DNA from: Algoriphagus pacificus
GTDB lineage: Bacteria; Bacteroidota; Bacteroidia; Cytophagales; Cyclobacteriaceae
Direction: 5' to 3'
Assembly (NCBI RefSeq): GCF_017254845.1
Contig: NZ_JAFKCU010000004.1
Location: forward strand, 1 to 64,000
Length of the DNA stretch: 64,000 bases
Part shown: one piece after another, positions 1 through 64,000 of the stretch
How the letters are laid out: every line of letters starts with the position of its first letter
Position numbering within the stretch: the first letter of the stretch is position 1
Position numbers and translations under genes: made by a program
The notes under the pieces: generated by a model
What the model was told of the DNA's origin: nothing
Seen by the model: only the letters and a program-made list of their open reading frames with translations
The model's database searches: none

Positions 1-421
1 GTTTGAAAGGTAAAAAAGCATGCAGCGGTGTGTCGATGGAAGGAGCCTTGGAGTCCAGATCGTAGATGCAGTGGTTGAAAAGTCCGACCATCTCGTCTTC
101 AAACTCGATGCCCCGGTAGATACCCTGCAGGGCTCGGAGCTTATCGACATAGAGTCCGGCCAAACCTGCTTTGGTGAGTGTTCCGATATCGCCTCCGGAG
201 CCTTTGACCCACATGACCTCGACGGATTCTTTGGTGAGCGGATCGGCTTCAAAAGTCTTGCAGCTGGTATTGCCGCCACCGTAGTTGGTGATGCGAAGAT
301 CGGCCCCCAGGATATTGGATCTATAAATCAATAAATCAACTTCGTTTCCTTCTAAATCGGCAGCTTTTTTATCATCCCATAAATAGCTGACATGGTTAAA
401 TTGTTGTTTTGTTTTTTCCAT
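1..421 (-). CDS. Bifunctional rhamnulose-1-phosphate aldolase / short-chain dehydrogenase, N-terminal part (runs off the window edge)
   Basis: An open frame reads leftward from an ATG at 421-419 to the window edge, giving the first 140 residues. It begins MEKTKQQFNHVSYLWDD and contains LIYRSNILGADLRITNYGGG, followed by a VMWVKGSGGD block and a PSIDTPLHAFLPF block. These are the class II aldolase N-terminal signatures of YuxG/RhaD-type fusion enzymes, which normally run to about 700 residues with a C-terminal short-chain dehydrogenase. Such enzymes cleave L-rhamnulose-1-phosphate to DHAP and lactaldehyde and then oxidise or reduce the lactaldehyde. It is divergent from susC across a 490-base gap, so the two may share regulation. 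Base composition is G+C-richer (about 53% by hand count over 1-300) than most of the window. Family assignment is from motif recognition; the dehydrogenase half is not visible. Confidence 0.85.
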   Translation of the reverse strand, partial: MEKTKQQFNHVSYLWDDKKAADLEGNEVDLLIYRSNILGADLRITNYGGGNTSCKTFEADPLTKESVEVMWVKGSGGDIGTLTKAGLAGLYVDKLRALQGIYRGIEFEDEMVGLFNHCIYDLDSKAPSIDTPLHAFLPFK

Positions 422-911
422 GTATTTTGGGTTTAATTGTATGGATGCATTTTATCAATTTAGATGTGTATAGTTTGTCTTCTGTCCTGTTCTATACTGT
501 CTTATAAAGATATTAGTGATGGTGTAAAGTAAAAGGTTAATTATATAAAAATAAATCAAGGTTTTGATGTTTTTTAATTTGTTAAATAATTACATTAATA
601 TTTAAGAAAAAAGACCTATTTGGGATAAGTGTTTGTAAATAATTGAAAAAAAGGGGGTTATGTATGTGCTTTTTCTTCTTTTTATAATGATTTTAAACTG
701 AATAGATTTTTGTTTTCAAAAAATAAGGTAGATCAAAGTTTCATAATAAAACTATTTTAAATTGTTCTCTATCCTGCAGTGTCCTGTTCTTAAACAAAGT
801 TTTATTTATTATAAAATAATTATAAAGTGCAGGATGCGACAGGATAGATTTGGGTGTTAATAGAAGTTAATTGGATGAAAATACCGCTTATTAACATTAA
901 ACCCAATATCT
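422..911. promoter_or_regulatory. Divergent promoter region with three phased TCCTG-type direct-repeat sites
   Basis: This 490-base A+T-rich gap holds no gene I can support. It contains three copies of a paired motif whose two TCCTG-like half-sites start exactly 10 bases apart. Site 1 has TCCTG at 485 and TACTG at 495 (plus strand). Site 2 has TCCTG at 772 and 782 (plus strand). Site 3 has CAGGA at 830 and 840, so it lies on the minus strand. Sites 2 and 3 share CTATCCTG at the leading half. Site 1 lies about 64 bases upstream of the aldolase start; sites 2 and 3 lie 65-145 bases upstream of susC. Ten-base spacing puts both half-sites on one DNA face, as expected for a regulator with two DNA-binding units; AraC-like or LytTR-like regulators are possibilities only. 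No regulator gene for it lies in the window. Confidence 0.55.
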
Positions 912-3900
912 ATGAAAAACAATTATTTATTATTTAAGAAGCATTTTTTTCTGCTTCTTTTTATAATTCTAACTACCAATCTTTCGGCCTGGGCACAGGC
1001 AACGAATGTGACTGGTACCGTAAAAGATGAGACGGGAGAACCTGTCCCTGGTGCCACGGTCATGATTAAAGGTACTCAAGTGGGTACGGTAACTGACATT
1101 GATGGAGCTTTCAATATTCAGGCATCTCCAGGAGCAATTCTGGTGATCAGTTTTATTGGATATACTCCTAGCGAGGTGGCGGTTCAATCAGGAAAAACTT
1201 CTTATGATGTCACCATCACTACTTCCATGTCGGATCTTTCCGAAGTGGTTGTTGTCGGTTATGGTAGCCAAATCAAAAAGGAAGTTACTGGAGCAATTCA
1301 AACTGTCGGGGGAGATGAATTGACAGATATGCCAGTAACTACTACTGCTCAAAAACTGCAAGGTAAACTTGCAGGTGTACAGATCAATCAAACAACAGGT
1401 AAGCCAGGACAAGGGATGAATGTAAGGATCCGTGGCCAATTATCTGTTTCTGGAGGTAGTGATCCTCTTTATGTAGTGGATGGTTTTCCTATCACAGGAG
1501 ATATCAATACCCTAAACCCAGATGAAATTCAAGAAATTACGATTTTGAAAGATGCTGCTTCCACTTCATTGTATGGATCTAGAGCTGCAAACGGGGTGGT
1601 TTTGATTACTACTAAAAGAGGTAAAACGGGTCAGACCAACGTAAACTTCAATGTTTATACTGGTTTCCAGAAAGTGCCTGAAAACGGTAGGTTGGAAATG
1701 CTAACGGCGGAGGAATTTGCTCAGTTTAAGAAGGAATATTACACAGACGCAGGTCAGCCTGTACCAGCTATTTTTCAAAACCCTTCAGATTTTAGAGGTA
1801 AAAACAACGATTGGTATGATGCAATGTTGGAAACCGCTCCTATTACTAACTATAATTTGACCATTACTTCGAACAAGGAAAAAGTAAATACAGCGATAGT
1901 TGCAGGTGTTTTTGATCAAAAAGGTGTAGTAAGGAATACCGATTATGAGAGATATTCCATTCGTATGAATACAGATTATGCCATTTCTGATAAAGTGTCA
2001 GTAGGTGTCAATGTAGCGCCGTCTTACATTGTAGATAATACTCCACAAACAGATGGTTCCAGAGGTACAGGTATTTTGTTTAATGCATTACATACTTGGC
2101 CAGTTATGGATATTTATGATGAAAACGGTGATTTGACTTTTTTCAATAGATTCCCGGCTGAGACAGGAAATATTTTCGCATATCCGAACTGGTTGAGATC
2201 AGCAGATGAAATTACCAATCAGACCAAGAGAGTAAATATTTTGGCCAATACCTATGCAGAATGGAAGCCAATAAAAGGACTTTCATTGAAATCTACTTTT
2301 AATACTGAAATAAGAAATTCCAATTATTTCTTCTTCAATCCATCTACTGCGACGAATAGAATCAATGTGGCAATTCCAACGGTTGCAGTTTCAATTAGGG
2401 ATAATTTCAGAGATTTTTCATGGCTGAACGAAAACATAGCTACCTATACAGGAAATGTAGGCGATCACAATTATGAAATTTTGGCCGGTTTTTCTAACCA
2501 GCAATTCAGAAGTGACAGAACAAGAATTCAGGCAGATACATATGCCGATGATAGACTTCCAACTATTCAAGGAGCTATTAATATCAATAGAGGGGGCACC
2601 TTCTCAGACGTAGATGAATGGTCTTTAACTTCTATATTCTCTAGATTGACCTATAATTACAAAGGAAAGTATTTGTTCACAGCGTCTGTGAGAGGTGACG
2701 GATCTTCAAGATTTGGAGCTGACAACCGTTGGGGTGTTTTTCCTTCCACTTCTGTAGGGTGGGTGCTTTCTGATGAAGGTTTCTTGAATACAAGTTCTTC
2801 GATTTCATTCATGAAGCTTAGAGCCAGTTACGGGATAACAGGTAATAACAACATCGGTAATTACACACAGTATGCTTTGGTCAATAATACAATCAATGGT
2901 GTTTTTGGAAATACGGTAGTACCTGGTGCAGCGGTAACTTCCCTAAGCAATACAAATCTTGGATGGGAGACCACAGCTCAATTTGACATTGGTTTGGATT
3001 TAGGTCTATGGGATGACAGAGTAACGTTTGGTTATGATTTCTATACTAAGAACACAACCAATTTGCTTTATGCAGTTCAGGTGCCTCAGGAATCAGGTTT
3101 CACTAATTTCAATGACAACATTGGAGAGATTAAATTCTGGGGACATGAATTCACGATCAACACTGTTAACACTACAGGTGCTTTTAGATGGACAACCAAT
3201 GCAAACTTATCCATCAACAGAAACGAAGTTCTTGAGCTAGCAGATGGTATCGACCGAGTATATGGATTCGCGCACATTACACAAGTAGGACAGCCTTTTG
3301 GTCAGTTTTACGGACTTAATAAACTAGGTAATTATGCTAACGCAGAAGACTTAGCGAATTCTCCTAAAATCCCTGGAAGATCTACCGTTGGTAGTATCAA
3401 ACTTGAAGATGTAAACGGAGATGGAGTAATCACCTTTGGTGGTGACAATGATGATAGAACAATCATCGGAAACCCATTCCCAGATTTTGTTTATGGCTTC
3501 ACCAATAATTTCTCTTGGAAAAACTGGGATGCAAGTATCGTAGCTTCTGGTTCTCAGGGAAACCAACTATACATGAGACACTTGTATTCCACTGCTAACT
3601 TGGATGGTGTATTCAACATGGTAGCAAAAGTGAAGGATAGATTCAGATCGCCAGAGAATCCAGGAGAGGGAATTTTCGGTACAACAGTAGGGGGTGGTAA
3701 TGTGACAGGAATCGAGAGAGACTGGCCAAACAGTAATTTCGTTTGGGATGCCTCTTATTTTACCATCAGAAATATTACAGTAGGATATACTTTGAAGAAG
3801 TTGCCTAAATCAGTGAAATCAGCGCGTTTATATGCCTCTGGCCAAAACATGTGGGTTTTCACGAAGTATTGGGGAGGGTCTAACCCAGAGGTTAGTATGC

Positions 3901-4004
3901 AGAATAATGGTCAAGGAGACGGTGGTAACCTAAGTCCAGGTGTTGATTTGGCTGGTTATCCAGTTCCTAGAACAATCACATTTGGTGTTAACCTCAATTT
4001 TTGA
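912..4004 (+). CDS. SusC/RagA-type TonB-dependent outer-membrane transporter
   Basis: A 1030-residue outer-membrane importer for an oligosaccharide or glycoside. A signal peptide ends near residue 30 (TTNLSAWAQA). A carboxypeptidase-D regulatory-like domain follows at about 33-110 (VTGTVKDETGEPVPGATV). The plug begins at about 111 with the SusC hallmark SEVVVVGYG and includes PLYVVDG and ILKDAASTSLYGSRAANGVV. The rest is a 22-strand-type barrel ending with an aromatic residue in GVNLNF. There is no STN domain, so it is not an anti-sigma-coupled receptor. The partner SusD gene starts 40 bases downstream, forming the usual pedestal-bin pair. Substrate is not readable from sequence; the neighbours suggest a glycoside processed through 3-keto-sugar chemistry or containing rhamnose. 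Confidence 0.95.
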   Translation: MKNNYLLFKKHFFLLLFIILTTNLSAWAQATNVTGTVKDETGEPVPGATVMIKGTQVGTVTDIDGAFNIQASPGAILVISFIGYTPSEVAVQSGKTSYDVTITTSMSDLSEVVVVGYGSQIKKEVTGAIQTVGGDELTDMPVTTTAQKLQGKLAGVQINQTTGKPGQGMNVRIRGQLSVSGGSDPLYVVDGFPITGDINTLNPDEIQEITILKDAASTSLYGSRAANGVVLITTKRGKTGQTNVNFNVYTGFQKVPENGRLEMLTAEEFAQFKKEYYTDAGQPVPAIFQNPSDFRGKNNDWYDAMLETAPITNYNLTITSNKEKVNTAIVAGVFDQKGVVRNTDYERYSIRMNTDYAISDKVSVGVNVAPSYIVDNTPQTDGSRGTGILFNALHTWPVMDIYDENGDLTFFNRFPAETGNIFAYPNWLRSADEITNQTKRVNILANTYAEWKPIKGLSLKSTFNTEIRNSNYFFFNPSTATNRINVAIPTVAVSIRDNFRDFSWLNENIATYTGNVGDHNYEILAGFSNQQFRSDRTRIQADTYADDRLPTIQGAININRGGTFSDVDEWSLTSIFSRLTYNYKGKYLFTASVRGDGSSRFGADNRWGVFPSTSVGWVLSDEGFLNTSSSISFMKLRASYGITGNNNIGNYTQYALVNNTINGVFGNTVVPGAAVTSLSNTNLGWETTAQFDIGLDLGLWDDRVTFGYDFYTKNTTNLLYAVQVPQESGFTNFNDNIGEIKFWGHEFTINTVNTTGAFRWTTNANLSINRNEVLELADGIDRVYGFAHITQVGQPFGQFYGLNKLGNYANAEDLANSPKIPGRSTVGSIKLEDVNGDGVITFGGDNDDRTIIGNPFPDFVYGFTNNFSWKNWDASIVASGSQGNQLYMRHLYSTANLDGVFNMVAKVKDRFRSPENPGEGIFGTTVGGGNVTGIERDWPNSNFVWDASYFTIRNITVGYTLKKLPKSVKSARLYASGQNMWVFTKYWGGSNPEVSMQNNGQGDGGNLSPGVDLAGYPVPRTITFGVNLNF

Positions 4005-4044
4005 TTGATCTCTTCTCATAAGTAAAAATCAAACTGTAGAAAAA

Positions 4045-5556
4045 ATGAAAAAACATATAATAGCCTTTGTAGTAGCATGTATAGCATTGACTGGCTGCGA
4101 GGACTTTCTAACGGTAGTGCCCGAAACCCAATTGAGTTCGGCTACCTTCTTTAAAAATCAAAATGACTTTGAACAAGCAGTTAATGCTGCTTATGTACCG
4201 CTTCGAACTATCATTAACGACAGAGCTTGGCTTCTTGGTGAGATGCATTCGGATAATACCTATTATGCAAGAAATGTGTTGTTCGGTGCAACAGATAACC
4301 AAGAGGATATTGCGGATTTCTCAATTCCCGAGTCAAATGGAACATCAGCCAATGTGCATGTTTTGAACCAATGGAGACAGGATTATTTGATCATTTCAAG
4401 AGCAAATCAAATCTTGGTTTTGATTGATGATGTGGATTTTGATGCTGCTGCCAAAGCCAATATAAAAGGACAGGCATTGTTCCTTAGAGCTTATGCCTAT
4501 TTTGAATTGGCGAGATATTTTGGAAGTGTTCCATTGCATTTGACTCCTGTGGCAACTAGAGAGGAAGCTGCTTTGGATTTGTCTTCTGAAGCTGAGGTTT
4601 ATGCTCAGATCGAACAGGATTTAGTGGCTGCTGTGCCATTATTGCCTAAGAAATCTGCTCAACAGCCTGGTAGAGTGACAGAGGGAGCTGCAAGAACCTT
4701 ATTGGCAAATGTGTATATCAATCAGAAAAAATGGTCAGAAGCACAGCAGATTTTAACTCCTGTTGTGACCAGCGGAGAATACATGTTAATGGCTGATTAT
4801 GCCATGGCTTTCCCAGGAAATGCTTCCAATAAAAATAATGCTGAGTCCGTATTTGAGGTTCAGTTTTTGGAAGGTGCAGCCGGGTTAAACGGTAACTTTA
4901 TTTATCAGTTTATGCCTCGTCCAATCAGTGCAGCCGAATTGCAGCCTATCATGGGAACCAGCAATCCTCAAAACATAGATGGTGAAGGAAACAATATTCC
5001 GACTCCAGATATCATTGCTGCTTACGAGGATGGGGATTTGAGAGAAGATGCTTCTATCGGATATGTGTTCCTTTCTGGAAGTTTCAGAGATGACAAAACC
5101 TATCCATATATCAAGAAGCACGCAAAGCAACATTCTCAGCACAACAATACCGGTACAAACTGGGTGGTTTATCGCTATGCAGAAGTACTGTTGTTTATGG
5201 CAGAGATTCTGAATGAGCAAAATAAGCCAGGAGAAGCTGCGGCTTATTTGAATCAAGTAAGAGAAAGAGCTGGATTGGATCCAACAACTGCATCTGGACA
5301 GGCTGAAATGCGTGAAGCAATCTTCATGGAAAGAAGAGTCGAACTGGCTTTTGAAAACAAAAGATGGTTTGATATTCAAAGAACAGATAGAATTGAGGAG
5401 ATAATCCGTCCCTATGGACAGCGAATTATTAACAATCCTCTGGATTATTATTATCCACCGATTGAAGGTGCTGTTCCAAGATCAAACGCATTTACAAACT
5501 TGAGTAAGTTTTATGCTTACCCAGCTGCTGAGTCTGATTTGAGTCCTTATTTCTAA
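4045..5556 (+). CDS. RagB/SusD-family substrate-binding lipoprotein
   Basis: A 503-residue surface lipoprotein that caps the SusC transporter. The N terminus is a lipoprotein signal with lipobox ALTGC and the lipidated Cys at residue 18. The SusD N-terminal fold is marked by ETQLSSATFFKNQNDFEQAV and by the TPR-like segment KGQALFLRAYAYFELARYFG. The C-terminal RagB/SusD domain ends with the typical AIFMERRVELAFENKRWFD block and a final YPIP-like region. It lies 40 bases after susC and is almost certainly co-transcribed. A long imperfect hairpin sits just after its stop, so expression of the downstream genes may be reduced relative to the transporter pair. Confidence 0.95.
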   Translation: MKKHIIAFVVACIALTGCEDFLTVVPETQLSSATFFKNQNDFEQAVNAAYVPLRTIINDRAWLLGEMHSDNTYYARNVLFGATDNQEDIADFSIPESNGTSANVHVLNQWRQDYLIISRANQILVLIDDVDFDAAAKANIKGQALFLRAYAYFELARYFGSVPLHLTPVATREEAALDLSSEAEVYAQIEQDLVAAVPLLPKKSAQQPGRVTEGAARTLLANVYINQKKWSEAQQILTPVVTSGEYMLMADYAMAFPGNASNKNNAESVFEVQFLEGAAGLNGNFIYQFMPRPISAAELQPIMGTSNPQNIDGEGNNIPTPDIIAAYEDGDLREDASIGYVFLSGSFRDDKTYPYIKKHAKQHSQHNNTGTNWVVYRYAEVLLFMAEILNEQNKPGEAAAYLNQVRERAGLDPTTASGQAEMREAIFMERRVELAFENKRWFDIQRTDRIEEIIRPYGQRIINNPLDYYYPPIEGAVPRSNAFTNLSKFYAYPAAESDLSPYF

Positions 5557-5568
5557 AATAATTTATAT

Positions 5569-5609
5569 TCCCCGCTTGCAACAAAAGGAAATGTTGTAAG
5601 TGGGGATTT
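5569..5609 (+). terminator. Hairpin between susD and the heme-binding lipoprotein gene (attenuator or mRNA-end stabiliser)
   Basis: Fifteen-base arms TCCCCGCTTGCAACA (5569-5583) and TGTTGTAAGTGGGGA (5592-5606) pair completely when two G-U wobbles are allowed, around an 8-base loop. Only TTTA follows, so the U-tract is weak. This suggests partial termination or protection of the susCD mRNA end, not a full stop. Confidence 0.6.
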
Positions 5610-5720
5610 ATGCGAAATCAAGCCGTTCTTGTATTTCTTCGTGCAAAATTTCCCAAAATTGTGTTCTTTGAGTCTACTCAAATTATAATCAGCAATTCAA
5701 TTAAAATTCCCATAATTCCT

Positions 5721-8396
5721 ATGAATCACAAAAATCATTTAGCCAGGTTGATGATACTAAGCCTCTGCATTGTAGGGGTATTTGCCTGTGCAAAAAAAGA
5801 AGAAAAGAAACCCTTACACCCTAAGGTTGAGAAATTAAAATTACCTCCTGGCTTTGTTGCAGAGCATATCTATAGCCCTGGAGAAAATGAGCAAGGTTCA
5901 TGGGTAGCAATGACTTTTGACCCAAAAGGCCGAATGATCACTGCCGATCAGTATGGTTCCTTATACAGGTTGGATATTCCAGCAATAGGATCAGATTCTC
6001 TGGCTCCAAAAGTTGAAAAATTGGTTGTAGGTAATCAAACTGATCAGAAATTGGGAATGGGTTATGCCCAAGGTTTGCTTTATGCATTCAACAGTGTCTA
6101 TGTGATGGTTAATCACAGAGGTAATGATGAATTTGAACGCACCACCGGGATGTATAGAATCCAGGATTTAGATGGTGACGATCAATACGAAACAGTGACC
6201 CTAATCAAATTATTGGAAGGTGATCCAGGAGAGCATGGTCCCCACAGTATGATTCTTTCTCCAGATGGTCAGTCCATTTATATTTCAGCTGGTAACCATG
6301 TAGATGTGCCTGAAATGGATGCTTACAGATTACCAAGAGTTTGGGATAGAGATAATTTATTCCCAGAAATCAAAGATCCTCGTGGACATGCCAATAACAG
6401 AATGGCGCCAGGTGGATGGATTGCCAAGACTGATCCGGAAGGAAAATCCTGGGAATTGATAGCTGCTGGATTTAGAAACGAATTCGACATTGCTTTCAAT
6501 GAGAATGGAGATCTATTTACCTATGATTCCGATATGGAATGGGATTTTGGGATGCCATGGTATAGACCTACTAGAATCTGTTATGTTCCTAGTGGAGCTG
6601 AATTTGGATGGAGAACCGGTAACCAAAAATGGTCTCCAAACTATCCTGATAATTTACCTGCAGCACTTAACATTGGCCAAGGATCACCTACAAATGTGAT
6701 GTTTGGAACGAACTCAAAGTTTCCAGAGAAATACAAAAAAGCACTTTACACATTTGATTGGAGCTTCGGGATTATTTATGCAACTACGCTGACTCCTGAA
6801 GGAGCTGCTTATGCTGCTAGCGCTGAGGAATTTATTTCAGGTTCGCCTCTTCCTTTAACAGATGGAGAATTTGGTCCTGATGGTTCTATGTACTTCTTAA
6901 CTGGTGGTAGACGATTAGAGTCGGATCTTTATCGCGTTTATTATGATGGAGATGAGGAAGCTGGAACAGAGACAAAGCAGACTTTGACTGAGGAGCATTT
7001 GCTTCGCAGAAAAATGGAAGAATTCCATGTGGGTGGTCCAAAGGCAGGTGCTGTTGAAGCAGCTTGGCCAAACTTGGCACATTCCGATCGCTTTGTACAA
7101 TATGCAGCTAGAATTGCTGTGGAGCATCAGCCAGTATCAGAATGGCAAGCTAAAGTACTTTCTGAATCCGATCCAAACATTGCGATTCAAGGTGCAATTG
7201 CTTTAGCAAGACATGGCGATGCAAGTGTAGCTACTCCTTTATTAGACAAATTGACAAGTATCGATTATGATGAATTGTCTGAAACAGGCAAGCAAAATCT
7301 ATTAAGAGCTATCGAGTTGACACTATTTAGATTCGAGAATTCATCCAAGCCTTCCTATTCAAAAGTCGTTACTTTCTTGGATCCGAAATTCCCTTCTGGA
7401 AATAATAATCTGGATAGAGAATTGGCAAAATTACTTGCTCATACAGGAGCTCCTGATGCGGTAAGTAAAATTGTTTCTCAGTTGGAAACTGCCAAAGATG
7501 ATGAGTCTTATCAAAAGACTTTCACCTCTTCTTCGGATTTGATCATGAGAAATCCACAGTATGGAATGGACATTGCAAACATGTTAGCAAATGTTCCTCC
7601 TGCGCAACAGACTTATTACGCGGTAGTTTTGGGTGGAGCTGAAAAAGGCTGGACTCCAGAACTTCACGATCAATATTTCACCTGGATCAGAAATGCATTT
7701 AACTACAAAGGCGGAAGAAGCTACGTAGGCTTTATTGACAGAGCCAGAAAGATGGCTTTAACACATGTTTCTAATGCAGAAACTTCCAAATACGATGAAA
7801 TGTCGGGAGCGGCATTGCTTACCGGAAATGGAAATGACATCATCGAATCAGATGTACAACCAGAAGGTCCTGGTAGAAGATGGACCGTGGAAGAAGCAGC
7901 GCCTATGATGGATAATTTAGCAGGAAGAGACTTCGTTAAAGGAAAAGCAATGTTCCAAGCTACACTTTGTCAATCCTGCCATACCATGCAGGGTGAAGGA
8001 GGGGTAATTGGTCCTGATTTGACCCAGTTGGGTACGAGATTCTCTGCAAAAGATATTTTGGAAGCGACTATTGATCCAAGTGCAGTTATCTCCGATCAGT
8101 ATGCAGCTACAGCTTTGGTGCTGAAAGACGGAAACTCTGTAGTGGGTAGAATCACCAATGAGGATAATGCAAACTATTATGTTTCCCAGAATCCTTTTGC
8201 TCCACAGACTATCCGTACGGTTCCGAAATCTGATGTGGTGGAAACAAAATTATCGGAAGTTTCTATCATGCTTCCAGGTATGATCAACAGACTAAATGAA
8301 GAAGAGCTGAAAGATTTGATGGCTTATTTGATTTCTGGAGGCAATCCAGATCATGAAGTTTTCAAAGGAGCTCCTGCAAAGTCGAACCCAGAATAA
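5721..8396 (+). CDS. Heme-binding beta-propeller lipoprotein (L-sorbosone dehydrogenase-like propeller, HEAT-like region, TIGR02603-type cytochrome domain)
   Basis: Starting at the ATG at 5721, the 891-residue product begins MNHKNHLARLMILSLCIVGV and has lipobox GVFAC with Cys23. A frame is open upstream, but only this start gives a lipoprotein signal. Residues about 35-440 form a membrane-bound dehydrogenase-type propeller (KLPPGFVAEHIY, GPHSMILSPDGQ, AAGFRNEFDIAFNENGDLFT). A helical repeat-like stretch follows at about 450-660. The C terminus is the Planctomycete-type putative heme-binding domain, with c-type heme site CQSCH at 750-754 and then GGVIGPDLTQLG. It probably oxidises a sugar or alcohol in the periplasm or at the outer membrane and passes electrons to its heme. 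The DUF1080 gene starts one base after its stop. Substrate is inference. Confidence 0.85.
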   Translation: MNHKNHLARLMILSLCIVGVFACAKKEEKKPLHPKVEKLKLPPGFVAEHIYSPGENEQGSWVAMTFDPKGRMITADQYGSLYRLDIPAIGSDSLAPKVEKLVVGNQTDQKLGMGYAQGLLYAFNSVYVMVNHRGNDEFERTTGMYRIQDLDGDDQYETVTLIKLLEGDPGEHGPHSMILSPDGQSIYISAGNHVDVPEMDAYRLPRVWDRDNLFPEIKDPRGHANNRMAPGGWIAKTDPEGKSWELIAAGFRNEFDIAFNENGDLFTYDSDMEWDFGMPWYRPTRICYVPSGAEFGWRTGNQKWSPNYPDNLPAALNIGQGSPTNVMFGTNSKFPEKYKKALYTFDWSFGIIYATTLTPEGAAYAASAEEFISGSPLPLTDGEFGPDGSMYFLTGGRRLESDLYRVYYDGDEEAGTETKQTLTEEHLLRRKMEEFHVGGPKAGAVEAAWPNLAHSDRFVQYAARIAVEHQPVSEWQAKVLSESDPNIAIQGAIALARHGDASVATPLLDKLTSIDYDELSETGKQNLLRAIELTLFRFENSSKPSYSKVVTFLDPKFPSGNNNLDRELAKLLAHTGAPDAVSKIVSQLETAKDDESYQKTFTSSSDLIMRNPQYGMDIANMLANVPPAQQTYYAVVLGGAEKGWTPELHDQYFTWIRNAFNYKGGRSYVGFIDRARKMALTHVSNAETSKYDEMSGAALLTGNGNDIIESDVQPEGPGRRWTVEEAAPMMDNLAGRDFVKGKAMFQATLCQSCHTMQGEGGVIGPDLTQLGTRFSAKDILEATIDPSAVISDQYAATALVLKDGNSVVGRITNEDNANYYVSQNPFAPQTIRTVPKSDVVETKLSEVSIMLPGMINRLNEEELKDLMAYLISGGNPDHEVFKGAPAKSNPE

Positions 8397-8397
8397 T

Positions 8398-9180
8398 ATG
8401 AAAAAGATAAATTATTTGTTGATAGGAATTTTACCAGCAATTGCCTTCGGGCTTTTGCTGAGTATGATTTCTGTGGACAAAAGAGAAGTTATACACAGTG
8501 ATCTTCAAGATGGCTTTAAATCCATTTTTGATGGAAAAACCCTGAATGGCTGGAAAGGTGATCCGACTTATTGGAGTGTTCAGGACGGAGCCATAACTGG
8601 CTTGATTACCCCTGAGACTTTACTCAAAGCCAACACATTTTTGATTTGGCAAGATGGTCAGCCGGGAGATTTTGAATTGAAAGCGAAATTCAAGATTTCT
8701 GAGTCAGGTAATTCGGGGATCAATTATAGAAGTGATATGGTACCTGATGTTCCTTTTGCTTTGAAAGGGTACCAAGCTGATATCGATGGTAAGATCAACT
8801 ATACCGGTCAGAATTACGAAGAGAGAAAGCGTACAACACTGGCGTATCGTGGTCAGAAAACCAAAATTACACCACAGGAAAACCCTACAGGAAACCTTAG
8901 GGATTATGTGGAAAGAAATGCCTGGAAAGGTTTGAATGTAATCGAGGAACTTGGAGATCGCGATGAGCTAAAAACCAAAATCAAGTCAGAGGATTGGAAT
9001 GATATTCACATTGTTGCCAAAGGAAATGTGATGAAGCATTATGTGAATGGTGTATTGATGAGCGAGGTGCATGATGAAGATCCTGCCAACTTCTCTCCAA
9101 AGGGTTACCTGGGCGTTCAAGTCCATGTTGGTCCTCCAATGAAAGTCCAATACAAAGACCTGATGATCAAAATGAATTAA
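8398..9180 (+). CDS. DUF1080 protein (3-keto-disaccharide/3-keto-glycoside hydrolase family)
   Basis: A 260-residue exported protein, starting at ATG 8398, one base after the previous stop. The first 25 residues form a hydrophobic signal/anchor with no lipobox. The DUF1080 domain at about 38-258 shows FKSIFDGKTLNGWKGDPTYW, DFELKAKFKISESGNSGINYRS, GYQADIDG and the C-terminal GYLGVQVHVGPPMKVQYKDL block. The family has a concanavalin-like fold, and characterised members cleave 3-keto-glycosides. Its tight coupling to a heme-binding dehydrogenase-like lipoprotein, with a Gfo/Idh/MocA protein and a TIM-barrel isomerase downstream, fits a pathway that oxidises a glycoside at C3 and then cleaves it. 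A strong terminator follows. Confidence 0.88.
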   Translation: MKKINYLLIGILPAIAFGLLLSMISVDKREVIHSDLQDGFKSIFDGKTLNGWKGDPTYWSVQDGAITGLITPETLLKANTFLIWQDGQPGDFELKAKFKISESGNSGINYRSDMVPDVPFALKGYQADIDGKINYTGQNYEERKRTTLAYRGQKTKITPQENPTGNLRDYVERNAWKGLNVIEELGDRDELKTKIKSEDWNDIHIVAKGNVMKHYVNGVLMSEVHDEDPANFSPKGYLGVQVHVGPPMKVQYKDLMIKMN

Positions 9181-9215
9181 TAAGGTTGGGAATAGATTAA
9201 TTGTAAGTGTTAAAA

Positions 9216-9257
9216 GCACCGATGAGACCTACAGCACCTCGTCGGTGCCTTTTTTTT
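9216..9257 (+). terminator. Rho-independent terminator after the DUF1080 gene
   Basis: The arm GCACCGATGAG (9216-9226) pairs with CTCGTCGGTGC (9238-9248), with one G-U, around an 11-base loop. It is followed by a C and a run of eight T. This separates the susCD/lipoprotein/DUF1080 transcript from the next four genes. Confidence 0.9.
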
Positions 9258-9386
9258 AACTAAAAAATTGACCATTGATCACCAGTCACTTGGTATACTT
9301 CCAAGTTAGGATTACCTTTTAAAACCTGACACTACAGGATGGAATAAAGCCACCTGAATGGGAAATTATGACATCAAAAAACAAGA

Positions 9387-10454
9387 ATGAATCCACCCAA
9401 AATAGCTCAGACTGATACCTGGAAACATAAAATATCCAATGCACAGCAACTCGGAGGGATTGAAACTTCCGTTTTGGACAATGGTGCGGGAAGAGGGGTA
9501 AGGATCGCGTGGATTAACACTGGAACAGGACTTCGATACAAAGTTGTCTTCGACAGAGGGCTGGATATTCTGGATTGTTTTTATAATGAAAGTAGCCTAT
9601 CATGGATCAGCCATGCTGGCCTTGTAGCTCCACAGCCTTTTTCCAATCAAGGCATTGATTGGCTTCGGACTTTTGGTGGAGGATTGTTGACAACCTGTGG
9701 TTTATCGAATGCGGGTCCACCTAATTCTGACGAAAATGGCTCGCGAGGGCTTCATGGGAATTATAGCAACCTTTCCTGTGAATTGCTTTCCATTAAAAAT
9801 CCGGATGTTTTTACCGGAGATCTAAGTTTTGAGATCATTGGGAAGGTCCGTGAGACAAGCACTTTTGGACCCAGCCTGGAACTGACAAGGAAGATTTCAG
9901 GTACTCTGGGGTCTGCAAGCATAAAGATCTCAGATACTGTGGTAAACAGAGGGAATTCCGATGCGCCACATATGTTGCTTTACCATATTAATTGTGGTTG
10001 GCCTTTGATAGACGATGGAACCAGAATCGTCTGGAAAGGAAGCAGGATTCCAAGGGAAAGTGACTCTAATTTGACAGAATTCAATAAAAAACATGACTTC
10101 AAACTATGCGCTCCTCCTTTGAAAGAGCATGCTGGATTTGGAGAGGATGTAGCCTTTATTGATCCTGCTACCGATGCTTCTGATTTAGTGACTTGTGGCT
10201 TTGCAAATGATCAGATACAACTGGCTTTGAAAATAAGCTTTTCTAAAAAACAAATGCCTTGGTTGATTCATTGGCAGCATTGGGGTGAAAATGAATATGT
10301 GACAGCCTTGGAGCCGGCGACAAATCCACCGATTGGTCAGACAAATGCAAGGAAAGATGGAACGCTGATTCTTCTCAAGCCAGGAGAAAGTAGGAGTTAC
10401 GATTTAGAGCTGGAAGTGATCACAGGTGAAAGAGTGAATGAATTTAAAATGTAA
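9387..10454 (+). CDS. DUF4432 aldose-1-epimerase-like protein
   Basis: A 355-residue soluble protein without a signal peptide. Family marks are VRIAWINTGTGLRYKVVFDRGLDI, a GLLTTCGLSNAG block, RGLHGNYSN, and PHMLLYHINCGWPLID, and near the C terminus HWQHWGENEYVTALEPATNPP. DUF4432 belongs to the galactose-mutarotase-like beta-sandwich superfamily and probably interconverts anomers or epimers of an unusual (perhaps keto-) sugar. It is the first gene after the terminator at 9216 and is followed 63 bases later by the cupin gene, so these genes likely form a second transcript of catabolic enzymes. The exact reaction is unknown. Confidence 0.82.
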   Translation: MNPPKIAQTDTWKHKISNAQQLGGIETSVLDNGAGRGVRIAWINTGTGLRYKVVFDRGLDILDCFYNESSLSWISHAGLVAPQPFSNQGIDWLRTFGGGLLTTCGLSNAGPPNSDENGSRGLHGNYSNLSCELLSIKNPDVFTGDLSFEIIGKVRETSTFGPSLELTRKISGTLGSASIKISDTVVNRGNSDAPHMLLYHINCGWPLIDDGTRIVWKGSRIPRESDSNLTEFNKKHDFKLCAPPLKEHAGFGEDVAFIDPATDASDLVTCGFANDQIQLALKISFSKKQMPWLIHWQHWGENEYVTALEPATNPPIGQTNARKDGTLILLKPGESRSYDLELEVITGERVNEFKM

Positions 10455-10517
10455 AACTGAAAATGAAGAATTGGGAACAATTCTGATTAATAATCTCAAA
10501 ATCAAATCAATAAACCC

Positions 10518-11729
10518 ATGAGTTTAGCAAAAAAAGCACTTGAGCAAGGAGAAGGGATTTTAAGATTGACACCTACATGGGTGCCAAGATCCTTCTGTGT
10601 TCCAGGTAGAAGAATAAAATTACACCCAGACGATTATTATTGCCTTGGCGGTGCAAGAGGTGGAATTGATGAACGTTGGTTTTCATCCACAACTCCGGCA
10701 GAAAATGGACCATTGACCAGTGAAAATGAAGGCTTGAGCCATATCGCTTATGAAGATGGAGGCAAAACGGAATTGTTCTTATTGAAGGATGCAATTGACG
10801 AACTAGGCGGTCAAATTATTGGAAGCAGACTTTGGGAAAAGTACAAATCCTGGCCTATGTACTCCAAGTTTTTTGATAACATGGGGCCATTGCCACATCA
10901 TATTCACCCAAGCGATGAATTTGGGAAACTCACTGGTCAAAACGGAAAGCCGGAAGCGTATTATTTTCCTCCTCAAGTCAATAATCACGGTGGGGATTTT
11001 CCATATACTTTTTTTGGAATCGCTCCAGGCACCTCGAAAGAAACAATTCTGGAATGTCTGAAGAACTTCAATAAAGGAGATAATAAGATCACCAATTATT
11101 CGCAGGCATTCAGATTGCAGCCGGGTACTGGTTGGAATGTACCTCCTGGAATGCTTCATGCTCCGGGAAGTTTGTGTACCTATGAGCCACAAAAAGCTTC
11201 TGACATTTTTGCGATGTACCAGTCATTGGTCAACGAAGCCATTATTCCAGATGAATTACTTTGGAATGCAACCCCAAAAGACCGTTGGGGAGATTATGAA
11301 TTGCTGGTAGAAATGATCGATTGGGATTTGAACGTGAATCCAAATTTGATGGATAGCCATTACATGGAACCAATTCCTGTGGAGGATCGAGCAGCAATGA
11401 ATGCCAAAGGCTATGATGATAAATGGATCTGCTACAGATCTCATGATTACAGTGCCAAAGAGCTGACGGTATTCCCTGGTCAAACTGTTACCATCAAAGA
11501 TTCAGCAGCCTACGGTATGATCATGATGCAGGGATACGGAAAAATGAATAATTGGGATATTGAAACTCCAGCGCTGATCCGTTTTGGTCAATTGACTCAT
11601 GATGAATATTTTGTAAGTGAGGAAGCGGCAATGGCTGGTGTAACAATCACCAACCATTCTAAAACTGACCCAATTGTCATGTTGAAGCATTTTGGTCCTG
11701 ATAACCCAGATTTGAAGGTAGTTGAATAA
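10518..11729 (+). CDS. Cupin-fold sugar isomerase-like protein (mannose-6-phosphate isomerase-like)
   Basis: A 403-residue cytoplasmic protein. The likely metal site is in PLPHHIHPSDEFGKL, followed by the cupin strand motif GTGWNVPPGMLHAPG, where a His follows PxGxxH as in type I phosphomannose isomerases. A second cupin-like half is suggested by ELTVFPGQTVTIKDSAAYGM and MMQGYGKMNNW. The neighbourhood (epimerase-like, TIM-barrel isomerase, Gfo/Idh/MocA) suggests it acts on a free sugar or keto-sugar from the imported glycoside. I recognise the fold and metal motif but not a characterised orthologue, so substrate and reaction remain open. Confidence 0.7.
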   Translation: MSLAKKALEQGEGILRLTPTWVPRSFCVPGRRIKLHPDDYYCLGGARGGIDERWFSSTTPAENGPLTSENEGLSHIAYEDGGKTELFLLKDAIDELGGQIIGSRLWEKYKSWPMYSKFFDNMGPLPHHIHPSDEFGKLTGQNGKPEAYYFPPQVNNHGGDFPYTFFGIAPGTSKETILECLKNFNKGDNKITNYSQAFRLQPGTGWNVPPGMLHAPGSLCTYEPQKASDIFAMYQSLVNEAIIPDELLWNATPKDRWGDYELLVEMIDWDLNVNPNLMDSHYMEPIPVEDRAAMNAKGYDDKWICYRSHDYSAKELTVFPGQTVTIKDSAAYGMIMMQGYGKMNNWDIETPALIRFGQLTHDEYFVSEEAAMAGVTITNHSKTDPIVMLKHFGPDNPDLKVVE

Positions 11730-11796
11730 AGCTTTCAGGAGAGATCTTGAAATCCTATTGAAATTGATTGAATTAACTTAAAACCCATTTTTAACG

Positions 11797-12819
11797 ATGA
11801 ATAATTATCCGAAATTACATAATGCAACTTGGCCGGGAATAGTAGGGAAAGGACCTGATTCCGAGCCAGTAATTCCTTTTGATACAATGCTTGCTATGAC
11901 AGCAGCAGCTGAAGTTGATGGAGTAAAATTTGACGGAGTGGATTTAGGTTTACTAGAACCACATTTTACCCTCAATGATCCTGATGAAGCGAAAGTCTTA
12001 GCGGAAAAGCTTAAAAAACATAATCTTGTAGCAGGTTCATTAGTTGCACCTATTTGGGCTGGATCCGCAATGGGAACAGCTGATCAGCGTAAAACTTTTG
12101 TCGAAATGGTTCGCAAGGCATGCGAATTTGGAAAGCAACTAAAAGAGCTTGGAGTAAGACCTTATGGTGTAGTCAGGATAGACTCAGCTGCGGGAGTGGA
12201 TGCTTGGGCAAAAGATCCGGCTGGAAATACTAAAATTATTGCAGATACATTTAGAGAAGCATGTGATGTAGCTGCGGGGTATGGAGAAAAACTTGCCGCG
12301 GAAGGTGAGATTTGCTGGGGAGCAATGCACAGCTGGAAGTATATGGTAGAGTTGATGGAAATGGTCGATCGACCAAACATCGGTCTTCAGGCAGATATGT
12401 CCCATACTTTCCTTTATACCTTGGGTTACAATGCTCCGGAACATAGGATTATTCCAAAAGATGCTGATCTACATGATAGAGAAGTGATTAAAGCAGGTTT
12501 GAAAACCGTAACTGATGCGTTGAGACCTTGGACGATTGATTTCCATGTGGCTCAAAATGATGGTTCCGTATTTGGCTCTGGTTCTCATGACAAAACAGGT
12601 CGTCACTGTCAGGCAACAGATCCAAATGGACTTTTGGATATCGCCCATGATGCTGGATATTGGCTGAGAGATGAAAATGGTCAGTTGACTAAAGCTTTCA
12701 AGCACATTTGCTGGGATGGCTGCATGTTCCCTAATGCTGTCATGGAAAATCAACAAACCTGGAATGATATCCTAGCTGCCATGATTAAAGTGCGTGAAGC
12801 TCACGGATGGAAAGCCTAA
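11797..12819 (+). CDS. TIM-barrel sugar phosphate isomerase/epimerase (xylose isomerase-like, AP endonuclease 2 superfamily)
   Basis: A 340-residue soluble protein in the IolE/xylose-isomerase-like TIM-barrel family. Candidate metal ligands are in [33 protein letters not shown] and the late [14 protein letters not shown], an E-D-H-type arrangement typical of the superfamily. There is no signal peptide. Relatives sit in 3-keto-sugar gene sets next to DUF1080 and Gfo/Idh/MocA genes, where they epimerise or eliminate 3-keto-sugars. It lies 67 bases after the cupin gene. The 117 bases downstream hold an inverted-repeat element. Confidence is high in the fold and moderate in the role. Confidence 0.85.
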
Positions 12820-12829
12820 CCTTCATCAT

Positions 12830-12915
12830 TTTACATTCAACATTCATCATTCGAAATTGAATCGGTTTTTTAATGATGAATAACGAGTGTCGAATAATGA
12901 ATTTCGAAGTGAATA
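12830..12915. repeat. Nested inverted repeats between the TIM-barrel and Gfo/Idh/MocA genes
   Basis: ATTCATCATT (12842-12851) is repeated inverted as AATGATGAAT (12872-12881), and TTCGAAATT (12850-12858) as AATTTCGAA (12900-12908). The arms interlock. There is no U-tract, so this is not an ordinary terminator. It could be an mRNA-processing or extragenic palindromic element. I saw no second copy in the window. Confidence 0.55.
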
Positions 12916-12936
12916 AGAACAATAAATAACCAGAAT

Positions 12937-14100
12937 ATGAAAGAAAAGAAATATATCAGAATAGGACTTATCGGAACAGGCCTGATGGGAAGAATTCATA
13001 CCAACGGGTATAAGAGATTGGCTGACTTTTTTCCTGAATACGAATACAATCCAGTATTGCAGGCTTGCTGCTCTAGAAGAAAGGAAAAAGCCCAGGCTTT
13101 TGCTGATCAATGGGGTTACAAATCTGTAGAAACCGATTGGAGAGAACTTTTAAAGCGGGATGATATCGATGCGGTCGATATTTGTACACCAAATGATATG
13201 CATGCTGAAATCGCTATTGCTGCTGCAGAGGCGGGTAAAATGATTTTATGTGAGAAGCCTTTGGCAAGAACTGTAGCTGAGGCGAAAGGCATGCTGGATG
13301 CAGTAGAAAAAGCCGGAGTGAAAAATACAGTTTGGTATAATTACCGCCGGGTTCCAGCAGTTACTTTGGCCAAGCAAATTGTTGCTTCCGGTAAACTCGG
13401 AAAGATTTTTCATTACAGAGCTAATTTCTTGCAGGATTGGACTATCAATCCGGATCTTCCTCAAGGAGGAGACGCATTATGGAGACTGGATGTAGATGCT
13501 GCTGGTTCCGGTGTAACGGGCGATTTATTGGCACACTGTATTGATACTGCCATGTGGATCAATGGTGGAATTAAGGATGTGTCTGCTATGACTGAGACAT
13601 TTATCAAAGAACGAGTGCATCAAGGAACCGGAGAAAAGAAAAAAGTGGGAATTGATGATGCCTGCGTTTTCCATTGCCATTTTGACAACGGTTCTTTGGG
13701 ATTGTTTGAAGCGACACGTTATGCCAGAGGACATAAGGCGCTATATACTTTTGAAATCAATGGAGAGCATGCTTCTATCCGTTGGGATCTACACGATTTG
13801 ACTCGTCTGGAGTATTTTGATCATGATGATGAAGGAAAAGTAAGAGGTTGGAGATCTATTCACGTGACAGACGGAGATCATCCTTACATGGAAAGATGGT
13901 GGATTCCAGGTACTTCCATTGGGTATGAGCACTCATTTATCCATCAAGTTGCGGATTTCTTTAAGAGCCTTGAAACTGGCGAATCATGCCACCCAACATT
14001 CAAAGACGCATTTGAAACACAAAAAGTGTGTGAAGCAGTAATTGATTCAGCAAATGCCAGAGCTTGGAAGGATACCGGAGTGGAATGGACTGAGAAATAA
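12937..14100 (+). CDS. Gfo/Idh/MocA-family NAD(P)-dependent oxidoreductase
   Basis: A 387-residue cytoplasmic dehydrogenase. The Rossmann dinucleotide-binding motif [12 protein letters not shown] lies near the N terminus. [12 protein letters not shown] and the family lysine motif CEKPLARTV follow, and the C-terminal alpha/beta domain carries [22 protein letters not shown]. The DAAGSG..D..H pattern matches the catalytic Asp/His region. Enzymes of this family oxidise or reduce ring hydroxyls of sugars and inositols, including C3 of glucosides. As the last gene of the sugar block it may interconvert a 3-keto product and the corresponding sugar. A strong terminator follows at 14126. Confidence 0.9.
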
Positions 14101-14125
14101 AAATTCTTAAATTGGAAATACATTT

Positions 14126-14163
14126 AAAAGCTCAATCAAGATTTACATTGATTGAGCTTTTTT
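14126..14163 (+). terminator. Strong rho-independent terminator between the Gfo/Idh/MocA gene and the sulfatase
   Basis: AAAAGCTCAATCAA (14126-14139) and TTGATTGAGCTTTT (14148-14161) are perfect 14-base arms around an 8-base loop, ending in T6. The sulfatase ATG at 14180 lies only 17 bases beyond, leaving little room for a promoter between them. Confidence 0.92.
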
Positions 14164-14179
14164 GATTAACCCAATAACT

Positions 14180-15685
14180 ATGGAAAAGAAAAAAAGCACA
14201 GCGAACAAGGGACAATTGAAAGTCCTTTTTTTTGGCTTTATCTCACTTTTGGCATTTGGTTGCGACCAAAAACCAATTGAGGAAACTGCAGAAAGTACTC
14301 AAAAAACAAACATTATTTTCATCCTAGCAGATGATTTGGGATATGGGGATCTAGGCTTTTTAGGTCAGCAGTATATAGAAACTCCCAATATTGATAAACT
14401 GGCAAAGCAAGGAATGTTCTTTTCCAATTTTTACTCGGGTTCCACCGTATGTGCACCATCACGCTCATCTTTTTTGACGGGGCTGCACACGGGCCATACG
14501 CCAATTAGAGGAAATTCAGAGGTGCAGCCGGAAGGGCAACTGCCTATGCCTGATTCAGTGATGACAGTGGGCAAAGCTTTGCAGCAAGCAGGTTATGTGA
14601 CAGGAGCATTTGGGAAATGGGGTTTAGGGTTTATTGGAACTTCAGGTGAGCCTGTTAATCAGGGGTTTAATGAGTTTTTTGGATACAATTGCCAACGCTA
14701 TGCCCATCGTTATTACCCGGATTATTTATGGCACAATGATCAAAAAGTTGATTTGCCAGGAAATGATTGGACTAAGACTGAAGACTATGCCCCAGATTTG
14801 ATACAGGAAAAGACACTGGCTTTTATTGATGACAATAAAGACAAGCCATTTTTCTTATTCATGCCGATCGTGACTCCTCATGCTGAATTGGCAGCTCCGG
14901 ACGATGAGATTATGGCAAAGTACAAAGCCAAGTTTCCGGATGAAAAACCTTTTATAGGTGGAAAAGGAGCCGATTATGGACCAGATATGAGAATTCCGGG
15001 TTACCAATCCCAACCGTACCCGCATGCTACTTTTGCCGCGATGGTAGAGAGAATCGATAGATATGTTGGTGAAGTCTTGGATAAACTGGAAGAAAATGGA
15101 CTTGCTGAGAATACATTGATCATATTTTCCTCAGACAATGGAGCACACCGGGAAGGAGGGGCAGATCCTGAGTTTTTTGATAGCAATGGACCTTTTAGAG
15201 GTTTTAAAAGAGACTTGTATGAAGGTGGTGTGAGAGCACCGATGATCGCTTGGTGGCCAGGTAAAATCAAAGCTGGAACTACCTCCGATCATGTGGCAGC
15301 ATTTTGGGATTTGTTACCGACTTTCTCTGAAGTTGCCGGAAATAAGATTTCAGAATCTATTGATGGGATTTCTTTTGTGCCGGCTATGTTGGGTCATGAT
15401 GATCAGCAAGCAAAGCATGAATATTTGTATTGGGAATTTCATGAGCAGGGCGGAAAGCAAGCAATTCGTCAAGGGAATTGGAAAGCGGTTAAGTTGGATG
15501 TTTTCAATAGTGAGACACCAACACTTGAATTATATGACCTGAGCCAAGATCCTGGAGAAACCACTAACCTTGCTGCTTCCAATCCAGAGAAGATGGCTGA
15601 AATGGAAAAATTGATGGAAACATCGCATCTCGAAAACCCTATTTTCAAATTTTACAGAAGCGAAAAGGAAGCCGCTGAAAAGTGA
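14180..15685 (+). CDS. Sulfatase lipoprotein (formylglycine-dependent, S1 family)
   Basis: Using ATG 14180, the 501-residue product starts MEKKKSTANKG and has lipobox LLAFGC (Cys28). IIFILADDLGYGDLG gives the first metal-binding aspartates. The nucleophile motif C-A-P-S-R at residues 91-95 carries the Cys that is converted to formylglycine; then SSFLTGLHTGHTP. The lower metal site is IIFSSDNGAHREGG and the C-terminal subdomain begins near ELYDLSQDPGETTNLA. It hydrolyses sulfate esters in the periplasm, presumably on a glycan or glycoside; closest in look to arylsulfatase A/N-acetylgalactosamine-6-sulfatase types. It sits between the sugar block and the ebo cluster. The strong terminator just upstream suggests attenuation by read-through or a promoter inside the preceding gene. 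No maturation enzyme is in the window. Confidence 0.93.
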   Translation: MEKKKSTANKGQLKVLFFGFISLLAFGCDQKPIEETAESTQKTNIIFILADDLGYGDLGFLGQQYIETPNIDKLAKQGMFFSNFYSGSTVCAPSRSSFLTGLHTGHTPIRGNSEVQPEGQLPMPDSVMTVGKALQQAGYVTGAFGKWGLGFIGTSGEPVNQGFNEFFGYNCQRYAHRYYPDYLWHNDQKVDLPGNDWTKTEDYAPDLIQEKTLAFIDDNKDKPFFLFMPIVTPHAELAAPDDEIMAKYKAKFPDEKPFIGGKGADYGPDMRIPGYQSQPYPHATFAAMVERIDRYVGEVLDKLEENGLAENTLIIFSSDNGAHREGGADPEFFDSNGPFRGFKRDLYEGGVRAPMIAWWPGKIKAGTTSDHVAAFWDLLPTFSEVAGNKISESIDGISFVPAMLGHDDQQAKHEYLYWEFHEQGGKQAIRQGNWKAVKLDVFNSETPTLELYDLSQDPGETTNLAASNPEKMAEMEKLMETSHLENPIFKFYRSEKEAAEK

Positions 15686-15861
15686 GGAATTATTCTTGGC
15701 TCCATCCAGTTGTAAAAATGTGTTAGGAAGCCAAATTTGGTAAGAAAGAAGTGGCTGATTTTCAGGAAATGGAAAACATGATTTTTCTCATTTTAGCCTG
15801 AAAAAGCCCCTTTTTTTGACCAATGGTGTTATTCTAAAATCAAAAAATTAGAATATTGCCT

Positions 15862-15882
15862 TACCTTTATTGCCCCTGTTTA
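15862..15882 (+). promoter_or_regulatory. Putative eboA promoter (-7-like TACCTTTA box plus TTGCCCCTGTTT)
   Basis: TACCTTTA (15862-15869) matches the Bacteroidota -7 consensus TAnnTTTG at 7 of 8 positions. It is followed by TTGCCCCTGTTT (15870-15881). The same 12-mer preceded by ACCTTT recurs just upstream of eboD at 18721-18737. The eboA ATG is about 25 bases downstream. No clear -33 box is visible. Confidence 0.45.
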
Positions 15883-15906
15883 ATCCATCGAAATAGATTC
15901 TTTGAT

Positions 15907-16809
15907 ATGTCAAGTACAAATCAGATAAACCCAATTTCAGCATTCATCCTTTCAGTTTTAAGCGAAAAATCGGAAGAGAAATCCACAGTCTGGTTGGCTC
16001 AGAAACGGGAAAAGATTCTCATTTCAGGCAAGGAAATGGATTTCTTTATGGCATTTAGCCAAGCTTCCAGGTATTTCAAAAAGAATCCTTTGAACCTCAC
16101 CGAGGATCAGATAAACGAGATCCAGTCATTATCCCCTGGATTGAGAATAGATTTATGGGATCAACTGCAGTTGGCAAGAGTTTATTTGCTGCTTCAGTAT
16201 CCTGCCGCAGATGCTGCCTCCTGGAAAAACACCCTTCAGAAACTGTTTGAAACAGGGGACATGTATGAAATTGAAGCTTTGTATGCTGCCTTACCGATCA
16301 TGCCATATGCTGAGGAGATGGTAGCAAGAGCCAGAGAAGGATTGAGAACAAATATCACTTCGGTTTTTGATGCAGTGGCATTGAACAATCCTTATCCTGC
16401 TACCTATTTTGATGAGAGTGCCTGGAATCAGATGGTCGTGAAAGCTATTTTTATGCAAAGACCACTTTTCAAAATCCAGAACGCAGAGCAGAGAGCAAAT
16501 CAGGAATTGGCAGATATTATCATTGATTTTGCACATGAACGATGGTCTGCAGGAAGGGATGTCATCCCGGAATTGTGGAGGTTTGTCGGCCCTTTTATTT
16601 CTGAAAAAAACCTGAAGGATATCAAAAAGGTTGTTTCCTCAGAAAACAAATTGGAAAGGAAAGCTGCTTTGCTTGCTTGTAGCATGAGCGATTTTTCTGA
16701 GGCAAAAGACTTGATAAACGAATACCCAGAAATTAAAAAAGATATAGATTCAGGTCATTTAACCTGGGAGTTGATCGGACAAGAAACCCTCGAAAAAGCT
16801 CTCAGCTAA
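15907..16809 (+). CDS. eboA: EboA domain-containing protein
   Basis: A 300-residue all-helical soluble protein beginning MSSTNQINPISAFILS at ATG 15907; a longer TTG-initiated reading from 15856 is less likely because it would overlap the promoter-like box. Landmarks are LSPGLRIDLWDQLQLARVYLL, ETGDMYEIEALYAALPIMP, VFDAVALNNPYPATYFDESAWNQMV and HERWSAGRDVIPELWRFVGPF, which I recognise as the EboA family. EboA has no known enzymatic activity; ebo genes in cyanobacteria are needed for moving the scytonemin precursor to the periplasm. It is the first gene of a complete eboA-F cluster, 45 bases before eboB, and follows its own promoter-like box. Confidence 0.9.
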   Translation: MSSTNQINPISAFILSVLSEKSEEKSTVWLAQKREKILISGKEMDFFMAFSQASRYFKKNPLNLTEDQINEIQSLSPGLRIDLWDQLQLARVYLLLQYPAADAASWKNTLQKLFETGDMYEIEALYAALPIMPYAEEMVARAREGLRTNITSVFDAVALNNPYPATYFDESAWNQMVVKAIFMQRPLFKIQNAEQRANQELADIIIDFAHERWSAGRDVIPELWRFVGPFISEKNLKDIKKVVSSENKLERKAALLACSMSDFSEAKDLINEYPEIKKDIDSGHLTWELIGQETLEKALS

Positions 16810-16854
16810 AATTTACAGAATCGAAAATAATTAGAATCCCCAAATTCACCTCTT

Positions 16855-17766
16855 ATGGAAATGTATATAGATCCACATATTCACGTTACTTCTAGAACCA
16901 CAGATGATTACGAAGCGATGCGAAAAGCGGGTATCGTTGCGATTATTGAGCCTGCATTTTGGCTTGGCCAACCCCGAACAGAAGCTGCAAGTTTCAAGGA
17001 TTATTTCAGCAGCTTGGTAGGTTGGGAGCGATTCAGAGCAAAGCAATTCGGGATTGTACATTATTGCACTATTGGATTGAATTCTAAAGAGGCAAATAAT
17101 GAACCTTTGGCAGAGCAAGTGATGGAATTACTTCCACTCTATGCAGGAAAGCAGGGAGTTGTGGCGATCGGTGAGATTGGTTATGATGATCAGACAGCTG
17201 CTGAGGATAAGTTTTACAGATTGCAATTGGAATTGGCAAAAGACATGGATCTGCCAGTGATGATTCATACGCCACATAGAGATAAGAAAAAAGGCACCAC
17301 TAAAAGTATGGATGTGAGTGAAGAACACGGGCTTGCTCCAAATATGGTGATTGTCGACCATAACAATGAAGAGACTGTCAAAGAAGTCTTGGATAGAGGT
17401 TATTGGGCAGCATTTACGATCTATCCGCATACCAAAATGGGTAGCGAGCGAATGGTAGAAATCGTCAAGCAATATGGTCCAGAGAGAATCATTGTGGATT
17501 CAGCCGCTGACTGGGGGATTTCTGATCCTTTAGCTGTACCAAAGACTGCTGCTTTGATGAGAAAAATGGGCATTCCTGAAGAGCATATCAGAATGACTTG
17601 TTATCAAAATGCTTTGGCTGCTTATGCACAAAGTGGCCAAATGGATGAAATGGATTGGTTGAAAGCAGAGCCTATCGATCAGACCAAGAAAATGTCAGGA
17701 AATTCAGTGTTGAGAGGAGGGCAAGTTCCGCGTGTGGAAGGTCCAAGTGATCGAGTGGAGAATTAA
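16855..17766 (+). CDS. eboB: TatD-family metal-dependent hydrolase EboB
   Basis: A 303-residue TIM-barrel amidohydrolase. Metal ligands appear as HIH (residues 8-10), GEIGYDD, MIHTPHR, VIVDHNNEE and the late IIVDSAADWG. This is the order expected for TatD-like hydrolases, although the long FWLGQPRTEAASFKDYFSSLVGWERFRA insertion is characteristic of the ebo-cluster branch and not of DNA-repair TatD nucleases. Substrate is unknown. It is three bases upstream of eboC and surely co-transcribed with it. The context argues for action on the ebo pathway metabolite rather than on DNA. Confidence 0.88.
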   Translation: MEMYIDPHIHVTSRTTDDYEAMRKAGIVAIIEPAFWLGQPRTEAASFKDYFSSLVGWERFRAKQFGIVHYCTIGLNSKEANNEPLAEQVMELLPLYAGKQGVVAIGEIGYDDQTAAEDKFYRLQLELAKDMDLPVMIHTPHRDKKKGTTKSMDVSEEHGLAPNMVIVDHNNEETVKEVLDRGYWAAFTIYPHTKMGSERMVEIVKQYGPERIIVDSAADWGISDPLAVPKTAALMRKMGIPEEHIRMTCYQNALAAYAQSGQMDEMDWLKAEPIDQTKKMSGNSVLRGGQVPRVEGPSDRVEN

Positions 17767-17769
17767 TAG

Positions 17770-18678
17770 ATGCGTCAATCCAAGATATTTGCCCATTTGC
17801 AGCTGACCAGACCGGCAAATGTAGTCACTGCAATTGCTGATATTTTAGCCGGTTTTGCGATTGCTGGAATAGGGATTTATTTGACCTCCTTTTCCAATCA
17901 GGATGCATATTTAATTGATCTTGCCTGGCTGGTTTTGGCCACAATTGGATTGTATGCTGGAGGAGTCGCATTCAACGATGTTTTTGATGCAGATCTGGAT
18001 TCTGTGGAGAGGCCAGAAAGACCGATTCCCAGTGGAAGAGCTACAGTAAAAAGTGCGGCAATCATGGCTTTTTTACTGCTTTTGATGGGAGTCATTGCTG
18101 CTTATCAGGTTTCCATGACTTCAGCTTTAATTGCTTTTGCAGTAGCTCTATGTGCTGTAATTTATGATTACTGGGGAAAACATCAGAATTTTTTAGGTCC
18201 CATCAATATGGGCTTGTGCCGAGCCGGCAATTTATTGCTTGGAGTAAGTGTTGTTCCCGATCTAGTTGAAAAATTTGCTTTTATGGGCTTGATCCCATTG
18301 GTTTTTGTGGCAGCAATCACCATGATCAGTAGTGGAGAAGTACATGGAAAAAATAAAAAGGCCCTTTACGGTGGTTTGGGAATGTATCTCATCATCATTG
18401 CCGCTATTGTCATTTTAGCCTTTACAATAGGAGGAAAACCTCTGGAAGTAATTCCATTTGTAGCTTTATTCGCCTACATGATATTCCCTCCATTGGTCAA
18501 AGCCATTCAAAAGCAAGAACCCAAATTGATAGGAAAAGCCGTAAAAGCAGCTGTTATTTCCCTGATTATATTAAATGCCTCACTGTCTGCTGCCTTTGCA
18601 GGATGGCTGTATGGCGTCCTTGTGTTAATCTTGTTGCCAATTTCTCTTTGGCTTGCCAGAAAATTTGCTGTTACCTGA
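17770..18678 (+). CDS. eboC: UbiA-like membrane prenyltransferase EboC
   Basis: A 302-residue membrane protein with about eight or nine hydrophobic segments. It carries the first UbiA aspartate motif NDVFDADLD at residues 69-77, followed by SVERPERPIPSGR. The second canonical aspartate motif, D-x-x-x-D before a K/T-rich loop, is not evident; its place is taken by SSGEVHGKNKKALYGG with Glu190. UbiA enzymes attach isoprenoid chains to aromatic or polyol acceptors using Mg-diphosphate. The ebo context suggests prenylation of a small cyclic acceptor. A second, canonical UbiA protein in this window (41420-42292) retains both motifs, which makes the difference meaningful. Confidence 0.9.
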   Translation: MRQSKIFAHLQLTRPANVVTAIADILAGFAIAGIGIYLTSFSNQDAYLIDLAWLVLATIGLYAGGVAFNDVFDADLDSVERPERPIPSGRATVKSAAIMAFLLLLMGVIAAYQVSMTSALIAFAVALCAVIYDYWGKHQNFLGPINMGLCRAGNLLLGVSVVPDLVEKFAFMGLIPLVFVAAITMISSGEVHGKNKKALYGGLGMYLIIIAAIVILAFTIGGKPLEVIPFVALFAYMIFPPLVKAIQKQEPKLIGKAVKAAVISLIILNASLSAAFAGWLYGVLVLILLPISLWLARKFAVT

Positions 18679-18720
18679 AATTTTCCAATTAGGAAAACTA
18701 TAAATTGCACGCTGAAAAGA

Positions 18721-18740
18721 ACCTTTTGCCCCTGTTTTAG
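18721..18740 (+). promoter_or_regulatory. Putative internal promoter upstream of eboD
   Basis: ACCTTTTGCCCCTGTTTTAG repeats the box in front of eboA, with TTGCCCCTGTTT identical at 18726-18737. It resembles a Bacteroidota -7 TTTG box followed by the initiation region, and lies 12 bases before the eboD ATG, in the longest gap inside the cluster (74 bases). Confidence 0.45.
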
Positions 18741-18752
18741 ATTGAGTAATTG

Positions 18753-19904
18753 ATGAAAAGAGTTATCGAACAATCATTTTCTGTACCCTATACCTATCCG
18801 GTAATATTCTCTGAAAATATATTTGACGCGGCAGAAGAAAGCTTGGCCAAGTTGCTGGATAATGGCAAAGGAGGTAAAGCATATTTTGTTGTAGACAGTG
18901 GCGTGGCTGATACTCATCCCGAGCTGATCGATCAGATAAAAACTTATGCAGCTGCACATGCTTCCAAGTTCAAGCTTTGTGCAGAACCATTGATTGTGCC
19001 AGGCGGAGAAGCTTCCAAAAATGATCCTCAATTCTATGAGAAAGTTGTAGAAGCGACCCATTTATATGGGATCGATAGACACTCTTACATCGTAGCAATC
19101 GGTGGAGGAGCTGTATTGGATATGGTTGGCTTTGCAGCAGCTGTTTCCCATAGAGGAATCAGACTAGTGAGAATTCCTACCACGGTTCTTTCTCAAAATG
19201 ACTCTGCTGTAGGTGTGAAAAATGGAATTAATTCTTTTGGTAAGAAAAATTACCTAGGCACGTTTGCTCCACCCTATGCAGTATTGAATGATTTTAATTT
19301 TCTTCTGACTTTGGATGATCGCGATTGGAGATCCGGAATTTCAGAAGCTATAAAAGTTGCCTTGATTAAAGATCTGGATTTCTTCGAATGGATCGAAGCA
19401 AATGCCAGTGCTTTGGCAGCAAGGGAAATGGCGCCCATGCAAGAGTTGATTGTCAGATGTGCACAGATGCATTTGGACCATATTGCAGGAAGAGATCCTT
19501 TTGAGATGGGTTCTTCTCGACCACTGGATTTTGGTCATTGGGCAGCACATAAAATGGAACATCTTAGCAAGTATCAAATCCGACATGGCGAGGCTGTTGC
19601 GATGGGGATTGCGCTGGATTCCACTTACTCATTCCTAAAAGGCATGATTACAGAATCGGAACTAGATCGCATTATTTCTGTCATAGCGTCTTTAGGATTC
19701 CAATTATACCATGAAGTATTGTCTGGAGAAATGCTCTTTAAGGGATTAGAAGAGTTTCGCGAGCATTTGGGCGGACAATTGACTATTATGCTTTTGACTA
19801 AATTGGGAGTAGGCCAGGAAGTTCATGAGATGGATCAAACGCTAATCCTTGCGGCGGTGGAAAAATTAAAAGCTTTCCAAGCAGATCGGTTGATTGCCAA
19901 TTGA
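18753..19904 (+). CDS. eboD: 3-dehydroquinate synthase-like protein EboD
   Basis: A 383-residue member of the dehydroquinate synthase/sugar-phosphate cyclase superfamily, starting at ATG 18753. NAD-binding and catalytic motifs are YIVAIGGGAVLDMVGFAAA and RIPTTVLSQNDSAVGVKNGIN. The zinc triad is visible as Glu198 (SGISEAIKVALI), His262 (LDFGHWAAHKME) and His278 (IRHGEAVAMG). The family cyclises a sugar phosphate to a cyclitol ketone. The sequence around the second zinc ligand differs from AroB-type enzymes (LNFGHT), and the gene is embedded between eboC and eboE, so a dedicated role in ebo metabolite formation is more likely than shikimate synthesis. It has its own promoter-like box. Confidence 0.9.
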   Translation: MKRVIEQSFSVPYTYPVIFSENIFDAAEESLAKLLDNGKGGKAYFVVDSGVADTHPELIDQIKTYAAAHASKFKLCAEPLIVPGGEASKNDPQFYEKVVEATHLYGIDRHSYIVAIGGGAVLDMVGFAAAVSHRGIRLVRIPTTVLSQNDSAVGVKNGINSFGKKNYLGTFAPPYAVLNDFNFLLTLDDRDWRSGISEAIKVALIKDLDFFEWIEANASALAAREMAPMQELIVRCAQMHLDHIAGRDPFEMGSSRPLDFGHWAAHKMEHLSKYQIRHGEAVAMGIALDSTYSFLKGMITESELDRIISVIASLGFQLYHEVLSGEMLFKGLEEFREHLGGQLTIMLLTKLGVGQEVHEMDQTLILAAVEKLKAFQADRLIAN

Positions 19905-19939
19905 TTTAGCCCTTTATTCCTAAAAATTTATTCTTGATT

Positions 19940-21154
19940 ATGTTAATAGAAGGAAAACACCTGTCTTATTGTACCAATATTCACCCGGGAGAAAGCTGGA
20001 AGGAAACCTTCGAAAACCTCAAAAAATACATTCCCCAAATCAAATCCGACTTAGCTCCAGATCAGGCTTTCGGAATTGGATTAAGACTTTCTAATGAAGC
20101 TAGCCTTGTTCTAGCTCAGCCAGAAGAGCTTACGGCTTTTAAAAGCTGGTTGAAAGAGCAAAATGCCTATGTTTTTACCATGAATGGTTTCCCTTACGGG
20201 GGCTTTCATGGGCAGGTAGTCAAAGATGATGTTCATACACCCGACTGGACAACCAAAGAAAGAAGAGATTACACCATTAGACTTTTTGAAATACTTGCGG
20301 AATTGCTTCCTGATCAAATAGAAGGAGGGATTTCTACCTCTCCTTTGTCTTATAGATTTTGGTTTTCTGCCCAGAATGAATTGGATCGAGCGATTACCAA
20401 ATCCACTACTCACCTTGTTCAGGTAGTGGCTAAATTGATTGAGATCAAGCAAAAAACCGGTAAAACCCTGCATTTGGACATTGAACCGGAACCAGATGGG
20501 ATTCTAGAAAATACAGCAGAAATGTTGGCTTTTTTCAAAGACTGGTTGCTTCCGATGGGAACCAGAGATTTGATGGATACGCTTCAAATGAGCAAGGAGG
20601 ATGCAGAAAAGGCAATCAAAGAACATATCAGGCTTTGTTATGATGTTTGCCATTTTGCCTTGGTTTATGAGAAACCTAAAGATGTTTTTCAAGCTATGGA
20701 TGCGGCAGGTATTAAAATCGGAAAGATCCAGATTTCGGCAGCATTGAAATTGAAATTACCCAAGGGTTTGGAAGAACGGAATGCAATCAAAGATACGCTA
20801 CTTCCTTTTGCGGAGTCTACATACCTTCATCAGGTAATCGGAAGAAATTCCGAAGGTCAACTCGAATCATTCCGAGATTTGGATCAGGCTTTGAAACAAT
20901 TGGAAAGCACAGAACTGGAAGAATGGAGAATCCATTTCCACGTTCCGGTATTCTTGTCTGATTATGGGAAAGTTGCTTCGACTCAGTCTGATATTTTGGA
21001 GGTACTAACCTATCTCAAAACCAATCAGGTTACCGATCACTTGGAAGTAGAAACATATACTTGGGATGTCCTTCCAGAAGGGATGACTATGGATATTCAA
21101 AGTTCCATTATTCGTGAGCTTTCTTGGGTTACTGAAAACATGAAGCAATCATGA
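19940..21154 (+). CDS. eboE: Metabolite traffic protein EboE (TIM-barrel-like)
   Basis: A 404-residue soluble protein starting at ATG 19940 (MLIEGKHLSYCTNIHPGESW), 35 bases after eboD. Conserved landmarks are LSYCTNIHPGESW, GFPYGGFHG, HLDIEPEPDGILENT, LCYDVCHFALVYE, KIQISAAL and IHFHVPVFLSDYG, with metal-type His, Glu and Asp residues arranged like xylose-isomerase-type TIM barrels. The family is the one named metabolite traffic protein EboE. No signal peptide or membrane span is present, so despite its name it should act in the cytoplasm. Its stop codon overlaps the eboF start by four bases (ATGA), indicating translational coupling. Confidence 0.9.
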   Translation: MLIEGKHLSYCTNIHPGESWKETFENLKKYIPQIKSDLAPDQAFGIGLRLSNEASLVLAQPEELTAFKSWLKEQNAYVFTMNGFPYGGFHGQVVKDDVHTPDWTTKERRDYTIRLFEILAELLPDQIEGGISTSPLSYRFWFSAQNELDRAITKSTTHLVQVVAKLIEIKQKTGKTLHLDIEPEPDGILENTAEMLAFFKDWLLPMGTRDLMDTLQMSKEDAEKAIKEHIRLCYDVCHFALVYEKPKDVFQAMDAAGIKIGKIQISAALKLKLPKGLEERNAIKDTLLPFAESTYLHQVIGRNSEGQLESFRDLDQALKQLESTELEEWRIHFHVPVFLSDYGKVASTQSDILEVLTYLKTNQVTDHLEVETYTWDVLPEGMTMDIQSSIIRELSWVTENMKQS

Positions 21155-22524
21155 AAAAAACCGTTGTCATTGATGTGGTGGCATTGTCTCAGCGATTGAT
21201 CGGTGAGCATACACCCTTTTTGAAAAAATGGACTTCAAAAACCCATCAGGCTACAATCAATCCTGTTTTACCTGCTGTTACTACATCGGCTCAAACGACA
21301 TATTTGACTGGGAAGTGGCCAACTGATCATGGAATCGTAGGAAATGGTTGGTACTTCGAGGATGAGTGTGAAATCAAATTCTGGAGACAATCCAATAAGC
21401 TGGTTCAGGCTAAAAACATCTGGGATCTTGCCAAAGAGAGAAATCCAGATTTCACCGTATCCAATATGTTTTGGTGGTACAACATGTATTCCACTGCAGA
21501 TTTTCAGGTTACTCCTAGGCCACTTTATCCATCTGATGGAAGGAAGTTGCCGGACTGTCATACGCATCCTATGGAAATGCGTGACAGACTTCAGCAGGAG
21601 CTTGGTCAGTTTCCATTGTTTTCTTTTTGGGGACCAAATACAAGTATAAAATCCACTCAATGGATCGCTGATGCTTCAAAGAAAGTCGATGAATGGAAGA
21701 ATCCGACTTTGACTTTTATCTATCTTCCTCACCTTGATTATGGACTTCAAAAATATGGGATTGATTTTTCTAAAATCTCTAAAGATTTGAATGAAATCGA
21801 TGCGGTTTGTGAGGATCTGATTACCTATTATGAAAAGAAAGGAGCAGAAGTGATTTTGCTTTCTGAATATGGAATTACATCGGTGAATAATCCGGTGCAT
21901 TTGAACCGTATTTTTAGAAATGCGGGTCTGATTCAAGTGAAGAATGAATTGGGGCTTGAAACATTGGACGCAGGCACTAGCCGAGCTTTTGCAGTAGTTG
22001 ATCATCAATTGGCTCACATACATGTAAAGGATAAAAGTGATCTGCCATTGGTAAGGAAATTACTGGAAGAGACGCCCGGAGTTGAGCTAATTCTAGACGA
22101 GGAAGGAAAAAAGCAATATCATTTAGATCATGATCGCTCCGGGGATTTGGTCGTTGTGGCAGACAAAGATTCTTGGTTTACCTATTATTTCTGGTTGGAT
22201 GATGCAAAAGCGCCAGATTATGCAAGATGTGTTGCGATCCACCAAAAGCCAGGATATGACCCTGTAGAGTTGTTTCTAAATCCTTCGATAAAACTACCAT
22301 TGGTTAAAGTTGGTCTAAAGGTTCTTAAAAAGAAATTGGGCTTCCGTTACTTGATGGATGTTATTCCACTGGATGCTAACTTGGTAAAAGGAGCGCATGG
22401 AAGAATCCCAGAAGACCGCCTAGATCATCCAGTTTTCTATTCAGGGGATAAAAGTTTGACTTCAGAAAGTCAAATAGATCCAACAGCAATTCAAAGCCTG
22501 ATTCTTAAAAAAGTATTTGGTTAA
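21151..22524 (+). CDS. eboF: Alkaline phosphatase/NPP-superfamily protein EboF
   Basis: A 457-residue protein of the nucleotide pyrophosphatase/phosphodiesterase superfamily. Asp8 (VVIDVV), the Thr-rich nucleophile loop PAVTTSAQTTYLTG (about 41-54), Asp196 (LPHLDYGLQKYG) and His364 (AIHQKPGYDP) match the fold. Several usual metal ligands appear changed: the His four residues after Asp196 is Gln200, and the D-H pair of the vsDHG motif reads SEYG (Glu239, Tyr240). There is no signal peptide, so it is probably cytoplasmic unlike most NPPs. It is the last ebo gene, coupled to eboE by a four-base overlap and followed by a strong terminator. Confidence 0.88.
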   Translation: MKKTVVIDVVALSQRLIGEHTPFLKKWTSKTHQATINPVLPAVTTSAQTTYLTGKWPTDHGIVGNGWYFEDECEIKFWRQSNKLVQAKNIWDLAKERNPDFTVSNMFWWYNMYSTADFQVTPRPLYPSDGRKLPDCHTHPMEMRDRLQQELGQFPLFSFWGPNTSIKSTQWIADASKKVDEWKNPTLTFIYLPHLDYGLQKYGIDFSKISKDLNEIDAVCEDLITYYEKKGAEVILLSEYGITSVNNPVHLNRIFRNAGLIQVKNELGLETLDAGTSRAFAVVDHQLAHIHVKDKSDLPLVRKLLEETPGVELILDEEGKKQYHLDHDRSGDLVVVADKDSWFTYYFWLDDAKAPDYARCVAIHQKPGYDPVELFLNPSIKLPLVKVGLKVLKKKLGFRYLMDVIPLDANLVKGAHGRIPEDRLDHPVFYSGDKSLTSESQIDPTAIQSLILKKVFG

Positions 22525-22574
22525 TCATCTTCCGATTCAATCTAGCAATTTCCGAAAATCAATTTTTGCCCAAG

Positions 22575-22609
22575 AAAAAAGCCATCCCCTAACAGAGGAT
22601 GGCTTTTTT
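22575..22609. terminator. Bidirectional terminator between eboF and the convergent ThuA gene
   Basis: AAAAAAGCCATCC (22575-22587) pairs with GGATGGCTTTTTT (22597-22609) around a 9-base loop. The A-run and T-run make it active on both strands. Confidence 0.92.
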
Positions 22610-22628
22610 ATGGTTATAAGGTTGGTTA

Positions 22629-25600
22629 TTATTTTGAATTGAAAGTAATACCAGAGATAATAAAGGTTCCGGCACCACCGTCATTTTTAGGCTTTGTAAT
22701 CACAAACAACTTATGGAGTTTACCATCCGCGTTTCCAGTAACTGGAATCGTAAAAGGTCCAAAATTTGGAGCTCCTTCTGGTCCGCTTGATGGTTTCTGA
22801 GCAAATGTTGTGGATCCAACCAATTCACCTGTTGGTGAATCTAGTCTAAGTTCGAAGTCATATTCGTCTCCTAAGCTTCCCATCGTTACCGCAATAGCTG
22901 TCACAGAACCAATACCTGTCAGATCAACATTATCAATTGAGAAAGAAGCTTCATTTTTAGGGACCATCACAAGGTTGTTTCCATCATAGCTCATGCTGCT
23001 ATATCCACCAGCATAATCACCGGTATTAGCCATGTCAATGGTATTGCTTCTCAGCAATAGGGTTGTAGAACCAGTCAATGGTTTTACATTTTCTCCCCCC
23101 TGATCGGTGTAAGAAGCATTTAGCATCAAAACACCTGAAGAAGTCGGCGTTTTACCTGCAGTTGCATCCACTGTACCAGATGCAGGTAGAGATGGAGTAG
23201 TTACTTGATCCAAAGAAAGGATGTAAGCAACCAAAGCATTCAGTTCAGAATCTTTCAATTCAGGATTAGCAGGCATAGCGACTTCACCCCAAACTCCTCC
23301 GCCACCATTTTTGATTTTGTTTTTCAGGTAATCAATATCTCTTTGATTGTATTTCTTCGCTACGTCCACGTATGCAGGACCAACTGATGCTTCCTCCTCT
23401 TTGTGACAAGTTTTACAAGTCAAGGTCGTGAATAAGGATTTACCCATCATGGCTTCGGTCATTACTTTGTGACCCATGTTAGATTCGGCCTGATCCAAAC
23501 CTTCGATATAGTCTGCAGAAACGTACAAAGTACTCATGTCAGTAGCTGCTTCAGGATTGTCTGCATCTTCTACAGAAACATTGTAGGCTACTTTTTTACC
23601 AGGGAAATAGAAGGACTGATTTCCATCAATTGAAATGCTAACGGTTGGAGCAATATTTCCAGAGTAAACACTTTCAATTCCACTGGTTCCAGTTAATCCA
23701 TCAGGATCTTTAGCAGTTACTTTAACCTCATATTCTCCAATTGTATTGAAGGTATGGGTCAAAGAAGGAACATCCGTGGTTTTAGTCTCACCGTTTCCTA
23801 GATCCCATGAATAAGTCAAAGCATCGTTTTCAGGGTCAGAAGAACTTGCAGTAAATGTCACCGTCAATGGATTCGAGCCAGAGGTTTTATCTGCTGAAAT
23901 ATCAGTAACTACAGGAGCTCTATTTCCACCATTGAAATCAATTCTGAATAAACCAGAATCAGGATTCTTGGAAAACCAGCCATTTCCATACTCCAAAATG
24001 TAAATTCTGCCATCAGGACCCATTTCCATGTCTATCATGGCATTGAATTTTGTGCTTGGCATAAACGGCTCCATCTTATCGAAATCACCGTTTTCTTTCA
24101 TTGTTACCACTTTGATCCAGCCTCTGATCCAATCATAGATAAAGATTTTTCCATCGAAATAATCAGGGAATTTGGTGTCTGCAGTATACATGTCAGAATA
24201 ATACACAGGACCTGCCATGGCATTTCTACCACCTGATCCTACTTGTGGGAATTCCTTGGACTCGCCATAAGGATACCAGATAAATGCTGGAGCAAGTTCA
24301 GGAAGCTGGGTAATACCGGTGTTGTTTACAGAGGTGTTTTTCGGTCCTTTCGGATCAAATGCATCTCCAACCTCACCAGTCTCATAATTATATTCACGGT
24401 ATGGATAGTTATTTCCTACAGCAAATGGCCATCCGAAGTTTCCAGCTTTTCTAGCTTGGTTTAATTCATCATATCCACGAGGTCCTCTTGTCTCCATGCT
24501 ATCAGCTCTGGCATCAGGACCAACTTCACCCCAATACAAGAAACCATTTTTCTGATCAATGGATATTCTGTATGGGTTTCTATTTCCTTGTACATAAATT
24601 TCAGGTCTGGTTCCCTCAGTTCCAACAGGATATAAGTTGCCTTCCGGAATGTCATAAGAACCGTCTTCATTTACTTTGATTCTAAGGATTTTACCTCTTA
24701 GGTCATTTGCATTACCTGAAGATCTTCTTGCATCGTATTGCTCGTAGCCTGATCTCTGATCCAATGGAGCATAACCATTGTTTTTGTATGGGGAATCAAA
24801 CTGGTTGAAAGGAGTAGAGTTGTCACCTAATGAAAGGTACAAGTTTCCATCTTTGTCAAAAGCAATGGAACCTCCAGTATGGCAGCAAATGTCTCTATCG
24901 GAATGAACGTCCAAAATGACTACTTCAGAACCCATGTCCCAAGTATCATTCTTAAAAGTAAATCTTGAAAGTCTGTTGATTTCCTCATCACCTGCAGGCG
25001 CGTAGTAAACAAACACGTATCCATTTTCTGCATAATTCGGATCTTTTTGGATACCCATCAAACCCTCTTCTGCATTTACGCCTTTTACTTCAGTTTTCCA
25101 GTAAACATCCAATTTAGCAACCTCTTTCAACTCCTCAGTTTCGTTGTCAAAGAATAGGATTTCACCTCTTCTTTGTGCCACAAGGATATCCAGATTTGGA
25201 AGAATTGTCATTTCTGTAGGCTCGGTGAAAGCAGCATATGCCAAAGGAGTTTTGGTAAATCTGTTTTCTTCCGGTACGCGCTTGCTTTTTGCTTTTGAAT
25301 AATCCAGTTCTAGATTATCACCAATTGCATATTTAATACCTTCTAAAAGGTGTTTTAAGTAAAGCTCTTCAGTATAAGATTCATTGGTATGTCCTCCACC
25401 TGTATAAAAGGCTCTTCCTCCATCATAGTCATGATACCAAGCGATTGGATGCTCACCCATGTCAAAACCACCCTTGTAGGAGTTTTCATCAAGTTCTAAA
25501 AGCACATTTACATCAGGGTTCATGTTTTTGTAGCTGTACCATTCATCTGTTCTAGCCCATGGACTTGGTAAAAATGAAGTAGCTGGATTGTTCTTATCCA

Positions 25601-26075
25601 CTACAGTGATTTCTCCTGGCTGAACATTTGGGTTAGGATCATTTATGCCTGGGTGATCGGTGAAATAACCACCAACAAGGCGGCCATACCAGCCCCAATC
25701 ATATTCTGTATCTGCAGCTGCATGGACTCCGACAAAGCCACCGCCAGATTGAATGTATCTTTCAAAATCAGCCTCTTGGTAATTGTCAAGGACATCGCCA
25801 GTGGTGCTCAAGAAAATTACAGCTGAATACTGAGCCAAATTCTCTTCGTTGATTTTGTCAGATTGTGTTGTTGTGTCAACTAGGAATCCGTTTTCGGATC
25901 CTAATTTTTGAATAGCTGCTATGCCATTCGGAATGGATTCATGGTGAAAACCTGCTGTTTTACTGAAGATAAGTACTTTTGGTTCTCCAGAGCGTTTGTT
26001 CTTACAGCTCCAGGTGCCTAAACTTACCAACACAGCTAATACTAGCAGGGTACGTAGGTTTTTCGGGAAATTCAT
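22629..26075 (-). CDS. Multidomain lipoprotein: ThuA, PQQ-type sugar dehydrogenase propeller, PKD, cytochrome c, CBM-like domain
   Basis: A 1148-residue mosaic with an exported N terminus ending in a lipoprotein-like TWSC (Cys24). Domains in order: ThuA/trehalose-utilisation-like glutaminase-fold (about 33-250; KVLIFSKTAGFHHESIP, GGGHTNESYTEE); glucose/sorbosone dehydrogenase propeller (about 265-715; GLMGIQKDPNYAENGYVFVYY, GGSIAFDKDGNLYLSLGDN, PDGRIYILEYG); PKD domain (about 720-800; TYSWDLGNGE); cytochrome c with heme site CKTCHKE near residue 886; and a C-terminal carbohydrate-binding-like beta domain (about 950-1148). It likely oxidises a sugar outside the cytoplasm and transfers electrons to the attached heme. 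It stands alone between two terminated units. Confidence 0.88.
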   Translation of the reverse strand: MNFPKNLRTLLVLAVLVSLGTWSCKNKRSGEPKVLIFSKTAGFHHESIPNGIAAIQKLGSENGFLVDTTTQSDKINEENLAQYSAVIFLSTTGDVLDNYQEADFERYIQSGGGFVGVHAAADTEYDWGWYGRLVGGYFTDHPGINDPNPNVQPGEITVVDKNNPATSFLPSPWARTDEWYSYKNMNPDVNVLLELDENSYKGGFDMGEHPIAWYHDYDGGRAFYTGGGHTNESYTEELYLKHLLEGIKYAIGDNLELDYSKAKSKRVPEENRFTKTPLAYAAFTEPTEMTILPNLDILVAQRRGEILFFDNETEELKEVAKLDVYWKTEVKGVNAEEGLMGIQKDPNYAENGYVFVYYAPAGDEEINRLSRFTFKNDTWDMGSEVVILDVHSDRDICCHTGGSIAFDKDGNLYLSLGDNSTPFNQFDSPYKNNGYAPLDQRSGYEQYDARRSSGNANDLRGKILRIKVNEDGSYDIPEGNLYPVGTEGTRPEIYVQGNRNPYRISIDQKNGFLYWGEVGPDARADSMETRGPRGYDELNQARKAGNFGWPFAVGNNYPYREYNYETGEVGDAFDPKGPKNTSVNNTGITQLPELAPAFIWYPYGESKEFPQVGSGGRNAMAGPVYYSDMYTADTKFPDYFDGKIFIYDWIRGWIKVVTMKENGDFDKMEPFMPSTKFNAMIDMEMGPDGRIYILEYGNGWFSKNPDSGLFRIDFNGGNRAPVVTDISADKTSGSNPLTVTFTASSSDPENDALTYSWDLGNGETKTTDVPSLTHTFNTIGEYEVKVTAKDPDGLTGTSGIESVYSGNIAPTVSISIDGNQSFYFPGKKVAYNVSVEDADNPEAATDMSTLYVSADYIEGLDQAESNMGHKVMTEAMMGKSLFTTLTCKTCHKEEEASVGPAYVDVAKKYNQRDIDYLKNKIKNGGGGVWGEVAMPANPELKDSELNALVAYILSLDQVTTPSLPASGTVDATAGKTPTSSGVLMLNASYTDQGGENVKPLTGSTTLLLRSNTIDMANTGDYAGGYSSMSYDGNNLVMVPKNEASFSIDNVDLTGIGSVTAIAVTMGSLGDEYDFELRLDSPTGELVGSTTFAQKPSSGPEGAPNFGPFTIPVTGNADGKLHKLFVITKPKNDGGAGTFIISGITFNSK

Positions 26076-26216
26076 ATTATCAAATTTTCGGAAATTAGGG
26101 AATTATCGATAAAATCGACATCAAATAACCAAAATTCAACTGACAATACAGGAAGAAAGTTTAATTATTTCTTTTTGAAACAATAGATTTCTGATACTTC
26201 CCTAAAAAAACTTTGA

Positions 26217-27365
26217 TCAATCCAATAAATGAGCACCTGCAGAGGGACTTACGGCTATGAATTCAGGTTCAATTTGAAAAGTATCCTGGTAGCTTTTGGA
26301 TATAGTTTTTTTGAAATCATCCACAGAATCGGTTTTCAAAAGATTGATCGTACAGCCTCCAAATCCGCCTCCCATCATTCTAGATCCGAGTACATAAGGT
26401 TTTTTCCAAGCTTCTTCAGCTAAAAAATCCAACTCCTTGCAGCTGACTTCATAATCATCGCTCAAGCTAGTATGAGAAGCATTCATCAATTTTCCAAAAC
26501 CCTCCAAATCTCCAGTCTTCAGGCAATTTCCGGCTTTGTGAACCCGGCCATCTTCCATAATCACATGTTTTGCTTTAGGAAAAAGTTCTGCCGGTAAAAT
26601 TGCTTTCACTTGGTCCAATGCAGATTCTGGAATATCTCTTAAAGTTTTGATTCCCGGAAAAGCATCGGATAAGAGGCTAACACTTTCTTCAACAGCAGCT
26701 CTTCTTTTATTGTAGGCAGAATCCGCTAATTTATGTTTCACCTTGGTGTTTACTAGTAATAGACTGTATTCTCCAAAGGAAATTGGGATTTCCTGATGAC
26801 TATTAGTTCGACAATCCAATAATAAGGCATGATTTGCTTTTCCGAAGGCCGAAGCATAAGGATCCATGATGCCACAATTCAAACCTTCAAAAAGCTGTTC
26901 TGATTTCTGGGCATAAAGTGCTAGCGATTTCTTTGGGATTTTAAAATCAAAGAGTCCAGAAAGAGCAGTTCCAATTCCTACTGAAAGTGCTGCGGAGGAT
27001 GAAAGACCGGATCCGACTGGAATATTCCCTCCAAAAGCCATATCAAAACCAGTGACAGGATATCCTGCCTGTTTGAATTGGGATACCATTCCCATGATAT
27101 AGTTTGCCCAATGCCCTTTCTTTGGAGAAAAGGATTGCAGGTCAAAAACAAAATCTTCCTGAAAATCTACAGAATGGATTCTGGTTGTGTTGGTTCCGTT
27201 TTTTTGAACCCCAACCCAAATACCTTGAGCCACTGCAGCTGGGAATACAAATCCCTCTTGGTAATCTGTATGCTCTCCAATTAGATTGATTCTTCCCGGG
27301 GCAAATGCTACCAAGGGATCTTGAGAGAAAATCTCAAGAAATGCTTTTGCGATGATTTCACGCAT
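26217..27365 (-). CDS. galK: Galactokinase
   Basis: A 382-residue GHMP kinase that phosphorylates galactose to galactose-1-phosphate. The galactokinase signature GRINLIGEHTDY is at residues 24-35, the GHMP ATP-binding motif PVGSGLSSSAALSVG at about 115-129, and the C-terminal GSRMMGGGFGGC motif is intact. The length is normal. Its ATG overlaps the stop of the LacI-type regulator gene by one base (TAATG), so the two are translationally coupled and probably share the operator at 28413. No galT or galE is in the window; an aldose 1-epimerase gene lies 26 kb away. Confidence 0.97.
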   Translation of the reverse strand: MREIIAKAFLEIFSQDPLVAFAPGRINLIGEHTDYQEGFVFPAAVAQGIWVGVQKNGTNTTRIHSVDFQEDFVFDLQSFSPKKGHWANYIMGMVSQFKQAGYPVTGFDMAFGGNIPVGSGLSSSAALSVGIGTALSGLFDFKIPKKSLALYAQKSEQLFEGLNCGIMDPYASAFGKANHALLLDCRTNSHQEIPISFGEYSLLLVNTKVKHKLADSAYNKRRAAVEESVSLLSDAFPGIKTLRDIPESALDQVKAILPAELFPKAKHVIMEDGRVHKAGNCLKTGDLEGFGKLMNASHTSLSDDYEVSCKELDFLAEEAWKKPYVLGSRMMGGGFGGCTINLLKTDSVDDFKKTISKSYQDTFQIEPEFIAVSPSAGAHLLD

Positions 27366-28390
27366 TATTTACTGACTTTTGTTGATTGTCTTGGGATAAG
27401 AGTAGTTTCCAAAACAATGGAAATTGGATCATCAGAGGCAATACCATCCAATTGATCAAGCAGGTGGCTAACTGCCAATTTTCCCATTTCATAACCGGGT
27501 TGGGAAACCGTCGTCAAAGGTGGTTCTACCACAGCAGCAGTAGGATTATTAGTGAAACCAGCCAAAGCGATGTCTTGTGGGATGCGAATTCCCTTGCTTT
27601 TCCAAAGCATTAAAACTTCTACAGCAATAGGATCTATCATACAGAAAACGCCATCTGGTCTGTTATCCATTTCAAGGATTTCCTCTCCAACAGCGATATT
27701 TCCTTCGGTAGTCAAGTCAGTAACCTTTACTAGACTTTCACTTTCAGGAATTCCAAATTCTTTTAGGGCTTTTAAATAACCCTCTTTTCGCTTTTTGCTG
27801 ATATATAAATCTTCTGGGCCAGAAATGTACATAACTCGCTTGCAGCCCATCTCCAAGAGATGTTTAGTGACTTGATAAGCTCCACCAACATCATTAAAAG
27901 TAATTTTGGAAACAGGTATGTCCTCTTGCACTCGATCAAAAAGCACAAATGGAATCTCGCGATTGTATAATTCAAAGAGGTGTTCGTAATGATTGGTTTC
28001 TCTGCTCAATGAAATCAGTAAGGCATCCACCTGGCTAGCTACCAGAGTTTTGATGTTTGCGATTTCCAGTTCCAAATGCTCATTGGACTGGCATATCATC
28101 ACATTGTATCCCCTAACATTGGCTTGATCTTGGATTCCTGAGATACAGGAAGCAAAGAAGTGAGAGGTAATTTCAGGCACGATCACCCCCAGCGTTTTGG
28201 TACGGCTGATACGAAGACTTTGCGCAAGAAGGTTTGGCTGGTAGTTCATTTCCTTAGCCATTTCCACGATCTTTCGCTTCGTTTCAGGGTGTAACTCTGG
28301 TGAGTCTTTTAAGGCCCTGGAAATGGTAGAAACTGATACGCCTAATTTCTTGGCGATTTCTTTCATCGTTACCTGATGCCCTTTTTTCAT
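27365..28390 (-). CDS. LacI-family transcriptional regulator
   Basis: A 341-residue regulator with an N-terminal LacI helix-turn-helix (MKEIAKKLGVSVSTISRALK, with LHPETKRKIVEMAKEMNYQPN as the hinge-proximal part). A periplasmic-binding-protein-like effector domain follows (TKTLGVIVPEITSHFFASCISGI, VTKHLLEMGCKRVMYISGPED, DIALAGFTNNP). It most likely controls itself and galK, since it lies directly upstream with a one-base overlap and a palindromic site sits 23 bases before its start. The effector is probably galactose or a derivative, by context only. Confidence 0.93.
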   Translation of the reverse strand: MKKGHQVTMKEIAKKLGVSVSTISRALKDSPELHPETKRKIVEMAKEMNYQPNLLAQSLRISRTKTLGVIVPEITSHFFASCISGIQDQANVRGYNVMICQSNEHLELEIANIKTLVASQVDALLISLSRETNHYEHLFELYNREIPFVLFDRVQEDIPVSKITFNDVGGAYQVTKHLLEMGCKRVMYISGPEDLYISKKRKEGYLKALKEFGIPESESLVKVTDLTTEGNIAVGEEILEMDNRPDGVFCMIDPIAVEVLMLWKSKGIRIPQDIALAGFTNNPTAAVVEPPLTTVSQPGYEMGKLAVSHLLDQLDGIASDDPISIVLETTLIPRQSTKVSK

Positions 28391-28412
28391 GGATGAAATT
28401 TTGGTTAACTAC

Positions 28413-28430
28413 TATGCATACGATTGCATA
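28413..28430. promoter_or_regulatory. Palindromic LacI-type operator upstream of lacI-galK
   Basis: TATGCATACGATTGCATA has perfect six-base arms (TATGCA/TGCATA) and a central CG, with only the two inner pairs not matching. This is the classic shape of a LacI-family operator. It is 23 bases upstream of the regulator's ATG, well placed for autorepression. I noticed no second copy in the window. Confidence 0.7.
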
Positions 28431-28461
28431 CTAGATTAAAATGTACTGGAAAGATAAGAGA

Positions 28462-29442
28462 TTACTCTTGGTAAACCGTAAATAAAACAGTTTCTCCCAC
28501 AGCTTGCAAGGTTCTGCGGTCAATCAATTCCATATTATCACTATGGGTATGGTGATAATGACCAAATCCATAGTCTGGTGAAAAGTCTAGAATATCAATC
28601 ATAGGAATTCCAGCCTTTGCATTGACAAAAGCGTGATCATCTAGGATTTCTGCAGCATCCCTTATAACGAAAAAGTCACCGTGGCCGATTTTAGCAGCAT
28701 TTTCCCAGACTTTTCTAAGTATCCCTGCGGCATATTGCTTGCTGTAGCCTTCCCAATAGAAATGGGCTCCTTTGGCTCCTACCATGTCTAGGAGGATTCC
28801 GTAGTAAGCGGTATAATTTGTAACATGTTTATTTTCGGACCAATACTGAGAACCCAAACACCACCAGAAATCTTGGGAAGTATTTCGGTTTGTAGTTTGA
28901 TCCGGTTCTCCATCATCTTCACCATCGAAGAGGATGAAATCAATACCTACATCCGGCTTTAGTTCTTGGGAAGTGATGGTTCTGGCGATTTCCAAAAGAA
29001 CTCCAACACCGCTGGCCCCATCATTGGCTCCATCGATAGGTTGGTCTAAATCCTGAGAATCTTTATCAGCAATCCTTCTTGTGTCCCAATGCGCAGAAAG
29101 CATGATTCTTTTGCTCGCTGATGGATTATAAGAAGCAATGATATTGGTGAGATCCCAAGTCAGATTATCATATGTTTTAGCTTCAAAATCCTGAGTTTGT
29201 ACGCTCAATCCATAGCTTTCAAACTTGGAAATGATCCATTCCTTTGTCTCCTGATGAGCAGGAGTCATCGGTACTCTTGGGCCAAAATCAACTTGCTTTT
29301 GGATGTAAGCATATGCGGAATCAGCTGAAAAGCTAGGGTAGGGCTTTGCAGGAGTTTCAGTTACTGTCTCGGTTTTCTTTTCTGTCGGGCCACAAGCCCA
29401 AGCCAGAAATAAAATACCGACTAGCCATATTCTATTCTTCAT
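28462..29442 (-). CDS. M28-family zinc peptidase / glutaminyl cyclase-like lipoprotein
   Basis: A 326-residue exported protein starting at ATG 29442, with lipobox AWAC ([18 protein letters not shown]). The M28 zinc ligands appear in order: SAHWDTR (His), DGANDGASG (Asp), LFDGEDDGE (Glu) and HYHHTHSD (final His). The FDGED and tryptophan-rich region is also seen in bacterial glutaminyl-peptide cyclotransferases, so either aminopeptidase or cyclase activity is possible. The start codon lies inside the 3' end of cysS (11-base overlap), so it is expressed with cysS even though the functions look unrelated. Confidence 0.85.
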
Positions 29443-30922
29443 ATGCCCAATCAATTTTATCTTTCATGTCTTTCACTACGAAACCAAGATCTTTTAATCC
29501 AGCTCTGATTTCATCCACTTTGTCATAATCTCTTGCCATTTTAGCTTCAGTATAAAGCTTTAATAAGAGATTGATCATTTTGTTTTGGCTGTCTGATTTC
29601 TCTTCTACCAGACCAAGTATTTCTTCAACAAAAGTGAGGAAGGTGTTTATCAATTTATGGAAAGTCTCTTCTCCTAAGGCAGCCGATTCCAACTGTCCGG
29701 TGTACATGGAATTGATCTTTTTCAACAGGTTGAAAAGGTGACCAATTGCCTGGGCCGTATTAAAATCATCATCCATAGCTCGGTAAGCATTGGTGATGCT
29801 AGATTCGATCTGCTCAATCTGTTTTTTATCCACAGCAACATCCGATGCTTGATATTCCAGCATTTTAGCAATTCTCAATCCATTGATCAGCTTTTTATAT
29901 CCTTTTTGGGCTGCTTTTAATGCATCGTTTGAGAAATCTAAAGTCGAACGATAATGTGCCGTCAGCATAAAGTAGCGGATCGTCATTGGGCTATAGGCCT
30001 GCTCCAATAGATCATGATCTCCGTTGAATAATTCTTGCAGGGTAATAAAATTCCCTAAAGATTTACCCATCTTCTGACCATTGATCGTGATCATATTGTT
30101 GTGCATCCAATAGTTTACTGGATCTTTATGATTGCATGCGTTTCCTTGTGCTATCTCACATTCATGATGAGGAAACATCAAATCCATTCCACCGCCGTGG
30201 ATATCGAAGTTATTACCCAAGTATTTTGAGCTCATGGCAGTACACTCGAGGTGCCAACCCGGAAATCCTACACCCCAAGGAGAATCCCATTTCATAAGAT
30301 GCTCAAAAGCGGCATTTTTCCATAAAGCAAAGTCTACTGGATTCCGCTTTTCGGATTGTCCATCCAGATCTCTGCTTCCACTCATTAATTCATCGATAAC
30401 TCTCCCAGAAAGCCTTCCATAAGGAGTTTTTTCATTGTATTTCAAAGTGTCAAAATACACGGAGCCGTTGACTTCGTAAGCCAATCCTTCTTTCAGAATC
30501 GCTTCTACTAATGCAATTTGCTCTGGAATATGTCCGGTTGCACGAGGCTCGATGTTCGGCTTCCAGGTATTTAATAAAGCCATATCCCTGTGGTAGGAAT
30601 CCGTGTATTGCTGCGCAATTTCCATAGGCTCCAATTGCTCAAGCTTGGCTTTTTTGGCGATTTTATCTTCTCCCTCGTCGGCATCACCTTGCAGGTGACC
30701 TACATCAGTGATATTTCTAACATACCTAACACGATATCCCAAATGGGTAAGGTATCTGTTAACTGTGTCAAAAGTTACTGCTGGTCTGGCATGTCCCAAA
30801 TGTGCGTCTCCGTAAACAGTCGGTCCGCAGACATACAAACCTACGAAAGGAGGGTTAATGGCTTGGAAGTTCTCTTTCTTGCGGGAAAGAGTGTTGTAAA
30901 GCTTTAATTGATGCGATTTCAT
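29432..30922 (-). CDS. cysS: Cysteinyl-tRNA synthetase
   Basis: A 496-residue class I aminoacyl-tRNA synthetase that charges tRNA-Cys. The start at ATG 30922 gives [17 protein letters not shown]. The HIGH-type motif is [15 protein letters not shown], the zinc-binding C..H..E region is in [20 protein letters not shown], and the KMSKS-type loop is [11 protein letters not shown]. The C-terminal DALR-like helical domain is present. A near-consensus -7 promoter box lies only seven bases before the ATG, suggesting a very short leader. The 3' end overlaps the M28 peptidase gene. Confidence 0.97.
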
Positions 30923-30929
30923 AAGTCTG

Positions 30930-30937
30930 CAAAAGTA
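30930..30937 (-). promoter_or_regulatory. -7 promoter box of cysS (TACTTTTG)
   Basis: On the minus strand the sequence reads TACTTTTG, a perfect match to the Bacteroidota TAnnTTTG -7 consensus. It ends seven bases before the cysS ATG at 30922-30920, which puts the expected transcription start at or next to the start codon. Confidence 0.55.
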
Positions 30938-31072
30938 CAAATTTGAGTCTGATAATTATTGGGTAACGAGATCCGTGTGGCACGGTTCGGAATCGGGCTG
31001 CAAAATATAAGTTTCGATTTTAATAAATAGGGAATTTGAAATTAATGAAATTCAAGGGATACAATATTTTGG

Positions 31073-31106
31073 CAAAAAAGAACCTCCTGATTGAAGTCAG
31101 GAGGTT
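31073..31106 (-). terminator. Terminator downstream of purH
   Basis: AACCTCCTGA (31081-31090) and TCAGGAGGTT (31097-31106) form a perfect ten-base stem with a six-base loop. On the minus strand it is followed by CTTTTTT, ideal for purH transcripts. Confidence 0.9.
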
Positions 31107-31136
31107 TCTCTTTTAAAAATTATAGTATTTAAACTA

Positions 31137-32663
31137 TCAATGCTTAAAGTGTCTCACTCCTGTCATCACCATGGACATGCCGTGGTCATTACAATAGTCG
31201 ATGCTCAATTGATCTTTGATTGATCCTCCAGGTTGTACTACTGCAGTGATTCCAGCTTTGCCAGCTATCTCCACACAATCTGGGAATGGGAAGAAAGCAT
31301 CAGAAGCCATAACAGCTCCCTTCAAATCAAAACCAAACTCATGTGCTTTTGTAATTGCCTGCTTTAATGCATCTACACGGGAAGTTTGTCCAACTCCAGA
31401 AGAGAACATCTGATTGTCATTGCTTAGGATAATGGTGTTGGATTTGGTGTGTTTACAGATTTTCGCTGCAAAAACCATCGCGTCCATTTCCTTGTCAGAA
31501 GGAGTTTCTTGAGTTACTACTTTGAAATCTTCTTTAGTTTCAGTTGCCAAATCCCTGTCTTGCTCGATGACGCCATTCAAAAGCGTTTTCATCATTTTTG
31601 TACCAGGAAGATCGATTTTCTGACGAAGTAAAATTCTGTTTTTCTTTGAAGTCAACACTTCCAAAGCTTCTTCGGTAAACTCAGGAGCAATCAATACTTC
31701 GAAGAATAACGAATGCATTTCTTCCGCTGCTTCTTTATCAACTGTTTGATTTGTTACCAAAACACCTCCAAAAGCTGAAATTGTATCCGCTTCGAAAGCT
31801 TTTAGATAAGCTTCTTTTACAGTTGGTGCCAAAGCAACTCCACAAGCATTTGTATGCTTTAGGATAGCGAAAGCTGTTTCTCCTTTGAATTCAGCGATCA
31901 AATTCACCGCTGCGTCTACATCTACTAGATTATTGTAAGAAAGTTCTTTGCCATTCAACTGATCAAACAAAGCATCCATATCTCCATAGAAATGAGCTGC
32001 TTGATGTGGGTTTTCTCCGTAACGAAGCGCTTTAGCTTTGTTTTCAGAAACTTTCAACGCAGGAATATTTTCAACTCTGTTGAAGTAATTGAAAATATGA
32101 GTATCGTAATTAGATGACACTTGGAAAGCCTGAGCAGCAAAATAACGACGGTCTTCTAAAGTAGTCGCGCCATCTTGCTCAGTTAATCTTTGCTCCAACT
32201 CTTTATATTGATCTTTAGAAGCTATGATGGTTACATCCTTAAAGTTTTTGGCAGCAGCACGTATCAAGGAGATGCCACCGATGTCAATTTTTTCGATAAT
32301 ATCTGCTTCAGAAGCTCCTGAAGCTACTGTCTCTTCGAAAGGATACAAATCCACAATTACCAAATCAATAGCTGGGATTTCATATTCAGCTGCCTGAGAA
32401 AGGTCTCCTTCGTTTTCTCTTCTGTAAAGAATACCACCAAAGATTTTTGGGTGAAGGGTCTTTACTCTTCCGCCGAAAATAGATGGGTAGCTAGTCAATT
32501 CTTCAACCGGAACAACTGCTGCACCCTGCTCTTCAATAAACTTTTGAGTGCCACCAGTAGAATAGATGGTTACTCCGTGTTTTTTTAATAGGGCAATGAT
32601 AGGTTCGAGATTGTCTTTATAGAAGACAGAGATTAAGGCAGATTGAATTTTCTTTGTTGCCAT
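31137..32663 (-). CDS. purH: Bifunctional AICAR formyltransferase / IMP cyclohydrolase
   Basis: A 508-residue enzyme for the last two steps of purine synthesis: formyl transfer to AICAR, then closure to IMP. The IMP cyclohydrolase (MGS-like) domain occupies about residues 1-150, with YSTGGTQKFIEEQG, SIFGGRVKTLHPKIFGGIL and DIGGISLIRAAAKNF. The transformylase domain follows, with LRYGENPHQAAHFYG, the catalytic lysine-histidine pair in AILKHTNACGVA and the C-terminal MVMTGVRHFKH. Length and motifs are normal. It has its own -7 promoter box and terminator, so it is a single-gene unit. Confidence 0.97.
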   Translation of the reverse strand: MATKKIQSALISVFYKDNLEPIIALLKKHGVTIYSTGGTQKFIEEQGAAVVPVEELTSYPSIFGGRVKTLHPKIFGGILYRRENEGDLSQAAEYEIPAIDLVIVDLYPFEETVASGASEADIIEKIDIGGISLIRAAAKNFKDVTIIASKDQYKELEQRLTEQDGATTLEDRRYFAAQAFQVSSNYDTHIFNYFNRVENIPALKVSENKAKALRYGENPHQAAHFYGDMDALFDQLNGKELSYNNLVDVDAAVNLIAEFKGETAFAILKHTNACGVALAPTVKEAYLKAFEADTISAFGGVLVTNQTVDKEAAEEMHSLFFEVLIAPEFTEEALEVLTSKKNRILLRQKIDLPGTKMMKTLLNGVIEQDRDLATETKEDFKVVTQETPSDKEMDAMVFAAKICKHTKSNTIILSNDNQMFSSGVGQTSRVDALKQAITKAHEFGFDLKGAVMASDAFFPFPDCVEIAGKAGITAVVQPGGSIKDQLSIDYCNDHGMSMVMTGVRHFKH

Positions 32664-32719
32664 TTGGGAATGGATTTGTTTGATTTCTAAAGGATAACCT
32701 TGCCCGCCAAAGCGGAATG

Positions 32720-32727
32720 CAAAGGTA
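32720..32727 (-). promoter_or_regulatory. -7 promoter box of purH (TACCTTTG)
   Basis: The minus strand reads TACCTTTG, an exact match to TAnnTTTG, about 57 bases upstream of the purH ATG at 32663. The leader is G+C-rich in its first part (GGCGGGCAAGG). I saw no recognisable purine riboswitch. Confidence 0.55.
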
Positions 32728-32817
32728 GGAAAAAAGACCTAAAGGATGGGTGATTAAAATATAATTTGGGGCAAACTTCAAAAATGAAAAAGGATAAGGG
32801 CTTTTTATTGAAATGAA

Positions 32818-34488
32818 TTAATTCTTAGCGAGAAACTCTTTTGCCTCAACTATTTCCTTCCTTTCAATCTCATTGAGATTGGTTAAATCAATCATTTGCT
32901 TAAAATATGAGATAGAAAGGCTATGGTTTCCTGAAAGTTCAGCAGCTTTTGCAGCCCCGTAAAGCCCATTGAATCGTTTCGGGTGTTGAGTTAGATCATA
33001 TTCATAGGCTATCAATGCCTCAGCTGGTAATTTTGATTCCATTAGGAGGTCTCCAAGTAATTCTCCGGCTGGCAAAACTTCTCCTGGAGTTACTGGATGT
33101 TTATTGGTATGATATTCCATTTCCGCAGCGGCTCTCATCATTGCCACAGCTTCTGTCTGATTGCCTTGGAACATGGAAATCCAGGCTTCTACAGTTTTGA
33201 TTTGAATTTGAACTTGATTGGATTCATAAATTTGTTTCATCCGAACCAATTGTTCGTGGTTGGCTTTTAATAGTTCTAATTCTTCTTTTGCTTGGTTGAC
33301 ATCTCCATTTCTGATTGAGCCCATTGCCCTTGCGAAATATAAGATTGACTCTTGCCAAGGGAATTTTTCCCAGTTTAATTCAATTGATGGCATTTCTAGA
33401 TTGGAAGCTAAAATCCAATCTTTAGTTTCCAGTGCAATTCGAGACGGGATTGCTGCTACAGTGTAAGCAACTTTAAAATTTTCAGGAAAGACTTTTTTAA
33501 AAGTTTTTAGATATTCCAATTGCTCTAAGGCCTTTTTGGTTTCTCCTTTTTGCAAATAAGCATAAACCAAATAATCCATTCCATGCAACTCTTCATCCCA
33601 ATGACCATCCGGATCAATACTTTCAGCATAGCATATTGCGGAAGAGGTGGAATTTAGATTGGAATTTATCGACTCTTCCCAAAGTCCAAGTCTTGTAAAA
33701 ATATGTGAGGGCATATGTTGCGCATGTGCCGAAGATGGAGCGATTTGGGCGTATTTCCTGGCAGTGGCAAGAGCTAAGTTCGCCAACTCCGGATAGTCAT
33801 AATTATGAATGATGTAATGCGCGATGCCAGGGTGATCGGGTTGGTTGGGATATATGGATTCCAATATGGCTCCAGATTTTCTTTGAGCTTTGTAAGTTTT
33901 ATCATTGGGGTCAGCTGTTGCCCTTAAAGCCAAAGCATAAAAAATTGCTGCTTCTTTATCATCGGGGAATTCACGATAAACTTTTTCCATGGCTAGTTCA
34001 AATCTATGAGCCCGTTCCTGGTGACTTTGAGTTTCCCAGTCTTCATAGAACTTAGATAAAGCAAGTATGTATGCTTTCTCTCTTTCATCTCTTACAAGCG
34101 ATCTGGCCAGTTCTAAAGCCAAAGCACCCTTTTCCAGATAAGCTGTTCCTGACTGTAGCCAAAGTGAATGAAAATTGCTCATAGCTACACCCCAATAAGC
34201 CATGGCACAATCTGGATCATCTGCAATTATCTGAGCGAAGGCTTTTTCTGCTTCTGAATATTCAAAAGAATGTAATAAGGAAATGGCCAGATCAAACTTT
34301 TTGCGAACATCTTCTTCGCAAGAAATAGAAAAGCTTACTTCCCCAAAATCCCCATTTCCACATAAGGTAATGTCTCCTTGGAGTAGATTTAAGTCACTTA
34401 AATCCTCGCTCTTTATTTTTTTGAAATTGCAGCTAAACCCTAGGAATAGAAGGATGCAGACTGGAAAAATTAGATTCAAGGTTTTCAT
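32818..34488 (-). CDS. Tetratricopeptide-repeat lipoprotein
   Basis: A 556-residue exported protein; ATG 34488 gives MKTLNLIFPVCILLFLGFSC with a lipobox at GFSC (Cys20). The body is a helical repeat solenoid: YSEAEKAFAQIIADDPDCAMAYWGVAMSNF is a clear TPR unit, others cover ALATARKYAQIAPSSAHAQHMPSHIFTRLGLW, and TPRs recur at the C terminus (PAEALIAYEYDLTQHPKRFNGLYGAAKAAELSGNHSLS, abbreviated here by key residues). Such lipoproteins are common in this phylum, and no enzymatic motif is visible. It is flanked by non-operonic spacing on both sides. Function unknown. Confidence 0.85.
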   Translation of the reverse strand: MKTLNLIFPVCILLFLGFSCNFKKIKSEDLSDLNLLQGDITLCGNGDFGEVSFSISCEEDVRKKFDLAISLLHSFEYSEAEKAFAQIIADDPDCAMAYWGVAMSNFHSLWLQSGTAYLEKGALALELARSLVRDEREKAYILALSKFYEDWETQSHQERAHRFELAMEKVYREFPDDKEAAIFYALALRATADPNDKTYKAQRKSGAILESIYPNQPDHPGIAHYIIHNYDYPELANLALATARKYAQIAPSSAHAQHMPSHIFTRLGLWEESINSNLNSTSSAICYAESIDPDGHWDEELHGMDYLVYAYLQKGETKKALEQLEYLKTFKKVFPENFKVAYTVAAIPSRIALETKDWILASNLEMPSIELNWEKFPWQESILYFARAMGSIRNGDVNQAKEELELLKANHEQLVRMKQIYESNQVQIQIKTVEAWISMFQGNQTEAVAMMRAAAEMEYHTNKHPVTPGEVLPAGELLGDLLMESKLPAEALIAYEYDLTQHPKRFNGLYGAAKAAELSGNHSLSISYFKQMIDLTNLNEIERKEIVEAKEFLAKN

Positions 34489-34509
34489 TTTCTGATTTTT
34501 TAGTTTCAA

Positions 34510-34777
34510 TCAGGCAGGTGAAAATTTTTGCCATGAAAAATTGATCATCAGTACCTAAAAACCTTCTACTGGGACATTCCCAATTGAGGATTAATATAAG
34601 CTACGACTTTATAAGTCTATCTGCAAATAGTTGATTTTGAGTTGTATAGTTATAAAAATAGTTTACGATCTGTTCTACATTGAAAAAAACAATTATGATT
34701 TAAATAATAGATCCAGCAAAAAAAAAGTGCAGTCCCAAAAGCGTTAGGAACTGCACATTTATATAGCTTATTTAATT
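34510..34777. other. Intergenic gap holding the GH18 terminator
   Basis: This A+T-rich gap between the TPR lipoprotein and GH18 genes has no open frame I can support. Its only clear element is a minus-strand terminator: GTGCAGT (34727-34733) pairs with ACTGCAC (34750-34756), and the stem is followed on the minus strand by a run of nine or more U. That run is encoded by the A-tract at 34718-34726. Confidence 0.8.
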
Positions 34778-35989
34778 TTATTCATTAGCCGCTTTATAAA
34801 TAGCATCAAGCAAACTTCCTTCTTCTTTTGTGTCATTTCCAAGTTCCCAAAACATGATACCACCTAGGCCTTTTTCCATGGTGTATTCTGTTTTTAAAGC
34901 AACGGAAACCGTGTCATCATAGGAAACAAACAAGCTATCTTCTGTATTGTACATGTAAGGCGATTTTGCCTTCTCATCCCAATACCGCTTGAATTTTCCA
35001 TCGGCTTCATACTTTTCCCGGATTTGATGATATGCCATCCAGCCGATTTGTAAGCCTCCGCTCAACTGGTACAATCCATTGTTTACTGGTGGAACCCCTT
35101 TCCAAACTCTCCCATAAAAAGCACTTCCTATTACGATTTGCTTAGGATCTACTCCCTCTTGAATCAGAAAATCAACGATTTTCTCTGCAGACCTAGGATC
35201 TGGATCTAGGTTGTCACCATTCGAATACAAACTGTCTAAATGAGCTTGAAAAGGAGTTCCTGCAATATCTCCACTTTTTACGTCGCCAAGCGGTGTATGA
35301 TGTCCCGTATAAATTGAAACTCCAGAGACTTGGTCATAGGTCATGACATTGGTGTAGTTCGCATACTTCATGACTTCATTCAGCTCGATGAAATCGTAAT
35401 AGCGTTTCCAACCAGCAGATGCAAAAGTCAAGATTTTTGGAGTCTCAAATTGATCTAGCATTTCCCGTAATCCTTTCATTAGGGCGGTGAAGTTTTTGGT
35501 ATCTTCTGGTCGAGCCATGGTGCCAGCTCCGGATATCCCAGGGTATTCCCAGTCCATATCCATTCCGTCCAACTGATATTTTGCGATGAATTCAGATGCA
35601 CTTTTGATGAATTTGGCTCGACTTTCTTCAGTCAAAGCCATATCCGAAAATCCATCAGCTCCCCACCCTCCGCAGGCTATCATCACCTTTAGATCTGGAT
35701 TACGTTCTTTTTGTTTGACCAAAGCCTCCAATTTTGCACCTGCAACTTCTTCATTTCTGAATTTCATTTCTCCATCAATCACGTTTGTGAAGGAGTAAAT
35801 AATGTGAGTCAATTTCTCTACAGGAATTTCTTCAGGCTTATAGTTTCTTTCCGCCACATAGTAAGCCATAATCACCGGGTCAGGTGTCAGGTAAGTAGCT
35901 TGTGGTTCATCCTTTTGATCAGTTGCAGGAGAGGAACAGCTCCATACACTAAGCAGAAGCAAAAGGGTAAAAAGATAGGTGGTTTTCAA
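34778..35989 (-). CDS. Glycoside hydrolase family 18 (chitinase-like) lipoprotein
   Basis: A 403-residue exported enzyme. Lipobox SVWSC with Cys18 follows a leucine-rich signal. The GH18 catalytic signature D-G-M-D-M-D-W-E is intact, with the acid/base Glu at residue 148. Upstream are THIIYSFTNVIDGEM and MIACGGWGADGFSDM (the SxGG-like strand), and downstream VMTYDQVSG and GLGGIMFWELGND. It cleaves beta-1,4 GlcNAc-containing polymers such as chitin, or possibly glycoprotein/peptidoglycan glycans. The start codon is TTG; no in-frame ATG gives the signal peptide. It is a single-gene unit with its own terminator. Confidence 0.92.
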   Translation of the reverse strand: MKTTYLFTLLLLLSVWSCSSPATDQKDEPQATYLTPDPVIMAYYVAERNYKPEEIPVEKLTHIIYSFTNVIDGEMKFRNEEVAGAKLEALVKQKERNPDLKVMIACGGWGADGFSDMALTEESRAKFIKSASEFIAKYQLDGMDMDWEYPGISGAGTMARPEDTKNFTALMKGLREMLDQFETPKILTFASAGWKRYYDFIELNEVMKYANYTNVMTYDQVSGVSIYTGHHTPLGDVKSGDIAGTPFQAHLDSLYSNGDNLDPDPRSAEKIVDFLIQEGVDPKQIVIGSAFYGRVWKGVPPVNNGLYQLSGGLQIGWMAYHQIREKYEADGKFKRYWDEKAKSPYMYNTEDSLFVSYDDTVSVALKTEYTMEKGLGGIMFWELGNDTKEEGSLLDAIYKAANE

Positions 35990-36187
35990 AGTGGAAGTCT
36001 TTTTTACTTTTTAAATAATTTCGAAGAAGTTGAAATTACTTAATTTAAAATATTTTAACATGACCTTTGATAAAAATTAAATCTCGGTAGAGGAATTAGG
36101 ATTTAATTTTGCGAAAAATTTAAATTCGAGCTTTTTTATTTTAACTAACATATGAGTATCATTTGAAAAACACCCTCTTTCTGCGAA

Positions 36188-36919
36188 TTACCCTTTTATG
36201 AAAGTAATTAAGAGATTTTGAACTGTTTCCGATTTTCCCAAGGGTTCCAAAAAGCAAACAAATACGTTGATTGCAACCGCAAAATAAGTGGCTGGATGCT
36301 TTGGCTTATTATATTTTATTGCGGCTAGAATTATCAAACCAATGATAATTGCTTGAGACACATATAGCGATGGCATAATTGGTATGTTTGGCCAGTCTTC
36401 TATCATAATACCAATGTGTAAATTCTGGATTCCTCTTCCCAAAGCGGGCATCATGATCAGGAAAACAGTGGTGATCAACCACCAGGCATGATCTTCTAGC
36501 GATTTTCGGGTCAGGATACTTTTAATTACTGCAAAGCCAAAAGCTATAATTATGACGATTTCTACAGAAGCTACTCCATAAAAAAACCAAGGTTCAAATG
36601 GTCCAAATCTATCTGGATTATCCATTGATAATTGTGCTGTATTCAAATCCCGAAACATCATGCTGAAGGCAGTTATTCCCACACCCCCGGCTAAGAACAT
36701 ACCGATAATGCCATTCGTACGGTGTTTTTCCAGCATGCCATGGGTAGCATAATAGGGCTGGATTATAAGATAGATGTACCAAATAGTTCCGGTCCAATAG
36801 TGGATATGAACTGACCAGGCATTCTCAGTAAAATCTCCCCAATAATCCCTAAAAATACCTAACTGCATTAAAACCATAGGAAGGATCATCCACTTATACA
36901 AGCTCTTGTACTTTTCCAT
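36188..36919 (-). CDS. Polytopic membrane protein of unknown function (DUF2306-like)
   Basis: A 243-residue protein with about seven hydrophobic segments and no signal peptide. Conserved-looking polar residues lie at membrane edges: HIHYWTG, EKHRTNG, EDHAWW and GRGIQNLH. The His pattern recalls small membrane proteins of the DUF2306 type that may bind heme or copper, but I cannot assign a family firmly. It is separated from its neighbours by long A+T-rich gaps and is probably transcribed alone. Confidence 0.65.
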   Translation of the reverse strand: MEKYKSLYKWMILPMVLMQLGIFRDYWGDFTENAWSVHIHYWTGTIWYIYLIIQPYYATHGMLEKHRTNGIIGMFLAGGVGITAFSMMFRDLNTAQLSMDNPDRFGPFEPWFFYGVASVEIVIIIAFGFAVIKSILTRKSLEDHAWWLITTVFLIMMPALGRGIQNLHIGIMIEDWPNIPIMPSLYVSQAIIIGLIILAAIKYNKPKHPATYFAVAINVFVCFLEPLGKSETVQNLLITFIKG

Positions 36920-37254
36920 TTTTTTATTGTTCTGTTTAAAAATAACCTATTAAAGCAATTCCGATTTAATCAGTTGGTTTAGCGCTTGGTGGTGAAAGAA
37001 AAAAATATGTAAGTATCAGTTAATTAGTTTATTAAAAACTAGGTTTTCCTGAATAAAATAAAACATAGCAAAAATCTATTCCTCCATACACAAAAATGCA
37101 TGGGTTTTAAATTATTAAAAATATTGTAATATTCAAATACAGGCTTTAACTATTTTGTTGTTAGTTATTCTGCTTGAGTCAGGATGAATTTTTTCTAAAA
37201 ATTATGCTTTTTGGACTCCTTTGAGATTTTAAAAATAGTAACCAATCAAAGCCT
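36920..37254. other. A+T-rich intergenic gap
   Basis: These 335 bases separate two minus-strand genes. I found no coding frame, RNA gene or strong hairpin. The part nearest 36920 presumably carries the promoter of the membrane-protein gene, but no clear TAnnTTTG box stands out. Confidence 0.5.
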
Positions 37255-38004
37255 TTAGCTTTTAAGCTCCTTATTCATTAACGCCAATAACTCATTGATG
37301 GAGTCTTGGATTTGAACCAGATAATTTCTGCCAGTAGTCAATACTCCATACATATCCTTGCATTCAGAAGTGAGCTCAGCATAATGTTCAATGAATAAAG
37401 CAGGGTCTACTTCCTTTACAATGACAATGTCAGGATTGTATTCAATGATAAAATCAATTTTTTTTCGCATGAGGGACCCTAATTGAAACTGATATCTTTG
37501 GTCGATAATAGCATCTAGGTTTTCATATTTTTTGTATTGGAAATCATACAGGTTTATAAGGAGCGCTTTTATTTCTGGAGAAGAAATCAATTCCAGACCA
37601 TTGCTGGAAACCAATAAATTATAAATACCTGTTTTTGGGAAAAAGCTCATTCCGCTTAGGCAGATGTCAGCAGAAACACCATTAAAATCAAATCCTTCCA
37701 ATTCATAAAGTGGTTGGCTAGGAGGTGCCAAGACTATTTTTCTGATTGTTTCGATACTTCTATTTTGCAGTTCGATGATATCCCGAACTTCAATAGAATC
37801 CTGTTTTAAGGAGGTGAGTAGGTTTTGATATACCTCTCGTGCAGTTTGATTTGATTTTCTGTTCTCGTTCCAGTTATTGATTGATAGCGCAATCAAAATC
37901 CCGATCACAACCAATACTATTTCTCCAACAGCGTATTTGAGATATCTGCTGGTTTGTCCACTTGCCAATAAGTTTTGTCGAATTTTATTAAAAAGTTTAA
38001 TCAT
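37255..38004 (-). CDS. DUF6090 family membrane-anchored protein
   Basis: A 249-residue protein with the DUF6090 hallmark N terminus: a short amphipathic lead (MIKLFNKIRQNLL), then KYAVGEIVLVVIGILIALSI (one membrane span) and NNWNENRK. The remaining 200 residues are a predicted helical periplasmic domain with charged, coiled-coil-like stretches and no catalytic motif. The family is abundant in marine Bacteroidota and uncharacterised. It stands alone between A+T-rich gaps of 335 and 281 bases. Confidence 0.88.
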   Translation of the reverse strand: MIKLFNKIRQNLLASGQTSRYLKYAVGEIVLVVIGILIALSINNWNENRKSNQTAREVYQNLLTSLKQDSIEVRDIIELQNRSIETIRKIVLAPPSQPLYELEGFDFNGVSADICLSGMSFFPKTGIYNLLVSSNGLELISSPEIKALLINLYDFQYKKYENLDAIIDQRYQFQLGSLMRKKIDFIIEYNPDIVIVKEVDPALFIEHYAELTSECKDMYGVLTTGRNYLVQIQDSINELLALMNKELKS

Positions 38005-38285
38005 TGATTATAGGTTTCGAATGTGAATGGACAACAAGTTTATATGCTCAAAAAATGCTTTATAGTCACTTTTTTTAAGTAACTAAATAAAATCTAAGTC
38101 AATTTTAAGAAGGAAGACCTTTGTAATTTTCCTATAAAATCACTTTTGTAATTAACCAGATTTCAATCTTTTCTAGTTTTCTTTTTTTCAAAAGTTGGTC
38201 TTTCTGATGATCACCTCAAAAGCAATTCTGAAAAGTAGATCAAAACTTAAGGTAAGGATTTCTCTCTAAAAAAATATAGGGTAGT

Positions 38286-38846
38286 TTAACCCAATAATCC
38301 TTCTATCACTTTCGGGAAATATTTATGCTCCAGTTCATGAACTTTGGCAGCAATGCTGTCAGGAGTATCCAGTTCGTTTAGAGCGGTATGAGCTTGAAAA
38401 ATGATTTTCCCTTCGTCGTAATTTTCATTGACTAAGTGAATGGTAATACCTGTTTCCTTTTCCCCGGCAGCTTTTACAGCTTCGTGCACAAAATGGCCAT
38501 ACATGCCTTTTCCGCCATATTTTGGCAGCAAGGCTGGATGAATATTAACCATTCTATCTGGGAAAGCTCGGGTGAGTTCGACAGGAATCTTCAAAAGAAA
38601 ACCAGCCAGAATCACGAAATCGATGTTTTCATCCTGAAGTTTTTCAAGTAAGATTCCGGCATCCATTTCCTTACGGGTAAAAGTAAAAGTTGGAACCTCA
38701 AACTTTTTCGCACGCTCCAAAACATATGCATCCGCTTTGTTGCTTGCTACAAGCGCCACCTCAGCTTTGGCTGAAGTTTGGAAATGTTCCATGATCTTTT
38801 CGGCATTACTTCCGCTTCCGGAAGCTAAAATAGCAAGGCGTTTCAA
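38286..38846 (-). CDS. purN: Phosphoribosylglycinamide formyltransferase
   Basis: A 186-residue enzyme that formylates GAR in purine synthesis. The N-terminal phosphate loop LAILASGSGSNAEKI and the catalytic block MVNIHPALLPKYGGKGMYG (Asn and His of the N-x-H motif) are present, with ITIHLVNENYDEGKII supplying the catalytic Asp. The frame starts with TTG at 38846; canonical PurN proteins begin at this position (MKRxAIxASGSGSN), so a non-ATG start is well supported. It is monocistronic by spacing and is 6 kb from purH. Confidence 0.95.
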   Translation of the reverse strand: MKRLAILASGSGSNAEKIMEHFQTSAKAEVALVASNKADAYVLERAKKFEVPTFTFTRKEMDAGILLEKLQDENIDFVILAGFLLKIPVELTRAFPDRMVNIHPALLPKYGGKGMYGHFVHEAVKAAGEKETGITIHLVNENYDEGKIIFQAHTALNELDTPDSIAAKVHELEHKYFPKVIEGLLG

Positions 38847-38962
38847 GGGCTTTTGGTTTTTTGGAATACTGCGAAATTAAAAGAAATCTCCCGCAATGGA
38901 GTGATGAGGCAATGTGTTTTTTAAATCAAAGTTTAAAGCTACCAATCCCAATCCTAAACTCC

Positions 38963-40204
38963 CTAACCTCTAATCTGCCCATTCCCTCTCACGATCCATT
39001 TGTAGCTACACAGTTCTTTCAAAGCCATCGGGCCTCGGGCATGAAGTTTTTGGGTACTGATTCCTATCTCTGCACCAAATCCGAATTGAGCTCCATCAGT
39101 AAATGCGGTGGATGCATTTTCATATACTGCAGCGGCATCTACTTCCAATAAAAAACGATCGATATGTTCCTGATTTTCTGAAACAATACATTCGGAATGT
39201 TTAGATGAATACTGGTCAATATGGTCTAGTGCTTCATCTAAGTTAGCAACTGTTTTAATCGCCATTTTCAGACTTAGAAATTCCGTTCCAAAATGTGATG
39301 GTTCTGCTTTCGAAATGGAAGTGCTAGACTTCAAAGAGGCTAATGCTTTTTCGTCTGCAAAAATTTCTACCTCTTTTTCAAGCAATGGTGTAATGAGTTC
39401 CTGAAGTTTTGGCAACCAAGACTCATGGATAATCAAGCAGTCCAAGGAATTGCAAACACTTGGTCTTCTTGTTTTAGCATTCAGAATGATCGCTTTTGCA
39501 ATTTCAAAATCCGCAGATTCATCCACATAGGTATGAACTATTCCCGCTCCAGTTTCGATTACGGGAACTTTGGAATGCTCTCTTACAAAATTGATCAGAC
39601 CCTGAGAACCACGTGGGATGATAACATCAACCAAACCAACAGCCTCAAGCAAAGCTTTGGTAGCTGCTCTGTCAGCAGGCAAAAGTTGAAAAGCTGAGGT
39701 TGGAATATTGTGGTTTTCCAAAACCTGATGGATCAAGGCCATGATGGCGCGATTTGAATGATTGGCATCCGAACCACCTTTTAATACCAAACCATTTCCG
39801 GATTTCAAGGCTAATGAAAATACATCAAATGTGACATTCGGTCTCGCCTCGTAGATGATTCCAATAACACCCAAAGGCACTGTCTTTTTCTCAATTAGAA
39901 GACCATTTTCCAAGTTTTTACTTTCCAAAATATGGTGCAAGGGACTTGGTAAAGAACTTACCTGAATGATTTCTCCCGCGATTGAATGTATACGTTCCTC
40001 CGTTAAAAGCAGCCGATCGTACATTGGATTTTCTTGATCCATTTTGTTCAGATCTTTTTGATTTTCTGCCAGTAAAAATGCAGAGTTCTCAACCGCAACA
40101 GTAGCCAGATTATGCAAGATAAAATTGACTTGCTCATTGCTAAGTGAATGCAGCTTTTTGGCTCCTTTTTTTACTCCTTCAAAAATATCTTGGTACTCAG
40201 TCAT
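38963..40204 (-). CDS. proA: Glutamate-5-semialdehyde dehydrogenase (gamma-glutamyl phosphate reductase)
   Basis: A 413-residue aldehyde-dehydrogenase-superfamily enzyme that reduces gamma-glutamyl phosphate in proline synthesis. Motifs: PLGVIGIIYEARPNVTFDVFSLALKSGN (start of the NADP fold), VIIPRGSQGLINFV, the catalytic cysteine in TRRPSVCNSLDCLI, and the C-terminal STAFTDGAQFGFGAEIGIST and ARGPMALKELCSYKW. Length is typical. Its ATG overlaps the end of proB by eight bases, so the two are translationally coupled. Confidence 0.97.
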   Translation of the reverse strand: MTEYQDIFEGVKKGAKKLHSLSNEQVNFILHNLATVAVENSAFLLAENQKDLNKMDQENPMYDRLLLTEERIHSIAGEIIQVSSLPSPLHHILESKNLENGLLIEKKTVPLGVIGIIYEARPNVTFDVFSLALKSGNGLVLKGGSDANHSNRAIMALIHQVLENHNIPTSAFQLLPADRAATKALLEAVGLVDVIIPRGSQGLINFVREHSKVPVIETGAGIVHTYVDESADFEIAKAIILNAKTRRPSVCNSLDCLIIHESWLPKLQELITPLLEKEVEIFADEKALASLKSSTSISKAEPSHFGTEFLSLKMAIKTVANLDEALDHIDQYSSKHSECIVSENQEHIDRFLLEVDAAAVYENASTAFTDGAQFGFGAEIGISTQKLHARGPMALKELCSYKWIVRGNGQIRG

Positions 40205-41279
40205 GGTCGAAAATATAGAGGTAATCGTAATGAATTAATGCTTTTTGGTTTTTTTGACCAATTTTTTCCAGTGCGACTTTACTGGAATATTCGGCTCTCC
40301 CCAAGCCTATTTTGTGGCCCTTTTCATCTTTGATCAATAAGATGTCACCTTTCACAAATTCTCCGGTAAGCTGGGTAATTCCGATCGGAAGAAGGCTTCG
40401 TATCACTTCTGAATTCAAGGATGCTTTCGCTCCTTCATTAACTGTGATTTCACCTTTGTAGTATTCGCTTCCGTGGGCTAACCATTTTTTTACTCCTTGT
40501 TTTGCTTTTTTAGGTTCAAACCAGGTGCAACGAAGCGTTTTAGCAGCGAATTGTTGTAAAACATCGTCTGATTTCCCGTTGGCGATAATTACCTGAATGC
40601 CTAAATCGGCCGATTTTTTAGCCATGGCGTATTTGGTGAGCATTCCGCCTCTCCCGAAGGAGGATTTGGAAGCAGAAATGTAATTGCTGACTTCAGGCAT
40701 ACTGGAAGCCACTTTTTCAATGAGTTTGGATTCGGGATCGGAAGGGTTTCCGGTGAAAATCCCATCCACATTGGTCAATAAAAGCAAGCTGTCAGCATTG
40801 ATCATGGCAGCTGTCAGGCTCGCCAATTCATCATTATCGGTAAACATCAATTCTGTGATCGTAACAGTATCATTTTCATTGATGATCGGAAGAATTCCTT
40901 GCGATAAAAGCGCCTGAATACAATTCTTCATGTTCAGGAAATGCTTTCTGTCCCGAAAGTCTTCTTTGGTTACAAGTATTTGAGCTACAGCTTGCCCGTT
41001 TTGCTCAAAGAAACTTTGGTATTGGTTGATCAAACGGATTTGACCTGTGGAGGCCCAGATTTGTTTTTTGATTACCGGATTGAGCTTATCAGGAAGGGGA
41101 ATTGATTTTCTGCCAAATGCCACTGCACCAGAACTCACCAAGACCACTTTTTTTCCAGCAGACAGCAGTTTTTGAATTTGGGACACCAGTTTTTCCATCC
41201 GCCCAAGATCAGGAAGCCCATTTTCTTGGGTCAAAACATTCGAACCGATTTTAATGACAAGTAATTTGCTGTCCAGCAT
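40197..41279 (-). CDS. proB: Glutamate 5-kinase with C-terminal PUA domain
   Basis: A 360-residue amino-acid kinase that phosphorylates glutamate, the first step of proline synthesis and normally the feedback-inhibited one. VIKIGSNVLT, VLVSSGAVAFGRK, PIINENDTVT and LLLTNVDGIFTGNP mark the kinase domain (about 1-255). The PUA domain follows (about 270-355, with GEITVNEGAKASL and FVKGDILLIKD). It is upstream of and overlaps proA by eight bases. Confidence 0.97.
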   Translation of the reverse strand: MLDSKLLVIKIGSNVLTQENGLPDLGRMEKLVSQIQKLLSAGKKVVLVSSGAVAFGRKSIPLPDKLNPVIKKQIWASTGQIRLINQYQSFFEQNGQAVAQILVTKEDFRDRKHFLNMKNCIQALLSQGILPIINENDTVTITELMFTDNDELASLTAAMINADSLLLLTNVDGIFTGNPSDPESKLIEKVASSMPEVSNYISASKSSFGRGGMLTKYAMAKKSADLGIQVIIANGKSDDVLQQFAAKTLRCTWFEPKKAKQGVKKWLAHGSEYYKGEITVNEGAKASLNSEVIRSLLPIGITQLTGEFVKGDILLIKDEKGHKIGLGRAEYSSKVALEKIGQKNQKALIHYDYLYIFDHD

Positions 41280-41419
41280 AGTTGGAAAATTTGGCTGAAA
41301 TTAGGAAAGATTTGGGAATCGGGGACTTTGAATGCGGAATTAGGAGGCTTTTTCTTTGCTGGATTGCAAAATATTTCGAAAGTTGAACTATTTACTTTTA
41401 ATTGTGAATGGAGTGTTTT

Positions 41420-42292
41420 CTATAAAAAGCCCATGCTAATGGTACCCACCAACATCAGTAATTTTGCCAAGCTACTCAGTTTTGTAAAATGATCTTTCCT
41501 GTCCGCCTGATAGATCAAATACATGAAATAGGTGAAAAACACTCCCAATCCTCCGAAGTAATAGAAAATTACAGGTCGGTTAAGTTTGAATGTGACAATA
41601 AAAATGGCGCAGACAAAAATCCCCGCAATGATAAAAATAACTGCTTTGGTTTTTCTGAAACCAATCACAATCGGAAGTGTCCTACAACCGTGTTTCCTAT
41701 CTCCAGGCCTATCCTCGATGTCTTTGATGATTTCCCGAATCAAGTTGAGAAAGAAAGCGAAAATGGCATAGGTCAAAATCAGTAATTCCGATTTTTGATA
41801 TAAAATAGCCACCATATAAATGGTCAGTGATGTAAGAAAGGCTACCGTCAAATTTCCAATAAAAGGTTCTCTTTTTAGCTGATTGCTATAAAACCATAGG
41901 AGAAATGCGGCAATGAAATTTACAAGTGCAATTTTTGGTGAAACCAAGATTCCTAAACCTATTCCTGTGAAGTTCAGAATTGTATGTAGGAAAATGACCA
42001 CTCTTCTTTTGATTCCCTTTCCCACTACCACTTCATGGGGACGGTTTACATAATCGATTTTGACATCGTAATAATCATTGATCATATAACCGGAAGCGGC
42101 AATGATGATGGTTGAAAGCACCATCAGATAGAGCCTGTAATCTGACAGAACAGGAAGCCCGCTATTGGATTCCCCTACCAGAAAATAAGCTGTCATGAGT
42201 TGAGCAAAGGCAACCATCAGCAGATTGATAGGTCTGCTGATCCTGAAAAGTCCGCTAAAGGAAATGGTTCGATCCACGCTCATGGTATTCAT
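41420..42292 (-). CDS. UbiA-family prenyltransferase (geranylgeranylglycerol-phosphate geranylgeranyltransferase-like)
   Basis: A 290-residue integral membrane protein with about eight to nine spans. Both aspartate-rich motifs are present: NDYYDVKID at about 72-80, followed by YVNRPHEVVVG, and DIEDRPGDRKHGCRT at about 191-205. This matches the group commonly annotated as digeranylgeranylglyceryl-phosphate synthase-like in Bacteroidota, although the true acceptor (menaquinone, heme or a lipid) cannot be decided from sequence. It is distinct from EboC in this window. It is divergent from the Tat-exported Gfo/Idh/MocA gene. Confidence 0.88.
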   Translation of the reverse strand: MNTMSVDRTISFSGLFRISRPINLLMVAFAQLMTAYFLVGESNSGLPVLSDYRLYLMVLSTIIIAASGYMINDYYDVKIDYVNRPHEVVVGKGIKRRVVIFLHTILNFTGIGLGILVSPKIALVNFIAAFLLWFYSNQLKREPFIGNLTVAFLTSLTIYMVAILYQKSELLILTYAIFAFFLNLIREIIKDIEDRPGDRKHGCRTLPIVIGFRKTKAVIFIIAGIFVCAIFIVTFKLNRPVIFYYFGGLGVFFTYFMYLIYQADRKDHFTKLSSLAKLLMLVGTISMGFL

Positions 42293-42432
42293 AACTCAAA
42301 AATAGTGTAAATCAATTCATTACTGACGGTATCTTTTAGGATAAAAGAGAAAAATCGATTCCGTAAGTTTTGCTGCCTCCAATTCGGGTTTTAGTTATAT
42401 TTTCAATTTGAAATCAATAAACCCTACATACC

Positions 42433-43803
42433 ATGAACTCAGAGTCTTCTAATTCACGAAGAGATTTTCTTGCAAAAACAGGAAGTTTAATAGCTGGCAG
42501 CATCTTTATCCATCCAGTCAGCGAAGCCCTCAATCTTTGGAACAAACCCGGTGAAAAAATGAAACTAGCGCTCGTGGGTACTGGAATCCGAGGTACAACC
42601 ATGTTTGGGCGAGATGTGATGCGGGTTTACAAGGACCAAGTGGAATTTGTCGGTCTTTGTGATATCAATGAAGGAAGGGTAAAATATGCCAAAACCTTTA
42701 TTGGGGTCGATTGCCCGACTTATACTGATTGTGATCAGATGCTGAAGGAAGTCAGGCCAGATGTATTGATTGTAACCACCATGGATAGCACACATAATCA
42801 ATTTATCATAAAAGGATTGGAAGCCGGAATCAATGTGATTACCGAAAAACCCATGACTACTGACGAAGTAAAGTGTCAGAATATATTGGATGCAGAGCGC
42901 AAATCAGGAAAGAAAGTCATCGTAACCTTCAACTACAGGTATTCTCCACACAGACAGAAAATCTATGAGATTCTAAGAGCTGGAGAAATCGGAACCATCA
43001 CTTCTGTTGATTTTCATTGGTATCTCAATACTTCTCACGGAGCTGATTATTTCAGAAGATGGCATGGATACAGAGACAAAAGCGGAACCTTATTGGTCCA
43101 CAAATCCACCCATCATTTTGATTTACTCAATTGGTGGCTAGATTCAGACCCTGTAGAGGTTTTTGCTTTCGGGGAACTGGAGTTTTATGGTAAAAACGGT
43201 CCGTATAGAGGTGAAACCTGTAGAAGCTGTACCCATAAAAATGAATGTGATTTCTACTGGGATGTCACAAAAAATGAGCATCTCAAGAATCTATATGTAG
43301 AAAATGAGCAGTACGATGGTTACCATCGAGATGGCTGTGTATTCCGTGAGGATATCAATATTTATGATAAAATGGCTGTCCAGATCAAGTACAAAAACAA
43401 AGTTCAGGTGAGTTATTCCTTGACTACCTATTCTCCATATGAGGGCTATAGAATTGCATTTAATGGTACCAAAGGTAGGGTAGAAGCTTGGGTAAAAGAA
43501 AGCCAACCTTGGAAGGTAGAGCCACAGGATGAAATTAGATTGACTAAGAATTTTGGCGAATCAGAAATTATCGTGGTTCCTCATGGAGGTGGAGGTCACG
43601 GTGGGGGAGATACCCGCTTGAAGGATAAGATTTTCAAAGATCCTTCCATGGCAGATCCTTGGAGGCAAGCTGCTGGCACAAGAGATGGAGCCATGTCTTG
43701 TTTGATTGGAATTGCAGCTCGGAACAGCATAGAAACCGGAAAACCAATTAAAATCAAAGACTTAACTGATATTCCATTAGCTGAAAGTGGAAGAGGTATC
43801 TAA
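42433..43803 (+). CDS. Tat-exported Gfo/Idh/MocA oxidoreductase with a four-Cys motif
   Basis: A 456-residue protein with a twin-arginine signal (SNSRRDFLAKTGSLIAGSIF), so it is likely folded with its cofactor before export. The Rossmann motif is LALVGTGIRG, the family lysine motif is VITEKPMTT, and the substrate domain includes YRYSPHRQKIYEIL and HKSTHHFDLLNWWL. Cysteines 263, 266, 272 and 302 form C-x2-C-x5-C plus a distant C (in CRSCTHKNEC and DGCVF), suggesting a structural metal or Fe-S site inserted in the domain. It probably acts on a sugar ring hydroxyl in the periplasm with tightly bound NAD(P). It is monocistronic, ending in a bidirectional terminator. Confidence 0.9.
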   Translation: MNSESSNSRRDFLAKTGSLIAGSIFIHPVSEALNLWNKPGEKMKLALVGTGIRGTTMFGRDVMRVYKDQVEFVGLCDINEGRVKYAKTFIGVDCPTYTDCDQMLKEVRPDVLIVTTMDSTHNQFIIKGLEAGINVITEKPMTTDEVKCQNILDAERKSGKKVIVTFNYRYSPHRQKIYEILRAGEIGTITSVDFHWYLNTSHGADYFRRWHGYRDKSGTLLVHKSTHHFDLLNWWLDSDPVEVFAFGELEFYGKNGPYRGETCRSCTHKNECDFYWDVTKNEHLKNLYVENEQYDGYHRDGCVFREDINIYDKMAVQIKYKNKVQVSYSLTTYSPYEGYRIAFNGTKGRVEAWVKESQPWKVEPQDEIRLTKNFGESEIIVVPHGGGGHGGGDTRLKDKIFKDPSMADPWRQAAGTRDGAMSCLIGIAARNSIETGKPIKIKDLTDIPLAESGRGI

Positions 43804-43805
43804 AT

Positions 43806-43839
43806 AAAAATGTCGGGACGGAAATCCCGACATTTTTTT
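43806..43839. terminator. Bidirectional terminator between convergent genes
   Basis: AAAAATGTCGGGA (43806-43818) pairs with TCCCGACATTTTT (43825-43837) around a six-base loop, with A- and T-runs on both sides. It serves the Gfo/Idh/MocA gene on the plus strand and the esterase on the minus strand. Confidence 0.93.
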
Positions 43840-43852
43840 GACTTATACTTTT

Positions 43853-44926
43853 TTATTGACCTTCATATCCTTCCTCAAACTCAAGGTAGAAATCGAAAAA
43901 TGGAAGCATTTGATTAGGGATTCTACCATCTTTCGTATAAATGTTATTGGTATGTGTTCCAATGTATTCCTCAGCAAAATGCTTGACTCCTACATTTTCC
44001 AGTCGCTGACTGAACATCTCGCATTGGATCGTAAATCGGTCTCCCGCATTTCTTCCCCAATCAAACTTGATCGCTTTTAATTTCTGGAGATTTTCAAGGT
44101 TTTCATCAATCATATGCAAGGGCATATTGGCATACCATTTTTCCAAAACCTCTTGATTGACATGGAGTTTGTCACCTTCATATTCAAAAGGAAGGTCACA
44201 ATAAAAAGGAGCTTTGTCAGGGTTTGGTGACCAAGAACGCCCAAAAGCTACCATTACTTTCCCAAAATAAGTTTTCCCTAAATCCTCCATATTGTCAATG
44301 GTGGAAATCTCTTTGAAAGTGTCACTATTCGGGCCGTATTCTCTGACGATGGTCAATGCTCCAGGACTCAAAGCATAGACTGAACTGAAAATATCCGGGT
44401 AATGCATGGCGATTTTGAGTGCGCCATAGCCACCCATGCTATGTCCAGTGATTCCTCTGCTTTCCTTTTTGGCAATGGTCCGATAATTTTTGTCTATATA
44501 TTCTACCAAGTCAAAAGCCGTAAAATCCTCCCAATTCCCGAAGTAACCAGAGTTACTGTAGAAGCTGCCATCATAAGTTGTTTTTTCATCTGGAATGACC
44601 AGAATAAAAGGCCTGATTTTATTAGTGGCAATAGAAAAATCTAAAATTTCTGTCATGAAAGAAAGCATCTTATTGTCTCCCATAAAACCATGGAGGAAGT
44701 AGATGACGGGATACCTTTGGGTAGACGATTCATAACCGGGAGGGAGGTAGACAGAAATTGCTCTATTCGGGTTTTCTCCTGCTTTGTTTTCAAGGTTTTT
44801 GGAATAGATCGTTTCAGTCACGACTTTCCCCTGCAATGTTTGGCTGGATAGTTCTAGAGAAACAGCAAAACAAAAGATGAGCAGAAAGAAACTAAAAGCA
44901 ATCTTGTTCAGATTGAAGTGTTTCAT
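43853..44926 (-). CDS. Secreted alpha/beta-hydrolase esterase (esterase D / feruloyl-esterase-like family)
   Basis: A 357-residue exported hydrolase with a signal peptide ending near SLELSSQ. The esterase family motifs are RAISVYLPPGYESS, YPVIYFLHGFMGDN (oxyanion-hole strand) and the nucleophile elbow GITGHSMGGYGALKIAMHYP with the catalytic serine in G-H-S-M-G. Downstream KAIKFDWGRNAGDRF and the terminal His-containing region may provide Asp and His. It should hydrolyse acyl esters, possibly on plant glycans. It lies 29 bases after the nitrilase gene on the same strand. Confidence 0.88.
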   Translation of the reverse strand: MKHFNLNKIAFSFFLLIFCFAVSLELSSQTLQGKVVTETIYSKNLENKAGENPNRAISVYLPPGYESSTQRYPVIYFLHGFMGDNKMLSFMTEILDFSIATNKIRPFILVIPDEKTTYDGSFYSNSGYFGNWEDFTAFDLVEYIDKNYRTIAKKESRGITGHSMGGYGALKIAMHYPDIFSSVYALSPGALTIVREYGPNSDTFKEISTIDNMEDLGKTYFGKVMVAFGRSWSPNPDKAPFYCDLPFEYEGDKLHVNQEVLEKWYANMPLHMIDENLENLQKLKAIKFDWGRNAGDRFTIQCEMFSQRLENVGVKHFAEEYIGTHTNNIYTKDGRIPNQMLPFFDFYLEFEEGYEGQ

Positions 44927-44955
44927 AGTATTTTGGGTATAGGTTATAAATTTGA

Positions 44956-45915
44956 TTAAGGTTTGTTTTCAAAGTAGGAGACACTCGATTGTCTTTCGCG
45001 GTTAACTCTCAACTGTAAGACATCGGGTCTGGAATAATGTCCAACTGGATCGAAGTTTTGGCGCTCTTCCAGCACTCGATTGAAATCCAGAGTTTCAGTC
45101 AATATTCCTTCAAAATTGGCTGCTGGTTCTAAGAGCCATTTTCCATCTGGACCAGCTATACAAGAACCTCCATCGGCTAATACATCTGGAGCGTTTTCGA
45201 GGATCATTTCTAAATGAGGAGTATTTGCCGGAAAGTCGGATTTACGCATCAAGCTCGAAACCGAAATGACAAAAGATCTACTTTCCTGAGCAATCATTCT
45301 GGTAATGTTTTCGGTGTTTCTAACTGATCCTGGCCATACTGCGACATGAAGATTTTCGCCCAATCCATACAAAGCTGTTCTTGCCAAAGGCATCCAGTTT
45401 TCCCAGCAATTCAAACCTCCGACAGTAAATTCTTTCAAGGGATGAACCTGTAGTCCATTTCCATCTCCAGGTGACCAAGTGAGTCTTTCTTCGTAAGTGG
45501 GCTGCAGTTTTCTGTGAATGGATTTGATTTCGCCAAAGGGATTAATAAATACCAAGGTGCAATAAATACTATGGCCTCCTCTGTCAATCGGTCGCTCGAT
45601 GATTCCAAGGTAAATCGCAATCTGATGGGTTTTGGCAAGCGCCTGGATTTCTTTTAAATCCCCTTTTTCGATCTGAACCGAATTTTTCACATAGTGAGCA
45701 TGAATTTCTTTTTGGATCTTATCATCCCATGCTGATCCATTTGTGATCGCAAGCCAAAAAGGATAGCCGGGCACAAGTCCTTCTCCGAAAACTATTAATT
45801 CACATCCCTGAGAAGCTGCTTCAAGAATTGAATTCTTTACCTTTTCAAGCGTTTCATACTTGTTCAGCCAGACAGGGGCGATTTGTGCCAATGCAACTTT
45901 CAGAAGGTTTTCCAT
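44956..45915 (-). CDS. Nitrilase (carbon-nitrogen hydrolase superfamily)
   Basis: A 319-residue cytoplasmic enzyme with the Glu-Lys-Cys triad: Glu45 (VFGEGLVPGYPFW), Lys136 (IHRKLQPTYEERL) and Cys170 (GGLNCWENWMP). The region after the Cys (PLARTALYGLGENLHVAVWPGS) is typical of true nitrilases rather than amidases, so conversion of an organic nitrile to acid and ammonia is the best guess. Substrate unknown. It lies 29 bases upstream of the esterase gene; the two are probably co-transcribed. The ROK kinase gene, upstream on the same strand, ends at its own terminator. Confidence 0.9.
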   Translation of the reverse strand: MENLLKVALAQIAPVWLNKYETLEKVKNSILEAASQGCELIVFGEGLVPGYPFWLAITNGSAWDDKIQKEIHAHYVKNSVQIEKGDLKEIQALAKTHQIAIYLGIIERPIDRGGHSIYCTLVFINPFGEIKSIHRKLQPTYEERLTWSPGDGNGLQVHPLKEFTVGGLNCWENWMPLARTALYGLGENLHVAVWPGSVRNTENITRMIAQESRSFVISVSSLMRKSDFPANTPHLEMILENAPDVLADGGSCIAGPDGKWLLEPAANFEGILTETLDFNRVLEERQNFDPVGHYSRPDVLQLRVNRERQSSVSYFENKP

Positions 45916-45976
45916 TCCAGTTTCGTTTCCCTGAAATTAACAGAATTGTGTTTTAATTAGCGTAGAAAGCTTGAAA

Positions 45977-46010
45977 CAAAAAAAGCGACCCAATTTTGGA
46001 TCGCATTTTT
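45977..46010 (-). terminator. Terminator downstream of the ROK kinase gene
   Basis: The minus strand forms GCGATCCAA/TTGGGTCGC (45985-46004) with one G-U, followed by a run of U encoded by the A-tract 45977-45984. It separates the kinase from the nitrilase gene. Confidence 0.85.
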
Positions 46011-46033
46011 CACTATCTAAACCAACTTATTAA

Positions 46034-46894
46034 CTAACTGTTTACCACTTCTGGCTCAACTTCCACCAGCGCTACTGCGCCATGGATGGCTGTTTCATCC
46101 AGTTCTGACAGAAGGATCTGGAGATTTTCCAAAACTGTCGGATATAGGAAAGTGGATAATGTTTTATATAAAGAATCCTTAAATAAAGGATACGATTTTC
46201 TGATAGAACCTCCGAGTACAATGGCCTCAGGAGCTAGGGCATAAAGGATATGTTTGATCAGTTCACCAAGGTGATGGCCATATTCGTCGAAAGCTTTTAT
46301 AGCCACAGGATCTCCGGCTAAAGCAGATTTAGCCATGGTTTTTGGGCGCTGATGATAGAAGTTATGGAAGAACTTACCACTGCAATAGAATTCGTAATTT
46401 TTGTCAAGGTATGGAGCGCTGCACCATTCGCCTGCTGCGGAAGTTACTCCACTGTATAAATGCCCGTTGATAACAATGCCACCTCCGACGCCTGTGCCCA
46501 AGGTTATTCCTACCAGGTTTTTAAAGCCTTTTCCTACTCCGAATTTATGTACGCCAAGCGCAAAGCAATTTGCGTCGTTGTTAATGAAAATTGGTTTTGC
46601 GAATCTTTCCGTTAAAAATTTACGAAGCTCCACATGCTGAAAAGCTGGGATGTTCGCCAATCCCAATACAATTCCCTCATTTACATCAACCAAACCTGGG
46701 ATCCCTATTCCGATTCCAGCAAAGTCATATTGCATGTAGGATTCGATGAACAGGGCAATAGTTTCTAAAATATGCTCTTTATCCTGATCAGCTGGGGTAG
46801 GAATTGACCGGATATCTTCAAGATGTCCTTTGATCAAAATTCCTCCTTTGATGCCAGTGCCTCCGATGTCCAATCCCAAAATGGCTTTTTCCAT
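46034..46894 (-). CDS. ROK-family sugar kinase
   Basis: A 286-residue sugar kinase; ATG 46894 gives MEKAILGLDIGGTGIKGGIL. DIGGTGIKGG is the phosphate loop, FINNDANCFALGVHKFGVG contains the catalytic Asp, and GITLGTGVGGGIVINGHLYSG followed by GEWCSAPYLD precedes the usual ROK metal region. The zinc motif is reduced: instead of the CxCGxxxC pattern only YFCYSG-like residues (FYCSGK) are seen, consistent with glucokinase/ppgK-type ROK proteins. It may phosphorylate glucose or an amino sugar such as GlcNAc, given the glucosamine-6-phosphate deaminase gene just upstream. A hairpin lies between the two. Confidence 0.88.
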   Translation of the reverse strand: MEKAILGLDIGGTGIKGGILIKGHLEDIRSIPTPADQDKEHILETIALFIESYMQYDFAGIGIGIPGLVDVNEGIVLGLANIPAFQHVELRKFLTERFAKPIFINNDANCFALGVHKFGVGKGFKNLVGITLGTGVGGGIVINGHLYSGVTSAAGEWCSAPYLDKNYEFYCSGKFFHNFYHQRPKTMAKSALAGDPVAIKAFDEYGHHLGELIKHILYALAPEAIVLGGSIRKSYPLFKDSLYKTLSTFLYPTVLENLQILLSELDETAIHGAVALVEVEPEVVNS

Positions 46895-46942
46895 TCGATT
46901 AGGTTTACTTTTAGGTTTTAGGTTGATTATTAAATGGAGAAA

Positions 46943-46962
46943 GTTGTCGATACTTCGACAAC
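46943..46962 (-). terminator. Hairpin between the deaminase fusion gene and the ROK kinase (attenuator)
   Basis: GTTGTCGA (46943-46950) and TCGACAAC (46955-46962) are perfect eight-base arms with a four-base loop. On the minus strand the hairpin is followed by TTTCTCC, a weak U-tract, so partial termination before the kinase gene is likely. Confidence 0.55.
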
Positions 46963-47000
46963 CTTTTCCCATAGTTAAGATTTAGTTTTTTATTCTGGGA

Positions 47001-49328
47001 TCAAAGCATTCCTTCAATCGATTTTTCCAATTCTCTTGCCGTAGCCAAGAATTCTTCCACATTCATGTCCCGGAAAAAAATCAAACCATGGCTTGATCTT
47101 ACTTTTGCCCGATCATGTTGGTAGAAGTAATTTTTCCCTAACAACAACTGAATGTCGTTGAGTTGGTTTACCCAAATTCTCTTAGCAACAGTACTGAACT
47201 TACCATTGTGAGAATAACTAGGGAATGAAGCGTTGACTTGGCTCAAGTAGCAATTTGCAAATGAATCCTCCATCACAGACATGTCACCCAGCGAAACTGG
47301 AACAATGACATTCGCCTCGTGAGGTTCAAACTTAAACCAAACGTTTCTATATCCAATGATTCTAAGTTCACTGATGTCCTTTTCTTCACCCCACTGACGA
47401 ACTGCCTCAGCGGTTGCCTGCAGTACTTTGTAGTGGGTGTCAGGACCAGAACCTTCCGGATCAAGCGTCAAGCTAATCTTTGTTGGGTTCACTTTTCTAA
47501 ACATTTCCACAATCGGTTCAACATCCCTCTTTTTGTCAGGTTGCTCTGTGAAAATATCACCTGTATAGAATCCAAGTCTTAAATGGTGTACATTTTTAAC
47601 CTGAACTCCAAAGTGCGCCCAAACCAATTCTTCCTCAAACTCACGGATCATTCCTTTCAGCTTTTGGATCTTGGATGGGTTTTTCTCCCCATCGTAGCTG
47701 TTTCTCAAGATGCTGATTACCTCATTGATGGTTTCTCTAAGTTGAGTTTTATTTTTCACACCATAGACAATCACCAAAGCTCTAACCACTCGATGGCATA
47801 GGCCTCTCTGACGCTCTTCAGCTCTTTCAGAAGCTACATTCGTCAAGAAATGGTACACGTCTTTGTCTGTCTTTAGACTATAACCAACCTCGAAGAAGTC
47901 CTCGAAATTCACCATTTGAATCTTACCTTCATCCAAAAGTTTTTTGGTGTGCTGAAGCGTATCGATCACAAATGTGTTGGTCACAGCGGTAAAGCCTGAA
48001 GTCAAAACCGAGAAATGGGCTTCGTTACTTGGCTCATGCAACTGGTTAGTGATGTGAGGCAAAATCCCCAAAGAAATATCATCATGGTGAGGACCGGTGT
48101 GTAATAAAACCTGATCCGTCTCTTGTTCTAAGCCTTTGGCAAGCTTGGCTTCCATGCTTTTCATGACCTGATTCACAGTGTCTTCTGAAAGGTTTGGAAT
48201 CAGTGAAGTGTATTTATCTGCTTTCAAATCAGCCAACTTGATGCGATGTCCGTATTTGCCGATTTTCTTACAAAGGTCAATGACCGCTCTTTCGGTTTTT
48301 TCCCAAGTCCATTCTCCTTTTTGATAGTAGGCATCTACAGAATCAGTCAGCTTTACAGCCGCTCCTTTAGTCAGATAGAATCTACCGTTTTTGAGTTTCT
48401 GTAGAACTGTTCCTGGGAATACGTTGTCAAGTGGAGTTTCAAGCGAATCTTTTACGATGCCAGCTTTTGCTTCTCCAGCTGCAATGATGATCGCAACTGC
48501 TTCAGGATTATACACGATTGTGTCCAAACCAATGGTGATTACCAATCGATTGGCAGAGACTTCAATTCCGCCCAAATCACCAGCTGCTACAGCTTGAGTT
48601 TCAAAGTTGGTTTCAGTCAGCCTGGTTACAGAGAAAATATGTGAACCTCTGGTGTTGAAAGCAATGTGACCGTCAGGACCGATACCTCCAAGGAAGAATC
48701 CGATTCCACCTTTGTCGCGGATGCGTTGCTCGTAATCTCCACACCATTTGTCTATTAAATAGATTGACTCCTGCTGAAGTTTTTCGAGGTCAGTTTGTGG
48801 ATCTCTGAATCTTAAGGTTAGGTCTACTTTCAAATCCGGGAATACCTGGCTGAAATGCATCCCTTTTGCCAATGGAATTTCATCGGAATTGATCAGAATG
48901 GCATTCTCTTTCGATAAGCCGAAGCCCTCGATATAAAATTTATTGACGTAATCGTAAAATGAATTGTGCTGCTTAGAGGAAATAGGATAGAATTCGTCAA
49001 TCTGTACAAAAGTCAGGTCTTTCAAAACCGGTTTCTTGCAATTGCCCAAACCGTACTTTTCTCTGACTTCTTTTCCTTTTTTATTGTCCCAATTTTCCAA
49101 AAGAAACTGGGTCCATTTGATGAAAAACTCAGGAGATTTTCCAGTTGGTAAACTGATAACTCCATTAGGATTTTCAGATACCCATTCCAAAAAGCGGCAG
49201 GCAGTAAGCAAACCTAGTTTTGGGAAATTGTCAACTGTAAGGTAAGGAATGAGGGTAGTGATTTTTTCTACTCCGGATTCCTTAAGAAAACTCTTTTCTA
49301 CTTCTGAAAGTGGATACTTACTTAACAT
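47001..49328 (-). CDS. nagB: Glucosamine-6-phosphate deaminase fused to a LmbE/PIG-L-type domain
   Basis: A 775-residue cytoplasmic protein, about three times the length of a stand-alone NagB. Residues about 30-345 are the isomerase/deaminase fold (GVISLPTGKSPEFFIKW, FVQIDEFYP, FFLGGIGPDGHIAFNTRG, AIIIAAGEAKAGIVKDS). From about residue 408 a LmbE-like deacetylase fold begins with HTGPHHDDISLG, whose PHxDD-type signature binds zinc, and continues with HLRLGFYTGD and the SLTLDPEGSGPDTHYKV block. It converts glucosamine-6-phosphate to fructose-6-phosphate. The second domain could remove an N-acetyl group from GlcNAc-6-phosphate, making the fusion a self-contained deacetylase/deaminase, but this is inference. 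It is upstream of the ROK kinase. Confidence 0.88.
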   Translation of the reverse strand: MLSKYPLSEVEKSFLKESGVEKITTLIPYLTVDNFPKLGLLTACRFLEWVSENPNGVISLPTGKSPEFFIKWTQFLLENWDNKKGKEVREKYGLGNCKKPVLKDLTFVQIDEFYPISSKQHNSFYDYVNKFYIEGFGLSKENAILINSDEIPLAKGMHFSQVFPDLKVDLTLRFRDPQTDLEKLQQESIYLIDKWCGDYEQRIRDKGGIGFFLGGIGPDGHIAFNTRGSHIFSVTRLTETNFETQAVAAGDLGGIEVSANRLVITIGLDTIVYNPEAVAIIIAAGEAKAGIVKDSLETPLDNVFPGTVLQKLKNGRFYLTKGAAVKLTDSVDAYYQKGEWTWEKTERAVIDLCKKIGKYGHRIKLADLKADKYTSLIPNLSEDTVNQVMKSMEAKLAKGLEQETDQVLLHTGPHHDDISLGILPHITNQLHEPSNEAHFSVLTSGFTAVTNTFVIDTLQHTKKLLDEGKIQMVNFEDFFEVGYSLKTDKDVYHFLTNVASERAEERQRGLCHRVVRALVIVYGVKNKTQLRETINEVISILRNSYDGEKNPSKIQKLKGMIREFEEELVWAHFGVQVKNVHHLRLGFYTGDIFTEQPDKKRDVEPIVEMFRKVNPTKISLTLDPEGSGPDTHYKVLQATAEAVRQWGEEKDISELRIIGYRNVWFKFEPHEANVIVPVSLGDMSVMEDSFANCYLSQVNASFPSYSHNGKFSTVAKRIWVNQLNDIQLLLGKNYFYQHDRAKVRSSHGLIFFRDMNVEEFLATARELEKSIEGML

Positions 49329-49530
49329 ACTGTTGGAACAGATTAGGTTTTATTGGGAACAATAATTTCGAAATTCTCTATTTCCAAAGGATATTCATCA
49401 ATTAAATCAAAACATACTGATAAAATTTTAATGTATGATTTAATTCAAAGAATATAATTTGGTGAAGAAAGAATTTGCCATAGCTTTCTTCGACTAGACA
49501 AATCTAAAAAAAAGTTTTCGATTAAAATAC

Positions 49531-49555
49531 ACTTTTATAAAAATTTTATAAAAGT
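49531..49555. promoter_or_regulatory. Perfect 25-base A+T-rich palindrome
   Basis: ACTTTTATAAAA (49531-49542) and TTTTATAAAAGT (49544-49555) are perfect 12-base arms around a single central A. It lies 15 bases past the stop of the CBS-nucleotidyltransferase gene and about 200 bases upstream of the deaminase fusion. It could be a terminator hairpin for the former, without a G+C stem, or a dimeric operator for the latter. Confidence 0.5.
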
Positions 49556-49569
49556 ATCTTTTGATTAAC

Positions 49570-51024
49570 TCATAATGTTCGAGTAAATGCAATTTTGATT
49601 CGAGCCTGAAACTCTTCAATCACCTTAAAAATTTCTAAAAGAGTGACGGTTTGGACTTTCGTGATTTGATTGATGATCAAAAAATTCTTTGGCTTTTTCC
49701 GTTCTTCCAGCATTTGTTTTGACTGGTTTTCCAATCGCAAAGTCATCAGATAGTCAAAAGCATGAATTAACTCTTGAGCCTCTTTGGGAGAAAAGACTCC
49801 TTTCTCTCGTAACTGCTCCAAACGAGTTATAGTATTCGTTTCAAAAACTCGGTACTTTAGGGCATAGACTCTAGCCAAATCCACAATTGGCCGCATTGTC
49901 TGTTTTAGATTGATTTGCTTTTCACCATCGATTTTCTCGGTTTTGATCTGCCTAAAAAATGTAATGGGAGGTTCATATTGCAAGGCATTATGACCCAGAT
50001 TGATGAAAAATCTTTCAGGAGCTTTTTGCAGCAAGAGATCCATGTGCTCCTTCAACTCTTCTAATAGTGTGGATTCTCCAAAAATCGCCCTGCAGTCAAA
50101 GAAAGTTGCATAATTCATAGCTGTTTCCTGAGAGGCATCTTGAATCCAGCTTTCGTAGTTTCTCTTCCAATGGGACAGGGAGTGGGTCCATTTAGGATTC
50201 ATTGCCATTAGCTCTCCTTCACAGAAATCTATACCAATCTCATCAAGCGCCTGAGAAACCCGGGTCGCAAAATCTAAAAAATAGGCTCGAACTTCCTCTC
50301 GATGTTCATTGGCTTTGTCCTCATATATAATGGCATTATCCTGATCGGTTTTAAGGCTGAGTTCACCTCTTCCTTCACTTCCCATTACAAAAAAGACAAA
50401 CTTAGCAGGAGCCGGACCGATTTCTTTCATGACTCGTTCGATCACTCGTTGGGCAATGGTATCAGCAACGGTTGTTATGATCTGATTCACGATTGCTGCT
50501 TTCATGCCTCGGGAAAGAAGGAGGTAGATGATTTCTGGCATTCGCAGCCATTTATCCCGAAGCTCAGGGATTTGCCTAGCTTCTTTTACCGATTGGATGA
50601 AAAGGAAAGGTCCTTGTGATTGTTCTGTCAGGATCTTGGTTCTGCTGATCCAGCCAACAAAATTCCCTTTTTCTTCTACCAAAAGATACCGGGATTTAGT
50701 CCTGAACATCAGCATAAGTGCTTCTACCAGAAATGCGTCTGGGTGGATTGTGACCATGTCATGCTCCATGATTTCAGCTACAGGAGTGGTCAGTGGAAGC
50801 TGATTAGCAACTAGCCTGTCCCGAAGAGTTATGTCCGTGATATATCCTATTAATTCACCCTGTGAATTTGCTATAAATAAGCAACTGACTTTTTCTCTGG
50901 CCATTTGCGCCGCACAAGTATGTGCCGGAGTTTCTGGAGCAGCCAATCTTAAATGTCTAAAGTGTAAATCCCTGACTCTTTTAGAATAAAAATGATCGGT
51001 TATTGCCGGAGTTGAAAAGTCCAT
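49570..51024 (-). CDS. CBS-pair nucleotidyltransferase-like protein (DUF294)
   Basis: A 484-residue cytoplasmic protein. Residues about 20-140 are two CBS domains (ARE..VSCLFIANSQGELIGYITDITLRDRLV; MEHDMVTIHPDAFLVEALMLMFRTKSRYLLV, key residues only). The DUF294 nucleotidyltransferase-like core begins near 213 with GSEGRGELSLKTDQDNA, which has the G-S-x8-D-x-D arrangement of pol-beta-type transferases. A C-terminal DUF294_C helical domain follows. Relatives resemble the uridylyltransferase part of GlnD and may sense adenylates through CBS. Target unknown. It is divergent from gluconokinase. Confidence 0.88.
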   Translation of the reverse strand: MDFSTPAITDHFYSKRVRDLHFRHLRLAAPETPAHTCAAQMAREKVSCLFIANSQGELIGYITDITLRDRLVANQLPLTTPVAEIMEHDMVTIHPDAFLVEALMLMFRTKSRYLLVEEKGNFVGWISRTKILTEQSQGPFLFIQSVKEARQIPELRDKWLRMPEIIYLLLSRGMKAAIVNQIITTVADTIAQRVIERVMKEIGPAPAKFVFFVMGSEGRGELSLKTDQDNAIIYEDKANEHREEVRAYFLDFATRVSQALDEIGIDFCEGELMAMNPKWTHSLSHWKRNYESWIQDASQETAMNYATFFDCRAIFGESTLLEELKEHMDLLLQKAPERFFINLGHNALQYEPPITFFRQIKTEKIDGEKQINLKQTMRPIVDLARVYALKYRVFETNTITRLEQLREKGVFSPKEAQELIHAFDYLMTLRLENQSKQMLEERKKPKNFLIINQITKVQTVTLLEIFKVIEEFQARIKIAFTRTL

Positions 51025-51075
51025 TTTGGTAAATTTGAATACTTTAAAACTAGTAAATAGTCCTTAATTTGCGCT

Positions 51076-51555
51076 ATGCTTATAATTGTCACCGGAGTAT
51101 CAGGAACAGGCAAAACCACCATCGGATCGGGGCTTGCCAACCATTTCAATTTACCATTTTTTGATGCAGATCACTTCCATCCGGAAGAGAATATTGCAAA
51201 AATGAGTCAGGGAATCCCATTGAATGATCAGGATAGATTGCCATGGCTGGAGGCTTTGGCAAAGCAATTAAGAGAATCTGAAAAAACGGGAGGCGCAGTT
51301 TTGGCTTGTTCTGCCTTGAAAGAGTCCTATAGACAAATTCTAAAAGTAAATCCATCGGTTCAGTGGATCCATCTCGAGGGCAATCGGGATTTGATATGGG
51401 AGCGAATGCTTGCCCGTAAAAACCATTACATGAAAGCCGGAATGTTGGACTCTCAAATTGCAACTTGGGAAGAACCGGACTATGGTTTGAAACTTTCGAT
51501 TTCAGATTCGCCAGAGGAGATGATTGAAACAGCATTGGAATATTTAAAGCAATAA
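51076..51555 (+). CDS. gntK: Gluconokinase
   Basis: A 159-residue GntK-type P-loop kinase that phosphorylates gluconate to 6-phosphogluconate. The Walker A motif is GVSGTGKTTIG near the N terminus, followed by the gluconokinase signature FFDADHFHPEENIAKMSQGIPLND (key residues D-x-D-x-FHP and KMxxGxPLxDxDR). LACSALKESYRQIL and the lid RMLARKNHYMKAGMLDSQ complete the family pattern. It is only 51 bases from the divergent CBS-nucleotidyltransferase gene. Confidence 0.95.
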   Translation: MLIIVTGVSGTGKTTIGSGLANHFNLPFFDADHFHPEENIAKMSQGIPLNDQDRLPWLEALAKQLRESEKTGGAVLACSALKESYRQILKVNPSVQWIHLEGNRDLIWERMLARKNHYMKAGMLDSQIATWEEPDYGLKLSISDSPEEMIETALEYLKQ

Positions 51556-51668
51556 CCCAAGAAGTCTTTTAAGCAGAGTTTTATTTTCTGCCTTTCCTAT
51601 TACACCTTAAAGAGTTGCTTTCGATTTCTGAATACCTGAACTTAAAGCAGAATCCAATCCCATTCACG

Positions 51669-53036
51669 ATGAATAAATCTTTATTATTAATTATAGGAAT
51701 CAGTTTTTTGACTGTTTTCCAATCCTTTTCCCACGTACAGCTTTTTAGCAATGTTCATATAATCAGCATGGAAAATGATGCTGTGTTGGAAAATCATGCG
51801 ATTCTGGTTGAAAATGGAAAAATTGTAAAGATCCTTCCAATGTCAGAGGCTTCAAGCATTAAAGGAAGTGAAATGATTGATGGAAAAGGGGCTTACGTTT
51901 TTCCAGGTTTGGCTGAGTTTCATTCTCACATCCCAGTTGCCCAGAATGGAAATACCGAGTTTCAGGAAGAGTCCATGTGGTTGTATTTAGCCAATGGAGT
52001 TTTAAGAGTGAGAGGCATGATAGGTCATGCGTCTCATTTGCCTCTAAAAGCTCGAGTGGACGCGGGAGAAATTCCAGGACCAAGACTTTTTCTTTCAGGT
52101 CCATCCTTTAGCGGAACATCAGTGTCTTCGGCAGAGCAAGCTGCGCAAATGGTGCGAGATGAAAAAGCCGCTGGTTATGATCATTTAAAACTTCATCCTG
52201 GATTGGAAATGGATGAGTTTTTGGCTATTTCAAAAACAGCCCAAGAATTGGATATTCCTTTTGGAGGTCATGTTTCACTTAATGTGGGCTTGGTTCCGAG
52301 CATCAAAGGAGGTTATAAATCCATTGAGCATATGGATGGCTATGTGGAAGCCTTGATTCCTGATTATTCAAAAGTTTTGGATCCTGAGCAAGCCGGCCCT
52401 TTCAGCATGCTGTTGGTTAAGGAAGTTGATTGGAGCAGGTTGCCTGAATTAATTGAGCTCAGTCTGGAGCATAAAGTATGGATTGCGCCGACATTGACAC
52501 TTTTTGATCGGTACTTTGGATTCAAACCAGCTGAAGAATACAGAAATATTCCAGAGATGAAATATGTGTCTGAGACTTTGGTGCAGAATTGGATAAACGC
52601 GAAAACACCTTATGAAACTAGAGGCGTTCTGACCAAAGCCAATGTCCAGCCTTATCTTGATTTTAGAAATAAGCTATTTATGACATTGCACGAAGCGGGA
52701 GTTCCTGTTTTGATGACATCAGATTCTCCTCAGGTTTTTAACGTTCCTGGATTTTCCATTCATCATGAAATCGAGTTGATGTCAAAAGCAGGGATGTCAA
52801 ATTTTGAAATCCTAAAATCCGGCTCTGTCAATCCTGCGAGATATTTTGATCAGGAGGGAGAATGGGGAGTAATCAAGGCTGGTGCATCTGCAGATTTTGT
52901 AATGGTAGAAAAGAATCCATTAAAAGATTTGAATACTCTCAAAGAACCGGTGATGGTAGTGATGAAAGGGGAAGTATATGATAGACAAGAGCTTCAAAAG
53001 CAACTTGAAAAAATCGAAATGAATCATAAGCGTTGA
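51669..53036 (+). CDS. Secreted amidohydrolase-family protein
   Basis: A 455-residue exported metal-dependent hydrolase; ATG 51669 yields a signal peptide (MNKSLLLIIGISFLTVFQSF). The amidohydrolase metal site is ordered as GLAEFHSHIP (H-x-H), YDHLKLHPG (bridging Lys), GGHVSLNVG and SIEHMDGYV (two His) and MTSDSPQVFN (Asp). The C-terminal cap returns to the sandwich domain with GADFVMVEKNPLKDL-like residues. It resembles imidazolonepropionase-like/prolidase-like amidohydrolases. Substrate unknown. The aldose epimerase gene follows 46 bases later. Confidence 0.88.
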   Translation: MNKSLLLIIGISFLTVFQSFSHVQLFSNVHIISMENDAVLENHAILVENGKIVKILPMSEASSIKGSEMIDGKGAYVFPGLAEFHSHIPVAQNGNTEFQEESMWLYLANGVLRVRGMIGHASHLPLKARVDAGEIPGPRLFLSGPSFSGTSVSSAEQAAQMVRDEKAAGYDHLKLHPGLEMDEFLAISKTAQELDIPFGGHVSLNVGLVPSIKGGYKSIEHMDGYVEALIPDYSKVLDPEQAGPFSMLLVKEVDWSRLPELIELSLEHKVWIAPTLTLFDRYFGFKPAEEYRNIPEMKYVSETLVQNWINAKTPYETRGVLTKANVQPYLDFRNKLFMTLHEAGVPVLMTSDSPQVFNVPGFSIHHEIELMSKAGMSNFEILKSGSVNPARYFDQEGEWGVIKAGASADFVMVEKNPLKDLNTLKEPVMVVMKGEVYDRQELQKQLEKIEMNHKR

Positions 53037-53082
53037 GATTTTTAATTTTTAAAAATTCATTCACCCAACCAAAAAACAACCT

Positions 53083-54234
53083 ATGAAAGTATTCTTTAAA
53101 TCCTGCAGTACAATTTTGGTTTTAACCCTAATTTTGGCCTGCCAAAACAAAACCGAAGAGATCAAAGAATCTGTGGAATCAAAAGAAATCAATCTGGAAA
53201 TGAAGGCTGAGAAAGTCGGCGAATGGGAGGGAAAAGATGTGTTCAAGTATTCCCTTGACAATGGATTCATGCAAGTGGAAATGACGAATTTTGGTGGCAT
53301 TATTTCGAGAATCATCGTTCCTGACAAAAATGGAAACGCTGAAAATGTAGTGCTAGCCTTAGACAGCATACCTCAATATTTCACAGGAAATGGGCCTTAT
53401 CTAGGAGCGGCAGTTGGAAGGTATGCAAATCGGATTTCCAATGCATCTTTTGAACTGGATGGGGTTAAATACGAAGTCACCAAGAATATTGGAGAAAACC
53501 ATTTGCATGGTGGGAAGAAATGTTTTGGAGTGAAAGTCTGGGATCAGGCAGAGACATATGATGCAGATGGAGCAATTGGCGTGAAAATGCATTACTTGAG
53601 TGTGGATGGAGAGGAGGGCTATCCAGGAAATCTCGATACTTGGTTGTATATGGAGCTTACTCCAGAGAACGAAATCAAGATCAGATTCGAATCAACTACC
53701 GATAAAAAGACCATTGTCAATCTGACCAACCATAGCTACTTCAATCTGGGAGGTATGGATCGGGATGTAAAGGATCATTTGGTACAGATTAATGCGGATG
53801 CTTACACAGCGATGAATGAGCAGCTGATTACCACGGGAGAGGTTGTGCCTGTAGATGGAACTCCTTTTGATTTTCGTACACCAAAAGTACTTGGTGAACA
53901 AATGGAGGCAATAGGGGGTGGTTTTGATCATAATTTTACCACTAAAAAAGAAAACTCCTCAGAGCTGCAAGAGATTGCAATGGTGAAACATCCCGAAAGT
54001 GGAAGGTTTTTGCAAGTATACAGTACCGCTCCGGGGGTGCAGTTTTATAATGCCAATGGAATGCGGAATTTCAAAGGTGCAGAAGGAATAGTGTATCAGC
54101 CGTTCTGGGCTTTTTGCTTAGAGCCTCAAGCTTGGCCAGATAGTCCAAATAAACCAAATTTTCCAACTGCAGCTTTGGCACCTGGAGAAAAATATGTTCA
54201 TGAAATCGTTTTTAAGTTTGGAGTGGAGGAATAA
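53083..54234 (+). CDS. galM: Aldose 1-epimerase (mutarotase) lipoprotein
   Basis: A 383-residue exported mutarotase with lipobox LILAC (Cys20). Family motifs: MTNFGGIISRIIVPDKNG, YLGAAVGRYANRISNASFELDG (with N-R-I), KNIGENHLHGGKKCFGVKVWD, the catalytic His in VNLTNHSYFNLGG, GTPFDFRTPKVLG, FDHNF, and the Glu-containing FCLEPQAWPDSPN near the C terminus. All key His, Asp and Glu residues are present. It interconverts alpha and beta anomers of hexoses in the periplasm, aiding uptake. It may serve galactose use with galK, but the two are 26 kb apart. Confidence 0.95.
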   Translation: MKVFFKSCSTILVLTLILACQNKTEEIKESVESKEINLEMKAEKVGEWEGKDVFKYSLDNGFMQVEMTNFGGIISRIIVPDKNGNAENVVLALDSIPQYFTGNGPYLGAAVGRYANRISNASFELDGVKYEVTKNIGENHLHGGKKCFGVKVWDQAETYDADGAIGVKMHYLSVDGEEGYPGNLDTWLYMELTPENEIKIRFESTTDKKTIVNLTNHSYFNLGGMDRDVKDHLVQINADAYTAMNEQLITTGEVVPVDGTPFDFRTPKVLGEQMEAIGGGFDHNFTTKKENSSELQEIAMVKHPESGRFLQVYSTAPGVQFYNANGMRNFKGAEGIVYQPFWAFCLEPQAWPDSPNKPNFPTAALAPGEKYVHEIVFKFGVEE

Positions 54235-54297
54235 ACGAAAGATTGAGTTTTAATTTTAGAAGATTTTAGTTAGTTTGTTTTCAAATAACAATAACCC

Positions 54298-55434
54298 ATG
54301 AAAAACAAACTTACTTTTTTAGCACTTGGTATAAGTGCTATTTTTTTATCCTTTTCAGGATTTGCCCAAAACTATCAGGTAAAAAAAGTCGCTGACTTGA
54401 ACATAAAGAGTCTGGAGAAAGTTGGTATTCGGGACTATGATCCCGTAAAGGATGTTTATTTAGGCTTTATCGAAAAGGGAGGAGGTGAGATTGCTTTGGC
54501 GATTTTTGACGCTGAAGGGAAAATTGTCACAAGCAAAGTCAGAACAGGTGATGGCCCAGACCATTATACTACCTCAGCATTGACAATGGGATTTGCAGCA
54601 GATGGCAATATTTGGGTTCAGACTTCATTGCAACTTCTGAAATATGACCGGGAATTTAATCTGATCAAAAGGATTCGATTTGAACCAAAATTTACAACAC
54701 ATTTATATTCAGGTCCCAGAGAAAAGTTTATTCCTCTTTCCAAAGGAGATGAGATTTCATTTTTGACCAGTGTTTCCAACATTTCTGGGATGGCATTGGG
54801 ACTTGAAATTCCATCAAAAGTGAATTTGATAGAATATTATGACCCTTCATTGAAATCAGTCCAATCTATTGCTCCCCTATCAGAAAGAGGAGTCTTTGAG
54901 GGGTATGGTGATGAAGAATCACCAGTAACAATTAATTCCATTTATGAATTAAAGCCTGATGAAAATCTCTTATATCTGACTACGACGATTGATAATGAGA
55001 TCACAGTTTATAATCCAATTAACTGGTTTGTAGTCAAAAGAATCAAAGTGAACCATGAGGAGTTTCAGCCCTTGGATGATATACCACTAAGAGAGTCAAA
55101 TTTTAAGACTTCTGATAGGATGATGTTATATGCGATGAACCGGAAGTTGCTAAAGTTTGACAACGATTTACTTGGGTTGACTTATGTGAGGGGTGAATCT
55201 GAAGCTTCATATGAATTAAGAAAAAATACGAATAAGATCTATCGCATAGGTGATCCGGAAATGCATCGCTTGATCTTATTTAAAGACGGTGTCCAGCTTC
55301 CTGGTGAGCATACGATTCCAACTGGGATGATAGAAATGGCTTTGCCTAAAAATAGACTTTTGGTTAAAGTAAAAGAAGGTGATGAAGAGCTGGAATACTA
55401 TCCTTATGAGATTTGGGAGATTGTTGAGAAATGA
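54298..55434 (+). CDS. Secreted protein with a predicted six-bladed beta-propeller
   Basis: A 378-residue protein with a signal peptide ending near GFAQNYQ. The rest is rich in short beta strands with repeated DxDxxxI-like turns (PVKDVYLGFIEKGGGEIALAIFD, NIWVQTSLQLLKYD, NLLYLTTTIDNEITVYN; cited by key residues) and resembles TolB-like or BF3164-type six-bladed propellers of Bacteroidota. There is no enzymatic motif or heme site. It probably binds a ligand at the cell surface or in the periplasm. It is 63 bases after galM and may be co-transcribed. I do not recognise a specific family with certainty. Confidence 0.65.
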   Translation: MKNKLTFLALGISAIFLSFSGFAQNYQVKKVADLNIKSLEKVGIRDYDPVKDVYLGFIEKGGGEIALAIFDAEGKIVTSKVRTGDGPDHYTTSALTMGFAADGNIWVQTSLQLLKYDREFNLIKRIRFEPKFTTHLYSGPREKFIPLSKGDEISFLTSVSNISGMALGLEIPSKVNLIEYYDPSLKSVQSIAPLSERGVFEGYGDEESPVTINSIYELKPDENLLYLTTTIDNEITVYNPINWFVVKRIKVNHEEFQPLDDIPLRESNFKTSDRMMLYAMNRKLLKFDNDLLGLTYVRGESEASYELRKNTNKIYRIGDPEMHRLILFKDGVQLPGEHTIPTGMIEMALPKNRLLVKVKEGDEELEYYPYEIWEIVEK

Positions 55435-55573
55435 AGTAAAAGAGAAATACTTTCAACAGTCTGGTGAATATTTACACAGGGAATTAGTTAGAATAGGTCT
55501 TTAAGGCCAATCCAAGGCTTGGGAATGGTGATTGCAAATAGGTGGTTGATTAATTAACCAACTATAATTACTT

Positions 55574-56164
55574 ATGAAAACCAATTTCCAAAAACCAACA
55601 AACAACAACTCTTTCGGAAGAAAGCTAAGAACATCAGGTGCAGTTCTTATGGCCGCTTTGACAATCGGAGGTTTAAGCTCCTGCGATAACGAAGACGATG
55701 AACCAATTCTGGATACAGTAAGTCAGCAAGACAGAAATTTTGCAATAACTGCTTCCCAACATACCAATGCTCAAATCAAATTTGGTGAACTGGCGATGAC
55801 TAATGGAGAAGATGATTCAGTGATGGATTATGCTCAGTTGATCGTTAATGCCAACATGGAAAGCAGATCGGAATTTGAGGCAATTGCAGATGGAAAAGAT
55901 GTAGAAGTTTCAGAGGAGATTTCTGCTGAAATGCAGGCAAAATATGATGAATTGGCAGCACTTCAAGGTGAAGAGTTTGACAAAGAGTTTATCAATTTTC
56001 AGATTGATTTGTTGAATGATTCCATGTCAATGTTTGAGAATCAGATTGATAATGGAACAAACTTTACCATCAATGGCTATGCAGAAAAATCTTTGGGAAT
56101 TGTAAAAGACCACAAGGCAGAAGCGCTTTTGGTTAAAGCAGAATTGGGTATTGAAGGACTTTAA
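55574..56164 (+). CDS. DUF4142 lipoprotein
   Basis: A 196-residue exported protein with lipobox LSSC in a late signal (hydrophobic core about residues 24-36, Cys37). The DUF4142 domain, a ferritin-like four-helix bundle, shows DRNFAITASQHTNAQIKFGELAM, a DYAQLIVNAN segment and AEKSLGIVKDHKAEAL at the end. Many relatives carry conserved His/Asp/Glu residues for metal binding; here only HTN and KDH are obvious. Family members are linked to envelope stress, but function is unproven. A bidirectional terminator follows. Confidence 0.85.
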   Translation: MKTNFQKPTNNNSFGRKLRTSGAVLMAALTIGGLSSCDNEDDEPILDTVSQQDRNFAITASQHTNAQIKFGELAMTNGEDDSVMDYAQLIVNANMESRSEFEAIADGKDVEVSEEISAEMQAKYDELAALQGEEFDKEFINFQIDLLNDSMSMFENQIDNGTNFTINGYAEKSLGIVKDHKAEALLVKAELGIEGL

Positions 56165-56187
56165 TAATGAGTTAATCCCAGTACTAG

Positions 56188-56222
56188 AAATAGCCCAGGC
56201 AAAAAGTCTGGGCTATTTTTTT
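56188..56222. terminator. Bidirectional terminator between DUF4142 and GH3 genes
   Basis: AAATAGCCCAG (56188-56198) pairs with CTGGGCTATTT (56208-56218) around nine bases, and a T-run follows. It overlaps the stop codon of the GH3 gene by two bases, serving both convergent genes. Confidence 0.92.
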
Positions 56223-57783
56223 AGGATAATTTTACGCTTAGTCTGCCGATCGCTTTGGATTCTCCCATCAGGTGTTTGATTGCCACCCGCTGCGTTGCAT
56301 CAAAGGATTGATAGGCTACGACAATTGATCTAAAGGCTTTTAAATCTCCCAGATGTCTTAAGCTTAAAGGATTTCCAAAAAGATAAAGGATGCAAGGTTT
56401 ACTTTTAGCGAGTTGAATTATTTCCTCAATCACTTCATTCGACAGTCCAAATTGATTGATTGGCTTGGCAGAAGGAACGAAAAGTGAAATAAGCATCAGT
56501 TCCGCTTTTTTATCAGAAATCTCCAATAGGTTTCGGCCAAAAGCTTCGTGGAGGAGCTTGCTAAAAGTAGTCTCATTGGAATCAGGAAATGAGCGGTGCC
56601 CTAAATTTCCGGATTCTCCTAAGTCCCGAATTTGAATAGAATTGATTTCCCCTTGAAGCTGACAAATAAATTCCTTGGAGAGTTTTTCCAATAATTTATC
56701 ATGGTTTTCCCAGTCAAATGAAGGGATATCAATGTGTTTCTTTTCAACTCCCAGTTTTTTCTTGAGCGTTTGGATCTTCTGATAAGCTACCTCTATTTCA
56801 TCTTCAGTCGCTTCCTTTACTATAGTTTCAATCCCTTCTTTGACATGATCAGAAAAGCAGAGAATATCATTGCCGGCATGAAAAGCTTCCCATTCCAATT
56901 GTCCAGGGATTGGAAATTGATTCGAAACGGCCTTCATATTCAAAGCATCTGAAATCACCAAACCTTCAAAACCCATTTCTTTTTTCAAAAGATCAGTGAT
57001 GATTTCCCTACTGATACTTGCTGCGATTTCTTTGCCTCCACTTAGAGCTGGTACTGCCAAATGCCCAACCATGATCATTTCCACTCCATGATCAATTCCG
57101 TATTGAAAAGGAGATAATTCCTCTGCTTCTAACTGTGCCTTTGTTTTATGAACTACAGGTAAACCAAGATGAGAGTCCGTCTGGGTATCACCATGCCCGG
57201 GAAAATGTTTCAGACAGGCTCCAATTCCTGCTTTTTTCATTCCCTTATATGCTGCCAAAGCAAGCCTTGCTACAATGGGAGTTTCTGATCCAAATGAACG
57301 ATAACCGATCACTGGATTCAATGGATTGGTATTTACATCAGCGCATGGAGCCAAGTTTAGATGGATGCCACAGGCTTTCATATCCAATCCCATTTTGAAT
57401 CCCACTTCTTCCACTTGTTTTTCAGCTTCTAAACTGATTCCACCCAAGGAAATGGCAAAAGGATAAGCAGGAGTCTCTTCGATTCTCATTGCCAAGCCAA
57501 ATTCTCCATCTATTGAAATCAATAAGGGGTTAGCTGCTGCTTGCTGGTAGCGATTGATCAATGTGATCAGTTTTTCCAGAGTATCTTCAACATTCAGGAC
57601 TTCCTGTCTTTTTTCAAAATTTGCAGCAGCAGAGATTCTACTGTGAAAAAATGTCAGTCCACCGATGTTTTCGTTTTGAATCAGATTTTCCAAAGCTTGG
57701 TAATTCTCCTCCGTATCATGGACAAAGGCAGCAGGGAAGAAAATCTGAGCAATTTTTTGCTCTTTTGAGAGGCTTGGGTTCAT
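56221..57783 (-). CDS. nagZ: Glycoside hydrolase family 3, NagZ-like beta-N-acetylhexosaminidase
   Basis: A 520-residue cytoplasmic enzyme (no signal peptide). The NagZ signature KHFPGHGDTQTDSHLGLPVV carries the catalytic His/Asp pair, and the nucleophile is in EGLVISDALNMKAV. ISIDGEFGLAMRIEETPAYP and LAPCADVNTNPLNPVIGYRSFG complete the TIM-barrel domain (about 1-345). A smaller C-terminal alpha/beta domain follows, unlike the short single-domain NagZ of enterobacteria. It removes GlcNAc from GlcNAc-anhydroMurNAc peptides in cell-wall recycling. It is the last gene of the five-gene operon, 102 bases after the transporter gene. Confidence 0.92.
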   Translation of the reverse strand: MNPSLSKEQKIAQIFFPAAFVHDTEENYQALENLIQNENIGGLTFFHSRISAAANFEKRQEVLNVEDTLEKLITLINRYQQAAANPLLISIDGEFGLAMRIEETPAYPFAISLGGISLEAEKQVEEVGFKMGLDMKACGIHLNLAPCADVNTNPLNPVIGYRSFGSETPIVARLALAAYKGMKKAGIGACLKHFPGHGDTQTDSHLGLPVVHKTKAQLEAEELSPFQYGIDHGVEMIMVGHLAVPALSGGKEIAASISREIITDLLKKEMGFEGLVISDALNMKAVSNQFPIPGQLEWEAFHAGNDILCFSDHVKEGIETIVKEATEDEIEVAYQKIQTLKKKLGVEKKHIDIPSFDWENHDKLLEKLSKEFICQLQGEINSIQIRDLGESGNLGHRSFPDSNETTFSKLLHEAFGRNLLEISDKKAELMLISLFVPSAKPINQFGLSNEVIEEIIQLAKSKPCILYLFGNPLSLRHLGDLKAFRSIVVAYQSFDATQRVAIKHLMGESKAIGRLSVKLS

Positions 57784-57885
57784 TGTGAGAATTTAAGAGA
57801 TCCTTTTTTACCTCTAAGAGGAAAGGTTAGAAGATACTATACGGATCAAAAGGATTGTGGATTAGAATAAATCAAGGCAGCATAC

Positions 57886-59148
57886 TTAGGAAGATTTCTT
57901 CCCAAATTCTTTAGGGTAAATTACTGAAGCGGCCATGGCTAAAGCTGGAATCATGGCGACTCCAACCCATACGAAGAATCCTGTGTACCCGAGCCATTCC
58001 TGAACATATCCAGAAAGCATTCCGGGTAACATCATTCCCATCGCCATAAAACCTGTTGCAATGGCATAATGGGAGGTCTTGAATAAACCTTCTGCAAGGT
58101 AGATTAAAAAAACCATGTAAGCAGCAAATCCAAAACCATAACCAAATTGCTCAATGATGATAACAGCCCCCGGATAAAGGATGCTATCTGGTTGGAAATA
58201 AGCAAGAGCAATATAAAGTAGGTTTGGCAAGTTCAGAGAAAGAGCCATAGGTATCATCCATTTGCCCAGTCCGTCTCTGGAAATGACGATTCCGCCTAAA
58301 ATGCCTCCAATAAGTAAGGCTATCACTCCAATTGTTCCATAAAGAAAACCAACTTCTGAAGTACTCAATTCAAGACCACCTGTCGTTTTCGTATCCAAAA
58401 GGAATGGCGAAGCCATTTTGACAAGCTGGGATTCCCCTAATCGATATAGTAAAACAAACCCGAGGGATAAGCCAATATTTTTCTTGGTGAAGAAGGTGAA
58501 AAATACGGTTCCGAAGCTGGCTTTCTCTTTCCCTTCTTTTTTTACTTCCTCTACTTTTGGAGTAGTTAATTGATTAATAAGCGTTAGCAAAAGCATCAAA
58601 CCCGCTACTATGGTCATGGTGTATGACCAAGCTTTTGTATTATCTCCCAAAGTTGTTTCCAAATACCCGGCAACTATAACTATTAAGCCCTGCCCGGTGA
58701 TCATTCCGATGCGATAGAAAGTTCCTCTCAACCCCACGAAGAAAGATTGTTGCTCAGGTTTTAAGGCGATCAAATACATTCCATCAGAAGCAATATCATT
58801 GGTGGCAGATGCAAAAGCACCCATCCAGAAAAAGGCTAAAGTCAAAAAGAAAAAGTTGCTCCCTGAAGTTGTCAATCCCACTCCAAAAAACACGATTGAC
58901 AGGATAAACTGCATGGAGAGGAACCATTTTCTTTTGCTTCCAATAAGGTCCACAACTGGACTCCAAATTGGTTTGATGACCCATGGCAGATAAAGTAAAC
59001 TCGTATACAAGCCAATGTCAGTATTCGAAACGCCAAGCTTTTTATACATAATCACCGATACTACAATGATCACGATGTAAGGAATCCCCTCTGTCAAATA
59101 CAAAGAAGGAATCCAGATCCAGGGGTTTTTAAGATTTTTTTGGGTCAT
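57886..59148 (-). CDS. MFS transporter, AmpG-like (muropeptide permease candidate)
   Basis: A 420-residue, 12-span major-facilitator protein. The N terminus IWIPSLYLTEGIPYIVIIVVSVIMYKKLGVSN (short key pieces: SLYLTEGIPY, YKKLGVS) and LYLPWVIKPIWSPVVDLIGSKRKW match AmpG/PAT-type permeases, which import anhydro-muropeptides. The conserved ASATNDIASDGMYL segment in span 4 is also AmpG-like. Its operon of amidase, GHL10 hydrolase, GNAT and NagZ strongly supports transport of cell-wall fragments. The start codon overlaps the 3' end of the GNAT gene by 20 bases. Confidence 0.88.
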   Translation of the reverse strand: MTQKNLKNPWIWIPSLYLTEGIPYIVIIVVSVIMYKKLGVSNTDIGLYTSLLYLPWVIKPIWSPVVDLIGSKRKWFLSMQFILSIVFFGVGLTTSGSNFFFLTLAFFWMGAFASATNDIASDGMYLIALKPEQQSFFVGLRGTFYRIGMITGQGLIVIVAGYLETTLGDNTKAWSYTMTIVAGLMLLLTLINQLTTPKVEEVKKEGKEKASFGTVFFTFFTKKNIGLSLGFVLLYRLGESQLVKMASPFLLDTKTTGGLELSTSEVGFLYGTIGVIALLIGGILGGIVISRDGLGKWMIPMALSLNLPNLLYIALAYFQPDSILYPGAVIIIEQFGYGFGFAAYMVFLIYLAEGLFKTSHYAIATGFMAMGMMLPGMLSGYVQEWLGYTGFFVWVGVAMIPALAMAASVIYPKEFGKKSS

Positions 59149-59623
59149 TTTTTCGGATCAAATTTTCATAGATGCTGGTTTCGGAGCCTTCAATAACTTT
59201 GGCTTCCACAGCTTTTTGGTAAAATTCTGCTGGGCCTACTCCGCCGATTATTGCATAGGCATAGCCCATTTCACGCATGGATTCCAATGCCTTGATCAAA
59301 AGGATTTTTCCGATTCCTTTTCCTCGCTCTGATTCAAGTGTTCCAGTCGGACCAAAGAAGTTTCGGGCTGTGGTTTCATAGCAGGCAAATCCTAAAATAT
59401 CGTTTCCTCTTTGAGCAATCCAACAAGATACAGGTTGTCTGCTAAATGCAATCTCAACTTCAGATTTCCAATATTCCCCAAACTGATCTAGCACCCATTC
59501 CGAAACCAAATGTTTTTCAGGAGCAATGGCTCTGCGAAAGACAATTTTCTCTTTTTTGAATAAGGTTTTTTCTACCTCTGAAATGGTAGGAAGTCCAATC
59601 AATCTGACGAGCATGTCTTTCAT
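59129..59623 (-). CDS. GNAT-family N-acetyltransferase
   Basis: A 164-residue acetyl-CoA-dependent transferase. The acetyl-CoA-binding motif A is SERGKGIGKILLIKALE, preceded by ILGFACYETTARNFFGPTGT and followed by YAIIGGVGPAEFYQKAVEA. The N-terminal arm (about 45 residues) is longer than usual. It sits between the GHL10 hydrolase and the AmpG-like transporter genes, overlapping the latter by 20 bases, so an amino sugar or muropeptide amine is the likely acceptor. This is inference from context; no substrate is readable. Confidence 0.85.
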   Translation of the reverse strand: MKDMLVRLIGLPTISEVEKTLFKKEKIVFRRAIAPEKHLVSEWVLDQFGEYWKSEVEIAFSRQPVSCWIAQRGNDILGFACYETTARNFFGPTGTLESERGKGIGKILLIKALESMREMGYAYAIIGGVGPAEFYQKAVEAKVIEGSETSIYENLIRKNDPKKS

Positions 59624-59633
59624 AATGCTGAAT

Positions 59634-61265
59634 TTAAGGGATTTGATACACTTGGGTTTGGACTATTCTGCCAAAATGATCAATCCATCGGATGGCAAGA
59701 TATTTAGTGTTCAGGCTGCTAACTTCCAAAGCTCTTGCTCTCATACCTCCTACCCAAACGGGATGAATTTCAGCATCCGCAAGTAAATTTAACTCATCAG
59801 CACCCTGAATCAACGCATAACGAATCGCAGGATCTAAAGGATTTGCCATCCTGATGGAAGTGACTTCTGAGTTGGCTTCCACACTAAAAACTACCGGAAT
59901 ATCTATTATCGCAGGAGACTTTGGTTGGAAAGCAGGAGGTAAGGTAGGCTCATTATACAGTTCATTTTTCAGCAATTGCGCGACATCCTGATTTTTGATT
60001 TTCATGGATTTGGCTGAGAAAAATGCATTTCCCTGAATGGTAGGAAGTGTTCTTGTATAAGAAATCTGATTATTTATTTCTTTTGGGTCCTTCCATGCTT
60101 CATCAGAATCATCTCTAATTTTATAAGGCCCATTTCCAATATAAATATTGGTGTTGTTATGGTTTCGAGCCCACCAATCATTCAAGATCCTGTGAGATGC
60201 CAAAGGATGCTCCATGCTCCAATATAATTGTGGAATCATGTAGTCTACCCATCCATTTTTCATCCATAGCAGCACATCTGCGTATAGGTCATCGTAATTG
60301 GTTTGACCTGCTCTGGTTGGCGATCCTTTGGGATCTTTATCCTGATTTCTCCAAACTCCGAAAGGCGATATCCCAAACTGTACCCAAGGTTTACTTGCTT
60401 TAATGGTTTCATTGAGAGCAAAGATGAGTTGGTTTACATTGTCCCTTCTCCAATCATCCTGCGATTGACCGGGTTTTTTATACTTGTTATAACTGGCCTT
60501 GTCAGGAAAATCCTCTCTTGGGATTTTGTATGGATAAAAATAGTCGTCAAAGTGGATTGCATCGATGTCATAATTATCCACGATCTCTTTGATGACTTTC
60601 AGCAAGTGATTTTTCACTTCCGGCAAAGCAGGATTATAGTAATACTTGGTTCCGTATTTCAGCATCCAATCCCGATGCAGATTGTAATCGTGATCTGGGC
60701 TCAGTTCCTCCGTTTTCAAATCCATCGTTGCCCGATAAGGATTCAACCAAGCATGAAATTCCATTCCCCGCGCATGAGCTTCATTGATCATCCAAGTGAG
60801 TGGATTCTCTGTGGTTTGTGGAGCTTTTCCCTGTTTACCAGTCAGGTATTTAGACCAAGGTGCCAAATTACTTGGGTAAAATGCATCCCCTGCTGTTCTG
60901 ACTTGTACGATAACGGCATTGAAGTTGAGACTCTTATAGTAATCTAGGATTTCGAGGAAATCTCTTTTTTGTTTTTCGTAGGGATCATCCGGAGAAAGAG
61001 GCCAGTCAATATTCGCCACAGTAGCTATCCAAACTCCACGGAATTCCCTTGGCATTTCCGGCATTTGGTAGCTTAATGGTGCGAGTGCAACAGGAGTTTT
61101 TGGAAGAGTTTTAGTCGGAAGGTTGGAACCTGAATTAGGCGAAGGATTTGATCCGATCGGAGCTGAGGGACGAGTCCCAGGGCTTGTTGGCTTGGTTGAT
61201 TTACAGGCGGATAAGATAAGGCCAAAGGCCAAAAGAAGGAAGAGATACCTAGAAAGGAATTTCAT
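59634..61265 (-). CDS. GHL10/YngK-type glycoside hydrolase-like lipoprotein (DUF187)
   Basis: A 543-residue exported protein with lipobox LSAC (Cys20 region) and a Pro/Ser-rich linker (about 25-65). The GHL10 domain shows MPREFRGVWIATVANIDWP, FNAVIVQVRTAGDAFYPS, GMEFHAWLNPYRA, the acidic AIHFDDYFYPY and MIPQLYWSMEHP. A C-terminal beta domain follows (about 440-543). The family belongs with GH10-like/TIM-barrel hydrolases and is tied to cell-wall glycan breakdown. It lies 10 bases from the amidase gene and 10 from the GNAT gene, in one operon. Confidence 0.9.
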   Translation of the reverse strand: MKFLSRYLFLLLAFGLILSACKSTKPTSPGTRPSAPIGSNPSPNSGSNLPTKTLPKTPVALAPLSYQMPEMPREFRGVWIATVANIDWPLSPDDPYEKQKRDFLEILDYYKSLNFNAVIVQVRTAGDAFYPSNLAPWSKYLTGKQGKAPQTTENPLTWMINEAHARGMEFHAWLNPYRATMDLKTEELSPDHDYNLHRDWMLKYGTKYYYNPALPEVKNHLLKVIKEIVDNYDIDAIHFDDYFYPYKIPREDFPDKASYNKYKKPGQSQDDWRRDNVNQLIFALNETIKASKPWVQFGISPFGVWRNQDKDPKGSPTRAGQTNYDDLYADVLLWMKNGWVDYMIPQLYWSMEHPLASHRILNDWWARNHNNTNIYIGNGPYKIRDDSDEAWKDPKEINNQISYTRTLPTIQGNAFFSAKSMKIKNQDVAQLLKNELYNEPTLPPAFQPKSPAIIDIPVVFSVEANSEVTSIRMANPLDPAIRYALIQGADELNLLADAEIHPVWVGGMRARALEVSSLNTKYLAIRWIDHFGRIVQTQVYQIP

Positions 61266-61275
61266 AAAAGGGTAA

Positions 61276-61947
61276 TCAGTGCGTTGGTATAGGTTTCAAA
61301 TTGAGATCTTCAAGATTTTTTCTCAGTCTTTTCATAAATGAATCCCCGGGATCCGTTTTGACAGTTCGGTAGTTTGGATCAGCTTCTTTCCACAGGTCTG
61401 TGTCTTGGAAATTTTGATATTCATGATGTCCAATGACATAATCAATTGGATACTTTTTTCGAAGGTGACGGATTAACATTTCATTTGCCTTCAACTGAGC
61501 TTTTGTAAGAGGATCCTTATCTCCACCTACATTTTCAATGCCAATTGCCAAGTAATTCAAACCGATGGTATGTCTTGCAAAAGTGGTTTCTGGTAATAAT
61601 CTGAAAATCGTCCCGTCTCTATCAATCAAAAATTGACTGGAAACATTCAGGTTACTAGCTCCTGTCAAATCAGCTCTTCCTCCCAAAGTTGGCGAGTCAA
61701 AAACGTCAAAAGTAGACTCGATCGAATTGATTGCCGTCCAGTGAACCACCACCATTTGGGGTTCGATCACGGCTTCCTTTTTATCCAATCCATGTCTCTC
61801 TTTGAGGTATTTTAAAGAAAGCTCTTCGCGTTCTTCGTTCCAAGTGATTGGCTTTTCGAAGATTCTAAATGTAGCCTTTTGACTGCATGCAAATGAAAAT
61901 GAGGCGATGAGGATAGCCCAAAGAGGAAGATTTTTCAAAAGTCTCAT
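61276..61947 (-). CDS. N-acetylmuramoyl-L-alanine amidase (Amidase_2) lipoprotein
   Basis: A 223-residue exported zinc amidase with a lipoprotein signal (ASFSFAC, Cys21). The Amidase_2 zinc ligands are seen as VVHWTAI, FARHTIGLNYLAIGIEN (with the catalytic Glu nearby) and YVIGHHEYQNF, with a later Asp in VKTDPGDSF. It cuts the MurNAc-L-Ala bond and releases stem peptides from anhydro-muropeptides in the periplasm. First gene of the five-gene minus-strand salvage operon and divergent from the DeoR regulator. Confidence 0.92.
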   Translation of the reverse strand: MRLLKNLPLWAILIASFSFACSQKATFRIFEKPITWNEEREELSLKYLKERHGLDKKEAVIEPQMVVVHWTAINSIESTFDVFDSPTLGGRADLTGASNLNVSSQFLIDRDGTIFRLLPETTFARHTIGLNYLAIGIENVGGDKDPLTKAQLKANEMLIRHLRKKYPIDYVIGHHEYQNFQDTDLWKEADPNYRTVKTDPGDSFMKRLRKNLEDLNLKPIPTH

Positions 61948-62164
61948 AATCGGCGAACTGGGTTTTAGATTTGTAAAAGTCAGAGAAAACCAAAATTCGA
62001 TTTGGGATCTGCTTCTAGGAGATTTTTAAATCTTAGCTAAACTAGCATGAAAATGACAGGAATGGGAGGATCCGGACGCTAATTTTTGCAGTATTTTACC
62101 AATCAATCCTATTCCTTGCATGATCTTGCAGCTTTTACTAGTTTAAGCTTTCAATTCTAAAACT

Positions 62165-62914
62165 ATGCTGAAAGAAGAAAGGCAGAAATTTATTCTCGAC
62201 CAAGTTCATCTACATCACCGGGTATTGCTGAATGATTTATCTGAAAGCTTAAATGTGTCGATTGATACGGTCAGAAGGGATGTAAAAGAACTCGCAAAAG
62301 ACAAAAAGCTTAAAAAAGTCCATGGAGGAGCGACTTCCTTTGGATTCATGAATTTCAGAAAGGATGAAGGGAATGTGTACCTGCAGTCCAAGAAAATAGC
62401 CATCGCAGAAAAAACGGTTTCCTTGCTTTCGGAAGGGCAAGTGATTTTAATGAGTGGTGGTACGACGAATATGGAGGTTGCCAAGATGATCCCCAAAAAA
62501 TTGGCGCTGACTGTTTTTACTCCTAGTCTTCATGTAGCCATGGAATTGCTAGACTTACCTGAAGTAGAGGTGATTTTTTTAGGAGGGAAATTACTCCATG
62601 ATGCCAAATTTGCCGTGGGAGGGACAGTTGTCAACTCACTTTCTCAACTTCGAGTGGATATGTGCATTCTCGGAACCGGATATCTGGATGCTGAATTTGG
62701 GTTGACGGAATTTGACTGGGAAGTGATTCAAGTAAAGCAAGCCATGATCCGCGCAGCAAAGAAAACCGTGATTTTATCAGTTTCAGATAAACTTCATTCG
62801 GTGCAAAAATATAAGACTTGTGATATGTCTGCTGTAGATGTTTTGGTTACAGAATTGGATCCTGAAAACGAAATGTTGGATGCTTTTCGTCCTTTTAATT
62901 TGACGTTAGTCTAA
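62165..62914 (+). CDS. DeoR/GlpR-family transcriptional regulator
   Basis: A 249-residue repressor. The DeoR helix-turn-helix is at about 18-50 (LLNDLSESLNVSIDTVRRDVKEL, then KKVHGGATS), followed by the sugar-phosphate-sensing domain (VILMSGGTTNMEVAKMIPKK, VIFLGGKLLHDAKFAVGG, MCILGTGYLDAEFGLTEFDWE). Such regulators respond to sugar phosphates. It is divergent from the cell-wall salvage operon across a 217-base gap that carries a split inverted repeat (AGCTAAACTAG at 62035 and CTAGTTTAAGCT at 62138), so it probably controls that operon and itself. Confidence 0.93.
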   Translation: MLKEERQKFILDQVHLHHRVLLNDLSESLNVSIDTVRRDVKELAKDKKLKKVHGGATSFGFMNFRKDEGNVYLQSKKIAIAEKTVSLLSEGQVILMSGGTTNMEVAKMIPKKLALTVFTPSLHVAMELLDLPEVEVIFLGGKLLHDAKFAVGGTVVNSLSQLRVDMCILGTGYLDAEFGLTEFDWEVIQVKQAMIRAAKKTVILSVSDKLHSVQKYKTCDMSAVDVLVTELDPENEMLDAFRPFNLTLV

Positions 62915-62920
62915 AAACAA

Positions 62921-62956
62921 AAAACTTACTCAAGAGATAAGTCCAGAGTAAGTTTT
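62921..62956. terminator. Bidirectional terminator between DeoR and cytochrome genes
   Basis: AAAACTTACTC (62921-62931) and GAGTAAGTTTT (62946-62956) are perfect 11-base arms with a 14-base loop, with A- and T-runs at the outer ends serving both convergent genes. Confidence 0.85.
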
Positions 62957-62983
62957 AGGCTTAACAGGTACTATTATTTTTAA

Positions 62984-63973
62984 TTATTCAGAGCTTCCTG
63001 CAGGTGTGAACTTCACCACTTCTTTGGAAATAGGCTCAATGGTTTTCAGATATGCATAGATTGCTTTTAGATCTGATTCTTCCATTCCGGAATACATTGT
63101 CCAAGGCATCAAGCTGTTGAAATCACCTCTTGGGATTTTAGGAATCACATAGCCTGAGTCTGCATATTGCTTAAACTGACGCACAAATTGCTCCTCAGTC
63201 CAATTCCCGATTCCAGTTGGATCTTGGGTGATATTAGATGATCTCAAAACTGATCCATCCGGGTTACCAAATTCTCTTCCTCCTGAAAATGCAAACTCAG
63301 GAATGATTTGACCTTGATCGTTTACCGGTGTATGGCATTCAATACAACCTGAGGCATTGACCATATATGCTCCATAAGCTACCTGATCAGATGGATCAGG
63401 AATTTTCGCTGGAGTAGCGGCTGTAGGGATGGTTTTGATGATGAAATTCACTGGAAAATCAGCCTTTGAATCTGGAACTTCATATTCGATTGGATCCAAA
63501 GATCGAATGTATGCAATAATTGAATAGATGTCTTCAGGATCCATTTTTCCATAATAGAGATAAGGCATTAAAGGAAACATGGCTCTTCCGTCATTTGTAA
63601 CTCCTGTGGTGATTACTCGGTAGAGTTCCCCATCGGTATAGTCCGAAATTCCGGATGGAGTGATGTTTTTAGCATAAAATACTCCTGGAAATCCCATGCT
63701 GTGATCAAATCTATCTCCTCCTTTACCCAAAGTACCTGGGCTAGGAGGACCTGAGAATAAAGAAAAGTCACGAGTGGAATGGCAATCCATACAAACGGTG
63801 ACATGGTTTGCCAGGTAAGCCCCTCTTTCAATTCGCTCTTGACTATAATCCAATGTCAGGGGCTCGGGATCGGGAACATTTGGAAATGCAATTTGTAAAT
63901 AGGCCAGACTTCCTATGATAAGGATGGCTACTATTCCAAAAAGGTAAGCGATAATCTTTAAAACTTTCTTCAT
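62984..63973 (-). CDS. Membrane-anchored diheme cytochrome c
   Basis: A 329-residue protein with an uncleaved N-terminal anchor (about residues 5-28) and two c-type heme sites, CMDCH near residue 60 and CIECH near residue 208. Axial-ligand methionines are likely in regions such as AMFPLMPYLYYGKM and SLMPWTMYSGM. The double-domain arrangement (ERGAYLANHVTVCMDCHS..., YGAYMVNASGCIECHT) matches the cytochrome subunit of membrane sugar/alcohol dehydrogenases. It could accept electrons from the periplasmic heme-bearing sugar dehydrogenase-like lipoproteins at 5721 and 22629, but this is inference. Its promoter would lie at or beyond the right edge. Confidence 0.92.
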   Translation of the reverse strand: MKKVLKIIAYLFGIVAILIIGSLAYLQIAFPNVPDPEPLTLDYSQERIERGAYLANHVTVCMDCHSTRDFSLFSGPPSPGTLGKGGDRFDHSMGFPGVFYAKNITPSGISDYTDGELYRVITTGVTNDGRAMFPLMPYLYYGKMDPEDIYSIIAYIRSLDPIEYEVPDSKADFPVNFIIKTIPTAATPAKIPDPSDQVAYGAYMVNASGCIECHTPVNDQGQIIPEFAFSGGREFGNPDGSVLRSSNITQDPTGIGNWTEEQFVRQFKQYADSGYVIPKIPRGDFNSLMPWTMYSGMEESDLKAIYAYLKTIEPISKEVVKFTPAGSSE

Positions 63974-64000
63974 AAAAAATGTATTAGGTTGGTTCTCTTG

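What the first reader, a model, noticed from the sequence alone, without database searches (positions are those of the whole stretch)
15862..22609. Complete six-gene ebo cluster of unknown product
EboA, a TatD-like hydrolase, a UbiA-like prenyltransferase, a dehydroquinate-synthase-like cyclase, EboE and an NPP-superfamily protein occur in order A-B-C-D-E-F, on one strand, bounded by a promoter-like box and a strong terminator. Established knowledge: ebo clusters occur in cyanobacteria, in endosymbionts of eustigmatophyte algae and in other bacteria, and affect scytonemin precursor movement in cyanobacteria; a related cluster in Pseudomonas (edb) repels nematodes. Inference: together they could make and prenylate a cyclitol-like compound that functions at the membrane. 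No peptide or polyketide synthase is nearby, so the cluster may act alone.
Basis: partly seen in the sequence, partly recalled or inferred. Interest (0 to 1): 0.78.

Follow-up and report, generated by a model that had tools for sequence, protein, structure and literature searches.

The report
Six-gene ebo operon, product unknown
A marine-type bacterium carries the known six-gene ebo operon, which probably builds a fat-tailed ring-sugar compound at the cell membrane; one of its supposed enzymes appears to have lost the usual metal centre, which gives a concrete test of an open question.

Summary
Window 15907-22524 (+) holds eboA-B-C-D-E-F, co-directional, gaps of at most 74 bases, a 4-base eboE/eboF overlap, a strong terminator (22575-22609) and a conserved upstream block. 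The window is Algoriphagus-like (Bacteroidota). This is a new instance of a published cluster; the isoprenoid-cyclitol idea was published in 2016.

What the tests add:
(1) The genes travel together: eboA, C, D and F all occur in 67 of 196 family genomes, none in 124, some in 5. EboE is in 69 of 73 genomes of the genus.
(2) EboD is not the shikimate enzyme: the genome has its own AroB, and EboD shares Asp259 and His338 with the sedoheptulose cyclase ValA.
(3) EboC keeps the first Asp-rich motif but not the second.
(4) EboF has the NPP fold, but four of six metal-ligand positions are replaced (Val10, Gln200, Glu239, Tyr240) in 45 of 45 EboF read, from at least four phyla. An ordinary two-metal phosphodiesterase role is doubtful.
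(5) EboA models as a helical solenoid; 13 of 13 Verrucomicrobiota/Planctomycetota genomes searched show no EboA, while 12 of 13 have D and F.

Best reading: a membrane prenyl-cyclitol pathway with EboF and EboA as non-standard parts. The product remains unknown.

The parts
15774..15869 (+). conserved upstream block, candidate promoter/regulatory region of the operon
   Evidence: invariant runs in window, L044 and L045 against diverged DNA before it; no sigma-70-type site on the + strand there
15907..16809 (+). eboA, 300 aa, helical-solenoid protein
   Evidence: NF035938 176.2 bits; AlphaFold model pLDDT 95.4, almost wholly helical; no Foldseek match with E <= 0.001
16855..17766 (+). eboB, 303 aa, TatD-like metal-dependent hydrolase family; the most conserved Ebo protein
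   Evidence: PF01026 63.6 bits; H8, H10, E107, H138, H169, D219 invariant in 19 of 19; nearest solved chain 3guw, AF_1765
17770..18678 (+). eboC, 302 aa, UbiA-superfamily prenyltransferase (Ubi-297 type)
   Evidence: NF035940 416.3 bits; motif 1 N69 D70 D73 D77 in 46 of 46; in place of an Asp-rich motif 2 stands [SA]xxE in 46 of 46 (SSGE in the window)
18700..18752 (+). conserved eboC-eboD gap, possible internal promoter or leader; shares the 12-mer TTGCCCCTGTTT with the eboA leader of this window
18753..19904 (+). eboD, 383 aa, sugar phosphate cyclase superfamily, not AroB
   Evidence: NF004852 573.4 bits, aroB model below cut-off; best solved match 4p53 (ValA); residues H240, S255, D259, H338; separate AroB in genome
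19940..21154 (+). eboE, 404 aa, xylose-isomerase-like TIM-barrel family
   Evidence: NF035939 528.5 bits; E182, E184, D235, H238, H332, H334, E369, E371 invariant in 27 of 27
21151..22524 (+). eboF, 457 aa, NPP-fold protein with replaced metal ligands
   Evidence: PF01663 197.7 bits; model matches 1ei6 E 1.5e-17; V10, Q200, E239, Y240 at ligand positions in 45 of 45
22575..22609 (.). terminator hairpin between convergent eboF and the gene at 22629-26075 (-), probably used from both sides
   Evidence: 13-pair stem with A-run and T-run, -21.9 kcal/mol, z -5.43

Best explanation
The six genes are one ebo operon that makes a membrane-associated prenylated polar compound. Proposed flow: EboD cyclises a sugar phosphate (most likely sedoheptulose 7-phosphate) to a cyclitol; EboE and EboB, two metal-dependent barrel enzymes, isomerise or trim it; EboC, inside the membrane, joins it to a prenyl chain. 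EboA is a helical-solenoid scaffold rather than an enzyme. EboF keeps the NPP fold, the Thr nucleophile position, one Asp and one His, but not the two-metal centre, so it more likely binds the product or a phosphate-bearing partner, or does a different reaction, than acts as a standard phosphodiesterase. The compound is close to constitutive in this genus and probably serves a membrane or export function. Shown here: membership, order, co-occurrence, residue patterns. Inferred: substrates, order of steps, role.
For: Membership and order. Co-occurrence of A, C, D and F: 67 of 196 family genomes have all four, 124 none, 5 some. EboE in 69 of 73 genus genomes, 24 of 296 phylum-wide. EboD: own AroB at 345.6 bits elsewhere; [quoted passage not shown] EboD has Asp259 where two solved DHQS and the own AroB have Asn and ValA has Asp, and His338 in the column of a ValA His; the Lys pair of DHQS/AroB next to it is Gln/Arg and Glu in EboD. 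EboC: motif 1 intact; PMC9235831 reports farnesyl transfer by the Maribacter homologue Ubi-297, and its abstract says Zobellia and Algoriphagus homologues were produced and examined too. EboB and EboE: metal-type residues invariant. EboF: fold. EboA.
Against: No product is known. The only assayed EboC activity is on aromatic acceptors, best on quinolines; all 14 tested were aromatic (PMC9235831 passages). In Nostoc each of the five single ebo mutants made accumulates the same unmodified monomer and no lipid-linked monomer was found (PMC6282210), which points to transport. EboC lacks the Asp-rich motif 2, which weakens the case for ordinary prenyl transfer. EboD keeps His266 like DHQS (Pro in ValA) and lacks the Arg shared by DHQS, AroB and ValA (Ser255), so its substrate is not settled. 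Glu and Gln can bind metal, so EboF may still hydrolyse with one metal. The HMMER alignment of EboF to 1ei6 is weak.
Confidence: 0.5

Rival explanations
1. The operon is a small-molecule translocation aid: the Ebo proteins (or a lipid carrier they make) move aromatic metabolites from cytoplasm to periplasm, as proposed for the scytonemin monomer.
For: PMC6282210 (abstract, section 6 part 1, section 8 and passages seen): in the ebo mutants studied the monomer stays in the cytoplasm; NCBIfam calls EboA and EboE 'metabolite traffic' proteins. In 5 of the 34 loci L089-L123 (L100 left out) a gene family of exporter adaptors lies near the ebo genes (identity checked for two of the five).
Against: No scytonemin genes were noticed in the window (reading only; the genome was not searched for them); no transporter lies in the operon; of the six only EboC belongs to a membrane-protein family; genus-wide presence implies a use unrelated to one pigment.
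Confidence: 0.27
2. EboC farnesylates a quinoline or other aromatic acceptor and the operon makes a prenylated aromatic metabolite rather than a cyclitol.
For: PMC9235831 (section 5 and passages seen, abstract among them): Ubi-297 of Maribacter farnesylates 6 of 14 aromatic acceptors, preferring 8-hydroxyquinoline-2-carboxylic acid; homologues from Zobellia and Algoriphagus were also produced.
Against: Acceptors were an aromatic panel tested in crude membranes, so a cyclitol could not have been found; nothing in the operon resembles a quinoline pathway.
Confidence: 0.1
3. EboD is a second dehydroquinate synthase that feeds the shikimate pathway.
For: NCBIfam NF004852 is named 3-dehydroquinate synthase and EboD scores 573 bits.
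Against: The own-genome AroB scores above the aroB cut-off and EboD below it; EboD has His240, Ser255 and Asp259 where two solved DHQS and the own AroB have Lys, Arg and Asn, and lacks their Lys pair at 336-337; PMC5133447 section 3.4.2 argues the same from a tree.
Confidence: 0.03
4. The product is a grazer-deterrent secondary metabolite, as in the Pseudomonas EDB cluster.
For: EDB mutants in eboA, eboD or eboE homologues become edible for C. elegans, as reported in PMC6282210 section 8 (the original paper was not seen).
Against: Presence in 69 of 73 genomes of the genus is unusual for a niche metabolite; no further biosynthetic gene is constantly linked.
Confidence: 0.1

Closest known systems
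ebo operon of Bacteroidota, Cyanobacteria and eustigmatophyte plastids (Yurchenko 2016, PMC5133447)
   Same: six genes, same order ABCDEF, same families
   Different: this instance is in another Algoriphagus-like genome; the EboF ligand replacement and the EboC motif-2 absence are not discussed in the sections and passages I saw
Nostoc punctiforme ebo cluster (Klicki 2018, PMC6282210)
   Same: eboA, B, C, E, F homologues
   Different: there tied to scytonemin genes, with eboD outside the cluster proper; here eboD is inside and no scytonemin genes were noticed in the window
Ubi-297 prenyltransferases (PMC9235831)
   Same: EboC is of this group, whose figure 3 includes Algoriphagus machipongonensis
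   Different: acceptor in vivo unknown
[quoted passage not shown]
   Same: Asp and His at two aligned positions, KVAL run, metal ligands
   Different: EboD has His266 where ValA has Pro, Ser255 for Arg, His240 for Met, and its own GVKN and GHW runs
NPP / phosphonoacetate hydrolase superfamily (1ei6, 7mw8)
   Same: fold, Thr nucleophile position, one Asp and one His ligand
   Different: Val, Gln, Glu and Tyr at four of six metal-ligand positions

Membership tests
ebo operon (ABCDEF type) | all six families present, one strand, order A-B-C-D-E-F | tested here: met
ebo operon (ABCDEF type) | EboC, EboE and EboA models over curated cut-off | tested here: met
   EboC 416 (250), EboE 528 (250), EboA domain 176 (50); the longer EboA_family model, 247, is below its 320
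ebo operon (ABCDEF type) | single transcript | not testable with these tools
   spacing of at most 74 bases and a 4-base overlap suggest it
3-dehydroquinate synthase (AroB) | aroB model score over cut-off | tested here: not met
   238.4 against 305; own AroB 345.6
3-dehydroquinate synthase (AroB) | Lys, Arg, Asn and Lys substrate positions (K250, R264, N268, K356, numbering recalled) | tested here: not met
   H240, S255, D259 and Gln/Arg-Glu at 336-337 in EboD; two solved DHQS and own AroB keep Lys, Arg, Asn and the Lys pair
[quoted passage not shown] residues not listed in the passages seen) | tested here: inconclusive
   D259 and H338 agree with ValA; H240, S255 and H266 differ
UbiA prenyltransferase | Asp-rich motif 1 NDxxDxxxD | tested here: met
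   46 of 46 EboC
UbiA prenyltransferase | Asp-rich motif 2 | tested here: not met
   [SA]xxE in 46 of 46 EboC; own-genome UbiA L002 has KDIEDRPGD
NPP-type phosphodiesterase | fold and PF01663 score | tested here: met
   197.7 over 23 bits; 1ei6 E 1.5e-17
NPP-type phosphodiesterase | six metal-ligand positions Asp, Asp, His, Asp, His, His (set recalled) | tested here: not met
   V10, D196, Q200, E239, Y240, H416 in 45 of 45 EboF
TatD-like hydrolase (EboB) | HxH, Glu, His, His, Asp metal set (recalled) | tested here: met
   invariant in 19 of 19
TPR protein (EboA, suggested in PMC6282210) | TPR-like helical repeats | tested here: inconclusive

The most novel reading that the evidence does not exclude
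EboF is a repurposed NPP-fold protein whose two-metal centre was replaced once, before the spread of ebo across phyla, by an invariant Val/Gln/Glu/Tyr set, and which now performs a new reaction or carries the prenyl-cyclitol; the ebo pathway then makes a previously unrecognised class of membrane lipid that is close to a core component in Algoriphagus.
Probability: 0.3. Interest if true: 0.7.

Novelty: new member of a known kind. Interest (0 to 1): 0.42.

Why it matters
The ebo operon is widespread, conserved and without a known product. The residue results turn a vague question into short tests: does EboD use sedoheptulose 7-phosphate, does EboF bind zinc at all, and what lipid disappears when eboC is deleted. 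If the product is a membrane lipid or carrier, it would explain why unrelated phenotypes (sunscreen export, nematode deterrence, algal symbiosis) depend on the same genes.

Tried and rejected
Rejected: EboD as AroB; chance assembly of six ORFs. Led nowhere: sigma-70 scan and TTTG/TAnnTTTG pattern upstream of eboA; Rfam search of 15000-23000, no hit; profile search of solved structures with EboE, no hit at E 0.01; Foldseek on EboA, no match with E <= 0.001, and the VIA second look gave only common helical-repeat matches (a family that is not listed is not excluded). The extra gene between eboE and eboF in L061 and L068 is a YhcG nuclease (L067 has a gene of the same size there, not checked), and the five genes after eboF in L064 are DUF4221, so I do not count them as pathway genes. 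Literature: in the rows listed by searches I saw no paper on EboF residues or on the product; they cover open-licence PMC only and show capped lists; supplements, the original EDB paper and the ValA structure paper (not held) were not seen.

Limits: the 80 loci are the best 80 of 128 relatives. EboF residues were read in 43 aligned sequences (window plus 42 loci) plus L138 and L139; the other Verrucomicrobiota EboF were scored, not read. As control for EboF only 4 of the 22 other PF01663 matches of the genome were aligned (L124, L126, L127, L128); a fifth, L129, aligned, was dropped as sulfatase-like (by signature, recalled). All 4 keep the first Asp, the Asp+His and the Asp-His pair; L128 has Ser at the nucleophile position and a gap at the last His. 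EboA absence in 13 genomes: the tool's own controls did not ring there, but the same model rings in 70 of 196 family genomes. One of 14 handles asked (L088) was not held. The five partial genomes are G008, G105, G147, G155 and G189; G008, G105 and G189 are below 90% complete, G155 has some 880 contigs and G147 has an EboC match just under the cut-off. Co-occurrence was counted for A, C, D and F in the family; B was not searched by genome, and E only in the genus and phylum samples. My Bacteroidota list includes a Balneolaceae MAG (L084).

Full report
What is there. Six co-directional genes occupy 15907-22524: eboA 15907-16809, eboB 16855-17766, eboC 17770-18678, eboD 18753-19904, eboE 19940-21154, eboF 21151-22524. 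Gaps are 45, 3, 74 and 35 bases, and eboE and eboF overlap by four. HMM searches place A, C and E in ebo-named models over cut-off (A by its domain model only), D in NF004852, B in TatD (PF01026) and F in the NPP family PF01663. A stable hairpin with A and T runs lies at 22575-22609 between eboF and the convergent gene 22629-26075. Upstream, 15774-15869 is strongly conserved in two relatives, as is the eboC-eboD gap, but no consensus promoter was found.

Whose genome. The nearest named loci are an Algoriphagus MAG (EboE 86% identical) and A. lutimaris (80%), so the window is Algoriphagus-like; no call named the organism itself.

How general. Among 80 loci carrying EboE (the best 80 of 128) the order ABCDEF on one strand is complete in 30 of 34 loci that I listed as Bacteroidota (one is a Balneolaceae MAG with C, B and A reversed), 7 of 9 cyanobacterial and 1 of 2 proteobacterial loci; 4 of the 7 exceptions are short or cut contigs. 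Within Algoriphagus the flanking genes fall into several unlike sets while the six genes stay together, apart from one inserted gene between eboE and eboF in three loci. In 196 genomes of the family EboC is over cut-off in 69, the EboD model in 71, EboA in 70 and EboF, at E <= 1e-30, in 71; 67 have all four, 124 none and 5 some. EboE is in 24 of 296 genomes across the phylum and 69 of 73 in the genus, 49 of 51 if only good assemblies count. This pattern, rare in the phylum but nearly fixed in the genus, argues for a standing function rather than an occasional secondary metabolite. That step is inference.

A dispersed form elsewhere. In 34 loci of Verrucomicrobiota and Planctomycetota (L089-L123 without L100) E stands alone or with a B of about 41% identity and, in part of them, a distant C-like UbiA; two have D beside E. 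Searching 13 genomes (12 of these loci plus the Phycisphaerales locus L087), 12 have an EboD-type cyclase over cut-off and 12 an EboF match, with D and F adjacent in 8 (coordinates); none shows EboA. So B, C-like, D, E and F look like the shared pathway and EboA an addition; B and C-like were seen only in part of these loci and were not searched by genome. PMC5133447 reports unclustered ebo genes in three Planctomycetes, with eboD missing in two drafts (section 12 part 1 seen); its main text does not contain the word Verrucomicrobia.

EboD. [quoted passage not shown] Aligned with ValA, two solved DHQS and the genome's own AroB, EboD keeps the three metal ligands (E198, H262, H278, 47 of 47). 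It has Asp259 (47 of 47) where DHQS and AroB have Asn and ValA has Asp; His338 (47 of 47) in the column of a ValA His; Gln/Arg and Glu at 336-337 (one sequence of 47 has Ser and one Ala there), where DHQS and AroB have a Lys pair; His240 (47 of 47) for their Lys; and Ser255 (45 of 47, Ala in 2) for an Arg that ValA, DHQS and AroB all have. His266 is as in DHQS, not ValA. EboD is thus neither a DHQS nor a plain ValA. Position numbers of reference enzymes are recalled.

EboC. Motif 1 is intact in 46 of 46. The second Asp-rich stretch seen in other UbiA proteins of this genome (for example L002, KDIEDRPGD) is absent: [SA]xxE stands there in 46 of 46, with Arg or Lys second in 41 and Ser in the window; the C-like proteins of Verrucomicrobiota show the same kind of run. 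PMC9235831 (section 5 and passages) describes the first motif and a farnesylating activity on quinolines; motif 2 is not mentioned in what I saw.

EboF. The AlphaFold model (pLDDT 79.3, weak at 109-139 and 366-404) matches phosphonoacetate hydrolase 1ei6 (E 1.5e-17) and Xanthomonas NPP. Alignment with four NPP relatives of the same genome, and a weak HMMER alignment to 1ei6 for the two later sites, place Val10, Gln200, Glu239 and Tyr240 at four of the six metal-ligand positions; Asp196, His416 and the nucleophile Thr44 remain. Each of these seven positions is the same in 43 of 43 aligned EboF (position 8 varies: Asp 26, Asn 17), and L138 and L139 agree, 45 in all. Decay would scatter; strict conservation suggests a selected new function. 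That is inference. PMC5133447 calls EboF a putative hydrolase of a phosphate-bearing substrate; its main text does not contain 'residues' or 'active site'.

EboA, EboB, EboE. EboA models confidently (pLDDT 95.4) as a helical solenoid with no specific structural relative found. EboB and EboE keep their metal-type residues in 19 of 19 and 27 of 27 sequences. EboB is the most conserved protein: mean identity to the window 83.7% in the Bacteroidota list against 49.5 to 70.7% for the others, and 74.9% in cyanobacteria against 42.7 to 62.8%.

How it most likely works. EboD forms a cyclitol, EboE and EboB modify it, EboC prenylates it in the membrane, EboA scaffolds, EboF binds or converts the product without the standard two-metal chemistry. 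The enzyme part follows the published proposal (PMC5133447 section 3.7); a scaffold role for EboA was also suggested in PMC6282210; the EboF reading is mine. The transport reading of PMC6282210 is compatible if the lipid is the carrier.

Verdict. Real, correctly identified, already a published kind; the product question stays open. The points I did not meet in the papers seen are the EboF ligand replacement, the EboC motif 2, the split B-E / D-F form in Verrucomicrobiota and the near-fixation in the genus.

Noticed in passing
L098, L099, L101, L107, L108: An exporter adaptor family (MacA/HlyD-like, checked in L098 and L107 only) lies near the ebo genes in five Verrucomicrobiota loci; in L098 it is directly upstream of eboE on the same strand.
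   Followed up: partly
L061:7261-8424, L068:11310-12494: A YhcG-type nuclease gene sits between eboE and eboF, an insertion into the operon.
   Followed up: yes
L064:12987-18708: A run of five DUF4221 genes directly follows eboF.
   Followed up: partly
window 15870-15881 and 18726-18737: The 12-mer TTGCCCCTGTTT occurs only twice in the window, before eboA and before eboD (0.42 expected allowing one mismatch); it is kept before eboD in L044 and L045 but not before their eboA.
   Followed up: partly
window 22629-26075 (-): A 1148-aa fusion of ThuA, glucose/sorbosone dehydrogenase, PKD and cytochrome c domains is convergent with eboF, with the terminator hairpin between them.
   Followed up: no
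window 9387-15685: Sugar-utilisation neighbourhood: DUF4432, xylose-isomerase-like, Gfo/Idh/MocA and sulfatase genes, with a TonB-dependent receptor at 912-4004 further upstream.
   Followed up: no
window 41420-42292 (-): A second UbiA-family protein with an Asp-rich motif 2 (KDIEDRPGD), next to proA/proB-like genes (by my reading).
   Followed up: no
L041, L042 (genome G370): EboE matches in two pieces in two reading frames in one Bacteroidota genome.
   Followed up: no
genome G501: Two EboE copies with equal scores on two contigs; may be assembly duplication (contamination 6%).
   Followed up: no
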